DNA from: Emticicia aquatica
Lineage (GTDB): Bacteria; Bacteroidota; Bacteroidia; Cytophagales; Spirosomataceae
NCBI RefSeq assembly: GCF_923079645.1
Contig: NZ_CAKLPY010000001.1
Span: forward strand, 496,001-560,000
DNA length: 64,000 nucleotides
Direction of reading: 5' to 3'
The notes under the pieces are model-generated. The model searched no databases. It worked only from the letters and a program-made list of their open reading frames with translations, and had not been told where the DNA came from. The position numbers and the translations under genes were made by a program. Of the stretch, positions 1 to 64,000 are shown piece by piece. The stretch's first letter is position 1, and each line of letters starts with the position of its first letter.

Positions 1-1437
1 AGAAATTTTACTCCAATAAATTACCACTCCGTAAACTAAAGTTAACGTTATTGAGCGATAAGCCATATCAGCAACGGTCATTATTTTATTACCATTTAAA
101 GTTGGTAAACTGCTGATAGTCAATCCAATAGTAATTGACAATATGATTATTTTTACTAAATCGAAGGTGAATGGTTGCATCCCTAATTTCCACCAAACGA
201 TTAAATATCTAATCAGATTGTAATAAATGGTGGCAATGGCTAGTGCAAAAGCTGCTCCGTTCATGCCATAGATTGGAATTAAAAAATAGTTGAGTGTAAC
301 GGTGATGAAAATTAATCCAACCATGATGTAAGTATCATAGATATAATATTTTGATAGAGTCAAAATTGTGCCGTTTAATCCTGTTGCTAAGTCAAAAAGT
401 TTGCCTAGACATATAATAATTACAACTGTTTTTCCTGCGGAGTATTCGGGCTTTAAAAACAAAAAAAGGTTATCAATATTTAGGTAAATTCCAAGAAAAA
501 TCCAGCAACCAACTATGAGAGAAGTTATGCTACTTTTTCGATAAATGGTGCTTATATTATCCAAATCATTGCTTGCGAATGAGTCTGCGATGAGGGGTTG
601 AGCAGCCTTATTGATAGCCAAAAGTGACATTCCCATGACACTCCCAAAAAAAGATGCTGTATTATAAATGCCAGTTTCGGTAAAAGTGGTGATTCCTGCT
701 AACATAATTTTGTCGATATACAAAATAACCATCGAAGAAAAACCTGTCAGAATTGTAAGAAAACTGTAAAATCCAAACTCCTTACTAAAAGTTGGTGTCA
801 TTACAGAAAAGTTTGGTTTCAACGAAAATCCCTCTAATCGTGTTGCTTTCCAAAACATCGGAATAACATAAAAAGACACAGCAAAAACCCATAAATACAT
901 AAATTGTTGAAAATCAACAATTTGAAAAATGATAAACAAAATGGCAACTAACTGCAATAATCGCTGTAAAAATTGAGCTAAAAATGTCCCTGTGACTGTA
1001 TCGTAGAGGTTTTTTGCATAATTATCGAGCAGATTGAAAAGTAGCGTTGCAAAAGTAAGTGGTAGCAAAAAATAAAAATTATCAGCAAAAAGCGTTGAAT
1101 TTTCCTCATTTTTAATGATGGTATCTTTTAACAAAAATAAACCGAGACTCGTAATCAGAAAGCCAATTAAACCAACCGAAAGCCCTAGAAATAGATAGCC
1201 ATTGTGTCCTTTTTGTGCATTTCTGAAATGAGGAAAAAATCTACTTCCTGCTGCATTGAAACCCAAAGAAGAAAGCTGAACCAAAACGTACATATAAGAA
1301 AGCAAAACGGCTAAAAGACCATTTTGAGCGGGTTCGAGAAAATTACCAATCAAAAAAAACTGGGTTACAAAACCAACCAACACGCCTCCGTAAGAGAAGA
1401 TTGTGCTGAGAAAAGCTTGTTTTTTTATTACGTTCAT
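1..1437 (-). CDS. Oligosaccharide flippase, MOP superfamily (partial at window edge)
   Basis: Translating the minus strand from the ATG at 1435-1437 gives an open frame that reaches the window edge, so the C-terminus is missing. The 479 visible codons are close to the usual family length of about 480-500. The protein is strongly hydrophobic with many membrane segments; it begins MNVIKKQAFLSTIFSYGG, and loops such as SSLGFNAAGSRFFPHFRNAQ resemble polysaccharide biosynthesis (Wzx/RfbX-like) proteins. Such proteins flip undecaprenyl-linked oligosaccharides across the inner membrane. It follows the pseudaminic acid genes on the same strand, so I infer that it exports a nonulosonate-containing repeat unit. 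The substrate cannot be read from the sequence. Confidence 0.8.
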   Translation of the reverse strand, partial: MNVIKKQAFLSTIFSYGGVLVGFVTQFFLIGNFLEPAQNGLLAVLLSYMYVLVQLSSLGFNAAGSRFFPHFRNAQKGHNGYLFLGLSVGLIGFLITSLGLFLLKDTIIKNEENSTLFADNFYFLLPLTFATLLFNLLDNYAKNLYDTVTGTFLAQFLQRLLQLVAILFIIFQIVDFQQFMYLWVFAVSFYVIPMFWKATRLEGFSLKPNFSVMTPTFSKEFGFYSFLTILTGFSSMVILYIDKIMLAGITTFTETGIYNTASFFGSVMGMSLLAINKAAQPLIADSFASNDLDNISTIYRKSSITSLIVGCWIFLGIYLNIDNLFLFLKPEYSAGKTVVIIICLGKLFDLATGLNGTILTLSKYYIYDTYIMVGLIFITVTLNYFLIPIYGMNGAAFALAIATIYYNLIRYLIVWWKLGMQPFTFDLVKIIILSITIGLTISSLPTLNGNKIMTVADMAYRSITLTLVYGVVIYWSKIS

Positions 1438-1499
1438 TTGTTATTAACTTAGAAAAAACGACCTTTTGTAAAGCGGAAAGTTAGAGAACCAAAGATTAT

Positions 1500-3188
1500 T
1501 TATATTGTTTTATAAACAAATATGTTCCAATATGACTCATTTGATTCAAATTTTTTCACAAAAGTAAGATTAAGATTGGTGCAATCAATAGGATTAGTTG
1601 AGAAGATAAACTGGCCTTTCATAGCCTTTAGTTTTTCGATATTAAAAGATAAATTGCTAAGTGGTTTATTTTTAATGAATTTACTTCTCATAAAATTTAA
1701 TGGTAAATCAGCCACAAAAGTATAGCATCGAGTTCCCCAACCATCAAAATATTTTCTGTTTGCTTCATTTTTGATTAATTCTCCAGCAATAATTTCACGA
1801 AATTGGTGCTTATAACTTAATAAATAATTGTTTTGGAAGGCATCGAGTGTGTAAAACCCATTGTGCTGAGCTACAGCTGGGTGAAAACCTATACAGATAA
1901 TTCGATAATCTTGTTGAGGTAAAGAGAGTGTTTTTTTGATTTCATCAAATTGTTTTTCTGCGTAAAAAGCTCGGTAGGATGGATGCTTGATTTTTGTTTC
2001 AATGCCTGCCATTTGCTTGACATTGACTAGCCATTCTGTGTTGGCGTAAAGCATCAAAATAAATTGCAAAGCGATAATACTGATTTTGAACTGACTATTT
2101 TCACGCACTATAATTGCCAACCACCAAAGCCAAATAAAAGGTAATAAGAAGTAGAATCTATCAAATTGAAATGCCTCGGCAAGTTTTGATACAGTTCCTG
2201 CCCCGCCTGTAAAAAAACGATAGAAACCGTGAAAAAGGCATATTCCGATGATACTTATAAGGAAAAAAGAGTGAATTTTAAACGATTCTTTTTTCTTTTT
2301 CAAGTATGATTTTAATAATGAAACAAAACCGACTAAAAAGATAAATATGGTCAGAAATCCACCAGAATGGTAATACGTTTGAATAAATACACGAAAAGAG
2401 GCATTGAGGGCCGCCTTAAAATTCATTGGCATGAGCAAGGCGTAATCATATTCGGTTCGATGTGAGACAAATACTTTAGCAAAAAAAGCATAAATCATTT
2501 GAAATTCGGTGAGGACATATCCCAAACCCAAGAACAATAAACCAATTAAGAATTTATAATCGAGCTTTTTGTATTTTATTGTCAAGAATGACCAATAAAC
2601 AAATAATGCCACCCAAATAAATAGACCTGACCAAATCAAAAATGAATATAGTGGGAATAAAATAATGATAAGCCAATCGAACCATTGCAGACGACGTTCC
2701 TTAATATTTAAAAAAGAAAATAATAATAGAGGTTGTCCATGTACTGAGATGCCGTGAACCATGTAAGTTGGCACAAATGCAAAGCAAATGGCAATTGAAA
2801 TGGTTATAAAAAGTTGTGATTTATCGGTGATAACATATCTTTGTAGGAACAGAAACATTCCTACAAAGCCAAGCAAATGAATAACAATAAAATTTATTAA
2901 AAAAGCCGTATATGGCTCAAACCACAAAAAACTCCAAACTTCAAGGTTAATGCCTGACCTCAATGCACAACGAGGCAATCCATTCATTACTTGTGGAATG
3001 GTTGCTGATAAATCGAAATTGAGGGCGTTTCCTGAGTTTTTAAGTAATAAAAAATAATGGAAGTCGCTATCTAAATTGTCATGAATGGTAAGATACGCAT
3101 TTTGATTTAAATATATGTAAGGAAATATATAAACCAGTAACAACACGAATGAGAATGACCAAGTTATTTCGTTTATTCGTTTGTGCAT
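1500..3188 (-). CDS. Multipass membrane protein of a glycan locus (DUF6044-like)
   Basis: This 562-residue protein has about ten to twelve hydrophobic segments spread over residues 10-390 and a soluble C-terminal third. After the first membrane segment it carries the loop TIHDNLDSD (about residues 34-42), an acidic motif typical of large membrane proteins in polysaccharide loci, resembling GT-C glycosyltransferases and the DUF6044 family. No retaining or inverting glycosyltransferase signature is clear beyond this. It lies between the flippase and pseI on the same strand, which suggests a role in building or modifying the surface glycan at the membrane. A GT-C-type transferase is the leading guess but unproven. 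Confidence 0.6.
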   Translation of the reverse strand: MHKRINEITWSFSFVLLLVYIFPYIYLNQNAYLTIHDNLDSDFHYFLLLKNSGNALNFDLSATIPQVMNGLPRCALRSGINLEVWSFLWFEPYTAFLINFIVIHLLGFVGMFLFLQRYVITDKSQLFITISIAICFAFVPTYMVHGISVHGQPLLLFSFLNIKERRLQWFDWLIIILFPLYSFLIWSGLFIWVALFVYWSFLTIKYKKLDYKFLIGLLFLGLGYVLTEFQMIYAFFAKVFVSHRTEYDYALLMPMNFKAALNASFRVFIQTYYHSGGFLTIFIFLVGFVSLLKSYLKKKKESFKIHSFFLISIIGICLFHGFYRFFTGGAGTVSKLAEAFQFDRFYFLLPFIWLWWLAIIVRENSQFKISIIALQFILMLYANTEWLVNVKQMAGIETKIKHPSYRAFYAEKQFDEIKKTLSLPQQDYRIICIGFHPAVAQHNGFYTLDAFQNNYLLSYKHQFREIIAGELIKNEANRKYFDGWGTRCYTFVADLPLNFMRSKFIKNKPLSNLSFNIEKLKAMKGQFIFSTNPIDCTNLNLTFVKKFESNESYWNIFVYKTI

Positions 3189-3243
3189 ATCTTTAATGAC
3201 CGTTTAGGTTAGATATTCAAAATCAGTTTTTTGCTAAAATCTA

Positions 3244-4293
3244 TTATTTTGAAATTAAGTCCCAATTTAATGCTGTTCCCGCTTGAATATCTGTTGAAGC
3301 TTTTTTACCCAAAATTTCGTCGTAATAGCGTGTATGTAAACCATTTGATGGACGAATTGAGCGTACATTTTTTTCATTAAAAACATCGCCAGCTTTCATG
3401 GGTTCAACAACGTATAATGAACGTTTATACTGCAAACTTTTTTGTTCTTTTTCAGAAAGGATATAGTTTACTTTACCCATTGCCAAAAATGCTCTTTCTG
3501 ACTCAATTACTAAGTTTTTAAGTTCATCAGGCTCTAACGAAAAGGTAGAATCGACACCGCCATCGGCACGACGTAACGTAAAATGTTTTTCCAAAACTCT
3601 TGCTCCAAGTGCCACTGCCGCAACAGCTGCTCCGATACCCATTGTATGGTCAGAAAGACCGATTTGACAATCGAATAAGTCTTTCATGTGTGGAATTGTG
3701 AGTAAATTAGTGCTTTCAGGTGTGGCTGGGTAGGTACTTGTACATTTCAATAATACCAAGTCTTTACAACCATTTTTACGTAAAACAGCCACCGATTCTT
3801 GAATGTCCGCAATACTTGCAACGCCTGTACTCATAATGACGGGTTTGCCAGTTTGGGCAACTTTTTTGAGTAAAATATGGTCAGTATTTTCAAAAGAGGC
3901 AATTTTATAGCAAGGTACATCCAGCGATTCCAGAAAATCAACAGCTGTGGTATCGAAAGGACTACTAAAAGCTAGCATTCCGTGAGATTTAGCTCTATCA
4001 AAAATAGGTTCATGCCATTCCCAAGGCGTATAGGCCAATTGATAAAGGTTATGGAGGTTTTGATTTTTCCACAGCGAATTTTCATCTTTAATTACAAATT
4101 CGTCGGACGTACCATTGAATGTAATAGTATCGGCAGTATACGTTTGTAATTTCAATGCATGGGCTCCAGCCTCAGCGGCTGCATCAACAATGGCAAAAGC
4201 ACGCTCGAGCGATTGATTATGATTGCCTGACATTTCAGCAATTACAAATGGTTTATGGTCAGGACTTATGAATGTATGTGCTATTTTAAACAT
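3244..4293 (-). CDS. pseI: Pseudaminic acid synthase PseI
   Basis: A 349-residue member of the NeuB/PseI family, which condenses phosphoenolpyruvate with a 6-deoxy-diacetamido-hexose to form a nine-carbon nonulosonic acid. The N-terminal TIM barrel shows the family blocks IAEMSGNHNQSLERA (about residues 18-32), KLQTYTADT and SSPFDTTAVDFLESL, and ends in an EKHFTLRRADGGVDSTFSLEP block. The C-terminal 60 residues form an SAF antifreeze-like domain (RSLYVVEPMKAGDVF, GTALNWDLI). The wording of the first block is that of PseI rather than sialic acid synthase. Its stop precedes the membrane protein by 55 bases, and the large LamG gene ends 8 bases upstream. PseF, PseH and the associated methylase in the same run support pseudaminate over legionaminate. 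Confidence 0.9.
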   Translation of the reverse strand: MFKIAHTFISPDHKPFVIAEMSGNHNQSLERAFAIVDAAAEAGAHALKLQTYTADTITFNGTSDEFVIKDENSLWKNQNLHNLYQLAYTPWEWHEPIFDRAKSHGMLAFSSPFDTTAVDFLESLDVPCYKIASFENTDHILLKKVAQTGKPVIMSTGVASIADIQESVAVLRKNGCKDLVLLKCTSTYPATPESTNLLTIPHMKDLFDCQIGLSDHTMGIGAAVAAVALGARVLEKHFTLRRADGGVDSTFSLEPDELKNLVIESERAFLAMGKVNYILSEKEQKSLQYKRSLYVVEPMKAGDVFNEKNVRSIRPSNGLHTRYYDEILGKKASTDIQAGTALNWDLISK

Positions 4294-4301
4294 TTTTTTG
4301 A

Positions 4302-7300
4302 TTATTTATTTCCTCCACATCCGTTAATAAATGCTTCAAAAACACCTCCTTGTTCAACTTTAAATCCAGGTTGCAATAAGATTGATTTTTGAGCATCATA
4401 TTGAATTTCCGTGTTTGAATTGATTATGTTTGACCCTGTTATTTGATTGGCTTCGTTTCTTAAAGGTGGTAAAGGTGAATTATATGTATCGTTAATAGAC
4501 AAAGTTTCTGGACATTTTGTTCGACACCCCCTTGTATATCTGATACTTTTCACTTCATCGACAGAAATACTACGATTATAGATTCTGACATCATCAATAA
4601 TTCCAGTAAAAGGAGATAATCCTCCGTTTCTAACACCAATATAGGCAGAAGGGGTTCCGTATGTCATTGTTGTGCATGATGACGGCGAACTATCAACTAA
4701 TTTACCATCAACATACAAATTGTATGAAACATTATCCATTGTAACAACAACATGATACCATTGATTCAAATTTAATATTAAACCTCCACTTGCTGAAGAT
4801 AGTCCATGTGCAAGGCAACCTGCTGGAGCTGCGTAAGTGTGGGCCGTAAAAGCAACATTCCCACTGTTATTGAAAATATATAAAGATTGGTCTCCCACGC
4901 CTGCTTGACCAACTGTAAAAATCCATGCTGTTCCGCCGAATGAAGGGAAAGCAGATGCTTTTACCCAAGCAGCATAAGAATAGCTGTTATTTGTAAAAGG
5001 ATTTGGATTTGAAATTTGTACATTACTTAAAGAAGAACCTCCGAATAAAAAAGCATTGTTTGGATTTCCAAACCTATTAGATGTTTGTGTAAGATTATTG
5101 ACGATTCCATGATTATTTGAAAATTCATCTTTTGCATCTTCCGAAAAAGCATAACAACTGACCAATCCATTTTCGTTATGAATGATAGCATCGCAATTAT
5201 CATTAATACTCATAGTATTTAATGCTGTAATCTGTGCGTCACTCATTGCATAATTATAAATTCTAATATCATCAATTTTGCCAATCATTAATTGTTCTGA
5301 ACCACTTCTTTTGCCAATTAAGGCACTTGAACCATAATCAGGAGAACCATTGCTTGCACTTGTTGAAATTAATACGCCATCGATATACATTTTGGTTGTT
5401 GTCGGTGACTTAACTGCAACAATATGTTTCCATTGATTTGCTAAAATAGAGAATCCTTCTGGAGTAACTATCGATGACCCAGTTGAATTAGTATTATAAT
5501 TGATAAAATTCCATACAATTCTATTATAAAAAGGACTATAAACAAGAACCAATGATTGACCACCAATACTTAGCAATGTGCGGGCTTCTCCATAGGCGGG
5601 TAATGTTGTAGGATTTACCCATAAAGAATATGTATATGAATCATTTGTGATGTTCGTTGTTGGAAGTTCAATGTAGTCATTTCCATCAAAATTATAAGCA
5701 CTCGAAGGTCTATCAAGCCTATCAGTTGTTAAAGTTGCACCATTATTTACACCATTATTTCGGCCTTTTCCATCAATTGCATTGGTTGAAAAAGCATAAC
5801 AAGAAACCAACCCATTATTCAAATTGATTGTAACATTAATAGTAGCACTACTGCTTGCGATATTCGTTCCGCAAGGATTACTTACTGAAGTTAAAGTGTA
5901 AGTGGTTGTAGTTGAAGGACTAACATTTATCACATAAGGATTTGTAGTAATGTTTGTATAATTTGTCCCATTTATGATGCAAGACCAAGGAGCAGTTCCT
6001 GTAAATGCTACACTCAGATTAGCATTTTGTCCTTCACTAATTGTCTGATTTCCAGTAATAACAGCGGAAGGCGGTACACAAATAGTGACTGTTGGTGTTC
6101 CAGATACAGTTCCGTTTCCACAAACATTACTTACACTTGTGAGCGAATATGTTGTTGTTACACTTGGAGTTACTGCAATTGTAAAAGGAGAAGAAGTGAT
6201 ATTGTTGTAAGTTTGTCCATTCATTACGACTGTCCATGGTGATATACCAGTCAAAGAAACACTCAAATTAGCTGTCTGACCTGCCAAAATGTATTGACTT
6301 CCAGAAAGCGTTGCTGTTGAAACGGAGCATACAGAAACTGTGGCACTACTAGTTGTTGTGTTATTGCCGCAACTATTTGAAACAGAGGATAATGTATAAA
6401 CAGTAGTGCTTGAAGGTGCAACACTTAAAGTGAATGGAGAGAGATTAATATTTGACAAGGTAAAACCATTGACCACAGCAGACCATGGAGGTGACCCTGC
6501 AAATGTTAAAGATAAGTTGGCGGTTTGTCCTAAATTAATCATTTGATTTCCACTAATAGTTCCACTGGGGACTTCACTAGGACTACACACCGTAATTGTA
6601 GCCGAACCACTTATGCTTCCTGAGCCACACGAATTACTTAAACTAGAAAGTGCGTAAGTTGTCGTAGTTAATGGTGTAACTGGAATGGTAAGAGGAGTTG
6701 TGCTGATATCAAAAAAAGTTTGCCCATTCATTACAAAACTCCAAGGTGGAGTTCCTGTCAAATTAAGGGTTAAATTGGCGGTTTGACCAGTTGTAATGAT
6801 TTGCGAACCACTTAAATTTGCCGTAGGTAAACAAGAAAAAACACCTTCATCTGACTGATTTGTTAGAAAAGCATACTCAAAAACAACTGAGTCAGCAGGG
6901 GCAACATTTCCAAAGTTAAAAGTCAATGCCGTAGCAAAATCGCCAAACTCATTACCTGACAAAACCGCTCCATTTGTTCCATTATAATATTGCGAGGGAT
7001 TCAATGACCAAACAGAGTTAGTAAAACAAACTTTTGAACGTGGGTCGTTTGATACCATGCCAAAATATACTCCGTAATAACTTCCAATTGCCCTAACCAA
7101 AGACCGATTATCTGTGGGATATTGCGAAATGATTGTATTGTAAGTCGATGGACCTGCTCCAAGAAGTGATTCTTGGTCTGGGTCAACTGTGCGTGAATAA
7201 TAGATATTTGCAGTAGATGATGAAATATTTTTTAGCACAATTCTAAAAGTAGCAAATGTATTATCGTCTCCAATAGAAATGGTTTGCTTGATTGAAAACT

Positions 7301-7775
7301 TACCTGACGTTTCTCCTTGCCAAATTGCTTTTTTTAAAGTTGAGGTTTCTATAGTAGGGAGATTTTCGCCAGGAATACCAATCGTTGCAACATCACCATT
7401 ATTTTCATAAACAACACCATCGAATTCAACTTTAAACCCTTCAAAAGGAATACCTGGTTGGAAATAATCGCCACTTTGAGGAGGATTCCCATTTGCCCAA
7501 CCATCTTTAGCATTATCTGAAACCATTCCTAGTAAATAATAACTGCCACCATGAGGATGATAATCAGAAGGCGGATATGTTGTACTAACTAAACAGCCTT
7601 TGCCGCTGATTCCTAATTCTAAATATTTTCCTTTAATGAACGAATTACTACCAATATTTACAGAAAATAAATCTGGATTTGGGACATAAGTTTTATCATT
7701 TTGAGAAAATACTGCATGATTAATAGATAGTAATATTATAAGAAGTGTAGTGAATTTACTAGAAAATAGTTGCAT
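4302..7775 (-). CDS. Large secreted repeat and LamG surface protein with Gly-Cys C-terminus
   Basis: A 1157-residue exported protein. Residues 1-24 form a signal peptide ending in VFSQ. Residues about 25-315 are a beta-rich domain that I do not recognise. Residues about 320-650 hold four near-identical units of about 82 residues, each with a core like GQTANLSLTFAGSPPW, then NG, and ending near a Cys (SNSCG). Two LamG/concanavalin-type domains follow at roughly 655-855 and 870-1085 (motifs YSLWVNPT, YSYAAWVKAS, GKIDDIRIYN, GIIDDVRIYN). The C-terminus contains LLQPGFKVEQGGVFEAFI and ends NGCGGNK, a pattern seen at the ends of many Cytophagales surface proteins and likely a sorting signal. It sits between pseI and pseH, so it may be a carrier or partner of the glycan. 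Its ligand is unknown. Confidence 0.8.
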   Translation of the reverse strand: MQLFSSKFTTLLIILLSINHAVFSQNDKTYVPNPDLFSVNIGSNSFIKGKYLELGISGKGCLVSTTYPPSDYHPHGGSYYLLGMVSDNAKDGWANGNPPQSGDYFQPGIPFEGFKVEFDGVVYENNGDVATIGIPGENLPTIETSTLKKAIWQGETSGKFSIKQTISIGDDNTFATFRIVLKNISSSTANIYYSRTVDPDQESLLGAGPSTYNTIISQYPTDNRSLVRAIGSYYGVYFGMVSNDPRSKVCFTNSVWSLNPSQYYNGTNGAVLSGNEFGDFATALTFNFGNVAPADSVVFEYAFLTNQSDEGVFSCLPTANLSGSQIITTGQTANLTLNLTGTPPWSFVMNGQTFFDISTTPLTIPVTPLTTTTYALSSLSNSCGSGSISGSATITVCSPSEVPSGTISGNQMINLGQTANLSLTFAGSPPWSAVVNGFTLSNINLSPFTLSVAPSSTTVYTLSSVSNSCGNNTTTSSATVSVCSVSTATLSGSQYILAGQTANLSVSLTGISPWTVVMNGQTYNNITSSPFTIAVTPSVTTTYSLTSVSNVCGNGTVSGTPTVTICVPPSAVITGNQTISEGQNANLSVAFTGTAPWSCIINGTNYTNITTNPYVINVSPSTTTTYTLTSVSNPCGTNIASSSATINVTINLNNGLVSCYAFSTNAIDGKGRNNGVNNGATLTTDRLDRPSSAYNFDGNDYIELPTTNITNDSYTYSLWVNPTTLPAYGEARTLLSIGGQSLVLVYSPFYNRIVWNFINYNTNSTGSSIVTPEGFSILANQWKHIVAVKSPTTTKMYIDGVLISTSASNGSPDYGSSALIGKRSGSEQLMIGKIDDIRIYNYAMSDAQITALNTMSINDNCDAIIHNENGLVSCYAFSEDAKDEFSNNHGIVNNLTQTSNRFGNPNNAFLFGGSSLSNVQISNPNPFTNNSYSYAAWVKASAFPSFGGTAWIFTVGQAGVGDQSLYIFNNSGNVAFTAHTYAAPAGCLAHGLSSASGGLILNLNQWYHVVVTMDNVSYNLYVDGKLVDSSPSSCTTMTYGTPSAYIGVRNGGLSPFTGIIDDVRIYNRSISVDEVKSIRYTRGCRTKCPETLSINDTYNSPLPPLRNEANQITGSNIINSNTEIQYDAQKSILLQPGFKVEQGGVFEAFINGCGGNK
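5826..6818 (-). repeat. Four tandem ~245-bp coding repeats
   Basis: Four diverged units inside the LamG surface protein gene encode about 82 residues each. Their protein starts are LSGSQIITTGQTANLT, ISGNQMINLGQTANLS, LSGSQYILAGQTANLS and ITGNQTISEGQNANLS. The DNA copies differ at many sites, so this is an old duplication of an immunoglobulin-like beta domain rather than a recent expansion. Confidence 0.8.
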
Positions 7776-7811
7776 AATAGTAAAGATGAGTGTAATTAAT
7801 AAGGCAGTTTG

Positions 7812-8354
7812 TTAATCTCTATAAATAATTTTTTGCATGAATTCACGTTGTTTCAACCATTCTTCTTTCAAAATTGCTAGTCCAATTGTATCAATCCATT
7901 TGCCGTTTTTCTTTACATGTTGTCGATAATAAGCTTCTCTTCTAAATCCAAATTTTTCGTGCATTGAAATGACTTTATCGTTAAAAATCATCACTTCACA
8001 CCGTAGTTTATTAAGTTTTAGGTCATTAAATACGTATTCAAGTACATTAAATTCGATTTTTGAGCCAATTCCACCACCTCTTGGAACATCAGTGCCAAGA
8101 TAAAAAGCCCAATAACAGCTACCTAAAACTTTATTTATACCTGTAATTGAAGCTAGTCCAATTTTTTTATTATCATATTCAATGACCCAATATTTGCTTG
8201 TTTCGTCGTTTTTAACTTTTTCAAACCAAGCTTCTTGTTGCTCTGTCGAAATTTCATCTTCGGTGTACATATATTGTGCAACTTCAGGAGAATTTCGCCA
8301 AGTTCTAACTAATTCAATATCCTCTTTTATGAGTGGAGTTAATACAATATCCAT
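7812..8354 (-). CDS. pseH: PseH-like GNAT N-acetyltransferase
   Basis: A 180-residue GNAT-fold protein. In the pseudaminate pathway PseH acetylates the 4-amino group of UDP-4-amino-4,6-dideoxy-AltNAc using acetyl-CoA. The visible family features are an N-terminal substrate block (LVRTWRNSPEVAQYMYTED), the acetyl-CoA loop region GTDVPRGGGIGSKIE (about residues 88-102, fitting the R/Q-x-x-G-x-G/A pattern), and the C-terminal MHEKFGFRREAYYRQHV block. It starts 6 bases after the stop of the second acetyltransferase. Context with PseF and PseI makes PseH the best call, although another sugar N-acetyltransferase is possible. Confidence 0.75.
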   Translation of the reverse strand: MDIVLTPLIKEDIELVRTWRNSPEVAQYMYTEDEISTEQQEAWFEKVKNDETSKYWVIEYDNKKIGLASITGINKVLGSCYWAFYLGTDVPRGGGIGSKIEFNVLEYVFNDLKLNKLRCEVMIFNDKVISMHEKFGFRREAYYRQHVKKNGKWIDTIGLAILKEEWLKQREFMQKIIYRD

Positions 8355-8360
8355 ACTTAT

Positions 8361-8933
8361 TTATTTTTTATATTCAGAATTCAGTTTACCATGTAACAAT
8401 GAATCAACCATTTTATCTTCAATACGGATGTGTTTCCGAAGCCTTCCTTCCAATACGAAGCCACATTTTTCTAATACATCCACGTGGTGTTGTCTAGTAT
8501 CATAAACTTCGGTATGTAAGCGATTAAGATTTAGGTCTGCAAACGCAATCTCTTGAATCAGATAAAGATATTTCTCAAAGTATAAATCATGCAATTTAGT
8601 ATCATTTATGAACTTTGTGTTGAGCAAAAAAGAGATTTCTGCTCTTTTATCAAACCAACTAAAATGAACTAAGCCGCCATAACCAATGAACTCTTCTTTT
8701 TTAAAATAGCTAAATAAAACTTGTTTGGGTTGATTATTATCGAAATTTGGAACAATCTGACTTTCATAATAGGCTTGCTGCATTTCCTCAGTAATATACC
8801 CATTTTGTCGTAAAATTGTCATTTGTTCATTACGCCAAACCCTGATTTTTTGGATTTCATCTCTACTAATCGGCACTAAAGAGAATTCATCCAATTCAAA
8901 ACGCTGGTTCTTTAAACACTTATACTGATTCAT
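8361..8933 (-). CDS. Second GNAT family N-acetyltransferase of the Pse cluster
   Basis: A 190-residue GNAT-like protein with the N-terminal block RVWRNEQMTILRQNGYI, a central beta segment EEFIGYGGLVHFSW, and the C-terminal HHVDVLEKCGFVLEGRLRKH typical of RimJ/PseH-like acetyltransferases. The acetyl-CoA loop is less canonical than in its neighbour. Its ATG overlaps the pseF stop by one base (TAATG), implying translational coupling. It is related to, but clearly diverged from, the PseH-like protein just downstream, so it probably acts on a different amino or hydroxyl group of the same sugar, for example to vary the N-acyl group. The exact substrate is unknown. Confidence 0.65.
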   Translation of the reverse strand: MNQYKCLKNQRFELDEFSLVPISRDEIQKIRVWRNEQMTILRQNGYITEEMQQAYYESQIVPNFDNNQPKQVLFSYFKKEEFIGYGGLVHFSWFDKRAEISFLLNTKFINDTKLHDLYFEKYLYLIQEIAFADLNLNRLHTEVYDTRQHHVDVLEKCGFVLEGRLRKHIRIEDKMVDSLLHGKLNSEYKK

Positions 8934-9616
8934 TATTTTGATTTTAGGCTATATTTAAACGCTGCTACTTGCCAATCTTCCTCATTATCAATATCATGAG
9001 CATCCATCTCTGAAATGATAATTCCGCCAGTGTTATTAGTCAAAATACTACGATTTTTGAGTAATTTTTCAGTTTTAAAAAAATAAAATTGACCTGCATC
9101 ATGATACAAAGGCGTAAGGTCTTGCGAGCGGACTTGTGCATTTTCGGCATTTTGCCATCGTAGCTTATCGTTTTCAAAAACTACACTTCTTTGCGGAGGA
9201 AATGAAAATTTCTGTACAGGATAAACCGAATCAAAATTTTCATTATTAAGCTTTTGAAAACTTTTTTGTAAAAGCTCAGATGAAACAAATGGAGCGGTTG
9301 GATAAATGCAACAAGCAGTTTCAAAAGTGCGGTTGAGATTTTTGTAATTATCTAACACTTCTACCAAAACATCGACAGTAGTGGCGAAATCGTTGGCATT
9401 TTCTGAAGAACGTTTAAATGGAACTTTTGCTCCATAAATTTGAGCGATTTTTGCAATTTCTTCATCATCCGTCGAAACCATTACCTCGTCGAATAAGCCA
9501 CTTTCAATTGCTGCTTCTATTGAGTATGCAATGATTGGTTTTCCAAGAAAATCTTTGATGTTTTTCCTTGGAATTCGCTTACTGCCGCCTCGAGCAGGAA
9601 TGATAGCTAAATTCAT
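8933..9616 (-). CDS. pseF: Pseudaminic acid cytidylyltransferase PseF
   Basis: A 227-residue member of the CMP-nonulosonate cytidylyltransferase family. It activates pseudaminic acid with CTP to CMP-Pse, the donor for glycosyltransferases. The N-terminal nucleotide loop AIIPARGGSKRIPRKNIKDF (residues 4-23) is the hallmark, followed by EVMVSTDDEEIAKIA and the CCIYPTAPFV block. The segment PLYHDAGQFYFF is characteristic of PseF as opposed to NeuA. It starts 4 bases after the methylase stop and overlaps the next acetyltransferase by one base, so it belongs to one operon. Confidence 0.9.
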   Translation of the reverse strand: MNLAIIPARGGSKRIPRKNIKDFLGKPIIAYSIEAAIESGLFDEVMVSTDDEEIAKIAQIYGAKVPFKRSSENANDFATTVDVLVEVLDNYKNLNRTFETACCIYPTAPFVSSELLQKSFQKLNNENFDSVYPVQKFSFPPQRSVVFENDKLRWQNAENAQVRSQDLTPLYHDAGQFYFFKTEKLLKNRSILTNNTGGIIISEMDAHDIDNEEDWQVAAFKYSLKSK

Positions 9617-9620
9617 CGCT

Positions 9621-10265
9621 TTAAAATTTCTCTAATAAGCACATGCAATCGGCATTGCCAGATTCAGCTTGACTGATGTAAGGATAAATTTCTTTTTTTA
9701 CCAGACGAAGGTTTGAAAATCTGTCTAAAAAAAGTTGAGCATAATCGGCTTTCCAAAGATAATCGCTGTTTCCTCGATAATTGATAGTGGTCGTTTCAGG
9801 TGCAAAATACTCCCAACAAGAAATATATCGTTTTGAACAACGCACCATTTCATCCATAATTTTGGGGAGGTTATCGGGTGAAATATGAATCAGAACGCCG
9901 TTGGTACACACTAAATCGAAATAATTATCTTTGAAAGGAATATCAAAGCCTGAACCCTGAATAATATTGATGTTTTCGGTAAATTCTTTGGCTTTTTGTG
10001 CTGCATAATGCTGCAATTCAATACCATAAATATTTTTAAATCCCGAACGTTGAAAACCTACTAATTGCATTCCTGTATTGCAGCCAACTTCCAAAATTTT
10101 TGCTTCTTTATCCAAGTCCGTGTAGAATTTTTCATTCAAGGCGATTTTTGTAATTCCCCAATTTTCAAGGTAAAACTGGTCCCATTCTTCTGGTTTTCTT
10201 GAATTTCTATCGGTGTAATCTTTACCAAATTCACCACTCCAAAATTGTTCTTGCTTTGTTTGCAT
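9621..10265 (-). CDS. Pseudaminic acid biosynthesis-associated methylase
   Basis: A 214-residue class I SAM-dependent methyltransferase. The N-terminus EQFWSGEFGKDYTDRN and the SAM motif AKILEVGCNTGMQLVGF (about residues 54-70), followed by NGVLIHISPDNL, match the family found beside pse genes (TIGR03587-type as I recall it). SAM binding is predicted from the EVGCNTG loop. The family may methylate the sugar or its precursor; the exact product has not been clear. It sits directly upstream of pseF with a 4-base gap, consistent with a modified pseudaminate. Confidence 0.85.
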   Translation of the reverse strand: MQTKQEQFWSGEFGKDYTDRNSRKPEEWDQFYLENWGITKIALNEKFYTDLDKEAKILEVGCNTGMQLVGFQRSGFKNIYGIELQHYAAQKAKEFTENINIIQGSGFDIPFKDNYFDLVCTNGVLIHISPDNLPKIMDEMVRCSKRYISCWEYFAPETTTINYRGNSDYLWKADYAQLFLDRFSNLRLVKKEIYPYISQAESGNADCMCLLEKF

Positions 10266-10295
10266 TATTCTATTAAATATCTGTTGGTTAGGTTA

Positions 10296-10829
10296 TTATT
10301 TTGTGGCCGAAGCAATTGTTTCGAGTTCAGCTTTTTGTCGTAAATGATGTCGGTAGTGCATTTCTTGGAGAAAAAACCACTCTTGTGCATTGAGCCAGCC
10401 CATGGCGGGTTGAAGAGCTTTATAAAGGCCATCATTATTGCTCACGGCATCAATCAAATTTTTTGAGTCGGTCAGAACTTTTGCTAAAAGTAAGCGATAT
10501 TCTTCTTTGTTTTTTGCAACAAGTTCTGGACCACGAATAGCTTCAGGGATTTTAAGTTTTACGGGAGGAAACCCGCCATACTTGAATTGTTGTTGGCCAA
10601 AATGATTTTTATCACCACCTTCTTGCCCTTTGCGTTTTTCTAAACAACGCACACAGTTTGCCAAAAAGAAATAACTTGATGAAGATGCGAGATGCTCGTA
10701 CATCTGTCCTAATGACCACGTTTCTGCATCTTTTTTGAATAAAAACTGTTCATCAGAATAATTGTCGAGGCTACTAATATACTGATTTACAGTTGTTTCA
10801 AGATTTTGGTAAACTTCTATTGGGGTCAT
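10296..10829 (-). CDS. DinB-fold protein
   Basis: A DinB/YfiT-like four-helix protein of about 177 residues. I chose the internal ATG at 10827-10829 (MTPIEVYQNLET) because the 19-residue extension to 10886 runs through a perfect stem-loop that looks like the rfbB terminator. Visible features are the helix with WSLGQMYEHLASSSSYF (metal-binding-type His in YEHL) and the C-terminal QEMHYRHHLRQK with a His pair, fitting the usual three-His metal site of the superfamily. The family includes thiol-dependent S-transferases and many uncharacterised proteins, so the role here is unknown. It is the first gene of the run leading into the methylase and pseF. Confidence 0.7.
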   Translation of the reverse strand: MTPIEVYQNLETTVNQYISSLDNYSDEQFLFKKDAETWSLGQMYEHLASSSSYFFLANCVRCLEKRKGQEGGDKNHFGQQQFKYGGFPPVKLKIPEAIRGPELVAKNKEEYRLLLAKVLTDSKNLIDAVSNNDGLYKALQPAMGWLNAQEWFFLQEMHYRHHLRQKAELETIASATK

Positions 10830-10849
10830 CGTTAGGGTGTTTATTTGAA

Positions 10850-10890
10850 AGCTTTGCCAAATTTTAAACAGTTTAATATTTGGCAAAGCT
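10850..10890. terminator. Perfect 13-bp stem-loop after rfbB
   Basis: The arms AGCTTTGCCAAAT (10850-10862) and ATTTGGCAAAGCT (10878-10890) are perfect inverted copies, with further pairing inward toward the centre at 10870. The element lies between the rfbB stop and the DinB start. A long U-tract is weak on the minus strand, so it may end transcription or mark a processing site. Confidence 0.6.
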
Positions 10891-10897
10891 AAGCATT

Positions 10898-11956
10898 CTA
10901 TTTATACATTTTTTCGTAGTATTTCAAATAATCGCCACTTGTTACATTTTGCAGCCATTCTTTATTTGTCAAATACCATTCGACGGTTTGTGTGAGTCCT
11001 TCTTCAAATTGAAGCGAAGGTTCCCAACCTAGTTCGTTCATTAATTTTGTGGCATCAATGGCGTAACGTAAATCGTGTCCTGCACGGTCGGTTACATAGG
11101 TAATCAACTGCACAGAAGTATCTGCAGGGCGACCTAATTTTTCATCCATAATTTTGCACAAAAGATGTACTAAATCAATGTTTTTCCACTCGTTAAAACC
11201 ACCAATATTGTAGGTTTCACCGTTTACTCCGTTATGATAAATTACGTCAATTGCACGGGCGTGGTCTTTTACAAAAAGCCAATCACGAACATTTTCTCCT
11301 TTACCATAAACAGGCAAAGGGCGGTTGTGCATGATATTATTAATCATCAACGGAATCAGTTTTTCTGGAAAATGATTAGGACCATAGTTATTCGAGCAAT
11401 TTGAAATAACGACAGGTAATTTATAGGTGTTGTTATAAGCTCTTACAAAATGGTCAGATGATGCTTTTGATGCCGAATATGGCGAACGAGGGTCATAACT
11501 GGTTGTTTCTAAGAAAAACTCATCAGGATTGTGCAATTCACCATAAACTTCATCAGTTGAAACATGGTAAAAACGGTGTTCTTCCATGTTATTTTTCCAA
11601 GCTGTTTTTGCGGCATTGAGCAAATTAACAGTTCCAATAACATTGGTCATTACAAAAGCCATCGGGTCTGTAATTGACCTATCAACATGAGATTCAGCAG
11701 CTAAATGTACTACGCCATCAAAGTTATATTTTTCAAAAAGATTATTAATATAATCGGCATCCGTAATATCACCGTGTTCAAATGTATAATTGGGCAAAGA
11801 TTCGATATCGCTAAGGTTTTCGAGATTACCAGCGTAAGTAAGTTTGTCAAGGTTAACTATTTGATAATCAGGATATTTGGTTACAAAAAGCCTAACAACA
11901 TGTGAGCCAATAAAGCCCGCACCACCAGTGATAAGTATGGTTTGATTTGATTTCAT
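10898..11956 (-). CDS. rfbB: dTDP-glucose 4,6-dehydratase RfbB
   Basis: A 352-residue extended SDR enzyme that converts dTDP-glucose to dTDP-4-keto-6-deoxyglucose, a precursor of dTDP-rhamnose and related sugars. The NAD-binding loop GGAGFIGSHV is at residues 11-20. The family markers LDKLTYAGNLENL, HLAAESHVDRSI, VSTDEVYGEL and the catalytic YSASKASSDH (Y-x-x-x-K) are all present. The usual partners rfbA, rfbC and rfbD are not in the window. It lies 202 bases downstream of galE on the same strand and is closed off by the stem-loop at 10850-10890. Confidence 0.95.
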   Translation of the reverse strand: MKSNQTILITGGAGFIGSHVVRLFVTKYPDYQIVNLDKLTYAGNLENLSDIESLPNYTFEHGDITDADYINNLFEKYNFDGVVHLAAESHVDRSITDPMAFVMTNVIGTVNLLNAAKTAWKNNMEEHRFYHVSTDEVYGELHNPDEFFLETTSYDPRSPYSASKASSDHFVRAYNNTYKLPVVISNCSNNYGPNHFPEKLIPLMINNIMHNRPLPVYGKGENVRDWLFVKDHARAIDVIYHNGVNGETYNIGGFNEWKNIDLVHLLCKIMDEKLGRPADTSVQLITYVTDRAGHDLRYAIDATKLMNELGWEPSLQFEEGLTQTVEWYLTNKEWLQNVTSGDYLKYYEKMYK

Positions 11957-12158
11957 TTTATTTTTGTATTATTTGAAATTAGGAAATTGATACGGCTAAC
12001 GATTCAATTGTTTATTAGAAATTTTTTACCAAATTAGTATTGATAGTATTTTTTTTACTTCCAAATTCATACCAATTTTTTTCAAAACTTCATTTATCCT
12101 AATTTTTTATTTTCAGAATTAAGGTGTCTTGTGATATATTAGTATTGATACCATTAAC

Positions 12159-13178
12159 TCACCCATTTTTCTTCATTAATTTTTTCTCCCAACGCCAAGC
12201 ATCTTTTAAACTGTCGGCTAATGTTTTTTCAACTTTCCAACCCATAATTTTTGATGCTTTTTCTACGTCTCCGTATATTTTTTCTACATCACCTGCACGG
12301 CGTGGACCAAGTTCATAATTGAGTTTTAGTTTATTTACTTTCTCAAAGGTCTTGATGATTTCCAAAACTGTATTGCCCGTTCCAGTACCAATATTGAAAA
12401 CGTCATACGTATTATCTTGTTTACTATCAAGTAGTTGTATAGCCGAAACATGGGCTTTTGCTAAATCGACCACATGGATAAAATCACGAATATTAGTGCC
12501 ATCAGGTGTGTTATAGTCACTGCCAAAAACCATTAATTTTTGTCTAATTCCAGCAGCAGTTTGGGTAATGAAAGGAACTAAATTTCCAGGAACTCCACTA
12601 GGTAATTCGCCAATAAGTGCTGAAGGATGAGCTCCAATTGGATTAAAATATCGCAATGCGATAATTTTCAATGGATTGCCAGCCGTGATTGTGTCACGCA
12701 AAATATCTTCACAAATAGTTTTTGTATTTCCGTAAGGTGAAGCTGCTGGTTTACGAGGAGTATCTTCGGTTACTGGAATTTGGTCTGGCTGTCCATAAAC
12801 TGTACATGACGATGAAAAAACCAAGTTTTTGATTCCTAATTTTATCATCACTTTTAAAACACTTAACGTAGAACCAATATTGTTTTCGTAGTATTTCAAA
12901 GGGTTTTCAACCGACTCACCAACAGCCTTGTAGGCTGCAAAATGGATGATGCCCTCAATATTTTCTTTTTGACAGATTTGTTCTAAAATTTTAGTATCAT
13001 TGCAATCTTTGTCGTAGCATTTGATGGGCTTTTTAATTATTTTTCGTAGTCCTTTCAATACAGATTTCTCCGAATTATTGAAATTATCAATGATAATCGG
13101 CTCATGCCCAGCATTTACCAATTCAACTACTGTGTGCGAACCAATAAAGCCAGCTCCACCTGTGACTAAAATTTTCAT
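12159..13178 (-). CDS. galE: UDP-glucose 4-epimerase GalE
   Basis: A 339-residue extended SDR enzyme interconverting UDP-glucose and UDP-galactose (or the N-acetyl forms). It has GGAGFIGSHTVVEL at residues 7-20, IDNFNNSEKSVL, HFAAYKAVGESVENPLKYY, the catalytic SSCTVYGQP and YGNTKTICE, and IRDFIHVVDLAKAH, all classic GalE blocks, at standard length. It is a likely source of nucleotide sugars for the surface glycan genes downstream. A Bacteroidota -7 box lies 23 bases upstream at 13201-13208. Confidence 0.95.
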   Translation of the reverse strand: MKILVTGGAGFIGSHTVVELVNAGHEPIIIDNFNNSEKSVLKGLRKIIKKPIKCYDKDCNDTKILEQICQKENIEGIIHFAAYKAVGESVENPLKYYENNIGSTLSVLKVMIKLGIKNLVFSSSCTVYGQPDQIPVTEDTPRKPAASPYGNTKTICEDILRDTITAGNPLKIIALRYFNPIGAHPSALIGELPSGVPGNLVPFITQTAAGIRQKLMVFGSDYNTPDGTNIRDFIHVVDLAKAHVSAIQLLDSKQDNTYDVFNIGTGTGNTVLEIIKTFEKVNKLKLNYELGPRRAGDVEKIYGDVEKASKIMGWKVEKTLADSLKDAWRWEKKLMKKNG

Positions 13179-13200
13179 AAAAAAATGTTTGTTTTTTTTA

Positions 13201-13208
13201 CAAAAGTA
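13201..13208 (-). promoter_or_regulatory. Candidate -7 promoter box for galE
   Basis: CAAAAGTA on the plus strand reads TACTTTTG on the minus strand, an exact TAnnTTTG match, ending 23 bases before the galE start. No clear -33 TTTG is seen at the usual spacing. Confidence 0.45.
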
Positions 13209-13354
13209 TGAATTTAGCAGTTGAATTGAAAATAGTAAGAATAAATATGTATTATTGAACTATTTAAAGTTATTAAATGGTCTGCTTATCAGTTGTTTAG
13301 GCGAATATAGACCATCAAATAGCGTCAAATTTCTCAAAAGACCCAAAGGTTAGC

Positions 13355-14188
13355 ATGAATGAATCTGAAATAAAAGCATTGGTTACACTTCTTGATGATG
13401 AAGATAATGAAGTAGTACAACATGTCGAAAGCCGATTGCGTACACTTGGTGAAGCTGTTATTCCGCTTCTTGAAGACCATTGGCAAGGAAATGGCTTGAA
13501 TCCCGTTTTGCAAAAAAGGATTGAAGATTTAATCCACAATTTGCAATTTAACTTGGTAATTAGCCGTCTAACTGAATGGAAAAATAAAGGATATGAAGAT
13601 TTATTGGAAGCTATGTGGATTATTGCAACTTATCAATATCCTGACTTAAATATCGAAAAACTACGTCAATCCATTAATGATATTTATTTTGATGCTTGGT
13701 TGGAATTTCGAGAAGATATGCACCCACACGACCAAATTAGGGTGTTGAACCAAGTTTTTTACGATAAACATAAATATTTGCCCAATACAAAAAACTTTCA
13801 TTCAGTAGCTAACTCAATGTTGAATCAGGTTTTTGACTTAAAAAAAGGAAATCCGATTTCATTGTGTGTTGTTTATTTATTGGTCGCAAAGCGTTTAGGA
13901 TTACCCATTTATGGCGTAAACTTGCCAAGTTTGTTTGTACTTACTTACAAAACACCACAAATGCAGTTTTATATCAATATTTTTAATCGGGGATTAATTT
14001 TTTCAAAAATTGACATCGGAAATTACATCAAACAGATGCACTTACAACCGAAAGATTCGTTTTATCAACCTTGTACCAATTTGGATATTGTGCTAAGAGT
14101 TTTGAGAAATTTAGTTGTGTCTTTTGAGAAAATTTCTGACCTCGAAAGAGCTAAAGAAATTGATGCTATTTTGCGAGTAATTTCATAA
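13355..14188 (+). CDS. SirB1-type transglutaminase-like protein
   Basis: A 277-residue protein. The N-terminal 80 residues are helical and HEAT-like (ALVTLLDDEDNEVVQHVESR). The middle has the SirB1/Transglut_core2 signature KKGNPISLCVVYLLVAKRLG (about residues 166-185), with the Cys typical of the fold, then GLPIYGVNLPSLFVL. It was named from a neighbour of a sensor gene in Salmonella; the biochemical role is not settled. There is no signal peptide. It is convergent with the phosphopantetheinyl transferase, with 5 bases between the stops. Confidence 0.8.
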   Translation: MNESEIKALVTLLDDEDNEVVQHVESRLRTLGEAVIPLLEDHWQGNGLNPVLQKRIEDLIHNLQFNLVISRLTEWKNKGYEDLLEAMWIIATYQYPDLNIEKLRQSINDIYFDAWLEFREDMHPHDQIRVLNQVFYDKHKYLPNTKNFHSVANSMLNQVFDLKKGNPISLCVVYLLVAKRLGLPIYGVNLPSLFVLTYKTPQMQFYINIFNRGLIFSKIDIGNYIKQMHLQPKDSFYQPCTNLDIVLRVLRNLVVSFEKISDLERAKEIDAILRVIS

Positions 14189-14193
14189 TTGAC

Positions 14194-14829
14194 TTATTTT
14201 CCTGCTACGACAAGAATAAAATCGTCGATTTTTTCGATAAAAATAAGGTAGTTTTCGTCGATTTCGTTGATTTTAAGCCTACCGACAATTTCTTTTGCAT
14301 TTTTTTGAAAGGCATAAATATATAGATTTTTATTAAAAATTACTTTTCGTTTGCCATAAAGTTTGTATAGTGATTCTTTAGCCGACCAATAAATACACAG
14401 TTTTTCTAGGTCATCATTGGCTTCTATTATTTCTTTTTCGGATAAAAATTTACGGGAAATTCTACGAATCTTCTCCGAAGGTTTTTCCATATCCATTCCT
14501 AGTGGTTCATTTGGGTGCATCACGGCTGCAACGTAATTCGAAGTATGAGTTATCGACATTTGCCAATTACAACCTACAAGATATGGTTTCCCGAATTCGT
14601 CTTTTTTTATGCCTAAATATTTTATGTTGAGTGAATTGGCCAAATGTTTTATAACGAGCCTGCTACAAAAAAACTCAATCTGTTTTTGAGGATGATGAAT
14701 ATTGGCTAGTTCTGCATCAGTTAAAATTTCGGAAGGCAACATCGCTTGTAATTCATCGTGCGATTCGGCAATTTTCCAAACAGCTAAGTAACAACCATTT
14801 TTGTATTTTTTTTCTAAAATAACAGGCAT
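14194..14829 (-). CDS. 4'-phosphopantetheinyl transferase superfamily protein
   Basis: A 211-residue Sfp/AcpT-type enzyme that transfers phosphopantetheine from CoA to carrier proteins. The two metal and CoA motifs are visible: GMDME at residues 111-115 (Asp113, Glu115) and WSAKESLYK at 148-156 (Glu152, Lys156). MSITHTSNYVAAV (residues 91-103) is the expected strand before the first motif. No polyketide or peptide synthase is in view, so it probably serves fatty acid or other carrier proteins elsewhere. A TAnnTTTG box lies 22 bases upstream. Confidence 0.85.
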   Translation of the reverse strand: MPVILEKKYKNGCYLAVWKIAESHDELQAMLPSEILTDAELANIHHPQKQIEFFCSRLVIKHLANSLNIKYLGIKKDEFGKPYLVGCNWQMSITHTSNYVAAVMHPNEPLGMDMEKPSEKIRRISRKFLSEKEIIEANDDLEKLCIYWSAKESLYKLYGKRKVIFNKNLYIYAFQKNAKEIVGRLKINEIDENYLIFIEKIDDFILVVAGK

Positions 14830-14851
14830 AAATGCAGTGCGTTTTATTAGG

Positions 14852-14859
14852 CAAAGATA
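14852..14859 (-). promoter_or_regulatory. Candidate -7 box for the phosphopantetheinyl transferase
   Basis: CAAAGATA on the plus strand reads TATCTTTG on the minus strand, an exact TAnnTTTG match 22 bases before the start codon. No convincing -33 element was seen. Confidence 0.45.
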
Positions 14860-14938
14860 ACTATTCTCATGTGATTTTTGTCATTTCAAGAAAGAAGGAA
14901 TAAAAGGGTGTTTATCATAATAATATATTTTTTGGTTT

Positions 14939-14946
14939 TATATTTG
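14939..14946 (+). promoter_or_regulatory. Candidate -7 box for the ThuA-like gene
   Basis: TATATTTG matches TAnnTTTG exactly and ends 16 bases before the ATG at 14963, giving a very short leader. The region just upstream is AT-rich without a clear TTTG at -33. Confidence 0.45.
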
Positions 14947-14962
14947 GAGAAAAACCAAAACT

Positions 14963-15817
14963 ATGAAAAATTTAAAAGTAATATTCCTTGAAATTGTTTT
15001 TACATTGCTGATAATCAGTAATTTATCTGCTCAAAATAATCAAACAAAATTTAAAATTATTGCTTTTTATACTGCCAAAAATGACCAAGCCCATATCAGT
15101 TTTGTTCATGAAGCAAACCGTTGGTTTCCAGAAATGGCTTTGAAATACAATTTTTCGTATGATTCAACTAATAATTGGGAAAATCTGAATGCAGAATTTT
15201 TAGCAAACTATCAAGTTGTACTTTTTTTAGATACACGCCCCGAAAAAAAATCTCATCGAGAAGCTTTTCAACAATATATGAATAATGGCGGAGCATGGAT
15301 TGGTTTTCATTTTGCAGGTTTTGCACTCAATAATTCAAAATTTAATCAAGATTGGGATTGGTATCATAATCAATTTTTGGGTTCTGGGCAGTATAAAAGC
15401 AATACGTGGCGACCAACTTCGGCAATTTTAAGGGTTGAAGACGGAAAGCATCCAGCCACCAAAAATCTTCCAGAAACTTTTAAATCTTCGCCAAATGAAT
15501 GGTATAGATGGGAAAATGATTTACGCCAAAATAAATACATAAAAGTACTTCTTTCTATTGACTCAATGAGTTTTCCACTAGGAACGGGTCCAAAAGCCCA
15601 TGAAATTTGGCACAGCGGCGATTATCCTGTGGTTTGGACAAATAAAAAATACCGAATGCTATACGTCAATATGGGGCATAACGATATTGATTATGAACAT
15701 AAAACTAATAAGGAATTATCGTTTCAATTTGCCAATGAAACGCAGAATCAATTGATTATCAATAGTTTACTTTGGTTGGGGAAAGGTAAGAAAATGAAAA
15801 AAACAAATAGTTTTTGA
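14963..15817 (+). CDS. Secreted ThuA-domain protein
   Basis: A 284-residue protein with a signal peptide (residues 1-23, ending NLSAQ) and a ThuA/trehalose-utilisation domain of the class I glutamine amidotransferase-like fold. Family blocks seen are VVLFLDTRPE, the segment NNGGAWIGFHFAGFAL, HPATKNLPETF and PVVWTNKKYRMLYVNMGHND. The family is abundant in Bacteroidota and linked to sugar use, with the reaction generally undefined. It stands alone between its own promoter box and that of the Crp/Fnr gene, and probably is not part of the redox cluster that follows. Confidence 0.8.
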   Translation: MKNLKVIFLEIVFTLLIISNLSAQNNQTKFKIIAFYTAKNDQAHISFVHEANRWFPEMALKYNFSYDSTNNWENLNAEFLANYQVVLFLDTRPEKKSHREAFQQYMNNGGAWIGFHFAGFALNNSKFNQDWDWYHNQFLGSGQYKSNTWRPTSAILRVEDGKHPATKNLPETFKSSPNEWYRWENDLRQNKYIKVLLSIDSMSFPLGTGPKAHEIWHSGDYPVVWTNKKYRMLYVNMGHNDIDYEHKTNKELSFQFANETQNQLIINSLLWLGKGKKMKKTNSF

Positions 15818-15823
15818 ATTTTA

Positions 15824-15831
15824 TATATTTG
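15824..15831 (+). promoter_or_regulatory. Candidate -7 box for the Crp/Fnr regulator
   Basis: TATATTTG is an exact TAnnTTTG match ending 26 bases before the regulator ATG, and lies just after the ThuA-like stop. A TTTTG run at 15812-15816 is too close to be a standard -33 element. Confidence 0.45.
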
Positions 15832-15857
15832 TAAAACTAATACTTACTCAAAAACTG

Positions 15858-16478
15858 ATGGAACTCGATAATTTAGTAGAATTCAAATCATCGCATGAAG
15901 TAAAACAAAAACTTTCTGCGTATGGCATTGCTAAGAATTTTTCAGAAGGAGACGTTATTTTAAATGAAAATGCTTACATCCGAGCGATTCCGATTGTGAC
16001 AAAAGGGTGTATCGGCGTGATGCGAACGGACGACGATGGGAGAGAAATATTATTGTATTATATCAATCCTGGCGAGAGTTGCATTATGTCTTTTTTGGGT
16101 GGAATTCATAATGATACAAGCAAAATAAAAGCAATTGCAGAAGAAGAAACTGAAATACTTTTTATTCCGATTGATAAAGTAAATCTGCTTATTAAAGAAA
16201 ATCCAGAATGGCTCGATTATATTTTTCGTCTTTATCACAAGCGTTTTGAAGAATTATTGGAAGTGGTTAACGACGTTGCTTTCAAGAAAATGGATGAAAG
16301 ATTGCTCAATTTTATCAAAAAAAGATGTGAATTAACCAAAACAAAAACACTCCAAATAACGCACGAACACCTCGCCAACGAACTCGGAACTGCCAGAGTT
16401 GTTGTATCACGCCTCCTCAAACAAATGGAAGATAAAGGCCTGCTGAAACTCGGTCGAAATAAAATTTCGCTTGTGTAA
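15858..16478 (+). CDS. Crp/Fnr family transcriptional regulator
   Basis: A 206-residue regulator. Residues about 20-130 form a cyclic-nucleotide-binding-like beta roll (GREILLYYINPGESCIM, AIAEEETEILFIPIDKV). Residues about 140-206 are a winged helix with the recognition region HEHLANELGTARVVVSRLLK (residues 173-192). No N-terminal Cys cluster for an Fe-S centre is present, so it is not a classical oxygen-sensing FNR. It heads the run of thiol and rhodanese genes on the same strand and is the obvious candidate to control them. Its signal is unknown; sulfide, persulfide or redox stress are guesses from context. Confidence 0.85.
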   Translation: MELDNLVEFKSSHEVKQKLSAYGIAKNFSEGDVILNENAYIRAIPIVTKGCIGVMRTDDDGREILLYYINPGESCIMSFLGGIHNDTSKIKAIAEEETEILFIPIDKVNLLIKENPEWLDYIFRLYHKRFEELLEVVNDVAFKKMDERLLNFIKKRCELTKTKTLQITHEHLANELGTARVVVSRLLKQMEDKGLLKLGRNKISLV

Positions 16479-16479
16479 C

Positions 16480-16500
16480 ATTTGTTGCTGTATAACAAAT
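16480..16500. other. Short inverted repeat after the Crp/Fnr gene
   Basis: ATTTGTT (16480-16486) and AACAAAT (16494-16500) form a 7-bp inverted repeat with a 7-base centre, 60 bases before the next gene. It could be an operator for the regulator upstream or simply a small hairpin. It does not match the FNR consensus. Confidence 0.3.
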
Positions 16501-16559
16501 TTTAATGATTGACATTTGTACCATCAATTTGTTTTTCTCTAAAACTAAACCTCAAAAAA

Positions 16560-16766
16560 ATGAAAGCAAACATGGGAACTGTTGACAAAATCATTAGAAT
16601 TCTTGTCGCAATCGTAATCACTGGATTATATTTTACCAACCAAATCACAGGTACTGCCGCAATTGTATTGTTAATAATTGCTGGTGCGTTTATCCTAACG
16701 AGTTTTATGAGTTTCTGTCCGTTGTATTTGCCCTTTGGTATTTCAACCAGAAAAAAAGAAAAATAA
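16560..16766 (+). CDS. DUF2892-type small inner membrane protein
   Basis: A 68-residue protein starting at the ATG at 16560 (MKANMGTVDKIIRI). The longer frame from 16509 adds 17 residues without family resemblance. Two hydrophobic segments and the C-terminal CPLYLPFGIST match the YgaP-like/DUF2892 family. The YgaP family pairs such a membrane anchor with a rhodanese domain, and two free-standing rhodaneses lie just downstream. This supports a role at the membrane in sulfur handling, though the exact role is unknown. Confidence 0.8.
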   Translation: MKANMGTVDKIIRILVAIVITGLYFTNQITGTAAIVLLIIAGAFILTSFMSFCPLYLPFGISTRKKEK

Positions 16767-16837
16767 GCAATTATATTTTTTATGGCTTAACCCCAGCGTT
16801 TACATGATGGGGAAGTGAACCTTTGACTTGTCTGTAA

Positions 16838-17026
16838 ATGAATATTATCAATAGAAATAAATTAACTATCGTCGGTGTTGTCATTGGAGCAATTGGCGGT
16901 TATCTATATTATTATTATGTGGGTTGTGCGAGTGGCACTTGTCCGATTACGTCCAAGCCGTTGAATAGTACTTTGTACGGTGCTGTGATGGGAAGTTTAT
17001 TTATCAATATTTTTAAAAAAGAATGA
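16838..17026 (+). CDS. DUF6132-type small membrane protein
   Basis: A 62-residue protein with two hydrophobic segments (about residues 8-28 and 43-58) separated by the Cys pair loop GCASGTCPITSKPLNSTLYG. This GC-x-SGTCPITS loop is typical of small Bacteroidota membrane proteins of DUF6132, as I recall. The two Cys face one side of the membrane and could bind metal or take part in thiol exchange. Its stop overlaps the next start (ATGATGA), indicating coupling to the HMA protein. Confidence 0.75.
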   Translation: MNIINRNKLTIVGVVIGAIGGYLYYYYVGCASGTCPITSKPLNSTLYGAVMGSLFINIFKKE

Positions 17027-17298
17027 TGAAAACGGAAGAAATAATCATTGCTAACTTAAAATGCAATGGCTGTGCGAGTACAATTAAAAAAGAACTGATG
17101 TTGCTTGAAGGGATTTCAAACGTAGCGGTTGATGTAGAAAAAAATGCAGTAAATGTTACCTATGAAAATATCGACCGATCAAATATTACTCAGAAACTTT
17201 ATTCGTTGGGTTACCCAGAAGCAACTGAAAAAAATGGTTTGCTTTTACAATTGAAAAGTTACGGAAGCTGTATGATTGGAAAAGTAAATAATTTTTGA
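17023..17298 (+). CDS. Heavy-metal-associated (HMA) domain protein
   Basis: A 91-residue HMA-fold protein with the metal site KCNGCAST (Cys14 and Cys17) and the usual GISNVAVDVEKNAVNVTYEN strand pattern. It resembles CopZ-type chaperones but carries an extra C-terminal Cys near residue 84 (SYGSCMIGK). The function in the family is metal carriage, mostly copper. Here it sits among rhodanese and thioredoxin genes and no copper ATPase is in view, so it may serve a thiol or metal-stress role. It overlaps the preceding gene by 4 bases. Confidence 0.85.
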   Translation: MMKTEEIIIANLKCNGCASTIKKELMLLEGISNVAVDVEKNAVNVTYENIDRSNITQKLYSLGYPEATEKNGLLLQLKSYGSCMIGKVNNF

Positions 17299-17362
17299 CT
17301 ATGTAAGTATTTGATAATCAACTTAACAAATAGAATTTAACATTACTTTAAATAGATTAAAA

Positions 17363-17647
17363 ATGAATATCGAAGAAATAATTCAAGAAAAACAGGGAAC
17401 AATCGTTGATGTGCGAACACCCGAAGAATTTCGTGGCGGACATGTGGCTGGAGCAATTAATATCCCATTAAATGAGATTCCTCAACGAGTTGAAGAAATG
17501 AAGGAACTAAAAACTCCATTGGTGTTATGTTGTGCATCGGGTAATCGAAGTGGACAAGCCTACCGTTATTTATCACAAATGGGTGTCGACTGTCACAATG
17601 GCGGTTCGTGGTTAGACGTAAATTATTATCAATCATTAGCAGTATAA
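17363..17647 (+). CDS. Single-domain rhodanese
   Basis: A 94-residue cytoplasmic rhodanese. It has IVDVRTPEEFRGGHVAGAIN (residues 14-33) and the active-site loop CCASGNR, with Cys57 as the predicted persulfide carrier. Enzymes of this type move sulfane sulfur between thiols. It begins 64 bases after the HMA gene and ends 2 bases before a second rhodanese, forming a tandem pair. Confidence 0.9.
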   Translation: MNIEEIIQEKQGTIVDVRTPEEFRGGHVAGAINIPLNEIPQRVEEMKELKTPLVLCCASGNRSGQAYRYLSQMGVDCHNGGSWLDVNYYQSLAV

Positions 17648-17649
17648 AT

Positions 17650-17964
17650 ATGTTAGATACAATTAAAAACCTATTCGGATTTGGCCCAAAAGTAGATTAC
17701 GCCGAATTAGTAAAACAAGGAGCAATCATTTTGGATGTTCGTAGTAAAGGCGAATATGCTGGAGGGCATATCAAAGGTTCTATCAATATTTCGGTTGATA
17801 CTTTAGCCAATAATTTGAGCAAATTGAAAGATAAAAATCAACCAATCATTACTTGTTGTGCATCAGGTATGCGTAGTGCTTCGGCCAAAAGTATATTAAG
17901 CTCAAAAGGCTATACACAAGTTTATAATGGCGGTAGTTGGGGCGGCCTTCAATACAAATTATGA
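17650..17964 (+). CDS. Second single-domain rhodanese
   Basis: A 104-residue protein starting at the ATG at 17650 (MLDTIKNLFGFGPKVDY), just after the first rhodanese stop; the longer frame from 17608 overlaps that gene and is rejected. The rhodanese domain shows ILDVRSKGEYAGGHIKGSIN and the active loop CCASGMR with Cys70. It is a distant paralogue of the gene before it rather than a recent copy. Its stop overlaps the next ATG (ATGA). Confidence 0.9.
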   Translation: MLDTIKNLFGFGPKVDYAELVKQGAIILDVRSKGEYAGGHIKGSINISVDTLANNLSKLKDKNQPIITCCASGMRSASAKSILSSKGYTQVYNGGSWGGLQYKL

Positions 17965-18215
17965 TAGCGAAAGAAATATTATTGACAAACTGGCACGTGA
18001 TGCGTTGGCTAAGATTAGGAATGGGACTTTATGCGACCACCGTTGCATTCCAGATGCACGACCCGCTTTCGGGTATTATTGCGGCCATATTTTTGTTTCA
18101 AGCAATAACAAATACAGGTTGTTGCGGAGCAAATGGCTGTGCTGTACCGACTTCAACGAAAAAAAATTTGGACAAAATAGAAGAAGTTGAATTTGAAGAG
18201 TTAAAAGCAAAATAA
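17961..18215 (+). CDS. Small membrane protein with C-terminal Cys cluster
   Basis: An 84-residue protein starting at the ATG at 17961 within an ATGA overlap (MIAKEILLTNWHVMRWLRLG). Two hydrophobic stretches surround HDPLSG, followed by the Cys motif NTGCCGANGCAVP. It is a conserved hypothetical type that accompanies rhodaneses in Bacteroidota, as far as I recognise. The Cys cluster suggests metal binding or thiol chemistry near the membrane face. Confidence 0.75.
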   Translation: MIAKEILLTNWHVMRWLRLGMGLYATTVAFQMHDPLSGIIAAIFLFQAITNTGCCGANGCAVPTSTKKNLDKIEEVEFEELKAK

Positions 18216-18216
18216 A

Positions 18217-18648
18217 ATGGAACCACATTTTTTTAATGTAAACCTTCATTGGCTTACTGACCGAAAAGGAGAAATTTCATCTCCCGAATTACAAGATAAT
18301 ATTGAAATCGCTACACCACCACCATTTCCGAAAGGGGTGGCAAATATTTGGTCGCCAGAGCATTTATTGACAGCGGCCGTGAATAGCTGCTTTATGACTA
18401 CTTTTTTGGCAGTTGCCGAAAATTCAAAGCTAGAATTTGTGAGTTTTGATTGCAGTACAAAAGGAAAATTAGAGCAAATCGAAGGAAAATATTTGATGAC
18501 CGAAGTTCTTCTTGAACCAATTTTAGTGATTGCAAAAGAAGCGGATAAAGACAGAGCGGAGCGGATTCTCCAAAAATCAGAAGTGGCTTGTTTGATTTCA
18601 AATTCTATCAAGTCGAAAGTTTCAATGATAACAAATGTTCAATTTTAA
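18217..18648 (+). CDS. OsmC family peroxiredoxin-like protein
   Basis: A 143-residue OsmC/Ohr-family protein. The family reduces organic hydroperoxides or persulfides through two Cys, here Cys58 ([11 protein letters not shown]) and Cys125 ([12 protein letters not shown]), with PEHLLTAAV before the first. It starts one base after the previous stop and ends 2 bases before the thioredoxin gene, so it is embedded in the thiol cluster. Thioredoxin as its reductant is a reasonable inference. Confidence 0.88.
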
Positions 18649-18650
18649 AA

Positions 18651-18950
18651 ATGGCAACTTTCTCAGAAATAATCAATAATAATAAACCTACTTTGGTTGA
18701 TTTTTTTGCCGAATGGTGCGGACCCTGCAAAATGATGAAGCCGATTTTGGAAGATTTGAAATCCAAAATCGGTGACAACGCTACAATACTGAAAATTGAT
18801 GTTGATAAAAATGAACAAGTGGCCGCTAAGTATCGAATTCAAGGCGTTCCAACACTTATTCTTTTCAAAAATGGAGAAATTATGTGGCGACAATCAGGCG
18901 TGGTGAATGTTCAAAACTTAGAACAAATTATTCAAAAACACTTAAACTGA
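18651..18950 (+). CDS. trxA: Thioredoxin
   Basis: A 99-residue standard thioredoxin starting at ATG 18651 ([12 protein letters not shown]). The active site is [11 protein letters not shown], with Cys23 and Cys26, and the cis-Pro loop is [12 protein letters not shown]. It is cytoplasmic, with no signal peptide. It abuts the next start directly and is a likely electron donor to the OsmC and rhodanese proteins encoded with it. Confidence 0.92.
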
Positions 18951-19667
18951 ATGAAAAAATATATCGTTATTGGTTTAGCAACTGTTACTTTTTTGCTGAA
19001 TAGTTGTACAAATGGTCAGTCGCAAAATGGCCAAACAAATTTAGCCGCCAACGAATTTTCGGCGAAAATAAAAGCCAATGCAAACTCCGTGATTGTTGAT
19101 GTTCGAACACCAGATGAATTTTCTAAAGGTCATCTACAAAACGCCCAAAATATTGATTGGCGTGGCAATGATTTTGATAAACAAATAAATTCTTTGGATA
19201 AATCAAAGCCAGTTTTTGTGTATTGTTTAAGTGGAGGAAGAAGTTCATCGGCTGCTAGTTTTATGCGTTCAAATGGTTTCAAAGAAGTATATGAATTGGA
19301 CGGAGGAATAATGAAATGGCGAGGAGCAAATTTGCCTGAAACAACCGCTACAACAAGCAGAAATTTGGAAATGACCAAACAACAATTTGAAGTATTACTC
19401 AATTCTGACAAGTTAGTTTTGATTGATTTCTATGCTGATTGGTGTGCCCCATGTCAGAAAATGAAGCCTTATTTGGATGAAATTACCCAAGAAATGTCCA
19501 ATAAAGTTACTGTAGTTCGAGTAAACGCTGATGATAATCAGGCGTTGTGTAAGGAGTTAAAAATTGACGCATTGCCAGTTTTACAAATGTATAAAAATAA
19601 AACGCTTACTTGGACAAATGTAGGTTACATTGATAAAGTAGGAGTGGTGGCAGCAATCAATCAATAA
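18951..19667 (+). CDS. Rhodanese-thioredoxin fusion lipoprotein
   Basis: A 238-residue exported lipoprotein (signal with lipobox LLNSC, Cys19). Residues about 35-130 are a rhodanese domain with VDVRTPDEFSKGHLQNAQNI and the active loop YCLSGGRSS (Cys92). Residues about 140-238 are a thioredoxin domain with YADWCAPCQKMKP (Cys165, Cys168) and the cis-Pro ALPVLQMY. It would work on the periplasmic side, joining sulfane-sulfur transfer and thiol reduction in one chain. It ends the cluster and is followed by a strong terminator. Confidence 0.9.
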   Translation: MKKYIVIGLATVTFLLNSCTNGQSQNGQTNLAANEFSAKIKANANSVIVDVRTPDEFSKGHLQNAQNIDWRGNDFDKQINSLDKSKPVFVYCLSGGRSSSAASFMRSNGFKEVYELDGGIMKWRGANLPETTATTSRNLEMTKQQFEVLLNSDKLVLIDFYADWCAPCQKMKPYLDEITQEMSNKVTVVRVNADDNQALCKELKIDALPVLQMYKNKTLTWTNVGYIDKVGVVAAINQ

Positions 19668-19685
19668 AATAGTTGATGAATAGGT

Positions 19686-19722
19686 GAGGAGACAGCGTTT
19701 TTATCGTTGTCTCCTCTTTTTT
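19686..19722 (+). terminator. Terminator of the thiol/rhodanese cluster
   Basis: The arms GAGGAGACAGCG (19686-19697) and CGTTGTCTCCTC (19705-19716) pair with one G-T wobble across a 7-base loop, followed by six T (19717-19722). The stem-loop sits 19 bases after the fusion lipoprotein stop, as expected for intrinsic termination. Confidence 0.85.
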
Positions 19723-19990
19723 GTTGTTAACCAAGCAATCGTGGAATAATTAATTGAGATTTTATGGTCGTAAAATAAATTTGATTGTTGCAACTTTATT
19801 GATTTAGCTAACGTACCTGATTAAAGTCACATCTTATAATTAAATCATAAATATTTGCATTTTATTGAGTTTTTATTGTAAATAATGTTTTTTTTAAATT
19901 ATTATTTCATAAAATCAAACAATTTGCATGAGTTATTGATTAATTTTAAGGTGAACAAATTAATAATTTTATAACAAACTAAAACTACGA
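19723..19990 (+). other. AT-rich leader region upstream of the susC-like gene
   Basis: No gene is seen in this 268-base stretch. ATTTGCAT occurs twice (19853-19860 and 19922-19929). A near match to the -7 box (AATATTTG, 19850-19857) is about 130 bases upstream of the susC start, which would leave a long untranslated leader. No clear stem-loop was found. Confidence 0.4.
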
Positions 19991-22900
19991 ATGAACAAAC
20001 TTTTACGAGTTTCATTAGCTTGTCTATTCCTCTTTGTTTCTTTTTGGGGAAATGCACAAAACGTTGTTGTAACGGGGAAAGTTACATCGAGCGAAGATGG
20101 TAGTCCACTACCTGGAGTATCAATCACGATTAAGGGTACAACAAAAGGAACGAGTACAGACGATAAAGGAATGTACAAGATTTCTACGTCGGCAAATGCT
20201 ACACTTCTAGTTAGTTTTATCGGTTTTTCTGATGTAGAGCAAACCGTTGGCAATAGAAGTATTATTGATTTTACACTTACTTCAGATATTAAATCGCTTA
20301 ATGAAGTGGTTGTAACTGGATATGGTTCTCAAATCAAACGTGATTTGACTGGTAATATCGTTAAAATTAAAGCAAGCGATATTCAAGATATGCCTGTAAC
20401 GACTTTTGAACAAAGCATCCAAGGAAAAGCTGCTGGTGTTCAAATTAACCAAGGTACAGGTAAATTAGCTCAAGGGATTCAGGTTCGTGTACGTGGACAA
20501 TCATCTGTTTCGGCCTCTAATGAACCATTATATGTATTGGACGGAATTCCGTTGACTCAAGGTAATCTTGGAATCGGTGGTGGAAGTACAAACCCATTAG
20601 TTGATATCAATCCACAAGATATTGAATCAATTGAGATTTTGAAAGATGCTTCTGCGGGAGCTATCTATGGAGCGAGAGCTGCCAATGGTGTTGTTTTGAT
20701 TACTACCAAAAAAGGAAAATCAGGCAAATCTAAAATTACGTTCGGAATGCAGTATGGAAGTAGCAAACCAACCAAAGTTTTGAAATTCCTGAATACTAAA
20801 CAATACATTGATTTTTATCGTGTTGCGGCTGCAAACTCAGATGCAATCGATGGCTATGATACTAAAGACCCAGATTCATATACATCATACATGGAAAGTT
20901 TCTTTGACACGCAAAGTTTAGGGACATTAGGCACTTCAAACCAAGCGGATACTGATTGGGGTAGTTTAGCTTTCCAAAACGCACCTTCAAAACAATATGA
21001 TTTGAATTTGAGCGGTGGTTCGGATAAAACAACATTTTTTATCTCAGGACAATTGCTTGACCAAACAGGTATTATTTTAGGTAATGGATTCAATCGTTAT
21101 ACTGGACGTATGAATCTAACGCATAAAGTTACCGAACGTTTGAGTGTTGGTATGAATATGAGTGTTGCTCGTTCATTAAATGAGCGTGTATCTGGTGACC
21201 GTCAGTTTGACAATCCATTGCAATTAGTGGCTTTACCACCAATGACACCTTCAACTGACCCAACAACTGGCCTTCCAGTAGGTACACCTCCAGGAGATAT
21301 TTCGATTCCTGTTTATTATAATGGTATGATTAATATCGGTAATGCTTACTATAATACTACGGTTCACCGTAATATCAGTAATGTATTTGCAGAATATACT
21401 TTCTTGAAAGGATTACGTTTCCGTACTGAATTTGCTTTAGATTTATTGAATCAACAAGAAGAACAATATTATAACAGCAAAACTCAACGTAACTTCGGTG
21501 CTCCACAAGGATATGGCTATAATCGTTTTGTGAGAGTAGAAAACTATAATACAAACAATTATTTTGTTTATGATAATACATTTGGTAAGCATACAATTAA
21601 TGCTACGGCTGGTTTATCGTACCAAAATTCTCAAACAAAAACGAATGCTGCTGAAGGTAAAGATTTTCCATCGGATGCGTATCGTATGATTGCAAGTGCT
21701 GCTCGTAAAACTGATGCAAGCTCGTCACAATCTGACTATCGTTTTGCTTCATATTTCTCACGTGTTAACTATAAATTTAACGATAAATATTTGTTAGGTT
21801 TAAGTGCTCGTATTGATGGTTCATCGCGTTTCGGTGCCGATAATCGTTATGGATTTTTTCCAGCGGTTTCGGCCGGTTGGGTGCTTTCTGAAGAAAGTTT
21901 CTTGAAAGATGTTAAACTAATTAGCTTCTTGAAAATACGTGGAAGTTGGGGTAAAACAGGAAATGCTGAGATTGGTAACTTCCCGCAATTAGGTTTATTT
22001 ACTGGAGATGCTGGTTATGGTGCTTTGCCAGGACAACGCCCTACACAGTTAGCTAATCCATCGTTAGGTTGGGAAACTACGCAACAAATTGACCTTGGTT
22101 TAGACTTTGGTATTTTGAATAACCGTATCAATGGAGAAATTGATTATTACGAAAAAAATACAACAGGTTTATTGTTAAATGTAAACGTTCCAGGAACTAC
22201 TGGTTTTGCTACACAAGTTAAAAACGTTGGTGCATTGACTAACAAAGGTTTTGAATTTGTATTAAATACAGAGAACCTAGTAGGAGATTTCAAATGGAAA
22301 ACAAGTTTGAATGCTTCAACAAACAAAAATAAAATCACTGATTTGCAAGGTCAAGTGATTGAAGGCGGTTTATCTAATATGAGCCGTGCCGTTGAAGGAC
22401 AACCTCTTGGTACATTCTTTACAGTTGAATACGCTGGTGTTGACCCTGCAAATGGCGATGCTCTTTGGTACAAAAACACCAAAAACAGCGATGGAACAAT
22501 CGACCACTCTACTACAAATACTTATAGCAAAGCTCAACGTACTGTTATTGGTAGTCCACTTCCAAAATGGGTTGCTGGGGTAACAAATACATTCAGCTAT
22601 AAAGGAATTGAACTAAGTGTATTCTTTAACGGAGTATTTGGAAATAAACTTAACTTCTACGGTGTAGGTCGTTTCTCTTCTGCAAATGGTCGTTTTGAAG
22701 ATAACCAAACGGTAAATCAATTAGCAGCTTGGACTCCTCAAAATACTGATACGAAAGTTCCACAAGCTCGTTTGTTCTTCAATAATGGAGCTCAAGCATC
22801 AAGCCGTTTCATTGAAGATGGGTCTTATGTTCGTTTACGTAATGTAACACTTGCTTACAATTTGCCAAAATCGCTAGTTAATAAAGTGAAATTAAGCAAT

Positions 22901-23068
22901 GTTAGATTGTTCTTTACTGGACAAAACTTATTGACATTTACGAAGTATTCTGGTTGGGATCCTGAAGTAAATGCAGATGATGTAGTAACTAATATTGCTT
23001 TGGGGTATGATTTTTATACCACTCCACAAGCAAAAACATTCATGGGTGGACTAAACATTAGTTTCTAA
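19991..23068 (+). CDS. SusC/RagA-type TonB-linked outer membrane protein
   Basis: A 1025-residue TonB-dependent porin that imports glycans with its SusD lid. A signal peptide (residues 1-22, ending GNAQ) precedes a carboxypeptidase-regulatory-like domain (about 24-100, GKVTSSEDGSPLPGVSITIK). A plug domain follows, with the SusC marker SIEILKDASAGAIYGARAAN and VVLITTKKGK, then a 22-strand barrel ending in a hydrophobic strand with terminal Phe (GGLNISF). There is no N-terminal STN domain, so it is not linked to an anti-sigma factor. The susD-like gene starts 80 bases later. The glycoside hydrolase operon converges on this pair from the other side. Confidence 0.95.
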   Translation: MNKLLRVSLACLFLFVSFWGNAQNVVVTGKVTSSEDGSPLPGVSITIKGTTKGTSTDDKGMYKISTSANATLLVSFIGFSDVEQTVGNRSIIDFTLTSDIKSLNEVVVTGYGSQIKRDLTGNIVKIKASDIQDMPVTTFEQSIQGKAAGVQINQGTGKLAQGIQVRVRGQSSVSASNEPLYVLDGIPLTQGNLGIGGGSTNPLVDINPQDIESIEILKDASAGAIYGARAANGVVLITTKKGKSGKSKITFGMQYGSSKPTKVLKFLNTKQYIDFYRVAAANSDAIDGYDTKDPDSYTSYMESFFDTQSLGTLGTSNQADTDWGSLAFQNAPSKQYDLNLSGGSDKTTFFISGQLLDQTGIILGNGFNRYTGRMNLTHKVTERLSVGMNMSVARSLNERVSGDRQFDNPLQLVALPPMTPSTDPTTGLPVGTPPGDISIPVYYNGMINIGNAYYNTTVHRNISNVFAEYTFLKGLRFRTEFALDLLNQQEEQYYNSKTQRNFGAPQGYGYNRFVRVENYNTNNYFVYDNTFGKHTINATAGLSYQNSQTKTNAAEGKDFPSDAYRMIASAARKTDASSSQSDYRFASYFSRVNYKFNDKYLLGLSARIDGSSRFGADNRYGFFPAVSAGWVLSEESFLKDVKLISFLKIRGSWGKTGNAEIGNFPQLGLFTGDAGYGALPGQRPTQLANPSLGWETTQQIDLGLDFGILNNRINGEIDYYEKNTTGLLLNVNVPGTTGFATQVKNVGALTNKGFEFVLNTENLVGDFKWKTSLNASTNKNKITDLQGQVIEGGLSNMSRAVEGQPLGTFFTVEYAGVDPANGDALWYKNTKNSDGTIDHSTTNTYSKAQRTVIGSPLPKWVAGVTNTFSYKGIELSVFFNGVFGNKLNFYGVGRFSSANGRFEDNQTVNQLAAWTPQNTDTKVPQARLFFNNGAQASSRFIEDGSYVRLRNVTLAYNLPKSLVNKVKLSNVRLFFTGQNLLTFTKYSGWDPEVNADDVVTNIALGYDFYTTPQAKTFMGGLNISF

Positions 23069-23148
23069 TATTTAGCAGGTTATGTCTCATTAAATTTGAA
23101 AAAGCATAACAAGACTCTTTATTAATTTACTTAAAGCAATTTGATAAA

Positions 23149-24492
23149 ATGAATAAAAATATAAAAAATTGGCTATTTGTTGGAGCATCTGTTGCATTGA
23201 TGACAGCGTGTGATAGCCGCTTAGATGTAAAACCAACACAATCAATTGAAGAATCAACGGCACTTGCTACTTCGCAAGATGTAGAGGTAACACTCGTTGG
23301 GGCTTATGACGGACTTGCTAGTAACAACCTTTATGGTGGTGCAATCCAATATTCTGGAGATTTATTAGGGGATGAAGCCGAAGTTCGTTTTGGCGGTACA
23401 TTCTCTACTTTGGACGAATTATGGCGTAAAACTATGACAACCACGAATACTCAAACACAAGCATCGTGGTTACAGGCTTACAACGCTATTAATCGTGCAA
23501 ATAATGTTTTGGCTTCGCTTGATAAAGTAGAAGCGAGCAAGAAAAGCAGTATCGAAGGAGAGGCTCGTTTTATTAGAGGCTTAATCTATTTTGATTTAGT
23601 AAGACTTTGGGCTAAAGCGTGGGGCGATGGTGATAATAACACAAATTTGGGTGTGCCTTTGGTTACAACTCCTACTCGTGTAGTTGGCCCTGAAGATAAC
23701 CGTTCAAGAGCAACTGTTGCTGCGGTTTATACACAAATCTTAGAAGACTTAACAAAAGCAGAAAATTTGTTAGGAAATATTACAAATGCAGGTTTTGCTT
23801 CAAAAAATGCTGCTCAAGCAATTTTAGCAAGGGTATATTTGCAACAAGGTAATTATGCTGCTGCCCGTGATGCTGCTAATAAAGTAATTGCTAGCGATCA
23901 ATTTGCCTTGACAGAATCTTTTGGTGAGGCTTTTGATGATGCAACAAATGATAGCGAAATTATTTTCAAAATTATTGTTACCGACCAAGATGGTTCAAAT
24001 GATTTGAATACATTTTATGCTCCATCAACTTTTCAAGGGCGTGGAGATATTCGTATCCAAGCGAAACATCTTGCACTATACTCAGCAGGCGATACACGTG
24101 GTTCTTTCTTCGTAAAGGCTTCAAATAATAATTACACGGCAAAATTCTTAGACCAATACGGAGATGTGCCAGTAATTCGATTGGCTGAAGTATATTTGAT
24201 TCGTGCAGAAGCTAACCAACGTTTGGGTACAAGTGTTGGTGCAAAGCCATTGGACGATGTTAATCTTATTCGTGGAAGAGCAGGTGCAAGTGCATTAGCA
24301 TCGGCTGATTTGAATGCAATTTTAGCAGAACGCAAATTAGAATTAGCATTTGAAGGCCAACAAGTGCATGATGCCAAACGTCTTAAGAAAAATGTAGGTA
24401 CATTAACATTTAGCGATAATAAATTGGTTATTCCGATTCCACAACGTGAAATTGATACCAATAAATCTTTAGTTCAAAATCCAGGATATTAA
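23149..24492 (+). CDS. SusD/RagB-type surface glycan-binding lipoprotein
   Basis: A 447-residue lipoprotein (signal and lipobox MTACDSRLDVKP, Cys21). SusD proteins cap the SusC barrel and bind the incoming sugar. The family blocks include YNAINRANNVLASLDKVE, RFIRGLIYFDLVRLWAKAWG and, near the C-terminus, PVIRLAEVYLIRAEANQRLG followed by ERKLELAFEGQQVHDAKRL. At 447 residues it is on the short side for the family. It closes the plus-strand transcription unit, with a strong bidirectional terminator after it. Confidence 0.95.
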   Translation: MNKNIKNWLFVGASVALMTACDSRLDVKPTQSIEESTALATSQDVEVTLVGAYDGLASNNLYGGAIQYSGDLLGDEAEVRFGGTFSTLDELWRKTMTTTNTQTQASWLQAYNAINRANNVLASLDKVEASKKSSIEGEARFIRGLIYFDLVRLWAKAWGDGDNNTNLGVPLVTTPTRVVGPEDNRSRATVAAVYTQILEDLTKAENLLGNITNAGFASKNAAQAILARVYLQQGNYAAARDAANKVIASDQFALTESFGEAFDDATNDSEIIFKIIVTDQDGSNDLNTFYAPSTFQGRGDIRIQAKHLALYSAGDTRGSFFVKASNNNYTAKFLDQYGDVPVIRLAEVYLIRAEANQRLGTSVGAKPLDDVNLIRGRAGASALASADLNAILAERKLELAFEGQQVHDAKRLKKNVGTLTFSDNKLVIPIPQREIDTNKSLVQNPGY

Positions 24493-24506
24493 TAATTGGA
24501 TTGATA

Positions 24507-24543
24507 AAAAAAGCGGCAAGTCATAATGACTTGTCGCTTTTTT
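24507..24543. terminator. Bidirectional terminator between susD and GH3
   Basis: AAAAAAGCGGCAAGTCA (24507-24523) pairs with TGACTTGTCGCTTTTTT (24527-24543) with one G-T wobble and a 3-base loop. A/T runs on both sides let it serve both of the convergent genes. Confidence 0.9.
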
Positions 24544-24560
24544 GGTTTTGAGAATAAAAG

Positions 24561-26882
24561 CTATTTTTTGAATTTTAAAACTCTTCCATCTTTAATAACT
24601 CCTTTCCAGTTCATGCCGAAGCCAAAATCGTAACTGTTTCCTGCCAAATCTTTGTAAACATTCATATCGAAAGGCACGTCTTCTGCTTGTTTTTCTACAG
24701 TTTTCATATCAATTGGCATTTGCATTGGCAAAAGTGCGGATGGTTCTGATTTTCCTGAAATAATTTCAAAAAGAACTTGGTCTTGTACGCCAAAATTAAC
24801 CAGAATAGCAGAAGCATCTTTTTCAATTTCACCAAAAACCATTGGATTTGAAGTGGTTATTGATACAATTACGGGCTTGCCTTTCATCTTTGCTTTCGTT
24901 TCAACAACCAATTGAGCATCAGTAATATTAGCTGTTTTGGTTGATTTGTTTTTATAACCACGGTCAGTAAAGTTTTCTAGTGGGTCGCCACCAGCTATAC
25001 TTTTTTCACGAGCTTCGGTTGCTGTATAATCATTGTATTGTAAACTGATTGGGAAATAACCATTGCCACCTTTTTTCAAATCTTCTTTATCATAACCAAT
25101 TGTAGCAGTCGGATTTAGAATAAAAACAATAGAAAAATCAGCTTCATCAGGATTTTCGGTAACATTGAAATATTTTTTTACTAAGTCTAAATTAACTGGC
25201 AAATCAGTTGAAGCAGGCGTTTCCATACCTAAGAAATTACGACTTGCTGGACTGAAACGTTTAGGAATATAAACCGTCTTTTTTGTATTAATCGGTAAAG
25301 TATTGCTTTGATTTTTAAGCATTACTACCGATTTTAATTGTGTTTCGTAACCAATTTTCATGAATTCAGGCTTACCAACTATTGTTTTTGTTTCCTCTGG
25401 ATTCAAATAAGGGTTTTCAAAAACACCTACTCGGAAGATATTTTTCAATAATCGTACTGCTGATAGTTCCATTCTGGCTCTCATTTTTGCTTCTCCAAAT
25501 TGCTCAACACCTTTTTTATAGGCTGCAATGATTGGTTTAGCATCATTATTTCCTCCGAATTGGTCAACGCCAGCCATTAGAATTTTATAATGACGGTCTA
25601 TTTCAGATAAATTTTCGGTTCCCCAAGGGCGTCCATCCAAAAATTGGTCAAGTACTTTGTGTTCTGATGTAATACCCCAATCGGTACAAACTACGCCATC
25701 ATATTTGTATTTTGTCCGTAACAAGTCATTGATAATGTATTTATTGTAGCTGTTACCTACATTTTCGCCATTTTTTATATCCTGATTCCAAGAAATGGTA
25801 TAATAAGGCATAACGGCAGATGCCATTTGTGTTTTGCCTTTTAATTTGAATGCACCTTGAATAAAAGGAATCATGTGAGCATTGAAATTTTTACCAGGAT
25901 AAACCGCAAATTTACCTGAGCCAAAGTGTGCATCTCGTCCACCTTCACCAGAACCACCACCTGGCCAATGTTTTACCATTGCATTGACACTTCCAAAGCC
26001 CCAACCATTGGCAATTTCTTTTTTTCCGAGTGAAGTTTGAAAACCATCGCAATAAGCTTGACCCATAGCTGCCGAAAGTAAAGGACTTTCTCCAAAAGTA
26101 CCGTTAAATCTCGCCCAACGTGGTTCGGTTGCAATATCAACTTGTGGCGAAAGGGCTGTTGTAATACCCAAAGCTCGGTATTCGGCAGCGGCAACTTGTC
26201 CAAATTTTTGAATCAAAGAAGGGTCGAAAGTGGCAGCCATTCCTAGCGAACTAGGCCACATTGAAATCTCTCCACCTGCAGCGGCATCATATTCGGCTTT
26301 TGATTTTGTTGCATGGCGTGGGTCTGTGCTATTATTGGCAGGAATCCCGAAACCGACGCTTTCACAAAAAGCTTGTAATTTATTGTTCCATTGAGCTGCA
26401 ATTTCGGGTGTTTGAACTGTCGTAATCAATACATGGCGAAGATTATCTTCTTTAAGAAATTTTTTCTGCTGGTCGGTCAAATCACTTGGGTCAGTTTCTC
26501 CTGGCTTAAATGGTTTTCCATTGTATGTACCAGCAAAATAACCACCTGCTCTTGCTGGAATGGATTGGTGAGCAGAATAAAGCATCAAACCTGCAATTTC
26601 TTCAACACTAAGTTTAGTAGCCAAATCTTTGGCTCGTAAGTCGGCTGGTAACCGCCAATCCTCAAACTTATCAAGTTTACCGTTTTTATTCAAATCTTTG
26701 AAGGCAAATCCATTGATTGTTAGCAATTTAATGCCAGATATTGGTGAATAACCGAGGGTTTGACCTCCTTGATTTTCGACGAGATTAAAAGTTCCTTTAG
26801 GCGTTTCACTCCATTTTTTTTGGGCAAAAGCAAGCGTTCCTAAAAAATATAGAAAGCTAAATGCTATAAATGTTTTTTTCAT
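24561..26882 (-). CDS. Secreted GH3 beta-glucosidase-type hydrolase
   Basis: A 773-residue exported enzyme (signal 1-20, ending LAFA) of glycoside hydrolase family 3, which releases beta-linked glucose or xylose from glycan or aglycone ends. An EF-hand-like loop DLNKNGKLDKFEDW at residues 63-76 precedes the catalytic barrel, so calcium may stabilise the N-terminus. KHWPGGGSGEGGRDAH starts at residue 304, and the predicted nucleophile is Asp401 in GVVCTDWGIT. A C-terminal alpha/beta sandwich begins near residue 530 (MLKNQSNTLPI). It is the last gene of a four-gene minus-strand run, 39 bases after the MFS transporter stop. Confidence 0.93.
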   Translation of the reverse strand: MKKTFIAFSFLYFLGTLAFAQKKWSETPKGTFNLVENQGGQTLGYSPISGIKLLTINGFAFKDLNKNGKLDKFEDWRLPADLRAKDLATKLSVEEIAGLMLYSAHQSIPARAGGYFAGTYNGKPFKPGETDPSDLTDQQKKFLKEDNLRHVLITTVQTPEIAAQWNNKLQAFCESVGFGIPANNSTDPRHATKSKAEYDAAAGGEISMWPSSLGMAATFDPSLIQKFGQVAAAEYRALGITTALSPQVDIATEPRWARFNGTFGESPLLSAAMGQAYCDGFQTSLGKKEIANGWGFGSVNAMVKHWPGGGSGEGGRDAHFGSGKFAVYPGKNFNAHMIPFIQGAFKLKGKTQMASAVMPYYTISWNQDIKNGENVGNSYNKYIINDLLRTKYKYDGVVCTDWGITSEHKVLDQFLDGRPWGTENLSEIDRHYKILMAGVDQFGGNNDAKPIIAAYKKGVEQFGEAKMRARMELSAVRLLKNIFRVGVFENPYLNPEETKTIVGKPEFMKIGYETQLKSVVMLKNQSNTLPINTKKTVYIPKRFSPASRNFLGMETPASTDLPVNLDLVKKYFNVTENPDEADFSIVFILNPTATIGYDKEDLKKGGNGYFPISLQYNDYTATEAREKSIAGGDPLENFTDRGYKNKSTKTANITDAQLVVETKAKMKGKPVIVSITTSNPMVFGEIEKDASAILVNFGVQDQVLFEIISGKSEPSALLPMQMPIDMKTVEKQAEDVPFDMNVYKDLAGNSYDFGFGMNWKGVIKDGRVLKFKK

Positions 26883-26921
26883 TGTTTTAATTTATTTGTT
26901 CAAAACCTATTTTATATGAAA

Positions 26922-28118
26922 TTATACTTTTTTGGGTGATTGAGTATGTAGTTTCGAGATAAAAAAAAGCCCAAAAACAGCCAAAGAAGCTGCAACCCAA
27001 AGAAAAGCCGAAGGGTCGATTTTATCAGAAAGAATACCAGCAATAGCTGGAATAAGTACACCTCCAACAATTTCGGCAATAGCAGTGATAAGACCGATTG
27101 CTTTGGCTTTTAAATGGTCAGGAACAGATTCAGAAGGCACAACAGCGGCTACAATAGGCAACAATCCCATCATGAAATAAGTAAGAAACATCGCTGGAAG
27201 ATGAACTACCGTTCCTGCTAAATAATAAACTGCGAAAGGATAAAATATACCTATTATCATAAAAATATTTAATACTTTTTTACGTCCGATTTTATCTGAA
27301 AGTGCTGGAACAAAAATTGAAGACAAAAGCCCCGAAACACCCAAAAGTCCCATCGTTTTTCCCATTTCATCGGCTGACATACCTTGAGTATTAACAAAAT
27401 AATTTGAAATAAAAGGCAAAGTGGCAAACCACCAACCAAAAACACAACAAGCTGCTCCAATGCCCCATTTAATATTATTGTATTGTAAAAGTTCTGTAAA
27501 ATTAGTGGTTGATTGTTCTTTAGAAACTGTACTTTCTGCTGTTGATTTTTTTATAAATTTCCATGCTAATAAACCAAGCACTAAACCTGGAATACCAGCC
27601 ACGAAAAAGGCATTTCTCCAACCGATATTTTCAGCAATTTGTACCAAAACTACAGGAGCTAATATTGACCCAAACAAAGCTGAACCAAAAGCTTGCAAGA
27701 TACCTGCATTCAAACCCAATCGATTGGGAGAAGATTCTCTTTCAACGAAATTTTGAGCCAATGGAATGATAGGCCCTTCTGAGAAACCCATTACGAGTCT
27801 TGCAAAGAGCAAAGTAGCAAATGAAACAGCCCAACCAGATCCAACTGAGCAGAGTGAAAATGTAAAAACAGCGGCAATGAAAACCAATTTTTTTCTATTA
27901 TTAGTTTCAGCCCAAGCAGTTGAAAAATAGCTCGAAAATGCCCAAGCTAATGATAATGCACCTGCCAAAAGCCCGATTTGGGTATTATTTAAGTTTAAAT
28001 CTTTGGCTACGTAAGGCATCAAAAAATTGAGTGCTAAACGGTCGAAAAATAAACAGCCGAATGTGAGTGCCATAAGTAGCACGATGCCATTTTCGTAGGT
28101 GAAAAATCCTTTTTTCAT
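26922..28118 (-). CDS. MFS transporter (anion:cation symporter-like)
   Basis: A 398-residue transporter with twelve predicted membrane helices. The segments NLNNTQIGLLAGALSLAWAF and ARLVMGFSEGPIIPLAQNFV fit the MFS subgroup that includes hexuronate, galactonate and aromatic acid symporters. The specificity cannot be read from sequence. It sits between the PhlG-like hydrolase (41 bases upstream) and GH3 (39 bases downstream) on one strand, so it likely imports a product of extracellular deglycosylation such as a sugar or a phenolic aglycone. Confidence 0.88.
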   Translation of the reverse strand: MKKGFFTYENGIVLLMALTFGCLFFDRLALNFLMPYVAKDLNLNNTQIGLLAGALSLAWAFSSYFSTAWAETNNRKKLVFIAAVFTFSLCSVGSGWAVSFATLLFARLVMGFSEGPIIPLAQNFVERESSPNRLGLNAGILQAFGSALFGSILAPVVLVQIAENIGWRNAFFVAGIPGLVLGLLAWKFIKKSTAESTVSKEQSTTNFTELLQYNNIKWGIGAACCVFGWWFATLPFISNYFVNTQGMSADEMGKTMGLLGVSGLLSSIFVPALSDKIGRKKVLNIFMIIGIFYPFAVYYLAGTVVHLPAMFLTYFMMGLLPIVAAVVPSESVPDHLKAKAIGLITAIAEIVGGVLIPAIAGILSDKIDPSAFLWVAASLAVFGLFFISKLHTQSPKKV

Positions 28119-28159
28119 GTTTGATTAGGTTTAGGGTTATGGTTGATTATAAAGGAGGT

Positions 28160-28795
28160 TTAGTTAGCTGTTTTATATTGTAATACACCGTCAATTCTCT
28201 TCACACTCAAATCCATGAAAGGATTATATTTTGTGTTTTTTACAACTTTATATAGGTCAAATAGTTGAGGTAAAAACAAGCCCCAATTGCTTATTTCTGT
28301 ACCTGCATGTTTTGCCCAAATCATTCCTTGTTCGTGATTTTCAGATTTTTTCCAACCAAAAGCGTTAGATTTTCCAATCACACCTACTGAATTAGAATTT
28401 TGTACATCACTTTGCCACTGATGTATTCGATAGCCAAGGGGCTCTTTCACATGCAAGCTTCCTTCGCCAAAACCCAAGCCCGCCACAATGATACAATGGT
28501 CATATTCGATATATTGCTTTATGGCATCGGGAACTGAATTAAAATCTTCAAAGCGAATATACAAATTTTGTCGTTTTCCGTCCGACCATGTTTGTGGAGC
28601 AATATGAACTGCTCCAATTAAATTTCCGTGTTTGGGTGGAATTACCCATTGCAGCGGTTCATGTTCTTCTGGATGCCAAAGTAAAAATCCTTTTTCCATA
28701 TTTGACCAAAACCAATCTATCATTTCTGGGGAAACGTTTTTATGTTGCCAGTCGAGGTGCGTACCATTTTGGTCTTGACTTATGCTATATTGCAT
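28160..28795 (-). CDS. PhlG/phloretin-hydrolase-like protein (putative C-C bond hydrolase)
   Basis: A 211-residue protein without signal peptide, so cytosolic. The block VSPEMIDWFWSNM (residues 21-33) followed by LLWHPEEHEPLQW (38-50) resembles the diacetylphloroglucinol/phloretin hydrolase family, metal-dependent enzymes that hydrolyse a C-C bond next to a phloroglucinol ring. A C-terminal His163-x-x-x-Glu167 pair (KHAGTEI) parallels the His/Glu metal ligands known for PhlG. His41, His45 and His115 are further candidates. It is shorter than PhlG (about 290 residues) at the N-terminus. It lies 24 bases after GH1 and before the MFS gene, which fits cleavage of an imported aglycone. The call rests on remembered family patterns. 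Confidence 0.55.
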   Translation of the reverse strand: MQYSISQDQNGTHLDWQHKNVSPEMIDWFWSNMEKGFLLWHPEEHEPLQWVIPPKHGNLIGAVHIAPQTWSDGKRQNLYIRFEDFNSVPDAIKQYIEYDHCIIVAGLGFGEGSLHVKEPLGYRIHQWQSDVQNSNSVGVIGKSNAFGWKKSENHEQGMIWAKHAGTEISNWGLFLPQLFDLYKVVKNTKYNPFMDLSVKRIDGVLQYKTAN

Positions 28796-28819
28796 TATTA
28801 TCTTATTCTTGAGTTAGAA

Positions 28820-30247
28820 TTACAGGCCTTTATTTGCTTGGATTATCTGCTGATATTCATAATAACTTAGCTTTGGCGTGCGTTCTTGTGTTGCAAAATC
28901 GACATAAATTAATCCTAAACGTTTAGTATAACCAGCTACCCATTCAAAATTATCCCAACCACTCCAAACTACATATCCATTCAAATTTGCTCCTTCTTTT
29001 TTTGCTTTTAATGCCCATTCCACATGGCGTTTGATGTAGTCTGCACGCATCGGGTCATTGATTTTATTATCGACTTTTACATCCTCAGAAACATAACCAG
29101 TGCCATTTTCGGTGATAAAAACCTTCGGATTTCCATATTGGTTTTTTAAACGCATCAATATTTTGTACAAATATTCAGGTCTTACTGGCCCTATATTCGA
29201 TTTCACAGCATCAGGATTATTGTCCAACCATTTTAATGACATCGGTGTATCTTCGCCTTTTACGATGGAAGGAGCATAAAAGTTTACGCCTAAAAAATCA
29301 GGTTTATTAGCTGCAATAAATGCCATATCTTGTGCAGTTGCTTTGAAACTTGGATTATATTTTTTGAGCGAATCTAATGCTATTTTTGGATATTTTCCTT
29401 TGTAAAGTGGGTCTAAAAAAAGGTCATTTATCAAAATATCTTGAAACTTTGCCGCTTTTACATCGGCTGATTTTTTTTCATCCCAAGGAGCAGCTGGATT
29501 TAGATTTAGGACTATTCCAATTTCACCATTAAGTTTCAAATCGTGGTAAAACTTTATAACAGTTGCATTTGTCATCATTTGTCGATGTGCTTTTTGCATC
29601 TGACTCATATAATATTCTTTTGCAGGTAATTTGTTTTCCTGAGCATTTAGCATATTTTCTACAAGAAAAAACTCAATATAAGGTTCATTAAAAGTGATAA
29701 ACTTCTTCACTTTATGTCCATATCGCTTGATAACAGTTGTGGCATAATGAATGTACCAGTTTGCCATTTCAGGATTACCCCAACCACTTTTTTGTAATAA
29801 TACAGCAGGATAATCGAAATGGTAAATTGTAACCAATGGTTCGATACCCGCAGCCAATAAATCGTCTATCAGTACATCATAATGTTTGAGAGCTACTTCA
29901 TTAACAGCACCAGTTCCATCAGGAATAATGCGACTCCAATCTAATGAAAAGCGGTAAGCATTTATACCTAATTCTTTCATTAACTGAATATCCTTGAGGT
30001 ATTGCGTACGGTCGTACATATTAATAGAAACATTGCCAGTTTGTTTTTCGCCAATCGTAAATTGAGTTATTCCTACTTTATTAGTCAGAAAATCCCATTT
30101 GGATTCTCCTTTGCCATCAGTCTGATATGCACCCTCAACTTGATAAGCAGCCGTTGCAACACCCCACAAAAATGGTTGTTTCTTTTGTTGTGCCATTAGT
30201 GTTTGTAAGAAACACAGCGAAACGAAGGTTAAAATGAAGTTTTTCAT
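28820..30247 (-). CDS. Secreted GH1 beta-glucosidase
   Basis: A 475-residue exported glycoside hydrolase family 1 enzyme (signal 1-19, ending LMAQ). It retains FLWGVATAAYQVEGAYQTDG at the start of the barrel, the acid/base Glu188 in TFNEPY and the nucleophile Glu380 in VFITENGTG, and WDNFEWVAGYTKRLGLIYVD at the end. GH1 enzymes cleave beta-glucosides, including plant phenolic glucosides; periplasmic members are less common than cytosolic ones. It is the first gene of the run GH1, PhlG-like, MFS, GH3. A long imperfect inverted repeat precedes its start. Confidence 0.95.
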   Translation of the reverse strand: MKNFILTFVSLCFLQTLMAQQKKQPFLWGVATAAYQVEGAYQTDGKGESKWDFLTNKVGITQFTIGEKQTGNVSINMYDRTQYLKDIQLMKELGINAYRFSLDWSRIIPDGTGAVNEVALKHYDVLIDDLLAAGIEPLVTIYHFDYPAVLLQKSGWGNPEMANWYIHYATTVIKRYGHKVKKFITFNEPYIEFFLVENMLNAQENKLPAKEYYMSQMQKAHRQMMTNATVIKFYHDLKLNGEIGIVLNLNPAAPWDEKKSADVKAAKFQDILINDLFLDPLYKGKYPKIALDSLKKYNPSFKATAQDMAFIAANKPDFLGVNFYAPSIVKGEDTPMSLKWLDNNPDAVKSNIGPVRPEYLYKILMRLKNQYGNPKVFITENGTGYVSEDVKVDNKINDPMRADYIKRHVEWALKAKKEGANLNGYVVWSGWDNFEWVAGYTKRLGLIYVDFATQERTPKLSYYEYQQIIQANKGL

Positions 30248-30290
30248 TGTTTTTCTAGAAAATATTTACTATTGAATATTGATAGTCATT

Positions 30291-30337
30291 TAACAGTAAA
30301 TAGAGGCAACTTTCAAAGCTGTCTCCGTTTACTGTTA
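30291..30337. other. 47-base imperfect inverted repeat upstream of GH1
   Basis: The outer arms TAACAGTAAA (30291-30300) and TTTACTGTTA (30328-30337) are perfect; the inner part around CTTTCAAAG pairs with several wobbles or mismatches. It is 43 bases before the GH1 start with no U-tract, so it may be an operator or a structured leader. The rest of 30248-30594 holds the GH78 terminator and AT-rich sequence without a gene. Confidence 0.5.
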
Positions 30338-30543
30338 TAATGAACTAGAAAATATAATTTAAAGTCAAAAACACTCTTTTGTTAAAGTGTATTCTGATGA
30401 ATCTTGGAAAGCAAATTTCAGATTAATTTCATTAACTTATGAATCAAAAAAAAGCCAATTTGATTCAAAATCAATCATTGTGAATTTGCTATTTTATTTA
30501 GTACAAATTATTCTAAAAGTTTTAATTGATTTAAGTAGAAAAT

Positions 30544-30583
30544 AAAAGGCAAGCCATCAAATATTTGATAGCCAGCCTTTTTT
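30544..30583. terminator. Stem-loop terminator after GH78
   Basis: The outer arms AAAAGGC (30544-30550) and GCCTTTT (30575-30581) surround an inner ATCAAATATTTGAT palindrome, with A-rich and T-rich flanks that give U-tracts on either strand. It lies just after the GH78 stop at 30595. Confidence 0.7.
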
Positions 30584-30594
30584 GAATATGGTTG

Positions 30595-33500
30595 TTATTT
30601 TACTTCAAAGCTATATTCACCCGAAGCCAAAGTCATTTTTACTTGACCATCTTCAAGCAAAATATTACTTATACCATTAGTAGGCGTAAGTGTTTTGCCA
30701 TTTTCTTTGACTTGAACAATGGTTTTTGCTGGCAAATATAATGTAGCCATAGTATTGGCAGGAATTGTAGTTTTATAAATCAACTTTGCACCTTCATAAC
30801 GCCATTCACTTGCTATTTTTCCATAAACCGACTCGTAGAATCCTTTTGCCCAAGTCATCACTTTGTCGGGGTCAGGAGTAGGTTTTAAGATAAAATGTTT
30901 GAAAGCGGCTTTTTCGGGACTTCTTTGAATGCCCAAAGAATAATTATACATCCATGATGAAACTGCCCCAAAAGAATAATGATTGAACGAATTCATACTA
31001 TTATTTCCACCAAAGCCATTTTCAACAGTATAAGAGTTGAGGCGTTCCCAAATTGAAGTTGCTCCATTAACTACCGAATATAACCACGAAGGGTAACTTT
31101 TTTGTTGTAAAAGTCGGTAAGCATTCGCATGATTGCCATTTTGAGAAAGTGCGTCCGAAATAGAAGCTGTACCAATAAAACCAGTCATTAATGAATATTC
31201 TGGTCGTTCAACACCTTCATCGTCTTTGTTTTTTCGTAAAATAGTTTCATTCAAATTTTTAATCGCAAAAGGCTTATTTTCTTCATTAAATAAACCCAAA
31301 GCCAATGGAATAGCGTAAGAAGCCTGTGTGTCAATCAATTGGCCTTTATCCGTTTTAACTGCTACTTGACGTTCACTTGGAGGACCCATTCGAGCTGCAA
31401 CAATGCCTGATTTGATGGTTTTGTGCGTTGTTTTATCAACGTAAACTTCGTTAAAAGTTTTCTTAATTTCAGCGTATTTTGCTTTGAAAGCGGCTGCATC
31501 TTCGGTTTTATTTAGAAGCGAGGCAACTTTGTTCATAATTTCCAAATCATAAGCAAAATAGGACATCCAAAATAAAGTATTATCATTTTTATTGCCTTCT
31601 GGACTCAACCAATCGCCCAAAGGTCCTTCGTTCAAAATACCATTTGTTTTATCAATTTTAGTTTCTAAAAATGCAATGTATCGTTTCATAGCATCATAAT
31701 GTTCTTTCAATAACTGCAAATCTCCGTATTGTTGATAGGTTTCCCACGCCACCACAATACCCGCACTTCCCCAAAGTGTACCACCGAAACCACCACCCAT
31801 CGGAGCCACATCGGTAAATCTACCACTTTCGGCTTGAACATCTCTCATGCCCAAAAGGTGTCTTCTAAGAAACAAATCAGCATTGGTAAGATAAGTTGCT
31901 GATTTTGAAAAAACCGAAATATCACCACTCCAACCCATGCGTTCGTTACGAGCAGGAGTATCGGTTGGAATAGAAAGAAAATTACTTCGCAACGACCAAG
32001 TGATATTGCTCCAAAGTTTATTAACCAAATCATTTGATGTTTCGTAGGCCGAACTTAATTCTGTTACCGAACTGATAACTAATCCTTTCACATCAGATGT
32101 CGGAATAGCCTCGTCGATTCCTGTAATTTCCAAATAGCGATAGCCATGAAAAGTAAATCGTGGTTGAATCGTTTCGTCGCCACCTTTCAAAATATAAATA
32201 TCTTGTGTGAGAGCCGCTCTGATATTTTCAATCATAATCATGCCTACATTGGCACTATATTCTTTCAAATCAGGATATTTTACTTCGGCATAACGCATCG
32301 TAATTACTTGACCTTTTTTGCCATTTTTAATGAATATTTGAGGCACACCAACCATATTTTGAGCCATATCATACACAAAAACTTTTGGACGTACTTCTTC
32401 AACTTTTTGGGCAATCATTGTTTTTACGATGGTGGCATTGTTGCCCATTTGACCAATGATTTTGAAGTCTTTGTAATCTAAAGTCGATTTTCTGCCCATA
32501 AAATCTGTGAAAGTTCCTTGATACGATGTGCCTTCCAATGGTACTTCAACAGCGGCTTTCCAGGTGTTTTGATTATATTCGGCAGTTGCCCAACCTTTAA
32601 TTAAGTCCTCTTTGGTAGCATCATAAACTTCACCTTGAAAATAACTGCCATATCGAATCGGACCATCATTGAAAAACTTCCAGTCCGTAGGGTTCGATGT
32701 GATAACTTGCTCTGAATCATCAGAATACGTAATGACCAATTTACTCAAAAGTGATTGTCTGTCGCCAAAATAATTCCAACTTTCACCGCTATACGTTATG
32801 TTTCCACTCCACCATCCTTCACTCAGCCAAGCTCCAATGGCATTTTTTTCGCCCCTTTTCAATGCACCAGTTACATCGTAAGTCTGATACATGTGATTTT
32901 TATTGTATTGCGTTAAACCTGGGTTGAAATAGTCATTACTCACCCGTGTACCGTTGAGATACATTTCATAAATGCCTCTAGCAGTAACGTATAAACGAGC
33001 ATTTTTGATTGGTTTTGCTTGAGTTGAAAAAGTTGTTCGGAGCATTGGGGCAGCATTTTTGCTCGGATTTGCTAAAATTAATGCTCCGCCTTTGATTGAA
33101 TAACTACCGTTTTCAATGGTTAATTTATCTGATTTGAAAATGCCTGAATAATTATTATTAGATAATTTTTCAGTAAATAAGGTATTGGATGGAAAACGAA
33201 AATTTTTGATTACTACATCCGAAAAATAAGCAATTTGGTTATTGTTTGTTTGAAAACCAATGTCAGCGAGCATTGGAAAACTGATAAAATTATTGCCACT
33301 ACCAACTGGATTTAGATTGAATCCACGAGGTGCAAATGGTGAAGTATTGCTTTCAGTTTTTTCTTTAAGTTTGTTTTCGGCTTTATTTCCGTCAACAAAA
33401 ACCTCAAATATGCCAAAATTACATTCTACAAAAAAAAGATGTTTTTCGAACTTATTTGCTTGATTAATGAGCGTTTTTGAAATTTCAAGGCTTTTGATTG

Positions 33501-34230
33501 GAGTTTCTTTGCTATCATTTTTATCATAGCCTACGCGATAAATATTTAATTTTGCAACGCCATCGTTAGCGTCAGAAACGTTTGAAATATCCAGTTCAAA
33601 TGCCACATAACTTTGGTTGGTTGTATTTTCTACTCCTTGAATATTCAAATCTTTATCTAATAAACGATAATCGTTTCCGCCAAAAACAAAAGCAGCTTTG
33701 GTTGAGTTGGAGGCTTTGTCGAGCTGGATGCCATATTGAAATTTATAAACAGATAAATAATGCGAATAAAAAACCAAGTCATCATCACCGCCACCAATCC
33801 ACTTTGCACCTGACCAAGCTGATAAATCGGGATTTGGATTCATTAAACCTGTTTCAAACCAAGAAGTACTTGACGTAACATTTTTGGTATTATCCCAAAC
33901 GATTACTTCCCAAGTATAACGAGTAGTTGCTTTTAGTGGAATTCCTGCGTATTCGATGCCGTGTGAAAGATCGGAATTTACTTTTTTTGAATCCCAAAAG
34001 ATTTGATTTTTAGCGTCAGTAACGATTATTTCATAGGCAATTTGGGAGTATCCTCGTTTGGCATCGGATGCAATCATTTGCCAACTAAAATGAGGATTTG
34101 TGATATCAATTCCCAATGGTTTTTCCTGATAATCTACTTTCAGATTTTCGAGAGAAATATTGGCAAATACATTGCTAATGATTGAGAATAGCAGCAAAAA
34201 TGTAGGCCAGAATCTTTTGTGACTAAGCAT
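30595..34230 (-). CDS. Secreted GH78 alpha-L-rhamnosidase
   Basis: A 1211-residue exported enzyme (signal 1-23) with the multi-domain build of GH78. The N-terminal beta domains start LENLKVDYQEKPLGIDITNP and SWQMIASDAKRGYSQIAYEI. A Bac_rhamnosid-type accessory domain follows (ARLYVTARGIYEMYLNGTRV). The (alpha/alpha)6 barrel carries the acidic catalytic segment PTDTPARNERMGWSGD at about residues 753-769, and a C-terminal beta domain ends the protein. The inverting enzymes release L-rhamnose from glycans and flavonoid or saponin glycosides. The length exceeds typical GH78 members of about 900-1100 because of an extra N-terminal insertion at residues about 160-350 that looks like a lectin-type fold. 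It precedes the GH1 operon but is separated by a terminator. Confidence 0.93.
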   Translation of the reverse strand: MLSHKRFWPTFLLLFSIISNVFANISLENLKVDYQEKPLGIDITNPHFSWQMIASDAKRGYSQIAYEIIVTDAKNQIFWDSKKVNSDLSHGIEYAGIPLKATTRYTWEVIVWDNTKNVTSSTSWFETGLMNPNPDLSAWSGAKWIGGGDDDLVFYSHYLSVYKFQYGIQLDKASNSTKAAFVFGGNDYRLLDKDLNIQGVENTTNQSYVAFELDISNVSDANDGVAKLNIYRVGYDKNDSKETPIKSLEISKTLINQANKFEKHLFFVECNFGIFEVFVDGNKAENKLKEKTESNTSPFAPRGFNLNPVGSGNNFISFPMLADIGFQTNNNQIAYFSDVVIKNFRFPSNTLFTEKLSNNNYSGIFKSDKLTIENGSYSIKGGALILANPSKNAAPMLRTTFSTQAKPIKNARLYVTARGIYEMYLNGTRVSNDYFNPGLTQYNKNHMYQTYDVTGALKRGEKNAIGAWLSEGWWSGNITYSGESWNYFGDRQSLLSKLVITYSDDSEQVITSNPTDWKFFNDGPIRYGSYFQGEVYDATKEDLIKGWATAEYNQNTWKAAVEVPLEGTSYQGTFTDFMGRKSTLDYKDFKIIGQMGNNATIVKTMIAQKVEEVRPKVFVYDMAQNMVGVPQIFIKNGKKGQVITMRYAEVKYPDLKEYSANVGMIMIENIRAALTQDIYILKGGDETIQPRFTFHGYRYLEITGIDEAIPTSDVKGLVISSVTELSSAYETSNDLVNKLWSNITWSLRSNFLSIPTDTPARNERMGWSGDISVFSKSATYLTNADLFLRRHLLGMRDVQAESGRFTDVAPMGGGFGGTLWGSAGIVVAWETYQQYGDLQLLKEHYDAMKRYIAFLETKIDKTNGILNEGPLGDWLSPEGNKNDNTLFWMSYFAYDLEIMNKVASLLNKTEDAAAFKAKYAEIKKTFNEVYVDKTTHKTIKSGIVAARMGPPSERQVAVKTDKGQLIDTQASYAIPLALGLFNEENKPFAIKNLNETILRKNKDDEGVERPEYSLMTGFIGTASISDALSQNGNHANAYRLLQQKSYPSWLYSVVNGATSIWERLNSYTVENGFGGNNSMNSFNHYSFGAVSSWMYNYSLGIQRSPEKAAFKHFILKPTPDPDKVMTWAKGFYESVYGKIASEWRYEGAKLIYKTTIPANTMATLYLPAKTIVQVKENGKTLTPTNGISNILLEDGQVKMTLASGEYSFEVK

Positions 34231-34652
34231 TGATTTTTTAGGTAAAGGTTAAATATGAATCCATAAAGATAGTAATCCTATGTTAAGAAACCTTCCTGTA
34301 CAATCTTGTCTTTGGAAAATCTTATTTTTGAAACGGTATCTCTATGTATTAATTACAAAATGGTTTAATTTAGGGTTGTTGCAAATTTTTAAAAATTTGA
34401 TTAGTATGACTGCGAACAAAATTGCCGATGGTAGCATCAAATGGTATCATCAAAAAGGAGCTTAATGATTAAAATATATAACTTTTTGAGAGAATAATTA
34501 AAAAATATCTATGTGGAGGAAATGTAGGTTTTGTAAATTTTAAGAGAGGAACATTGTTTTTTTGATAGTTCTAATATGAAAAACCGCTTATTTTTTGCAA
34601 TTTTCAACTGTAAAAGCAAAATTCATAAAATATTCATCTAAACCTAAATACT
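34231..34652. other. Divergent intergenic region between GH78 and the DoxX-like gene
   Basis: These 422 bases must hold the promoters of two divergent genes. No exact TAnnTTTG box close to either start was found and no strong stem-loop is visible. The 61-codon frame at 34280-34465 has no family resemblance and is not called. Confidence 0.5.
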
Positions 34653-35045
34653 ATGGAAAATCAATCTATTTCAAAAGGTCGTTTGTACACTTCGTATGGT
34701 CTACAAGGTATCTTATCAGTTATGTTTCTTATGGGAGCCGCCAACAATCTTTTACAAACTGAAATGGCAGTAAAAGGAGCTACCGATTTTGGCTATCCAG
34801 AATCTTCGGTCTTATACCTTGGTATCATTTTATTGGTTTTTGTATTACTATTTGCTTACCCTAAAACCAGCATTTTAGGTGCATCATTGCTAACTGCGTG
34901 GATGGGTGGAGCAGTTGCTACCCATGTTATTCACAAAGATTCTTTAGGAATGATTTCAGCTCCAATTGTATTTGGTATTTTGATATGGGTAAGTATTTGG
35001 TTGCGAGATGACCAATTACAAGGACTGTTTCCGACGAAAAAGTAA
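34653..35045 (+). CDS. DoxX-like membrane protein
   Basis: A 130-residue protein with four hydrophobic segments. GLQGILSVMFLMGAANNLLQ (about residues 17-36) and the TSILGASLLTAWMGGAVATH segment near residues 72-91 match DoxX-like proteins of Bacteroidota. The roles of these small quinone- or redox-linked membrane proteins are poorly defined. It stands alone, convergent with the molybdenum hydroxylase genes, and shares a terminator with them. Confidence 0.8.
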   Translation: MENQSISKGRLYTSYGLQGILSVMFLMGAANNLLQTEMAVKGATDFGYPESSVLYLGIILLVFVLLFAYPKTSILGASLLTAWMGGAVATHVIHKDSLGMISAPIVFGILIWVSIWLRDDQLQGLFPTKK

Positions 35046-35058
35046 TATTTGGAGAATT

Positions 35059-35090
35059 AAAATCGAGAACCATTTTCGGTTCTCGATTTT
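35059..35090. terminator. Bidirectional terminator
   Basis: AAAATCGAGAACC (35059-35071) and GGTTCTCGATTTT (35078-35090) are perfect 13-bp arms with a 6-base loop and T-rich tail. It separates the convergent DoxX-like and molybdopterin-subunit genes. Confidence 0.9.
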
Positions 35091-35097
35091 TTTAAAC

Positions 35098-37344
35098 TTA
35101 TGATTTAGGCTGTTCGGACATAAATGGCTGATTATAATACCTTTTACCAGTAGTTTTAAATAAAGCATTAGCAACCGCCCCAAAAACTGGTGGAAATGGT
35201 GGTTCGCCAAGTCCAGTAGGGTCGATGTCATTTTCTACGAAATGAACATCAATTTTTTGTGGAGCTTCGTTATGACGAATCATTCGATAATTATGGAAGT
35301 TATTTTGCTCGGCTGCACCATCTTTGTGCGTTAAAGCTCCATAAAACGACTGGCCGATTCCATCAACTACTGCACCTTGCACCATATTTCGGGCCGCATC
35401 TGGGTTTACAACTACACCACAATCAACTGCTGAAGTTACTGATTCTACATACGGTTGTCCGTCTCTCATAACCATATCAACTACATGACCAGCATAAGAA
35501 GCATGGCAGAAATAAGCTGCTACGCCACGTTTTTTGCCAGCATTTTCTGGTTTTCCCCAACCAGATTTTTCTTTCAACAATTCTAAAACGCCAATATATC
35601 TACTTGCATCATAATCGTTGTTTTTTCCAACTGGATTTTCTTTAGCTCTTTTCAACAAATCAAGACGGAAGGCTATTGGGTCTTTACCCATTGCTTCGGC
35701 AACTTCGTCCAAAAACGATTGCTCTGCTGCTGCATTGAAGTTTGAACGTGGAGCTCTAAAAGCACCGATTGTAATGTTTGATGGAATTTCCCAACCATCG
35801 GCTAAATAATTATCAACTGCACCCGCAGGGAAACGATTGGCATGAACAGGGTTTTCTGGAATACCGCCACCAGTTACATGAAAGCCAATCAGATTTTTGT
35901 TGGCATCGAGAGCCGCTCGGTAAGTTGCAGTATACATTGGGCGATAAATCCCGTAAGTCATATCGTCTTCACGGGTATAAATCAATTTTACAGGAGCTTT
36001 GAGTTTTTGTGAGATACGAGCAGCCTCATAGACATACGACCCATAAGCTCTACGACCAAAACCACCACCCATGCGGGTCATTTGAATTTCGATTTTATCA
36101 GCAGGAAGATTCAATAATTTTGCAAGCGTTGGTTCCATCCAACCTGGTGCTTGCAATGGTCCAGCCACTAAGGCTTTGTCATCTTGCACGTGAGCAAAAA
36201 AATTCATTGGCTCCATTGTATTATGTGCCAAAAATGGAGCATTATATGTACGTTCGATAATCTGAGTAGCGTTTTTGAAAGCTGATTCTGGGTCACCGTC
36301 TTTTCTTAATTGTGTGGCTGGTTTTTTAGCATATTCAGCCATCATTTCAAATTGGCGACTAGTTGTTTCTAATCTACCAGGAACAGTTATTTCTCTTTTT
36401 CCACCTCTACCGTTCATCGTATCTTTTACGTCGCCAGCAGCTTCCCATTGTATGTTAAGTTTCTTTCGAGCATTCATTACTTCCCAAGTAGAATTACCGA
36501 CAACAGCAATCATTTCATTGAAAGCACGTGTATCGAAACCACCTTGCTCGAAACCATCATCGTAGAGTTTGAAGCTAAAAATATCTTTAATTCCAGACAT
36601 TTTTTTTGCTTCGGTGGCATCAAAAGATTTTAATTTCATGCCAAATGCAGGTGGATGCTGAATCATGGCAATCAACATACCGTCAACACGATAATCCATT
36701 CCAAAAAGTGGCTTGCCCGTAACAACTTTTACTCCTTCTGTATTTTTCTTTGAATTTCTTACAATCGAAAAATCTTTAGGAGCTTTCAATTTTACATCTT
36801 TTGGAACTGCGATGGTAGCAGCTTTGGCAGCCATTTCACCATATCTAGCCGATTTTCCGCTTGAATGAGATAAAATACCCGCTTTTGTTGTGATTTCAGA
36901 TGTAGGAACGCCCCAAGTTTGTGCTGCTGCTTCGATGAGCATTTGACGAGCCGCTGCCCCAGCATTTCTCAAAGGCTTCCAGTACATTCTTACTGAATTA
37001 CTTCCACCTGTAAATTGTGGGCCATATTTCACATTATCGTGCGTACCCATTTCTACCACCACATTTTTCCAGTCGCAATCCAATTCTTCTGCCACCATCA
37101 TTGGTAGAGAAGTCATTACATTTTGTCCAAATTCTGGGTTTGGAACTAAAATTTTAATTACATTATCAGGTGTAATTTTGATATAGGCTGTCAATTCAGA
37201 CCATTGTTCAGGAAAGCTTAATTGGGCTACTTTCTCAGCAGCTTTTGCTTCCGAAAACCAACTGAAACTTAGCAACATTCCGCCACCTGCCAAAGCCGAA
37301 GATTTCAGGAATGAGCGTCTATTATATGTTTTTGTATTTTCCAT
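35098..37344 (-). CDS. Molybdopterin-binding subunit of a xanthine dehydrogenase-type oxidoreductase (copy 1)
   Basis: A 748-residue large subunit of the IorB/aldehyde oxidase-like family, which hydroxylates N-heterocycles or oxidises aldehydes at a molybdenum centre. The N-terminal NRRSFLKSSALAGGGMLLSF is a Tat signal for folded export. Cofactor blocks include ARTGGSNS-like TGGSNSVRMYWKPLRNAGAA, EPMNFFAHV, MGGGFGRRAYGSYVYEAA, GAFRAPRSNFNAAAEQSFLD and the C-terminal GLGEPPFPPVFGAVANALF with the catalytic-type Glu. It follows the 2Fe-2S subunit by 20 bases. A second, diverged copy lies on the other side of that subunit. The substrate is unknown. Confidence 0.9.
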   Translation of the reverse strand: MENTKTYNRRSFLKSSALAGGGMLLSFSWFSEAKAAEKVAQLSFPEQWSELTAYIKITPDNVIKILVPNPEFGQNVMTSLPMMVAEELDCDWKNVVVEMGTHDNVKYGPQFTGGSNSVRMYWKPLRNAGAAARQMLIEAAAQTWGVPTSEITTKAGILSHSSGKSARYGEMAAKAATIAVPKDVKLKAPKDFSIVRNSKKNTEGVKVVTGKPLFGMDYRVDGMLIAMIQHPPAFGMKLKSFDATEAKKMSGIKDIFSFKLYDDGFEQGGFDTRAFNEMIAVVGNSTWEVMNARKKLNIQWEAAGDVKDTMNGRGGKREITVPGRLETTSRQFEMMAEYAKKPATQLRKDGDPESAFKNATQIIERTYNAPFLAHNTMEPMNFFAHVQDDKALVAGPLQAPGWMEPTLAKLLNLPADKIEIQMTRMGGGFGRRAYGSYVYEAARISQKLKAPVKLIYTREDDMTYGIYRPMYTATYRAALDANKNLIGFHVTGGGIPENPVHANRFPAGAVDNYLADGWEIPSNITIGAFRAPRSNFNAAAEQSFLDEVAEAMGKDPIAFRLDLLKRAKENPVGKNNDYDASRYIGVLELLKEKSGWGKPENAGKKRGVAAYFCHASYAGHVVDMVMRDGQPYVESVTSAVDCGVVVNPDAARNMVQGAVVDGIGQSFYGALTHKDGAAEQNNFHNYRMIRHNEAPQKIDVHFVENDIDPTGLGEPPFPPVFGAVANALFKTTGKRYYNQPFMSEQPKS

Positions 37345-37364
37345 TTTTCAAGCTTTTTAGAAGA

Positions 37365-37820
37365 TTACTTTTTAGCCGCCGTTTTGATAGCTTCTTTAAT
37401 TCTTAGATAAGTCCCACAGCGGCAAATATTGCCACTCATGTAAGCATCAATTTCTTCATCGGTCGGATTTGGATTGCTTTTGAGTAAAGCTGATGCAGAC
37501 ATGATTTGTCCTGATTGACAATAGCCACATTGAGCCACATCGTGTTCGAGCCATGCTTTCTGCACTGGGTGGTCAGCTTTTGCTGAAAGTCCTTCGATTG
37601 TTGTAATACTTGATTTTCCAACTGCTGAAACGGGTAAACTGCAAGAACGCACCGCATTTCCATCAAGATGAACTGTACATGCACCACACATAGCCATTCC
37701 GCAGCCAAATTTGGTTCCTGGCAAATTGAGGTGGTCGCGTAAAACCCAAAGAATGGGCGTTGATGGGTCAACATCTATTTGTTGCGTTTTCCCATTGATT
37801 TTTAAAGAATATTTTGCCAT
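37365..37820 (-). CDS. 2Fe-2S subunit of the molybdenum hydroxylase (IorA-like)
   Basis: A 151-residue two-cluster iron-sulfur subunit. The plant-type ferredoxin cluster ligands are in [17 protein letters not shown] with a further Cys in VRSCSLPV. The second cluster is in [10 protein letters not shown] and [15 protein letters not shown]. It passes electrons from the molybdenum centre. It lacks its own signal and would be exported by the Tat signal of a partner. It lies between two large-subunit genes, 20 bases before copy 1 and 105 bases after copy 2, and could serve both. Confidence 0.93.
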
Positions 37821-37850
37821 AGTATTGTATTTACTTCATTTAAAATTTAA

Positions 37851-37858
37851 CAAAAATA
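37851..37858 (-). promoter_or_regulatory. Candidate -7 box for the 2Fe-2S subunit
   Basis: CAAAAATA reads TATTTTTG on the minus strand (TAnnTTTG), 30 bases before the start codon. It would let the 2Fe-2S/copy 1 pair be made separately from copy 2. Confidence 0.4.
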
Positions 37859-37925
37859 TATAAATAAATCAGTAAAAAATAATGCTTTTCAAATGAAAAC
37901 TTACGAAAATCAAACAATTTGTCAA

Positions 37926-40169
37926 CTACAAACTTTCGCCAAAAGGCTGATTGTAAAGACGTTTACCAGTTGCTTTATAAAGTGCATTCGCCAAAGCTGC
38001 ATAAACTGGCGGATAAGCTGGCTCGCCCATACCAGTTGGGTCAATGGTATTTTCTACAAAATGTATTTCTATCTGTTTTGGTGCTTCGTTGTGGCGAATC
38101 ATGCGATAATTGTGGAAATTATTGACATCTGGAACGCCCTTTGTGAAAGACATTTTGCCGTACATGGCTGCTCCAAGTGCATCAACAATGCCTCCTTCTG
38201 CCATGTTTTTGGCGGCTGTTGGATTTACAACGATGCCACAATCTATGGCACACCAAACTTTGTTGATGATTGGCGAGCCTTCTTTCATTTCCAAGTCAAG
38301 TATATGGGCCGCATACGAATCATGGCAGAAATAGGCAGAAAAACCCAATTTTTTGCTCGTTTTAATGCTTTCCCAATTTGATTTTTCTTTGACCAATTCC
38401 AGCACTTTTGCAAAGCGTTCTGGTTCATAATCATTGTTTTTACCGACTGGATTTTCTTTGGCACGTTTCAGTAAATCTAATCTGAAAGTGATTGGGTCTT
38501 TGCCTACGGCTTCAGCAATTTCATCAAGAAAAGATTGCTCGGCGGCAGCCATAAAATTTGAATGTGGGGCTCTATATGAGCCAACGGTTATGTTGGTGTC
38601 AATCATAAAATCTTCTGCCAAATAATTATCAATTGCTCCTGCTGGGAAGCGATTTGCCGCCAATGGCGACTGTGGCATTCCGCCCACTTTTACATGAAAA
38701 CCTATCAGATTATTATTGACATCGAGTGCAGCACGATATTTTGCTGAATATGAAGGACGATAAATTCCTGCTGTCATATCGTCTTCACGGGTATAAATGA
38801 GTTTTACGGGTGCTTTTACTTTTTGCGAAACCAAAGCCGCCTCAATCAACCAATGAGCATAAGAACGACGACCAAAACCACCACCCAAACGTGTCATTTT
38901 TATATCAATTTTCTCCAGAGGCATTCCCAAACGAGCCGAAAGAGCTTGTTCGGTAAATTCGGGTTTTTGGAGTGGACCTGAAAGTTCGGCTTTTTCATCG
39001 GTCACATGAGCAAAGAAATTCATGGGTTCCATGCAATTATGAGCCAAAAACGGCACATTGTAGGTACGCTCAATAACTTTTGTTGCATTTTTGAAAGCCG
39101 TTTCAATATCGCCATCTTTTCGGCGAACGGTGCCACCTTGAGCCATTCGTTCTGCAAATTTGGTGGCATGGTCGGCCGAATTTTCTAAACCTGCAGGTAT
39201 GTTTAGCACAGTTTTTCGACCCATCATATTTCTATTTTCAGCATAAGCCTCTGCTTCTTGCCAGTCTATTTTTAAGGCTTTTTTAGCTTGCATTACTTCC
39301 CAAGTGCTGTTGCCCACAATCGCAACCACTTCATTAAATTGGTTGGTGTCAAAAAACGTTCTTTCGTAGCCATCGTTGAATATTTTTATATGAAAAACAT
39401 CTTTAATACCTTTCATTTTTTTGATGGCTGCATCGTTTTGTATTGCCTTAAATTTCAATCCCATTGCAGGCGGATGCACAATCATGGCTATCAACATTCC
39501 TTCTTTTCGGGTATCAATTCCAAAGAGAGGTTTGCCAGTTACTATTTTCTCTAAATCAACATTGCGTTTGCTTTTTCCTATGATTTTGAAATCCTTGACG
39601 TTTTTCAGTTTTACGTCTTTCGGAACAGGAATCTGTGCTGCGGCGGTTGCCATATCGCCATATTTGGCTGATTTCCCAGAGTTTTTATGGTACAAAACAC
39701 CCAATTCGGTGCTTATTTCTTCAACAGGTACATTCCATGTTTTGGCAGCGGCTTCACGTAGCATTTGGCGTGCGGTTGCACCTGCTGTGCGAAGGCTTTG
39801 CCAACCTTGATGAATCGCTTGACTGCCTCCGATAAATTGTCGAGTAAAATGTTTGGTATCTAAATCTGCTTGTTCAATGATAATTTTAGAAAAATCAACA
39901 TCCAATTCTTCTGCCACAATCATCGGCATCGAGGTTTTCACACCTTGTCCACCTTCGGGATTGGGCGACATGATTTTAATGATATTATCAGCCGTAATTT
40001 TTACAAAACCATTTATTTCGTTGAAATCGAGAGGTAAATTAGTAATTTGGGTGGCTTCAAGCGGCTTTCCAAGCGGCTTGAAACTTGACAAAAAACTAAT
40101 ACCAAGCATAAATCCTCCGCCCGAAAGAGCTGATGCTTTTAGAAATGAACGACGGCTTTGGGTCTGCAT
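37926..40169 (-). CDS. Molybdopterin-binding subunit of a xanthine dehydrogenase-type oxidoreductase (copy 2)
   Basis: A paralogue of copy 1, about 747 residues from the chosen ATG at 40167-40169 (MQTQSRRSFLKASALSGGGF); the upstream ATG at 40190 adds 7 residues before the Tat motif. The same cofactor blocks occur: IGGSQAIHQGWQSLRTAGAT, EPMNFFAHVTDE, LGGGFGRRSYAHWLIEAA, SYRAPHSNFMAAAEQSFLD and GMGEPAYPPVYAALANALY. The two proteins align over their full length but are clearly diverged, so this is an old duplication. No second Fe-S gene is present, which suggests shared electron transfer or differing substrates. Confidence 0.9.
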   Translation of the reverse strand: MQTQSRRSFLKASALSGGGFMLGISFLSSFKPLGKPLEATQITNLPLDFNEINGFVKITADNIIKIMSPNPEGGQGVKTSMPMIVAEELDVDFSKIIIEQADLDTKHFTRQFIGGSQAIHQGWQSLRTAGATARQMLREAAAKTWNVPVEEISTELGVLYHKNSGKSAKYGDMATAAAQIPVPKDVKLKNVKDFKIIGKSKRNVDLEKIVTGKPLFGIDTRKEGMLIAMIVHPPAMGLKFKAIQNDAAIKKMKGIKDVFHIKIFNDGYERTFFDTNQFNEVVAIVGNSTWEVMQAKKALKIDWQEAEAYAENRNMMGRKTVLNIPAGLENSADHATKFAERMAQGGTVRRKDGDIETAFKNATKVIERTYNVPFLAHNCMEPMNFFAHVTDEKAELSGPLQKPEFTEQALSARLGMPLEKIDIKMTRLGGGFGRRSYAHWLIEAALVSQKVKAPVKLIYTREDDMTAGIYRPSYSAKYRAALDVNNNLIGFHVKVGGMPQSPLAANRFPAGAIDNYLAEDFMIDTNITVGSYRAPHSNFMAAAEQSFLDEIAEAVGKDPITFRLDLLKRAKENPVGKNNDYEPERFAKVLELVKEKSNWESIKTSKKLGFSAYFCHDSYAAHILDLEMKEGSPIINKVWCAIDCGIVVNPTAAKNMAEGGIVDALGAAMYGKMSFTKGVPDVNNFHNYRMIRHNEAPKQIEIHFVENTIDPTGMGEPAYPPVYAALANALYKATGKRLYNQPFGESL

Positions 40170-40342
40170 ATTTTTTGATTTTGAAATCAAATTTACAATT
40201 AATTATTCAATCAATTTCATTGATACATAACAAATAAGTAATCTACTTATAATCAACGATTTAATAAAGAAAAACAACTCATTTTTTACTCATTACCAAT
40301 TTCCACATAAACAAATATAGCCATAAATGGTTTTCGTTTGGT

Positions 40343-41194
40343 TTAATTATTTACCCATCCATATTCACTCATCCATTTTACAATAGCTGGGTCACGGTGG
40401 CTAAAAAGCAAACTTTGCTTGGTATCTAAAATTTGGATAGCCTGCATATCTTCATCAGATAGCTTAAAATCAAAAATATTAATATTTTCAAGCATCCTTT
40501 CTTTATGTGCTGACTTAGGAATGGCAACCACGCCTCTTTGTGTCAACCAACGCAAGATAACTTGTGCAACTGTTTTATTATACTTTATAGCAATAGCTGA
40601 AAGGACTTCATTGGTAAAAACACCATTCATTCCTTCGGCAAATGGCCCCCAAGCTTGAATTTGTACATTATTGTCTTGTAAAAACTGATGGGTTTCGTGC
40701 TGCTGATGAAATGGGTGAGTTTCGATTTGATTAACTGCTGGCGTAAAACTACTATTAACAATTAAGTCCATCAATCTATCAGGTAAAAAGTTACAAACTC
40801 CAATTGCTCTAATTTTTCCTGCATTGTATAGCTCCTGCATCGCACGCCAAGAGCCGAATATATCGCCAAAGGGTTGGTGAATTAAATACAGGTCAATATA
40901 ATCAAGTTGTAGAGCATCAATAGATTTTTGAAAAGCAGCCATTGTCTTTTCGTAACCCGCTTCTTTACTCCCAAATTTGGTTGTTATAAACAATTCTTCA
41001 CGAGGGATACCACTTTTTTTAATCGCATTTCCAACTGCTTGCTCGTTTCCATAAAGTTCAGCGGTATCAAATAAACGATAACCTGCTTCAATTGCATTGA
41101 TAACGGCTTCCTCACATTCTTCACCCATCAACATCATAACGCCAAACCCCAGAATTGGCATTTCAACGCCGTTGTTTAATATTACTTTTTCCAT
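40343..41194 (-). CDS. Aldo/keto reductase (copy A)
   Basis: A 283-residue NADPH-dependent aldo/keto reductase with a TIM-barrel fold. It has [29 protein letters not shown] (catalytic Asp and Tyr), TTKFGS (Lys), YLIHQPFGDIFGSW (His) and the C-terminal cofactor block VVAIPKSAHKERMLENI. It is close in sequence and identical in length to the aldo/keto reductase at 43253-44104, encoded on the other strand 2 kb away. The AraC gene and tandem NTF2-like genes lie between them. The substrate is unknown. Confidence 0.9.
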   Translation of the reverse strand: MEKVILNNGVEMPILGFGVMMLMGEECEEAVINAIEAGYRLFDTAELYGNEQAVGNAIKKSGIPREELFITTKFGSKEAGYEKTMAAFQKSIDALQLDYIDLYLIHQPFGDIFGSWRAMQELYNAGKIRAIGVCNFLPDRLMDLIVNSSFTPAVNQIETHPFHQQHETHQFLQDNNVQIQAWGPFAEGMNGVFTNEVLSAIAIKYNKTVAQVILRWLTQRGVVAIPKSAHKERMLENINIFDFKLSDEDMQAIQILDTKQSLLFSHRDPAIVKWMSEYGWVNN

Positions 41195-41244
41195 TATTTT
41201 ATGCCACTATTTTTAATTTTATATTCTTTCAGATTGTCAATTAT

Positions 41245-41685
41245 TTAGTTTGGTCCCATTAGTTTTGAAAATGAAAGTGAACCCATTTTCCATTCATTTC
41301 CAACCTTAACATAAACTTCTGTAACCATAAATGGATTACTCACTTCAGTATTGGCAACAACTGCAAAAAGTGTAATTCTATTTAATAAAATAACCGTATT
41401 TTCGATAATTATTGGCGTGAAAACCTCGTGAATATCGGCTTTTTTGTAGTGAATGAAACCTGTTTTAATAATTTCTAACTCACGTTCTTTGCCCCAAGAG
41501 CCGCCCATGTGAACAAACATTGATTGGTCGTCGAACAGTTTTCCGAGTTTATCTACATCTTTATCTGCCATCCATTGCCATTTATCTTTTGAAAGGGTTT
41601 TGATTTCTTCGGCAACCGTATTTTGGGCAAAAGTATTCATTGAAAATAAAATAAAAGTTAAGATTCCAAAAATTGATTTTTTCAT
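41245..41685 (-). CDS. Exported NTF2-like (DUF4440-type) protein, copy 1
   Basis: A 146-residue protein with a signal peptide (residues 1-20, ending NTFAQ) and a SnoaL/NTF2-like fold. KDKWQWMADKDVDKLGKLFD, FVHMGGSWGKERELEIIKTG and RITLFAVV match its neighbour at about half of positions. The fold covers enzymes and binding proteins, so no reaction can be named. It lies 24 bases after copy 2 and 50 bases before the aldo/keto reductase on the same strand, so the three genes probably form an operon. Confidence 0.8.
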   Translation of the reverse strand: MKKSIFGILTFILFSMNTFAQNTVAEEIKTLSKDKWQWMADKDVDKLGKLFDDQSMFVHMGGSWGKERELEIIKTGFIHYKKADIHEVFTPIIIENTVILLNRITLFAVVANTEVSNPFMVTEVYVKVGNEWKMGSLSFSKLMGPN

Positions 41686-41709
41686 TTTTGTATTATTAAA
41701 AAGGTATAA

Positions 41710-42162
41710 TTATTTCTTTATCTGATGCGTATCTCTCACGCTACTGAAAGTCAAAGCCAGCATTTTCCAATCTTTCTTTTGTTTTTGATAGACTTCTGTT
41801 ACTGTAAATTCAGTTTTGGCTTCATTACCTCTTACCATAGCTATGAGTGTAATTCTGTTCCAAACGATAGCAGTTTTCCCAGAAACTTCTATTGCCGAAT
41901 CATGCACTTTTGCTTCTTTGTACCAAATGCTTCCAGTTTTGATAATTTCGAGTTCTTCGTCAGTTTTCCATGTGCCGCTCATGTGAACAAACTTAGCTTT
42001 GGCATCAAATAAATCTTTGAGTTTATCTACGTTTTTATCTGCCATCCATTGCCATTTATCTTTGGATAATTGCAAAACGGTTTCTGCATCTTTTGATGAT
42101 TGAGCAAAAGCTGAAATAGAACAAATAAGAAATAAAGCTAAAATTTTGATGTTTGTTTTCAT
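41710..42162 (-). CDS. Exported NTF2-like (DUF4440-type) protein, copy 2
   Basis: About 150 residues from the ATG at 42160-42162 (MKTNIKILALFLICSISAFA), which gives a proper signal peptide; the ATG at 42195 adds 11 residues ahead of it. The core KDKWQWMADKNVDKLKDLFD, FVHMSGTWKTDEELEIIKTG and WNRITLIAMV is shared with copy 1, marking a tandem duplication. It is divergent from the AraC gene, with 176 bases between the starts. Confidence 0.8.
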   Translation of the reverse strand: MKTNIKILALFLICSISAFAQSSKDAETVLQLSKDKWQWMADKNVDKLKDLFDAKAKFVHMSGTWKTDEELEIIKTGSIWYKEAKVHDSAIEVSGKTAIVWNRITLIAMVRGNEAKTEFTVTEVYQKQKKDWKMLALTFSSVRDTHQIKK

Positions 42163-42286
42163 TTTTAGTAATGTTTTTGTTTTATTGAAGCACAAATTTC
42201 GATGAACTTTCTTGCTTTGATAGTATAAAAATTACTGCTTTTTCTACCATTTTTACTGTTATGAAAAAAGACTACCAAAGAACTAT

Positions 42287-42294
42287 TAAATTTG
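42287..42294 (+). promoter_or_regulatory. Candidate -7 box for the AraC/AKR pair
   Basis: TAAATTTG is an exact TAnnTTTG match ending 44 bases before the AraC start. It lies in the region shared with the divergent NTF2-like/AKR operon, where the AraC protein could act on both. Confidence 0.45.
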
Positions 42295-42338
42295 TTTCGA
42301 GATTCTACTATTAACAGGGGTTTTCAACAAAAACTAAT

Positions 42339-44104
<1,766 letters not shown>

Positions 44105-44133
44105 TAGGTTTTCTTCTTAATATCAAGTATTTT

Positions 44134-45267
44134 TTACTTAATATTCCCTCCTACACTCAAGCCACTTGGAACTGTTTTTGGTATTGACCTGTCAAATTTT
44201 TCATCTGTTAAAGCATCAATAAACGCCATAATCGCAGTCCGTGAATTATTATTAGGTCTTAAAATTGTGGCGAGAGGGTCGATTTTAGTATTTGGAACAT
44301 TTGGGTTTTGTGACTTTGAATTTAAAATTAAATTGTAAAAGTCAAAAACTTGGTCTAATGTTTTGAAAACCCCACTGTGCATATAAGGTGCAGTCAATTT
44401 GACATTTCTTAAGCTCATGGTACGAAAAGCATAAGTGCCTTTGCTGCCATTATCAGACTCACTTGCTTTTGGATTATCAGGTACAGAAAGTACATGTAAT
44501 TGATAATCAGAAAACATATTGCCAGTATGGCATCGCCCACAACCATTTATCTGAAAAAAGCTCATACCTTGAATCTGTAAATCTGTCATGGCACTTGTTT
44601 CGCCACGCATATAACGGTCGTAAGGAGCATTCATTGCTACCAACGAACGTTCAAAAGCAGCAATAGCCTTAGCTAGATTTGCAGATGTAATGGGTTGTGG
44701 CTGTCCACCAAAAATTGTTGCAAACAAAGCTTGATATTCTTTAATATTTCTTAATCGTGCGAGAACACTATCTATTGCAACTTCTTCTGAATAAATATCA
44801 GCACGCATTTCTACCGCAGATTTGATAGGTATTAATGCTTGTTCTTCCAAACTTTTGGCTCTTGAATCCCAAAACATAGGTGCATTGGCGGAATCATACT
44901 TGCCATTTGCATCCATACCATTAAAAGCCGTATTGAGAATGGTCTGAGATTTTCTTTTAGTAAATGAAGATATTAAAAATTTTCTATTTGGACCTAAGCC
45001 AATTCCATCAACACCTATTGATAAATCACGGCCATCGGCGTAAGCAAAATCAGGATGATGGCAAGTTGCACAAGCAACATCTTTTTTTCCTGATAATATT
45101 GGGTCATAAAAAAGCAATTTCCCCAAATACTGAATCGTAATGGGTATCTCTTTATCAATATTATCGTTAATTGTTTGCTGAATTAATACTTGTTCCTCTT
45201 TTTTACAAGCAAAAAAAGCCGAAAACGAAAAGCTAATTAAAGCAAAAACTAAAAGCTTTTTTTTCAT
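44134..45267 (-). CDS. Di-heme cytochrome c peroxidase lipoprotein
   Basis: A 377-residue exported lipoprotein (lipobox AFFACKK, Cys21) of the CcpA/MauG family. Two c-heme sites are seen: CATCH at residues 66-70 and CGRCH at 243-247. The blocks ERSLVAMNAPYDRYMRGE and YMHSGVFKTLDQVFDFYN are typical. The family reduces hydrogen peroxide in the periplasm or performs related oxidations. It stands alone, converging with copy B of the aldo/keto reductase with 29 bases between the stops. Confidence 0.93.
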   Translation of the reverse strand: MKKKLLVFALISFSFSAFFACKKEEQVLIQQTINDNIDKEIPITIQYLGKLLFYDPILSGKKDVACATCHHPDFAYADGRDLSIGVDGIGLGPNRKFLISSFTKRKSQTILNTAFNGMDANGKYDSANAPMFWDSRAKSLEEQALIPIKSAVEMRADIYSEEVAIDSVLARLRNIKEYQALFATIFGGQPQPITSANLAKAIAAFERSLVAMNAPYDRYMRGETSAMTDLQIQGMSFFQINGCGRCHTGNMFSDYQLHVLSVPDNPKASESDNGSKGTYAFRTMSLRNVKLTAPYMHSGVFKTLDQVFDFYNLILNSKSQNPNVPNTKIDPLATILRPNNNSRTAIMAFIDALTDEKFDRSIPKTVPSGLSVGGNIK

Positions 45268-45408
45268 AAGTAGTTAAAATAATCGGCAATTTGTTTTTTT
45301 TATCTTTATGGATATGTTACAAATTTATTAAATTGACATCAAAGGAAAAATTAACTTTTGAAGATTTTCTATATTAAAAATGCAATATTTGGGCGAGGGT
45401 TGAATTAG

Positions 45409-45445
45409 AAAATGCCACGAATTTTACTAGAATTCGTGGCATTTT
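45409..45445. terminator. Stem-loop terminator after the esterase
   Basis: AAAATGCCACGAATT (45409-45423) and AATTCGTGGCATTTT (45431-45445) are perfect 15-bp arms with a 7-base loop. It lies 36 bases beyond the esterase stop and also upstream of the peroxidase gene. Confidence 0.88.
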
Positions 45446-45481
45446 TCCATAAAAAACTTACTTAATTGACTGAGAAGCCAT

Positions 45482-46750
45482 CTATTCCATTAAAGAAACG
45501 GGTTTGCCGTTTAGTCTTACATAAGAACCATCAAAATCTTTAAATACTTGATTGGCGTGTGAGTATATCCAAGACCAATGCCCATTGAAATAATAGCTTT
45601 CGCCACCAAACATACCCGATAAATCAGTAACATGGTCGAAAAAACTAAAATACACATTTTTTGCACCAGCTTTTTTCAGTCTTTCATAAACAGGAACTGC
45701 CGTTAATAATGGGTCGGTAACTTTATCGTCTTTGGCTTGGATAAACCAAATCGGCACATTTTTTATGCTATTTATCTGAGCATCTGTTATGTATTGCGAT
45801 TGATAAGCCAAAGCACTGATATAACCTGCTGCAAAATACTTTGGCTCTTTCAGAATCAATTTCAATGACATATAACCTCCGTTAGAACAACCGCCAATGT
45901 AAATTCGCTTGGTGTCAATCATTGGGTTTTTGCTTACATAATCTTTTATTAATTTCATAAGTCCCACATTATAAACATCTTCGCCATTTCCTGACTGCGT
46001 TTTGCCATCTTTATCGTGCATCCACGCACCAGGTGTTTGTGGTACAAGTACATAAGCTGCTCCAAAATATTTTTGAATATCAGGCGAAGCATAATTAAAA
46101 GCTTTGTTACCAAGCATTGCAATGCTAGGGTCGGTGCCACCCTCACCACCTCCATGGAGCCAAATAATAAGCGGCAGTTTTTTACTATTATTTTTTGGTG
46201 AATAACTGGCGTAAGTCAAATTCTTGCCAGCTTCGTATTCATATTTTCCTGTTAAATCAAATTCATCAGCCAAAGGCATCATGCGGTTTTTCTCTTTGTT
46301 CCACACTTGGTTGGTTTTGGTGTTTGTAACAGTTACTTTGTAATCTACCCATTGATTGCCACGACAAGCTGCTTTTTGAGAATATTGAAATGCTGAACAA
46401 ATTGGCGAATTAGGTGCCACGTACAATACCAAAGTAACAAAAGAGCCTTCTTCAACTCTATTGCCCTTATTATCAGATACATACGCAAAAACAACGGTTC
46501 TATTTCCTTTGGCAAAAGCAGCAGGAATTTCAGCACATTTATGGCTTCTCTCAGCCATTACGTTGTAATCTTGCATCTCAACTGTTTTGGTTGGAGCATC
46601 TAAACCAACGATAACTTTATTGACCATTGGCCCCCAATCGAAACCTTCAATCACTAAGGTATATTCGGGATTGGCTGTATTATTTGAATACGCAAATTGG
46701 CAAATACCCAAAGCAAAAAGCAATAGGGTTAAGAATTTTGTAAATCTCAT
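45482..46750 (-). CDS. Secreted alpha/beta hydrolase (PHB depolymerase/esterase-like)
   Basis: A 422-residue exported protein (signal 1-22). Residues about 25-145 form a beta domain, and residues about 165-410 are an alpha/beta hydrolase. The fold markers are LPLIIWLHGGGEGGTD (oxyanion region) and the nucleophile Ser289 in GGCSNGGYMSLK; the acid is likely in QAKDDKVTDP and the His in GHWSWIYSH. The family includes feruloyl and acetyl xylan esterases and peptidases. The substrate is not clear; a plant-cell-wall ester fits the surrounding glycan genes. Confidence 0.82.
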   Translation of the reverse strand: MRFTKFLTLLLFALGICQFAYSNNTANPEYTLVIEGFDWGPMVNKVIVGLDAPTKTVEMQDYNVMAERSHKCAEIPAAFAKGNRTVVFAYVSDNKGNRVEEGSFVTLVLYVAPNSPICSAFQYSQKAACRGNQWVDYKVTVTNTKTNQVWNKEKNRMMPLADEFDLTGKYEYEAGKNLTYASYSPKNNSKKLPLIIWLHGGGEGGTDPSIAMLGNKAFNYASPDIQKYFGAAYVLVPQTPGAWMHDKDGKTQSGNGEDVYNVGLMKLIKDYVSKNPMIDTKRIYIGGCSNGGYMSLKLILKEPKYFAAGYISALAYQSQYITDAQINSIKNVPIWFIQAKDDKVTDPLLTAVPVYERLKKAGAKNVYFSFFDHVTDLSGMFGGESYYFNGHWSWIYSHANQVFKDFDGSYVRLNGKPVSLME

Positions 46751-46853
46751 GTTTATTATATTGTTAAGGTTTTTTATGCAAAATACGTTTATTAATGGTT
46801 ATAGCCAAAGAAAATCATGTACTAAATTGAAAAGATGATTTCAACATAAATTG

Positions 46854-46876
46854 GAATTTATTTCGAAAATAAATTC
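46854..46876. other. AT-rich inverted repeat upstream of the esterase
   Basis: GAATTTATTT (46854-46863) and AAATAAATTC (46867-46876) form a perfect 10-bp inverted repeat with a 3-base centre, 104 bases before the esterase start. It could be an operator. The rest of 46751-46991 holds the AKR terminator and no gene. Confidence 0.4.
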
Positions 46877-46934
46877 ATTGTTTTTTTCTAAAATTATATC
46901 ACCAAACAGATAAGTTTGATATTGTGAAAATTTA

Positions 46935-46977
46935 TAAAAAAACTTGCTCAAATGTTTGAAAAACTTTTGAGCAAGTT
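46935..46977 (-). terminator. Terminator after aldo/keto reductase C
   Basis: AACTTGCTCAAA (46941-46952) and TTTGAGCAAGTT (46966-46977) are perfect arms. The A-run at 46935-46942 becomes a U-tract on the minus strand. It lies 15 bases beyond the reductase stop. Confidence 0.82.
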
Positions 46978-46991
46978 GAGAACAAAATTAA

Positions 46992-48008
<1,017 letters not shown>

Positions 48009-48023
48009 TTATTTTGATAAATA

Positions 48024-48923
48024 TCAAGCATTCCGAAACTTTACAGGACTTTTTTCAGTATGCTTTTTAAAGAAATTATTAAAATGTGTAACTTCAGTAA
48101 ATCCCAAAGCATAAGCAATTTCGGCAACATTCCATTTACTATGTTGAAGCATTATTTTTGCCTCTTGCAAAATCCTTTCAGCAATAATTTGGGTGGTAGT
48201 TTTTAGCGTGCTTACTTTAACTGCTCTGTTAAGATGATTGACATGCACATTCAATTGATTTGCAAAATCGGAAGCCGAACGCAGACTAATATTGGGATGA
48301 TTTTCATCAATTGGAAATTGACGTTCTAAAAGTTCCAAAAAAAGCGTAGAAATTCGCTGAGAGGCATTTATCTGTTGTTTATCAAAAGTTGTAGAAGGCT
48401 GCATTTTCATAGCAAAATGAAGGAGTTCAAAAACTGTATTTCGCAGCACATCATATTTGTGAATATATTCTGAATTGATTTCTTCAAACATTTTTTTATA
48501 AATGCCACTAATAAATTCAGCTTGTTCGTCCGACAACTCAAATACATGGTTACCATTTGGTTGAAATACTGAATATTGGTTCAAATCACCGAATTTATGA
48601 AAAAAATGCTGGTTGAAGATACAATAACAACCTGTTTGGATTTTTTCTAAGTTCTCACATTTGTATGGAATCTGCGGATTTGAGAAAAATAGTGCCTGTT
48701 TTTTTACTGAAAATACTCGGTCTGCATAACACAAGTCAATTTCTCCAACGACGAGCATTATTTTAAAGAAATCTCTTCGTTTATAAGGAAGAGATTTCGT
48801 TTTTCCAGGTTCAATTGGCTCATGCTTAAATACATTGAAATGCCCGATTTCATTTTTAATGTTTTCAGGAATCCAATCGAATTTTCTTTTATAAAAATCC
48901 TCTAATGATTCTATTTTCTCCAT
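48024..48923 (-). CDS. AraC family transcriptional regulator
   Basis: A 299-residue regulator. The N-terminal cupin-like part is residues about 30-170 (RVFSVKKQALFFSNPQIPYK). The AraC-type DNA-binding domain is at about 195-297 (FANQLNVHVNHLNRAVK, WNVAEIAYALGFTEVTHFNN, ending KSPVKFRNA). It is first in an AraC-AKR pair and probably controls the reductase downstream. A TAnnTTTG box lies 28 bases upstream. Confidence 0.9.
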   Translation of the reverse strand: MEKIESLEDFYKRKFDWIPENIKNEIGHFNVFKHEPIEPGKTKSLPYKRRDFFKIMLVVGEIDLCYADRVFSVKKQALFFSNPQIPYKCENLEKIQTGCYCIFNQHFFHKFGDLNQYSVFQPNGNHVFELSDEQAEFISGIYKKMFEEINSEYIHKYDVLRNTVFELLHFAMKMQPSTTFDKQQINASQRISTLFLELLERQFPIDENHPNISLRSASDFANQLNVHVNHLNRAVKVSTLKTTTQIIAERILQEAKIMLQHSKWNVAEIAYALGFTEVTHFNNFFKKHTEKSPVKFRNA

Positions 48924-48951
48924 ATTCTTGTGAAGGGTGAAATTAACTTAT

Positions 48952-48959
48952 CAAAGTTA
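48952..48959 (-). promoter_or_regulatory. Candidate -7 box for the AraC/AKR-C pair
   Basis: CAAAGTTA reads TAACTTTG on the minus strand (TAnnTTTG), 28 bases before the AraC start. Confidence 0.45.
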
Positions 48960-48984
48960 CAAAATTCAAATATTGTATTGCTAG

Positions 48985-49737
48985 TTAATAAGAATAAATT
49001 AAACTCACGTTCCAAACAAAATCTTTACTAGGAATAGTTGACTGTATTTTTTTATTAACAATAGATTGTATCGCTAAAGGCAGTTTTTTCTTTGTCAACG
49101 TAAATGCGGATGTAACATAATAGCCATGATTTGTGTCCATTTGTAAATAATATATCTGTGGAGAAACCCTCAAAGAAATGTCATTGGCTATTTTTATATT
49201 TGAGAAATTTCCACTCAGAGCCACAAAATTTGTATTTTTAGTAGCGTCTGCTAAGCCTCTAGAATATAAATAATAGATACCAACACTTACATTTTTTGAA
49301 AGTAAATAAGTAGGAGAAATCTCACTTGCCCAAAAACGTCGAACCGTAATCAAATCTTTTGCTACGCCATTGACAGTTGCCGCAGTATTCCCGAAAACCG
49401 TTGATGGGTGAGCTCCCACGCCAATTTTGAGCTTTTTATTATCAACTAACTTATATCGCAACCAAAAAATAAAAGACCAAGGTTTAAAATCTTGTATGGC
49501 AAACCTAAATTGTGGCTCAAAACTGAAGCGTTTTTTGCGTATAGTTAAATCAAAAATAGTGGCGGGTTTACCTAGCATAAAAGTAGGAATAACCGAAATG
49601 CCATTGTTTGTAGCGGTGAAAGCTCCAGAAACAGTAGTTTTATATTTTAGACTATCGTTTTTTTGCGAAAAGCCCGTTGTTGATAAAAACAGAAAAAATA
49701 TGGCGAACAAATTAATTTGGAGAATTTTCGAAATCAT
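48985..49737 (-). CDS. Predicted outer membrane beta-barrel protein of unknown function
   Basis: A 250-residue protein with a signal peptide (1-24, ending TGFSQ). The rest has alternating hydrophobic and polar residues with many Tyr and Phe, for example SFEPQFRFAIQDFKPWSFIF and VSVGIYYLYSRGLAD, and it ends in an aromatic strand (VWNVSLIYSY), as expected of a small barrel. I do not recognise the family. It lies upstream of the AraC gene on the same strand, 61 bases away, and is divergent from the GH35-like gene. Confidence 0.65.
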   Translation of the reverse strand: MISKILQINLFAIFFLFLSTTGFSQKNDSLKYKTTVSGAFTATNNGISVIPTFMLGKPATIFDLTIRKKRFSFEPQFRFAIQDFKPWSFIFWLRYKLVDNKKLKIGVGAHPSTVFGNTAATVNGVAKDLITVRRFWASEISPTYLLSKNVSVGIYYLYSRGLADATKNTNFVALSGNFSNIKIANDISLRVSPQIYYLQMDTNHGYYVTSAFTLTKKKLPLAIQSIVNKKIQSTIPSKDFVWNVSLIYSY

Positions 49738-49780
49738 AATAAAAGGAATATGTTAATAATATGAATTAAATTTCACGATG

Positions 49781-49788
49781 CAAAATTA
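49781..49788 (-). promoter_or_regulatory. Candidate -7 box for the beta-barrel gene
   Basis: CAAAATTA reads TAATTTTG on the minus strand (TAnnTTTG), 43 bases before the start. Confidence 0.45.
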
Positions 49789-49991
49789 TGGGAAGTGTCG
49801 CTAATACTTTAACAAAATTCAAATTATTTATTACGAAATTCAAACAATTACTTTTTAGTTATTAAGTAATTTATATATTTTCCTGCAATTAAAATTTAGT
49901 GGTTTATTTGGTGTTGAACAAAGTTTTAATTACTTCAGTAGATAAATTTTGGCGTTAGTTATATTGCCTTGTTTTTTGCCCTTTGTTTGGA
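49789..49991. other. Divergent intergenic region upstream of the GH35-like gene
   Basis: This AT-rich sequence has no gene. A small inverted repeat AATTACTT (49846-49853) / AAGTAATT (49864-49871) lies between the two divergent promoters and could be an operator. Confidence 0.4.
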
Positions 49992-49999
49992 TATTTTTG
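49992..49999 (+). promoter_or_regulatory. Candidate -7 box for the GH35-like gene
   Basis: TATTTTTG matches TAnnTTTG, 65 bases before the chosen ATG at 50065. This supports the downstream start, since the ATG at 49969 would lie upstream of it. Confidence 0.4.
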
Positions 50000-50064
50000 C
50001 AAACCTATTTTTTGAAATTTACCGCATTTTATACCTTCGACCCATAAAACGAAACCCTTTTCTG

Positions 50065-51696
50065 ATGAAAAATAAACTTCAAACATTCTTACTTATTTCA
50101 GTTTTAATTATCCTCCCTTTTTGTGGAAGTGGACAAAATAATAATCCATATTTAATAAAAAAAGGTACTGCCACACAATTGATTGTTGATAATAAACCAT
50201 TTATTATTCTTGGAGGCGAATTGGGCAATTCTACTGCTACAACCGCACAAAATATGCAAAATGTGTGGCCGAAACTCAAATCTATGAATCTAAATACGGT
50301 ACTTATGCCAGTTTATTGGGAATTAATAGAGCCGCAAGAAGGAAAATTTGATTTTTCGTTGTACCAAGAACTGATAACGGATGCACGAAAAAACGATATG
50401 AAAATAGTGCTTCTTTGGTTCGGAAGTTGGAAAAATAGTATGAGCAGCCACGCTCCTGCATGGGTAAAACTTAATCAAGAGAGGTTTCCAAGGGTGAAAG
50501 ACAACACAGCTAGAAGTCAAGAAATATTGAGTTCGTTTAGCGAAAATGTATTAGAGTCCGATAAGCGTGCTTTTGAAAATCTGATGTCTTTCATCAAAGA
50601 TTTTGATAGTAAAAACCACACCGTTATTATGGTGCAAGTAGAAAATGAGATTGGTATGCTACCTTCAGCGAGAGATTATCAATCGTTGGCGGAGGAAGCT
50701 TTTAAAAAGCCAATCCCAGATGATTTGATGAATTATTTGCAACAAAATAAAGAAAAGCTCGTGCCAGAATTCCTGCAAATTTGGAAGGCAAATGGATTGA
50801 AAACAAAAGGAAATTGGGAAGAGGTTTTTGGCAAAAGTTTACAAACAGATGAGATTTTTATGGCGTATTTCTACGCAAAATTTTCTAACAAAATAGCCGA
50901 AGCTGGCAAAAAAAAATATATTTTACCGATGTTTGTCAATGCTGCTCTTAACCGAATAGGAAGAGAACCTGGCAATTATCCAAGTGCTGGGCCGTTACCG
51001 CATTTGATGGATGTTTGGAAAGCCGCAGGTACTTCGGTAGATTTTCTTTCACCCGATTTTTATAACCCCGATTTTAAACATTGGTGCGACCTTTATACTC
51101 GTCAAGATGATGTATTATTTGTTCCCGAACACGTTTTTGATAATACGGTTGCTGCCAAAGCACTTTTTACGATTGCCAATTATGAAGGCATCGGATTTTC
51201 ACCTTTTTCGATTGAATCAACTCAAAAACCTGAAGACGAACCTATAGGTAAAATGTATGGATTAATCAAAGAATTGAGTCAGTTGATAACTACTAACCAA
51301 GGTCAAGCCAAAATCAAAGGCGTTTTATTAAGTAAAGGTGACGCCGAAACAGTCATTAGAATGGGTAAATATGAGCTTTCTTGCAAACATGATTATACAT
51401 TAAGTTGGACTCCAGGAGCTAAAACCGACACTTGGCCTTTGGGGAGTGCCATAATTATTCAAACGGCAGAAGATGAGTTTTTTGTGGCAGGAACTGGCGT
51501 AGTTATTACTTTCAAACACCGTGAAAACAAAGACCTAAACGTGGGATTATTAAAGGTTGATGAAGGTAATTTTGAAAATAATGTTTGGAAAGTAAAACGA
51601 CACCTCAATGGCGACCAAACCCATCAAGGTCGCCATGTGAATATTGCAACAAATCAGATAAGTGTTCAAAGAGTAGAATTATATTTATATAAATAA
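50065..51696 (+). CDS. GH35/DUF5597-type beta-galactosidase-like protein
   Basis: About 543 residues from the ATG at 50065 (MKNKLQTFLLISVLIILPFC), which gives a signal peptide; the frame from 49969 adds 32 residues without one. The clan A barrel has PVYWELIEPQEGKFDF, the acid/base Glu195 in QVENEIG, and a candidate nucleophile Glu355 in FVPEHVFDNT. The C-terminal part (about residues 400-543) is a DUF5597-type beta domain. Such enzymes release beta-galactose from plant glycans. It is 8 bases upstream of the acetylesterase gene, in one operon. Confidence 0.88.
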   Translation: MKNKLQTFLLISVLIILPFCGSGQNNNPYLIKKGTATQLIVDNKPFIILGGELGNSTATTAQNMQNVWPKLKSMNLNTVLMPVYWELIEPQEGKFDFSLYQELITDARKNDMKIVLLWFGSWKNSMSSHAPAWVKLNQERFPRVKDNTARSQEILSSFSENVLESDKRAFENLMSFIKDFDSKNHTVIMVQVENEIGMLPSARDYQSLAEEAFKKPIPDDLMNYLQQNKEKLVPEFLQIWKANGLKTKGNWEEVFGKSLQTDEIFMAYFYAKFSNKIAEAGKKKYILPMFVNAALNRIGREPGNYPSAGPLPHLMDVWKAAGTSVDFLSPDFYNPDFKHWCDLYTRQDDVLFVPEHVFDNTVAAKALFTIANYEGIGFSPFSIESTQKPEDEPIGKMYGLIKELSQLITTNQGQAKIKGVLLSKGDAETVIRMGKYELSCKHDYTLSWTPGAKTDTWPLGSAIIIQTAEDEFFVAGTGVVITFKHRENKDLNVGLLKVDEGNFENNVWKVKRHLNGDQTHQGRHVNIATNQISVQRVELYLYK

Positions 51697-51704
51697 TTTT
51701 TATT

Positions 51705-53627
51705 ATGAAGCAGTTTATTGCAGTGTATTTTCTACTTATTTCTCTTTATTCAAATGCTCAAATTCGCTTACCAAAGTTGATTAGCGATGGACTTATTTTG
51801 CAAAGAGAAACGCCATTGAAGGTTTGGGGTTGGGCTTCGGCAAATGAAGATATTAAATTGGTTTTTGATGGAAAAACTTTTCATACTAAAGCTAATGCTA
51901 AAGGTGATTGGTCTATTAAATTGCCTGCACATGTTCAAGGTGGCCCTTTTGAACTAGATTTTACGGCAAGCAATGTGGTAAAAGTAAAAGATGTTTGGTT
52001 TGGAGATGTTTGGCTTTGTAGCGGGCAATCGAATATGGAGTTGATGATGGAGCGTGTAAAAGACAAATATCCCACTGTTGTCGCTAATGCAAATAATCCA
52101 AAGATTCGACAATTTACGGTGCCTGATGTATATGATTTCAATGAAAAAAGAAACGATTTTGTTGGCGGCCAATGGGTTTCGGTAAATCCTAAAACCATTT
52201 ATTCTTTTTCGGCTGTTGCCTATTTTTTTGCGAATGAATTGTATCATAAATATCAAATTCCGATTGGTATCATCAACGCAGCCTTAGGCGGTTCGCCAAT
52301 TCAGGCCTGGATTAGCGAAGAGTCTTTGAAGCAATTTCCAACGCATTATGAAGAAGGTTTGAAATTTCGTGATAAAAATCTTATCGAACAAATAGAAGCT
52401 AGCAACCGAAAAATTAATGCTGATTGGTACGGATTACTTAATAAATCTGATGAAGGCTTGAAAAATAATTGGTACAGTACCAAGCTTGATGATGAAAATT
52501 GGGGGAAAATGGAAATTCCAAATTATTGGTCAGATGTTGATGCGACAATCAAAACAGGGTCAGTATGGTTTAGAAAAAACTTTGATTTATCTAATTCACA
52601 AGCAAAACAAACTGCCCGTTTATTTTTGGGAAGAATTGTCGATGCAGATTCTGTTTTTATCAATGATAAATTTATTGGCACAACTAGCTATCAATATCCA
52701 CCAAGAAAATACCAGATTCCGAGTGGAGTTTTGAAAGAAAAAGGCAATACAATCAGTGTTAGAATAATCAATAGTTTAGGCAAAGGAGGTTTTGTGTCTG
52801 ATAAACCTTATCAACTTATTTTTCCTGATGATACTGTATCGCTCAAAGGAACTTGGAAATATAAAGTAGGTACACAAGTACAATCTATTGCCGAGCAAAC
52901 TACTATCAGATGGAAACCGATGGGGCTATATAATGCCATGATTGCTCCGCTGACTAATTTTACAATTAAAGGAGCGTTGTGGTATCAAGGCGAATCGAAC
53001 ACTGATAATCCTGAAGATTATAATAAACTTTTACCGACTTTGATAAAAGATTGGAGAAATCAATGGAAGCAGGGAAGTTTTCCGTTTTTATATGTTCAAT
53101 TAGCTAATTATTTAGAGAAAAAAGAACAGCCATCAGAAAGTAATTGGGCGGTTTTGAGGCAGGCACAATTAGAGTCTCTTTCAGAACCCAATACGGGTAT
53201 GGCGGTAATTGCTGATTTAGGAGAATGGAATGATATTCATCCACACAATAAAGAAGATGTTGGGAAAAGACTAGCATTATTGGCTAAAAAAATGGCTTAC
53301 CACGAAAATAAGCTTGCATTTTCAGGACCAATTATTCGTGCTGCTCAATTAAAAAATAATCAAATAATACTTAGTTTTACTGAAGTTGGTGGAGGATTGA
53401 TTGCAAAAAATGGACAAGAATTAGCCCATTTTTCGGTAGCTGGTGAAGATAAAAAATTTATTTGGGCAAAAGCTAAAATTAAAGGAAACAAGGTTGTCGT
53501 TTGGAGTGATGATGTAAAAACACCAAGTTATGTGCGTTATGGCTGGGCTGATAATCCTGAAAAAGCCAATTTGTACAATAAAACTATGTTACCTGCATCG
53601 CCTTTTGAAATAAAAGTAGAGAAATAG
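51705..53627 (+). CDS. Sialate O-acetylesterase-like carbohydrate esterase
   Basis: A 640-residue exported SGNH-type esterase (signal 1-18). The nucleophile is Ser106 in LCSGQSNMELMM, with WYQGESNTDNPEDYNKLLP as a second block and the acid/His in WNDIHPHNKEDVGKRLALLA (Asp510, His512). Residues about 250-390 hold an inserted jelly-roll domain (GSVWFRKNFDLSNSQAKQTA) seen in longer Bacteroidota members. They remove O-acetyl groups from sugars, including pectin and xylan acetates, not only sialate. It follows the GH35-like gene by 8 bases. Confidence 0.9.
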   Translation: MKQFIAVYFLLISLYSNAQIRLPKLISDGLILQRETPLKVWGWASANEDIKLVFDGKTFHTKANAKGDWSIKLPAHVQGGPFELDFTASNVVKVKDVWFGDVWLCSGQSNMELMMERVKDKYPTVVANANNPKIRQFTVPDVYDFNEKRNDFVGGQWVSVNPKTIYSFSAVAYFFANELYHKYQIPIGIINAALGGSPIQAWISEESLKQFPTHYEEGLKFRDKNLIEQIEASNRKINADWYGLLNKSDEGLKNNWYSTKLDDENWGKMEIPNYWSDVDATIKTGSVWFRKNFDLSNSQAKQTARLFLGRIVDADSVFINDKFIGTTSYQYPPRKYQIPSGVLKEKGNTISVRIINSLGKGGFVSDKPYQLIFPDDTVSLKGTWKYKVGTQVQSIAEQTTIRWKPMGLYNAMIAPLTNFTIKGALWYQGESNTDNPEDYNKLLPTLIKDWRNQWKQGSFPFLYVQLANYLEKKEQPSESNWAVLRQAQLESLSEPNTGMAVIADLGEWNDIHPHNKEDVGKRLALLAKKMAYHENKLAFSGPIIRAAQLKNNQIILSFTEVGGGLIAKNGQELAHFSVAGEDKKFIWAKAKIKGNKVVVWSDDVKTPSYVRYGWADNPEKANLYNKTMLPASPFEIKVEK

Positions 53628-53655
53628 TAATACTATGGTTCGTTCTTTTAAAGCA

Positions 53656-53697
53656 ATGCAGTTATAAAAGAAGATTTATCGTCCTTTATAACTGCAT
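53656..53697. terminator. Bidirectional stem-loop between the esterase and GH106
   Basis: ATGCAGTTATAAA (53656-53668) and TTTATAACTGCAT (53685-53697) are perfect arms with a 16-base centre. It separates the two convergent genes. Confidence 0.78.
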
Positions 53698-53706
53698 AAA
53701 AACTTT

Positions 53707-56700
53707 TTATTTTACTAAATAAATCTTTACGTCTCCTATTAAACCCGAAGGTAGTAGGGGTGAGTTTGCCTGATAAAAAGGCATTGTCGTAAAAGTAGTT
53801 TTTGTTTTTATGTTGGGTTGAGCATCGCCAATGAGTCGATTTACCCATAAATTGGTCACATTTACTTGAATCGTATTCTCACCAGATTTTACGGCTTCTG
53901 TAATATTTATTTTGAATGGAGTTTTCCAAACAACACCCATATTTTTGCCATTCACAATTACTTCAGCGATATTTTTTACATTGCCTAAATCAATCTCATA
54001 TTTAGCTGATTTATCAATCGAAGCTATTTTTAATGTGTTTTCGTAAGTGGCAGTTCCTGAGAAATATTTAACGTCAACATCAGCATTATCAGACCAAGAC
54101 GTTAATTTGTCAAAAACAACATTTTTATCATTGAAATGCACTTTCCAAGGACTTGCTATCTGAGCTAACGTCGTTTCTTTTTTTATTGGTTTCTCATAAT
54201 TAACTAGTGCATTTTTTGTAGTATTGAAAACGATAAAAAACGCATCCCAAGACTCAAATGTTAGAGGAATGATTGTTCTTCCATTTTTGATTTGATAAGC
54301 AACTTTTTCGGTTTTCCCTGTAATAGGATTCCATAATTCGGGAGTTTTGCCAGAAATATTAAAACTAACTTCTGAACTAGTTTGTTTTTCGCTTCGGTTG
54401 TTTAACCAATAAATATCTTGCTCGGAAGTTTGACGATGGCGATAAAGAATTTTTGAAGTAGCATTTTTAATGATAACATCTTCATTTATTTTTAAGGCTT
54501 TCAAGGCATCAGATATTGAGCCTTTCAGAACTTTTGAATTATTCCAAATTTCGTTGACAATTTCTTGAAATTCCACTGGATTATCGCCCAAACTTGGCGA
54601 TTGTTCGGGTTTTGAACCAGCAACTTTTGCTCCTTCTTTTACAAGTGTTTGTATTCTTTTCAAAACTGGTAAAGTCATGTATTTTGTCGTTTCATCCAAA
54701 ACTAACAGGCGGTAAGAATTTCCACTTTTAGCAATTAATTGGCCATTTTTAACTTGAATAGCATTGATTAAAGCCGATGAATTGACAAAATCGAACTCAA
54801 ACCCTGCTGGGATATTTGGTAGTTGTTCACGGCAAACCCAAGTGATATTGGTATTTTCACCATATAGATAAAGAATATCCGCCACGTTTTTGCCTTGTTG
54901 AAGCATATATGAACTTCTACCCAAATAACTCATCCAAGCTTTTGCTCCAGCTTCCGCCCAAGTTTCTTGACGAGTAAAATATTGACCGAATGGACCAAGT
55001 GAAAAACCTGGTTTTTTATCGTCAAGTGGTTGATGAACCGACGTATGAATCACAAAACGATTTAACCCAGAAGCCATCTCCAAATCGGCTGTGCGTTTTA
55101 GTTTTTCTGGATGCCAAGAAAAAGCATTTTGAATAGCCGTCATTGATTCGGCTGCTACAATGTTTTGTCCATAAATATTTGCAACTGATGCTGCTTCACG
55201 AATATCAGCTTCACTACGTACTTCTTCGTCATTTCCGCCTGCTAAACTTCCTGGTGTCCACATTGCTGACATCGGAATTTCAGCATTGCGTTTAACATCC
55301 ATACCATCGGCTAAGTAGATACGCCCGCCTTCGTGCGACTCGGTATAGCGTTTCATTCCTCTTTTGTGTAGTTCTTCTCCAATGAGGTCATAATGGTTTT
55401 CTGCAATCATTTCTCCAATAGTTTTTCTGAAATCCCACAAAAACTTTTCACTCGCTTCAAGGCTTTTCACAACTCTACCTGTTAATACAGGAATCCAAAC
55501 TTTAATATCATACCCACGACGTTTTTGAAATTCAGCAGGGAAATCTTTCGTCCAGTTCATGTGTCCAGCTTCGTAACTATCCAAAACCATATATTGAAGT
55601 CCTTTAGCCCCCATCAAACCGCCTGTTGCATCTTTATACATATCAAGATAAGTATTGATGTATCTTCGTACAGCCGCTTTATCAAGTTTATCAACTTCAA
55701 GACCTGTAGCTTCTGGAGAAGCTGGGTGATTTTGACGACCTGTAAGCGAATACCCTAAACGAACAACCATCCAATCTCCAGCGGGAACATCCCATTCGAT
55801 ATTACCATCGGCATTCATTTTTTCGCTTAAATCAACAATATCTTGTGTCGGTATAGCGTCAATATCTTCACTTCCGCCTAGTTTCCCTTCTTCTTTCCAA
55901 GCCGAAAAACCTGCTTTGTCTTCCGCTTGGTCAATACGTGAAGTGTTGAAAAGTACAAACTCTGAAATGTTTGTACCACTTGGCTTAGGTATTTCGGTCA
56001 TTCCCATCATGGCAGCAATTGGACTGATTGTAGCAGGAAGTGTTTCAAAACATATTCTCCAATATTTAGCAGTAGTTGCAGGAATTGCAGTTGTAATAAA
56101 TGGCAATGTGCTATTGGAAACCTTAGCAACGGTTTTAAAATTTACACCGTCATCACTCACTTTTAGGCTACGATTAGTAGGACCTCCGTTAAATTCTGCT
56201 AATTCACCAGCTTCGCCCATACCTACTGCAAATGCCTTGAAGGTTTGAGGAGAATCAAACTCATATTGTATCCACATATCTTTGCCAACTTCCATTGGCG
56301 GTAAAAAATACGTTTTACTTATATCATGGTTGAGCATCACTTTTGTGTCAAAATCGCCACCACTTTTGGTGAATTTTGGGTTTAAATCCATCAGATGTTT
56401 TTCATTTGATGGCAATTTATAGGCTATCACCATTGCATCAGCAGCATATTGTGGTTTTGGGCCAATAAAACCGCCCATTACACCACCCGCTGATGTTGTT
56501 GCATCTTGGTACTTTCCAATAACATCGGGCAATTTGGGTAACTGAATGATTTGCTTTTTTCCACCCGAAATCAATGCTTCTGTCCAAACATATTTTTTCA
56601 TGGCATCTTCTGGTTTTACCCATGGACCGCCTGTTACACTCCAACCAGGAGAACCAGCAATGGCCATTTCAAGTCCTTTTTTATCAGCTAATTCGGTGGT

Positions 56701-57006
56701 AAACTTAAAGGCATCTTTCCAATCAGGTTGCATAAACACCAATTTTTTTGGTACAACAACAGGCGTAAAAAGATTAGCGTCGAAGTTCTGAAATCCACCA
56801 ATACCAACTCGATTCATCCATTCAAGATCTTTTTGAATACCATCTTTGGTAATATTCCCATTCATCCAATGCCACCAAACCCGTGGTTTTGCCGAATTTG
56901 GCGGATTCTGAAAACTGTTCTGTAAATCGGTTTGAGCTTGGCTATTTATCAAACTAGCTATTGATATAGCGAAACTTAGACCGATGGCTTTTAAATATTT
57001 TTTCAT
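53707..57006 (-). CDS. Secreted GH106-type alpha-L-rhamnosidase-like glycoside hydrolase
   Basis: A 1099-residue exported protein (signal 1-24). The N-terminus PRVWWHWMNGNITKDGIQKD (residues 42-61) and GIGGFQNFDANLF mark the GH106 family. The barrel continues with LQYMVLDSYEAGHMNWTKDF and LYGENTNITWVC. The C-terminal 150 residues form a beta domain (IAEVIVNGKNMGVVWKTPF). GH106 enzymes release alpha-L-rhamnose, for example from rhamnogalacturonan side chains. Together with the GH35-like and esterase genes convergent on it, it suggests a pectin-type substrate. It is a second, non-homologous rhamnosidase besides GH78. Confidence 0.88.
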   Translation of the reverse strand: MKKYLKAIGLSFAISIASLINSQAQTDLQNSFQNPPNSAKPRVWWHWMNGNITKDGIQKDLEWMNRVGIGGFQNFDANLFTPVVVPKKLVFMQPDWKDAFKFTTELADKKGLEMAIAGSPGWSVTGGPWVKPEDAMKKYVWTEALISGGKKQIIQLPKLPDVIGKYQDATTSAGGVMGGFIGPKPQYAADAMVIAYKLPSNEKHLMDLNPKFTKSGGDFDTKVMLNHDISKTYFLPPMEVGKDMWIQYEFDSPQTFKAFAVGMGEAGELAEFNGGPTNRSLKVSDDGVNFKTVAKVSNSTLPFITTAIPATTAKYWRICFETLPATISPIAAMMGMTEIPKPSGTNISEFVLFNTSRIDQAEDKAGFSAWKEEGKLGGSEDIDAIPTQDIVDLSEKMNADGNIEWDVPAGDWMVVRLGYSLTGRQNHPASPEATGLEVDKLDKAAVRRYINTYLDMYKDATGGLMGAKGLQYMVLDSYEAGHMNWTKDFPAEFQKRRGYDIKVWIPVLTGRVVKSLEASEKFLWDFRKTIGEMIAENHYDLIGEELHKRGMKRYTESHEGGRIYLADGMDVKRNAEIPMSAMWTPGSLAGGNDEEVRSEADIREAASVANIYGQNIVAAESMTAIQNAFSWHPEKLKRTADLEMASGLNRFVIHTSVHQPLDDKKPGFSLGPFGQYFTRQETWAEAGAKAWMSYLGRSSYMLQQGKNVADILYLYGENTNITWVCREQLPNIPAGFEFDFVNSSALINAIQVKNGQLIAKSGNSYRLLVLDETTKYMTLPVLKRIQTLVKEGAKVAGSKPEQSPSLGDNPVEFQEIVNEIWNNSKVLKGSISDALKALKINEDVIIKNATSKILYRHRQTSEQDIYWLNNRSEKQTSSEVSFNISGKTPELWNPITGKTEKVAYQIKNGRTIIPLTFESWDAFFIVFNTTKNALVNYEKPIKKETTLAQIASPWKVHFNDKNVVFDKLTSWSDNADVDVKYFSGTATYENTLKIASIDKSAKYEIDLGNVKNIAEVIVNGKNMGVVWKTPFKINITEAVKSGENTIQVNVTNLWVNRLIGDAQPNIKTKTTFTTMPFYQANSPLLPSGLIGDVKIYLVK

Positions 57007-57046
57007 TTTAATACATAATAGGGGGTTAAATAATGAAATCTTTATT

Positions 57047-57334
57047 TTACAACTGATAATCTATTTCTAGGAAATCTTCAATATCTTTTTGCCAAAAATT
57101 ATCTATAAAAGCAATGTGTTCGGGGTGATTTGAATAAAAATCGTATTGTTCTTGTGTATCAAACTCCATCGAAATGCCATATTCAAACTTATTTTTTAAA
57201 CTAATCTGCTTTAAAACTTCAAATTTTTGAACATTTGGAATTGCTGCGAGCTTATCAACAGCATCGAAAAATGCTTGTTTGCTAGTTTCACTTATTTGGT
57301 CTTTAAATTTTAGAATTACAGCGTGTCGTATCAT
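57047..57334 (-). CDS. Dabb (stress-responsive A/B barrel) protein
   Basis: A 95-residue single-domain Dabb protein with the typical opening MIRHAVILKFKDQIS and the closing block EQYDFYSNHPEHIAFIDNFW. The dimeric alpha/beta barrel occurs in stress proteins and in enzymes acting on polyketide-like or aromatic compounds. It lies 18 bases after the SDR gene and 40 bases before GH106 on the same strand, so the three may be cotranscribed. The substrate is unknown. Confidence 0.88.
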   Translation of the reverse strand: MIRHAVILKFKDQISETSKQAFFDAVDKLAAIPNVQKFEVLKQISLKNKFEYGISMEFDTQEQYDFYSNHPEHIAFIDNFWQKDIEDFLEIDYQL

Positions 57335-57352
57335 GTTATTTATATGTTTAAA

Positions 57353-58123
57353 TCAATAAGGGGAAACTCCCACCGAAACCCATCCGCCATCAACCACTAG
57401 GTTTTGTCCCATGATTTGTCTGGATAATGGCGAAACCAGAAACAAAGCAGCATTGGCAATATCGTTGATGGTGGATGGTCGACCTGATGGCGTAATTCGA
57501 GACCAAGTTTCGATATATTCAGTATCTTCGAGTGTGCGTTCGGTTAAAGTTGCTCCTGGTACAACCGTATTTATATTGATGTTGTGCGGTGCTAAATCAA
57601 CGATCAAATTTTTTGCTAATTGGTCGATAGCGGCTTTCGTCATGCCATAAGCGGCCAAGTTGAGATGTGCTGCATGAGCCGTTACCGACGAAGTCAGTAA
57701 AATACTTCCTCCATTACCCTGAGAAACCATTTGTTTGGTAACAGCTTGCGTCAGAAAAAAAGTGCCGAAAAGATTTATTTGTAATAGTTTTTGCATTGAT
57801 TCGGGTTGATATTCCCAAAAATTACCAAAGGTTGTAACGCCTGCATTGGCAACCAAAATATCTAATTTTCCGAAGGTATTTACTGTAAACTTGACAATTC
57901 CTTTGATGATTTCCATTTCTGAAATATCTCCAATAAAAGTTTCACATAAACCACCTTGTTCTCTAATTTTCAGGCCTGCCGATTGAGCTAAATCACCACT
58001 AATATCATTTAAAACGACTTTTGCTCCTTGTAAAGCTAATTGACGAGCCACTTCAAAGCCAATGCCTACGCCTGCTCCTGTAACGATGGCTACTTGATTA
58101 TCGAAAAGTTTATTTTGCATCAT
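57353..58123 (-). CDS. SDR family oxidoreductase
   Basis: A 256-residue classical short-chain dehydrogenase. NAD(P) binding is by VAIVTGAGVGIGFEVARQLA (residues 12-31). VANAGVTTFG, the catalytic Ser in LLTSSVTAHA, and the YGMTKAAIDQLAKNL Tyr-x-x-x-Lys pair follow, ending GQNLVVDGGWVS. Such enzymes in glycan loci often oxidise free sugars such as L-rhamnose or fucose at C1. This would fit the rhamnosidase downstream, but the substrate is inferred. It heads the SDR-Dabb-GH106 run. Confidence 0.9.
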   Translation of the reverse strand: MMQNKLFDNQVAIVTGAGVGIGFEVARQLALQGAKVVLNDISGDLAQSAGLKIREQGGLCETFIGDISEMEIIKGIVKFTVNTFGKLDILVANAGVTTFGNFWEYQPESMQKLLQINLFGTFFLTQAVTKQMVSQGNGGSILLTSSVTAHAAHLNLAAYGMTKAAIDQLAKNLIVDLAPHNININTVVPGATLTERTLEDTEYIETWSRITPSGRPSTINDIANAALFLVSPLSRQIMGQNLVVDGGWVSVGVSPY

Positions 58124-58260
58124 AATAAATTGAGATTATACTTTATTTTCTTGCGAATTTATTCATATCTCATTTCATTTTACTACTTCATTCAAAAAAT
58201 CAATCACTTTTATTCTTATCTCTTCTACATATTATATTTTCCCAAAAAGAGCAGCTTCTT

Positions 58261-58632
58261 TTACAATCGATAATTGTCGTACAAAAACGAAACTGCTTAG
58301 TTATAATCTTGTAAGATGGCAGTAAAAATGGTATTTTGTGTAAAATCACAATAAATTGGAGCTATGGCAAAACCGTTATTAGCCAATTTATCATTGTCCA
58401 TCCAACCGACACTTTGAATAATAGCTATGAGGTGGATGCCGCCCGAAAGCACTTTTTCTTTGGCATTTGCAGGCAGATAAATATCAAGCAAATAATTTTT
58501 GAGTGTATCTTTATTATACGGAATATTGCCATGAATAACCGTGCCTTTTGGTAATCTTCCATGCATAGGACTTGCAGTTGGTATTTGGGCAACACATAAA
58601 TGCAAGGCGAAGATGAGGCGTAGTTGGTTCAT
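58261..58632 (-). pseudogene. Decayed alpha/beta hydrolase (esterase/lipase) remnant
   Basis: The frame opens with a signal peptide and RLPKGTVIHGNIPYNKDTLK, then LLDIYLPANAKEK, matching the start of a Bacteroidota esterase family. The expected oxyanion block (VPLVIWIHGGGW) is scrambled to LSGGIHLIAIIQSVGW, and the region between NDK and GFAIA is shortened. The frame stops at 58297-58299 directly after LQDYN. Reading through that TAA gives AVSFLYDNYRL before another TAA at 58261, matching the expected continuation (family Q-A-x-x-FL). This implies a CAA-to-TAA nonsense change followed by loss of the remaining two thirds. Confidence 0.72.
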
Positions 58633-58675
58633 TGATAATATTTAGTTTATGAGGCTAAAATTTATTAAAAAAATG

Positions 58676-58709
58676 AAATAGAAAGGCAGGGAACTCTACC
58701 TTTCTATTT
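58676..58709. terminator. Terminator after the TonB-dependent receptor
   Basis: AAATAGAAAGG (58676-58686) and CCTTTCTATTT (58699-58709) are perfect 11-bp arms with a 12-base loop, 22 bases beyond the receptor stop, with A-rich flank giving a U-tract on the minus strand. Confidence 0.8.
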
Positions 58710-58730
58710 GGTATTGTCTATGATGGAATA

Positions 58731-61700
58731 TTAAAACTTATAACTAATAGTCAAGAAATATGCTCTTGGAGGCAAACTTAAAGTCGAATAAACTGCATTC
58801 GGGTTTGCTTCAAGTCTAGCTTTTGTAAATCCTTGACGGTCGAGAGCTGCCGGGAAACCACCAGGTGCCGACCATCCCATAATTCCGTTTTGATTAAATA
58901 AGTTATTTATATTAGCTTGCAATTGCAATTTAGAGCTAATGTTATATCCTACGTTCAAATTTGTTTGGTTAAATGCAGGTAATGAAAACGCATTTGGAAC
59001 ATTGGCTGCACGCTTACCCATGTAAGAAAAATCAATAGACGAATAAAATTTTCCTTTATTATAAGTAGGAGATAATCTGAAAATAGTTCTGGCATTATTA
59101 TCGGTTTCGTTGCCTGAAAAATCTTGAATTTTATCATCTGCTTTACCATTATTACCCACTATCCAAGTTTGGAAAACAGTAGCTGTTGACTGTTGGAAAG
59201 TGGCAACCGCACGCACACTAAATTCTTTGGAGAAGTTATGATTTGCTTCGATTTCGATTCCTTTTGTCGTTATTTTATTATATAACACAGGTAGTGCATA
59301 AGTTGAAGCTAAATCAGCCGTTTCTTGACCAATTGTTTGCTGTGGTACGTTGCTCAAAATACTGAAAAATGGCGTTACAAACAAATTAGTATTACCCGAT
59401 TTTAATTTATATCCCACCTCTATTTGTTGTACTTTTTGGGCAATTGGATTCAAATTTGCTACCCCAAATGCTGTATTAACGTTAATAAACATATCTAAAT
59501 CTGGAGCTTTGCTACCTTGTGAAAAACGTGCATAAATTGCCTGATTATCAGAATATTTATAGTTCAAACCTGCTGAAAATGAAAATGTACTTACTTTCTT
59601 GTCTTTATAAGCGTACGTAGCCGTGATTTTACCCGAATTATTATCATATAAAGTTAACGGGTTTCCATCAAAACCGCCTGTAGTCGAAGCAACGGTGCTT
59701 GCCACTTGGTTTGTACCATTATAACCTACGTTTTCATAGCGAAGCCCCCAATCAAAGTTAATTTTTGAGTTGATAGACCAGTTATGCCCGAAGAATATAG
59801 CAGTTTGCTTTTGAGTAGCATCTTGAATATTAACAGGAGCAGAACTTCCTGCACCACCAATTACTCCATCAGTATTAGTAACTTGATAGGTTTTGCCATC
59901 AAAACCATTTAAGGTGATTTTTGTAAGTGTTGGATAAGGAGAAGTCATTTGAGTAAAGGCAATTCCAGCACCAGTCGAGTTTAGTCGATTTAATGAAGAG
60001 TTTGCATAAAACATACCTGCCGTAAAACTCATGTTTTTAAGTTTCTTTGAAATTGTAAATTGATCAATCAACTCTTTCATGTTGTTTTCCATAAAGAAAC
60101 ATGGATTAAAGAACAAAGAGTTTTTCTGAATGGAAGTACCAGGAAAGTTACTGCCTTGATCGATAAAATTGAATCCAGCAAAATTTCCATTGATTATATT
60201 TGGTGCTTGTGTGATTTTACCGAATTGTGTACCAGTTGATTGGTCCATGAAATTATAAGTTCCAAACTGTCCCAAAAGTCCAGGAATTGCGTAAAATACC
60301 AGCCCATCCGCTGCAAAAGGATACGCTACGGCTGTTGTATTCCAAGCTGCATTTTTGCTCGAATAACGTATTTTATTATCAATCGTCCAACCATCACCAA
60401 AGGTTTGCTCCCAGTTTAAACCCATTGCATTATCCTTTGAGTGTATTTTGTCACGAGAATCATAGTGCTTTTTTACACCAGTATCATTGACCGTAAAGTC
60501 TGAAACTACCGATGGAATCAAAACAGAATTTGTTTGTTCAACACCCGCTGGTAATTGTGGATTAGTGAAACCAATTGTTGGCAAAAACTCAAACCAAGCA
60601 TTGTGGTCATTTAGCACTTTAGCATATAATTTTATACTGCCAGTTTTATAAGTTTTCACAATATTGGCCTTTAATTGTCCACCATTATTCATTGGGTAGC
60701 CTGGGTATCTTGCCCCATCTGATTGACGGTAAAAACCACCAATATTATAAGTGATAGACTTATCTTTGCCCAATGGTCCTCCGAAGTTTACATCAGTACG
60801 GTAAAATGGATTTTTGCCATTTCCCTCTAAACCTACTTTTGCACGTACTTCTCCTGCAAAAGTTTGGCCACCCGTTTTCGATACATAATTAAAAATTCCA
60901 CCTGGTGCGTTATTTCCTAAAATTGAGGCAGTTCCACCCCTAACCGCTTCTAATTTACCTAAAGTAGCATCAGTACGTAAAAAATAATCGGGCCCATAAT
61001 TGCCATAAGTAGCATTCGTAACAGGCAAACCATCTTCTTGCATTGAAACATAATAATAACCCGAAGCACCATCATTTGACCCCACCGAAACCCCACGAGA
61101 ATAAACCGTATTACGAATTTCACCTAATGATGAATTGACAAAAACACCTGGGATATTTTTTAATAAATCGGCAGCACTATTTACGGCAATTCTATCTATT
61201 TGTTTTGTATTTAAAGTCGAAATCGCAACGGATGACTCCATACGAGTACGCTTATCGAAAACCCCTGTTACAACCACTTCATCTAGAGTTTCGGCATCTT
61301 CTTCTAAACTTACGTTGATTGTTGTTTGACCACCAACAGAAACTTCTTTGGTTTTATAACCCAAAAAACTAAATATCAAAATAGATTTTGTATCGGGAAC
61401 ATCAATCGAATAATTACCGTTTGCATCACTTACTGTACCTTTTTTTGTGCCTTTTATCATAATACCAACGCCAGGAAGTGCTTCTCCCTTTTCGGCAGAA
61501 ACTTTGCCTTCAATGCTTATTTCTGCCGATACTACGTTTGGGAAATTTTTTATACTTATTGGTTCTAAAGTTGATACATTTTTTGTTAAAACAATGTATT
61601 TTCCTGAAACTTCATAGTTAATTTGAAGTGGTCTTAATACTTTATTTAATGTTGTTTCGAGCGTTTCTTCCTTGACCGATAAGGTAACCTTATCAGTTGA

Positions 61701-61937
61701 GGTTATCATTTGTGGTACAAAACTAAATTTTACGTTAGCCGTTTTTTCAATTTTTGAAAGCACATCCTTGAGTTCTTGATTACTTACTTGAATCGTAACT
61801 CGACGATTCAATAGTTCTTGACCAAAGGTATCTTTGGCGATACTTAAACCAAAAGTTAGCATCACAAGAAATATTGGAAGGCACGAGATTTTCATAATCG
61901 TCCACAATGTTTTGACAAATAGTTGATTTTTTTTCAT
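58731..61937 (-). CDS. STN-domain TonB-dependent receptor (FecA-type transducer)
   Basis: A 1068-residue outer membrane receptor. The signal/anchor region is residues 1-40. The STN domain is at about 45-115 (LKDVLSKIEKTANVKFSFVP), which contacts the FecR-like protein. A carboxypeptidase-regulatory-like domain follows at about 130-215 (GEALPGVGIMIKGTKKGTVS), then the plug (ATLGKLEAVRGGTASILGNN) and a long barrel ending in YFLTISYKF. The plug resembles siderophore/FecA receptors rather than SusC, and no susD follows. With the anti-sigma and sigma genes upstream on the same strand it forms a surface signalling unit; the ligand is unknown. Confidence 0.93.
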   Translation of the reverse strand: MKKNQLFVKTLWTIMKISCLPIFLVMLTFGLSIAKDTFGQELLNRRVTIQVSNQELKDVLSKIEKTANVKFSFVPQMITSTDKVTLSVKEETLETTLNKVLRPLQINYEVSGKYIVLTKNVSTLEPISIKNFPNVVSAEISIEGKVSAEKGEALPGVGIMIKGTKKGTVSDANGNYSIDVPDTKSILIFSFLGYKTKEVSVGGQTTINVSLEEDAETLDEVVVTGVFDKRTRMESSVAISTLNTKQIDRIAVNSAADLLKNIPGVFVNSSLGEIRNTVYSRGVSVGSNDGASGYYYVSMQEDGLPVTNATYGNYGPDYFLRTDATLGKLEAVRGGTASILGNNAPGGIFNYVSKTGGQTFAGEVRAKVGLEGNGKNPFYRTDVNFGGPLGKDKSITYNIGGFYRQSDGARYPGYPMNNGGQLKANIVKTYKTGSIKLYAKVLNDHNAWFEFLPTIGFTNPQLPAGVEQTNSVLIPSVVSDFTVNDTGVKKHYDSRDKIHSKDNAMGLNWEQTFGDGWTIDNKIRYSSKNAAWNTTAVAYPFAADGLVFYAIPGLLGQFGTYNFMDQSTGTQFGKITQAPNIINGNFAGFNFIDQGSNFPGTSIQKNSLFFNPCFFMENNMKELIDQFTISKKLKNMSFTAGMFYANSSLNRLNSTGAGIAFTQMTSPYPTLTKITLNGFDGKTYQVTNTDGVIGGAGSSAPVNIQDATQKQTAIFFGHNWSINSKINFDWGLRYENVGYNGTNQVASTVASTTGGFDGNPLTLYDNNSGKITATYAYKDKKVSTFSFSAGLNYKYSDNQAIYARFSQGSKAPDLDMFINVNTAFGVANLNPIAQKVQQIEVGYKLKSGNTNLFVTPFFSILSNVPQQTIGQETADLASTYALPVLYNKITTKGIEIEANHNFSKEFSVRAVATFQQSTATVFQTWIVGNNGKADDKIQDFSGNETDNNARTIFRLSPTYNKGKFYSSIDFSYMGKRAANVPNAFSLPAFNQTNLNVGYNISSKLQLQANINNLFNQNGIMGWSAPGGFPAALDRQGFTKARLEANPNAVYSTLSLPPRAYFLTISYKF

Positions 61938-62032
61938 AGATTTGAATTGTTTTTATTAGTTAATAATAGGGAATTGGTAAAGACAGACCCGAATATCTTT
62001 GCAAGAGAGTTTTCGGGGGAAATTTTAGGTTT

Positions 62033-62067
62033 AGTCGGTAATGTTGCAAGCATTGCCGACTTTTTTT
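62033..62067. other. Stem-loop between fecR-like and receptor genes
   Basis: AGTCGGTAATG (62033-62043) and CATTGCCGACT (62051-62061) pair with one wobble across a 7-base loop. A seven-T run follows on the plus strand. On the minus transcript the run lies before the stem, so it would not be a classic terminator for the fecR-like gene. It may attenuate antisense reading or structure the receptor leader. Confidence 0.6.
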
Positions 62068-62098
62068 ATGCTTATTTTAATACTTTAATAACTGATGT

Positions 62099-63187
62099 TT
62101 AACATCCTCGTCCATTGATAACGATTTGACTATCAATTACTTGGTAAGTTGCACCGATGGTTTTACAAATGATTTTTAATTTTTCAAAAAGGTCTTCATC
62201 TTCCAATCCTACTGTTAAAGAGCAGCCCTTAAAAACTTCTTCATCAAACACAATATCAACGCCATAAGCGTCTTCTAGCAAGCTGAAAACGTTTTTGATT
62301 GGTGTGTTTTCAAAAGTAAAATCATATTTTTTTGGTGATGAATCGACTAAAACTGGGTTTTCAACAAGCGATTTATTAAGTCTTTCTTCATTTCGTAAAT
62401 AAATAGCCTCTTGGTTAGGCGTAAGCACAAGTCCCGAAAGTGTTTGGTTTTGTTTTTCTTCAATCAAATCAAATTCATATTTGGGGAAAACGGAAACCCG
62501 TCCTGTACGAACCGAAACCGTTATGTTTTTATCATTTTCGTAGGCTTTTATTCGGAAACTCGTTCCTAAAACCTTTGTTACGATTTCATTGGCAAACACC
62601 AAAAAGGGCTTTTCAGGATTTTTTGTAATATCGAAAAAAGCTTCTCCTTTCAAGTATACGATTCGTGTCTGAGCATTAAAATCTTGAGAATAACGTAAAC
62701 GACTATTTCGTTCTAAACTTACCACACTTCCATCGCTTAAATGAATTCGCATTACTTTTCCAGTATTATTAACTTCCTCAATATCTTGTATTTGAGCGTT
62801 TTTGCTCATAGATCGCAAGACTAAATTGGTCGAATCATTAGAAAAAAATTGGTAAATAAACCAACAACCTATTAATAATGCCACTGATGCAGCAACCCTA
62901 AGAATGTTGAATCTGAAACGCAAAATTTTTGATTTTTTTGGTAAACTTGTCTGAATGTTTTTCCAAATAATATCTGCCGTTTGTGTGTCGTTGGTGGTTT
63001 TTTGTGATTCTCTTAAATCAAGAATCAATTGTTTGGCAATGAAGACTTTATTGGTCTGATTGGGAAAATTGACGAGGTAGTTTTTCCAGAAAATACTATC
63101 GACAGAATCAGGATGAAGCACCCAATTTTTGAATGAATCGTCCGATAAAAAATCTTCAATTTCAAAAGTAGAATAATCGCCTGTCAT
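62099..63187 (-). CDS. FecR-family anti-sigma factor
   Basis: A 362-residue inner membrane regulator. The cytoplasmic N-terminal part is residues 1-93, a single membrane segment is at about 94-115, and the periplasmic FecR domain follows (VMRIHLSDGSVVSLERNSRL, KGEAFFDITKNPEKPF, VKVLGTSF-like TKVLGTSFRIKAYEND). A C-terminal DUF4974/STN-like domain comprises about residues 285-362 (NTPIKNVFSLLEDAYGVDIV). It holds the sigma factor until the receptor STN domain signals. It is 81 bases after the sigma gene. Confidence 0.93.
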   Translation of the reverse strand: MTGDYSTFEIEDFLSDDSFKNWVLHPDSVDSIFWKNYLVNFPNQTNKVFIAKQLILDLRESQKTTNDTQTADIIWKNIQTSLPKKSKILRFRFNILRVAASVALLIGCWFIYQFFSNDSTNLVLRSMSKNAQIQDIEEVNNTGKVMRIHLSDGSVVSLERNSRLRYSQDFNAQTRIVYLKGEAFFDITKNPEKPFLVFANEIVTKVLGTSFRIKAYENDKNITVSVRTGRVSVFPKYEFDLIEEKQNQTLSGLVLTPNQEAIYLRNEERLNKSLVENPVLVDSSPKKYDFTFENTPIKNVFSLLEDAYGVDIVFDEEVFKGCSLTVGLEDEDLFEKLKIICKTIGATYQVIDSQIVINGRGC

Positions 63188-63268
63188 TAGATAAAAAGTT
63201 TTCTTTATTACCTAATGGAAGGAAACTATTATTTTAATCCTATTTTTTTGAAAAATTTTTATAAAAAT

Positions 63269-63862
63269 TTAAAACCAATTAAAAATAAATGGAAGAAAGA
63301 TTGAGTATTTGATATTTTCTTTCAAAAATTTAAGAGAAGAATAAAGTAATTTACAAGCAGATTGATAGTTCAAATCCATCATTTGGGCAATTTCTTCGTT
63401 AGAAAAATCATGAAAATAACGCAGATTGATGGCTTCCTGTTGGCGTTTGGTAAGCTGAGAAATAGCAGTTTTTAATTGTTCGATATGCTGTACTTGTGTT
63501 TCATTTTCGAGCATTTGATACTCAAAAGATTGTTCAAACAATAATTCATAAGTATCATCAATTGAGTCAAAATGTTCATGTTGAAGAAGCTGTGTGAGTT
63601 TGTTTCTTAATGCCCGAAATAAATAAAATTTAATCGAATCGGTTTCGCTTAATCTTTGGCGGCTGTTCCAGAGTTCAACAAATAAGTCTTGAATTGCATC
63701 TTGAATCAATTGTCGATTGGATGTTATTTTATAGCCATAATTGATTAATGCTTGAATATAATTTTGATAAATCTCACCAAAAGCATGCTCATTTCCAGCC
63801 TTAAAAGCCTTCCAAAGCAAGGTTTCATCAATTCCTGTTTTATGTTTAATTGTGAAATTCAT
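63269..63862 (-). CDS. ECF sigma factor (FecI-like)
   Basis: A 197-residue extracytoplasmic-function sigma-70 factor. Region 2 is at about residues 25-95 (YKITSNRQLIQDAIQDLFVE, IKFYLFRALRNKLTQLLQ) and region 4 at about 125-180 (ISQLTKRQQEAINLRYFHDF, SNEEIAQMMDLNYQSACKLL). It directs RNA polymerase to its own target genes when released by the FecR-like protein and is the first gene of the sigma/anti-sigma/receptor run. Confidence 0.93.
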   Translation of the reverse strand: MNFTIKHKTGIDETLLWKAFKAGNEHAFGEIYQNYIQALINYGYKITSNRQLIQDAIQDLFVELWNSRQRLSETDSIKFYLFRALRNKLTQLLQHEHFDSIDDTYELLFEQSFEYQMLENETQVQHIEQLKTAISQLTKRQQEAINLRYFHDFSNEEIAQMMDLNYQSACKLLYSSLKFLKENIKYSIFLPFIFNWF

Positions 63863-63939
63863 TCATTTTGATCTTTTAATTGCAATATTTCAATAAAAAA
63901 CATTGTAAAAATAATACTTGCTATTTTAAGTATGTGAAT

Positions 63940-63947
63940 CAAAAATA
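63940..63947 (-). promoter_or_regulatory. Candidate -7 box for the sigma factor gene
   Basis: CAAAAATA reads TATTTTTG on the minus strand (TAnnTTTG), 77 bases before the start codon. A CAAA at 63961-63964 is the nearest possible -33 element, but its 13-base spacing is short. No gene is seen in 63863-64000. Confidence 0.35.
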
Positions 63948-64000
63948 AACTAATACTATTCAAAATCAATACTTTATGAGGTACTCTTTTGGAGTCGTTC

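Follow-up and report, generated by a model that had tools for sequence, protein, structure and literature searches.

A predicted locus for rhamnosylated plant phenolics in Emticicia aquatica that contains a short relative of phloretin hydrolase

Does a glycosidase locus of Emticicia aquatica stop at the sugars of plant phenolic glycosides, or does it also cleave the aglycone? To our knowledge, the handling of the phenolic part of plant glycosides by Bacteroidota is little known, most work ending at sugar removal. The question arises from a stretch of 64,000 nt (contig NZ_CAKLPY010000001.1, positions 496,001 to 560,000; hereafter the window), for which a preliminary description had proposed deglycosylation of such compounds followed by cleavage of a C-C bond in the aglycone by an enzyme resembling PhlG, the 2,4-diacetylphloroglucinol hydrolase. 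Its direction proves largely right, whereas the inclusion of a SusC/SusD pair, PhlG membership in the strict sense and flavonoid glycosides such as rutin, naringin or phlorizin as substrate are wrong or unproven; the locus also reaches further than had been described. Judging from sequence, we consider it probable that the locus serves the uptake and breakdown of rhamnosylated and glucosylated plant phenolics, including C-C cleavage of the aglycone.

The SusC, SusD, GH3, MFS, 211-residue, GH1 and GH78 reading frames all lie where they had been placed, with strong family assignments by Pfam and NCBIfam (Table 1). Within the run GH1, 211-residue protein, MFS and GH3, the gaps described as 24-41 bases measure 24, 41 and 39 bases, respectively. 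GH78 lies upstream of GH1 at a distance of 347 bases and is therefore probably a separate transcript, while SusC/SusD run in the opposite orientation, convergent with GH3. A hydropathy check (not SignalP) agrees with the description of three signal-bearing hydrolases and a signal-less C-C hydrolase candidate: GH1, GH3 and GH78 have hydrophobic N-termini of the signal-peptide type, and the 211-residue protein has none. Catalytic motifs of the three glycosidases are intact, with TFNEP at 185 and TENG at 379 in GH1 and the nucleophile motif TDW at 400 in GH3. The closest solved structure to GH3 is the beta-glucosidase 9ul7 (E 4e-83); GH78 comes closest to 3w5m, 6i60 and 6gsz, and carries a full set of five GH78 domains (6-hairpin catalytic plus accessory) with an insert at about residues 146-388. 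The MFS protein is predicted to take up the aglycone or the glycoside.

Table 1. Genes of the locus and its surroundings, in window positions
Feature	Coordinates	Strand	Evidence and remarks
SusC	19991-23068	+	875 bits (Pfam/NCBIfam)
SusD	23149-24492	+	93 bits (Pfam/NCBIfam)
GH3 beta-glycosidase	24561-26882	-	PF00933, 103 bits; signal-bearing
MFS importer, ~10-12 TM segments	26922-28118	-	PF07690, 157 bits
211-aa protein resembling PhlG and phloretin hydrolase (predicted: metal-dependent C-C hydrolase, cytosolic)	28160-28795	-	
GH1 beta-glucosidase	28820-30247	-	PF00232, 417 bits; signal-bearing
GH78 alpha-L-rhamnosidase	30595-34230	-	PF17389, 308 bits, plus four further domains; signal-bearing
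GH35 beta-galactosidase	49969-51696	+	NF051902, 760 bits; locus membership uncertain
GH106 alpha-L-rhamnosidase	53707-57006	-	PF17132, 1088 bits; outside the range of the preliminary description
SDR oxidoreductase	57353-58123	-	26-36% identity to SDRs of related clusters
TonB-dependent receptor	58731-61937	-	PF00593, 94 bits; distinct from SusC at 19991
FecR-type anti-sigma factor	62099-63187	-	
ECF sigma factor	63269-63862	-	

The 'PhlG-like' label of the 211-residue protein needed further evidence, since its score against PF18089 (DAPG hydrolase, PhlG) is 16.4 bits, below the curated Pfam cut-off of 22.7. The profile is nevertheless matched by all ten homologues of the protein (best 1.1e-6), and hhalign aligned the profile of its close group with canonical PF18089-type proteins, mostly from the same bacterial family as E. 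aquatica, at 97.2% probability and E 2.9e-11. By these sequence comparisons the protein is a genuine distant relative within the wider PhlG/phloretin-hydrolase superfamily; it is not a member of the PhlG family as drawn by Pfam.

Its residues place it more narrowly. In an alignment and tree of 23 proteins, including the phloretin hydrolase (PHY) of M. abscessus and an annotated Pantoea DAPG hydrolase, H45, H125, H163 and E167 (window protein numbering) are invariant. We take the metal ligands of PhlG to be the His, Glu, His, Glu set H129/E160/H270/E274 and its catalytic His to be H214, so that H45, H163 and E167 would correspond by position to three of the ligands and H125 to the catalytic His. 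The fourth ligand, however, is replaced by Gln68, at the position of Glu154 in the chain numbering of 5xey: Gln stands here in each of seven short proteins and Glu in the 16 others. These seven, from E. aquatica, Anaerolineae, three Gammaproteobacteria, Deferrisomatales and Acetoanaerobium, span five phyla and group together with support 99/97. The clade-wide substitution, together with this support, indicates a sister clade rather than PhlG or PHY as now defined; at a metal-ligand position it could also alter or abolish catalysis. With PHY (M. abscessus 5xe5/5xey and E. ramulus) the protein has in common the fold, the WHPxxH motif, the catalytic His and the HxxxE positions. It differs in that the short clade, at 206-211 residues against about 280, is without the N-terminal part, in the Gln, and in an identity of about 18%. 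PhlG (3hwp) has the same fold and three of the four ligand positions, but identity is 17% and the window protein lies outside any antibiotic cluster. It is thus a short relative of phloretin hydrolase, previously unnamed.

Close homologues at 54-63% identity occur in Chloroflexota, Pseudomonadota and Thermodesulfobacteriota, with one in Bacillota at 59.6%. In three overlapping sets, of 97 relatives, 394 other Bacteroidota and 221 further members of the family, no genome has a close homologue and 17 hold distant ones of canonical type. This distribution is most simply read as horizontal acquisition, although base composition carries no visible trace of recent transfer, the gene having a GC content of 0.373 against 0.35-0.38 in its neighbours.

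What the short hydrolase may do is best approached from its neighbours elsewhere. In Acetoanaerobium noterae, whose homologue scores 22.1 bits against PF18089 (cut-off 22.7), the gene is directly preceded by SDR, 3-hydroxyacyl-CoA dehydrogenase, cyclase and BKACE (364 bits) genes, and further on lie genes for an FMN reductase and for a chalcone isomerase, the latter clear at 196 bits. In Clostridium scatologenes, a reductase (PGR), a dehydrogenase, a cyclohydrolase (DPGC) and a lyase have been proven to act on phloroglucinol, with the operon PGR, DPGC, TfD, TAL and with residues Trp20/Tyr22 reported for CsDPGC (PMC10470551); DAPG hydrolases have also been reported in phloroglucinol degradation clusters of Mycobacterium (PMC10470551). 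The same four families precede the A. noterae homologue, the A. noterae cyclase carries Trp20/Tyr22, and two canonical queries found no canonical PhlG/PHY in the 2.63 Mb record. By analogy, the A. noterae homologue appears to occupy the phloretin-hydrolase slot of a phloroglucinol-type gene set, which adds to its likeness to PHY. Elsewhere, an MFS gene directly precedes the short hydrolase in Gammaproteobacteria, with chalcone isomerase-like genes close by. In an Anaerolineae genome (L001), the hydrolase lies near GH1, GH78, SMP-30, SDR, BBE-type oxidase, VOC, FAD monooxygenase, cyclase and FAA hydrolase genes.

These contexts bear on the possibility that rhamnosylated phenolics are indeed degraded, with the 211-residue protein cutting another bond or ring than an acyl-phloroglucinol, for instance by a retro-Claisen reaction on a ring-cleavage intermediate. 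The Glu to Gln change across the clade would fit such a role, as would a VOC gene directly upstream of the hydrolase in L001 and in a further genome, L004, which suggests a different intermediate, and the absence of chalcone isomerase from the L001, L004 and E. aquatica genomes. The position of the A. noterae homologue directly after phloroglucinol-type genes points the other way, and we regard this possibility as unlikely.

The other genes of the run are well represented in the same bacterial family. GH1 orthologues at 75-84% identity were found in nine genomes of five other genera, whereas elsewhere in the own genus no genome reached this level. In eight of these relatives an MFS orthologue (52-82%) lies close to GH1. 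Orthologues of GH78, GH1, MFS and GH3 occur together in three of them (L042, L043 and L044, from two other genera) at 52-81%, mostly 70-81%, and five more have the GH1-MFS pairing without the full set; GH78 orthologues reach 70-81% in L042-L044 and GH3 orthologues 73-78% in L041-L044. That the four genes are kept together argues for a grouping beyond chance. Of the expected GH78-GH1-PhlG-MFS set, the hydrolase is missing from all GH1-orthologue loci of the relatives. As GH1 runs directly into MFS in L040 and L041, the hydrolase of the window looks inserted between them. The relatives' loci also hold homologues of L001 genes (BBE 48%, VOC 40%, VOC dioxygenase 36% and cyclase 42%), with a 3-oxoacid CoA-transferase among their neighbours, so that two phyla couple GH1/GH78-type enzymes to overlapping aromatic gene sets. 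GH78, GH1, GH3 and MFS form a conserved unit that is repeatedly associated with aromatic-catabolism genes.

Comparison with these relatives also redraws the boundaries of the locus. SusC/SusD have no close counterpart there (SusC matches at 27-34%, one SusD at 28%), which leaves their membership unsupported by conservation and their inclusion resting on adjacency. The relatives use another TonB receptor, orthologous to the one at 58731-61937: receptors of the GH1/MFS loci in L040-L047 match the latter at 48-55% over about 940 residues. The GH106 protein is 77% identical to the one beside GH1 in L042 and 64% to those of L046/L047. With GH106 and receptor both shared, the locus extends to 53.7-61.9 kb and beyond the window. 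The FecR/ECF pair likely regulates the receptor. The SDR, which scores against an L-rhamnose dehydrogenase model below that model's cut-off, may contribute to oxidation of the aglycone or of the sugar. No counterpart of GH35 was noted in the relatives' loci.

Could this be an ordinary locus for a rhamnose-containing polysaccharide, such as rhamnogalacturonan or arabinogalactan side chains, with the hydrolase as an unrelated passenger? SusC/SusD, GH35, GH106, GH78 and ECF/FecR are typical glycan-locus genes, and a Bacteroidota polysaccharide utilization locus has SusC/SusD, TonB receptor, ECF/FecR and exo-glycosidases in common with the window. The preliminary description had held that related loci lacking the hydrolase and responding only to polysaccharides would speak against it, and the hydrolase is indeed missing from them. 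With their BBE, VOC, dioxygenase, cyclase and CoA-transferase neighbours, however, they do not resemble polysaccharide loci. No lyases or endo-acting enzymes were found among the annotated genes of the window, and GH1 with MFS is a pattern of small glycosides; an MFS importer and a C-C hydrolase likewise distinguish the window from such a utilization locus. A passenger role fits poorly with a gene set into the GH1-MFS run at such short distances, and in Chloroflexota, too, a member of the short clade has GH1 and GH78 in its vicinity. A polysaccharide locus is accordingly quite improbable.

The fold of the 211-residue protein raises a last alternative. A PDB search with the sequence alone gave no useful match, a first profile reached 5xey/5xe5 at only E 4.4, and a first structure model (pLDDT 66) had no Foldseek match at E 0.001. 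Trimming the alignment raised mean pLDDT from 66 to 81. PhlG and PHY were not among the best 50 Foldseek matches listed for the improved model; a second structural comparison gave Z 12.6 with PhlG (168 residues aligned at 17% identity) and Z 12.0 with M. abscessus PHY, 5xey (164 residues aligned at 18%). Among other helix-grip proteins, Bet v 1 included, Z also came to 12-14, over 135-153 residues at 6-13% identity, which makes the fold by itself not decisive; helix-grip folds are frequent among binding proteins. That it is a non-catalytic helix-grip protein binding phenolics, in line with the similar Z of many Bet v 1/PYL proteins and the loss of the Glu ligand, is nonetheless highly improbable, given that the remaining metal and catalytic positions are invariant throughout the alignment and that PhlG and PHY give the longest alignments and highest identities among the matches listed.

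We therefore return to degradation of phenolic glycosides. Gene clusters linking deglycosylation genes to aglycone genes, the same concept as here, are known as polyphenol utilization gene clusters from gut genomes, with no Bacteroidetes protein among their 60 seeds (PMC8824206), and our literature searches turned up no account of a Bacteroidota locus for flavonoid glycosides that includes a C-C hydrolase. A compact locus in which rhamnosidases and glucosidases are joined by an importer and a C-C hydrolase offers direct targets for tests of polyphenol breakdown, and the short clade, missed by current profiles, offers a way to trace the phloretin-hydrolase step where other genomes seem to lack it. 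Tentatively, and with somewhat less confidence than would make it our expectation, we propose that a new short C-C hydrolase clade with a Gln-for-Glu metal site has spread horizontally over five phyla, serves as phloretin hydrolase where the canonical enzyme is absent, and has here entered a conserved run of glycosidase and transporter genes, giving a polyphenol utilization locus for deglycosylation and aglycone cleavage.

In the pathway that we envisage, the phenolic glycoside would cross the outer membrane by the TonB receptor. In the periplasm, GH78 and GH106 would remove alpha-L-rhamnose and GH1/GH3 beta-glucose, the families being established and the substrate presumed. The aglycone would then enter by the MFS protein, and in the cytosol the 211-residue enzyme would hydrolyse the C-C bond that joins an acyl group to a phloroglucinol-type ring, a step suggested by its superfamily and conserved residues, by its fold and by the operon of Acetoanaerobium. 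Counting against this pathway, the orthologous glycoside hydrolase loci of the relatives work without the hydrolase.

The rest of the genome indicates which routes could flank such a step. It has no recognisable bacterial chalcone isomerase, no BBE oxidase and no BKACE (PF05853) match in an assembly about 94% complete. The minus-strand run continues past the right edge of the window, where the genes encode an AraC regulator (79%), a cyclase matching another genus at 98%, an SDR (~69%) and a HisD-like dehydrogenase (77%); the cyclase was considered as a dihydrophloroglucinol cyclohydrolase and rejected, being without the Trp20/Tyr22 of CsDPGC. Lacking chalcone isomerase, BKACE and a cyclase with the DPGC residues, the genome does not contain the anaerobic flavonoid pathway as such. 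The absence of chalcone isomerase leaves flavones, flavanones and flavonols without a recognised route to the hydrolase; dihydrochalcones or other acyl-phloroglucinols would not need that step. Where the C. scatologenes operon has its phloroglucinol enzymes, E. aquatica has aerobic-type ones: a second cluster, 0.5 Mb away and unlinked, comprises SMP-30, two SDRs, a VOC dioxygenase, an FrsA-like hydrolase, an FAD monooxygenase and an FAA hydrolase, and the last four may form an aerobic ring-cleavage route that receives the phenolic fragments.

A berberine-bridge-type FAD oxidase is fused to, or lies directly after, canonical PhlG-type genes of the window's bacterial family (loci L012-L028). A PhlG-type gene on a Mycobacterium plasmid is directly adjoined by an FAD oxidoreductase (L059:2409-4561), and a homologous berberine-bridge-type oxidase occurs near the short-clade gene of the Anaerolineae locus L001 (8006-10624). 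The pairing of a PhlG-type gene with an FAD oxidase or oxidoreductase is recurrent across L012-L028, L059 and L001.

The cyclase-family genes of L055 (926-1684) and of L043 (411-1169), a related locus without a PhlG-like gene, share 98% identity between two genera. Because the remaining locus genes of the same two genera are only about 77-81% identical, this sequence comparison points to a recent transfer of the cyclase gene.

Further features of the window are listed below; the 640-aa protein had no match in NCBIfam.

Additional features of the window
Position	Feature	Type or likeness	Neighbour
35098-40190	Molybdenum hydroxylase subunits: two large, one [2Fe-2S]	Isoquinoline/xanthine oxidoreductase type	Adjoin GH78
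45482-46750	Secreted protein	Weak likeness to PHB depolymerases	Near GH35
51705-53627	Secreted protein, 640 aa		Near GH35

Elsewhere in the same genome (G000:C1:874001-894000), a further VOC dioxygenase (33%) lies with two genes, one transporter-like and one AraC-like, in what may be another aromatic cluster. The Acetoanaerobium noterae record L056 (NZ_CP154629.1), for which only four features are listed, is labelled a plasmid and has a chromosome-like size of 2.63 Mb.
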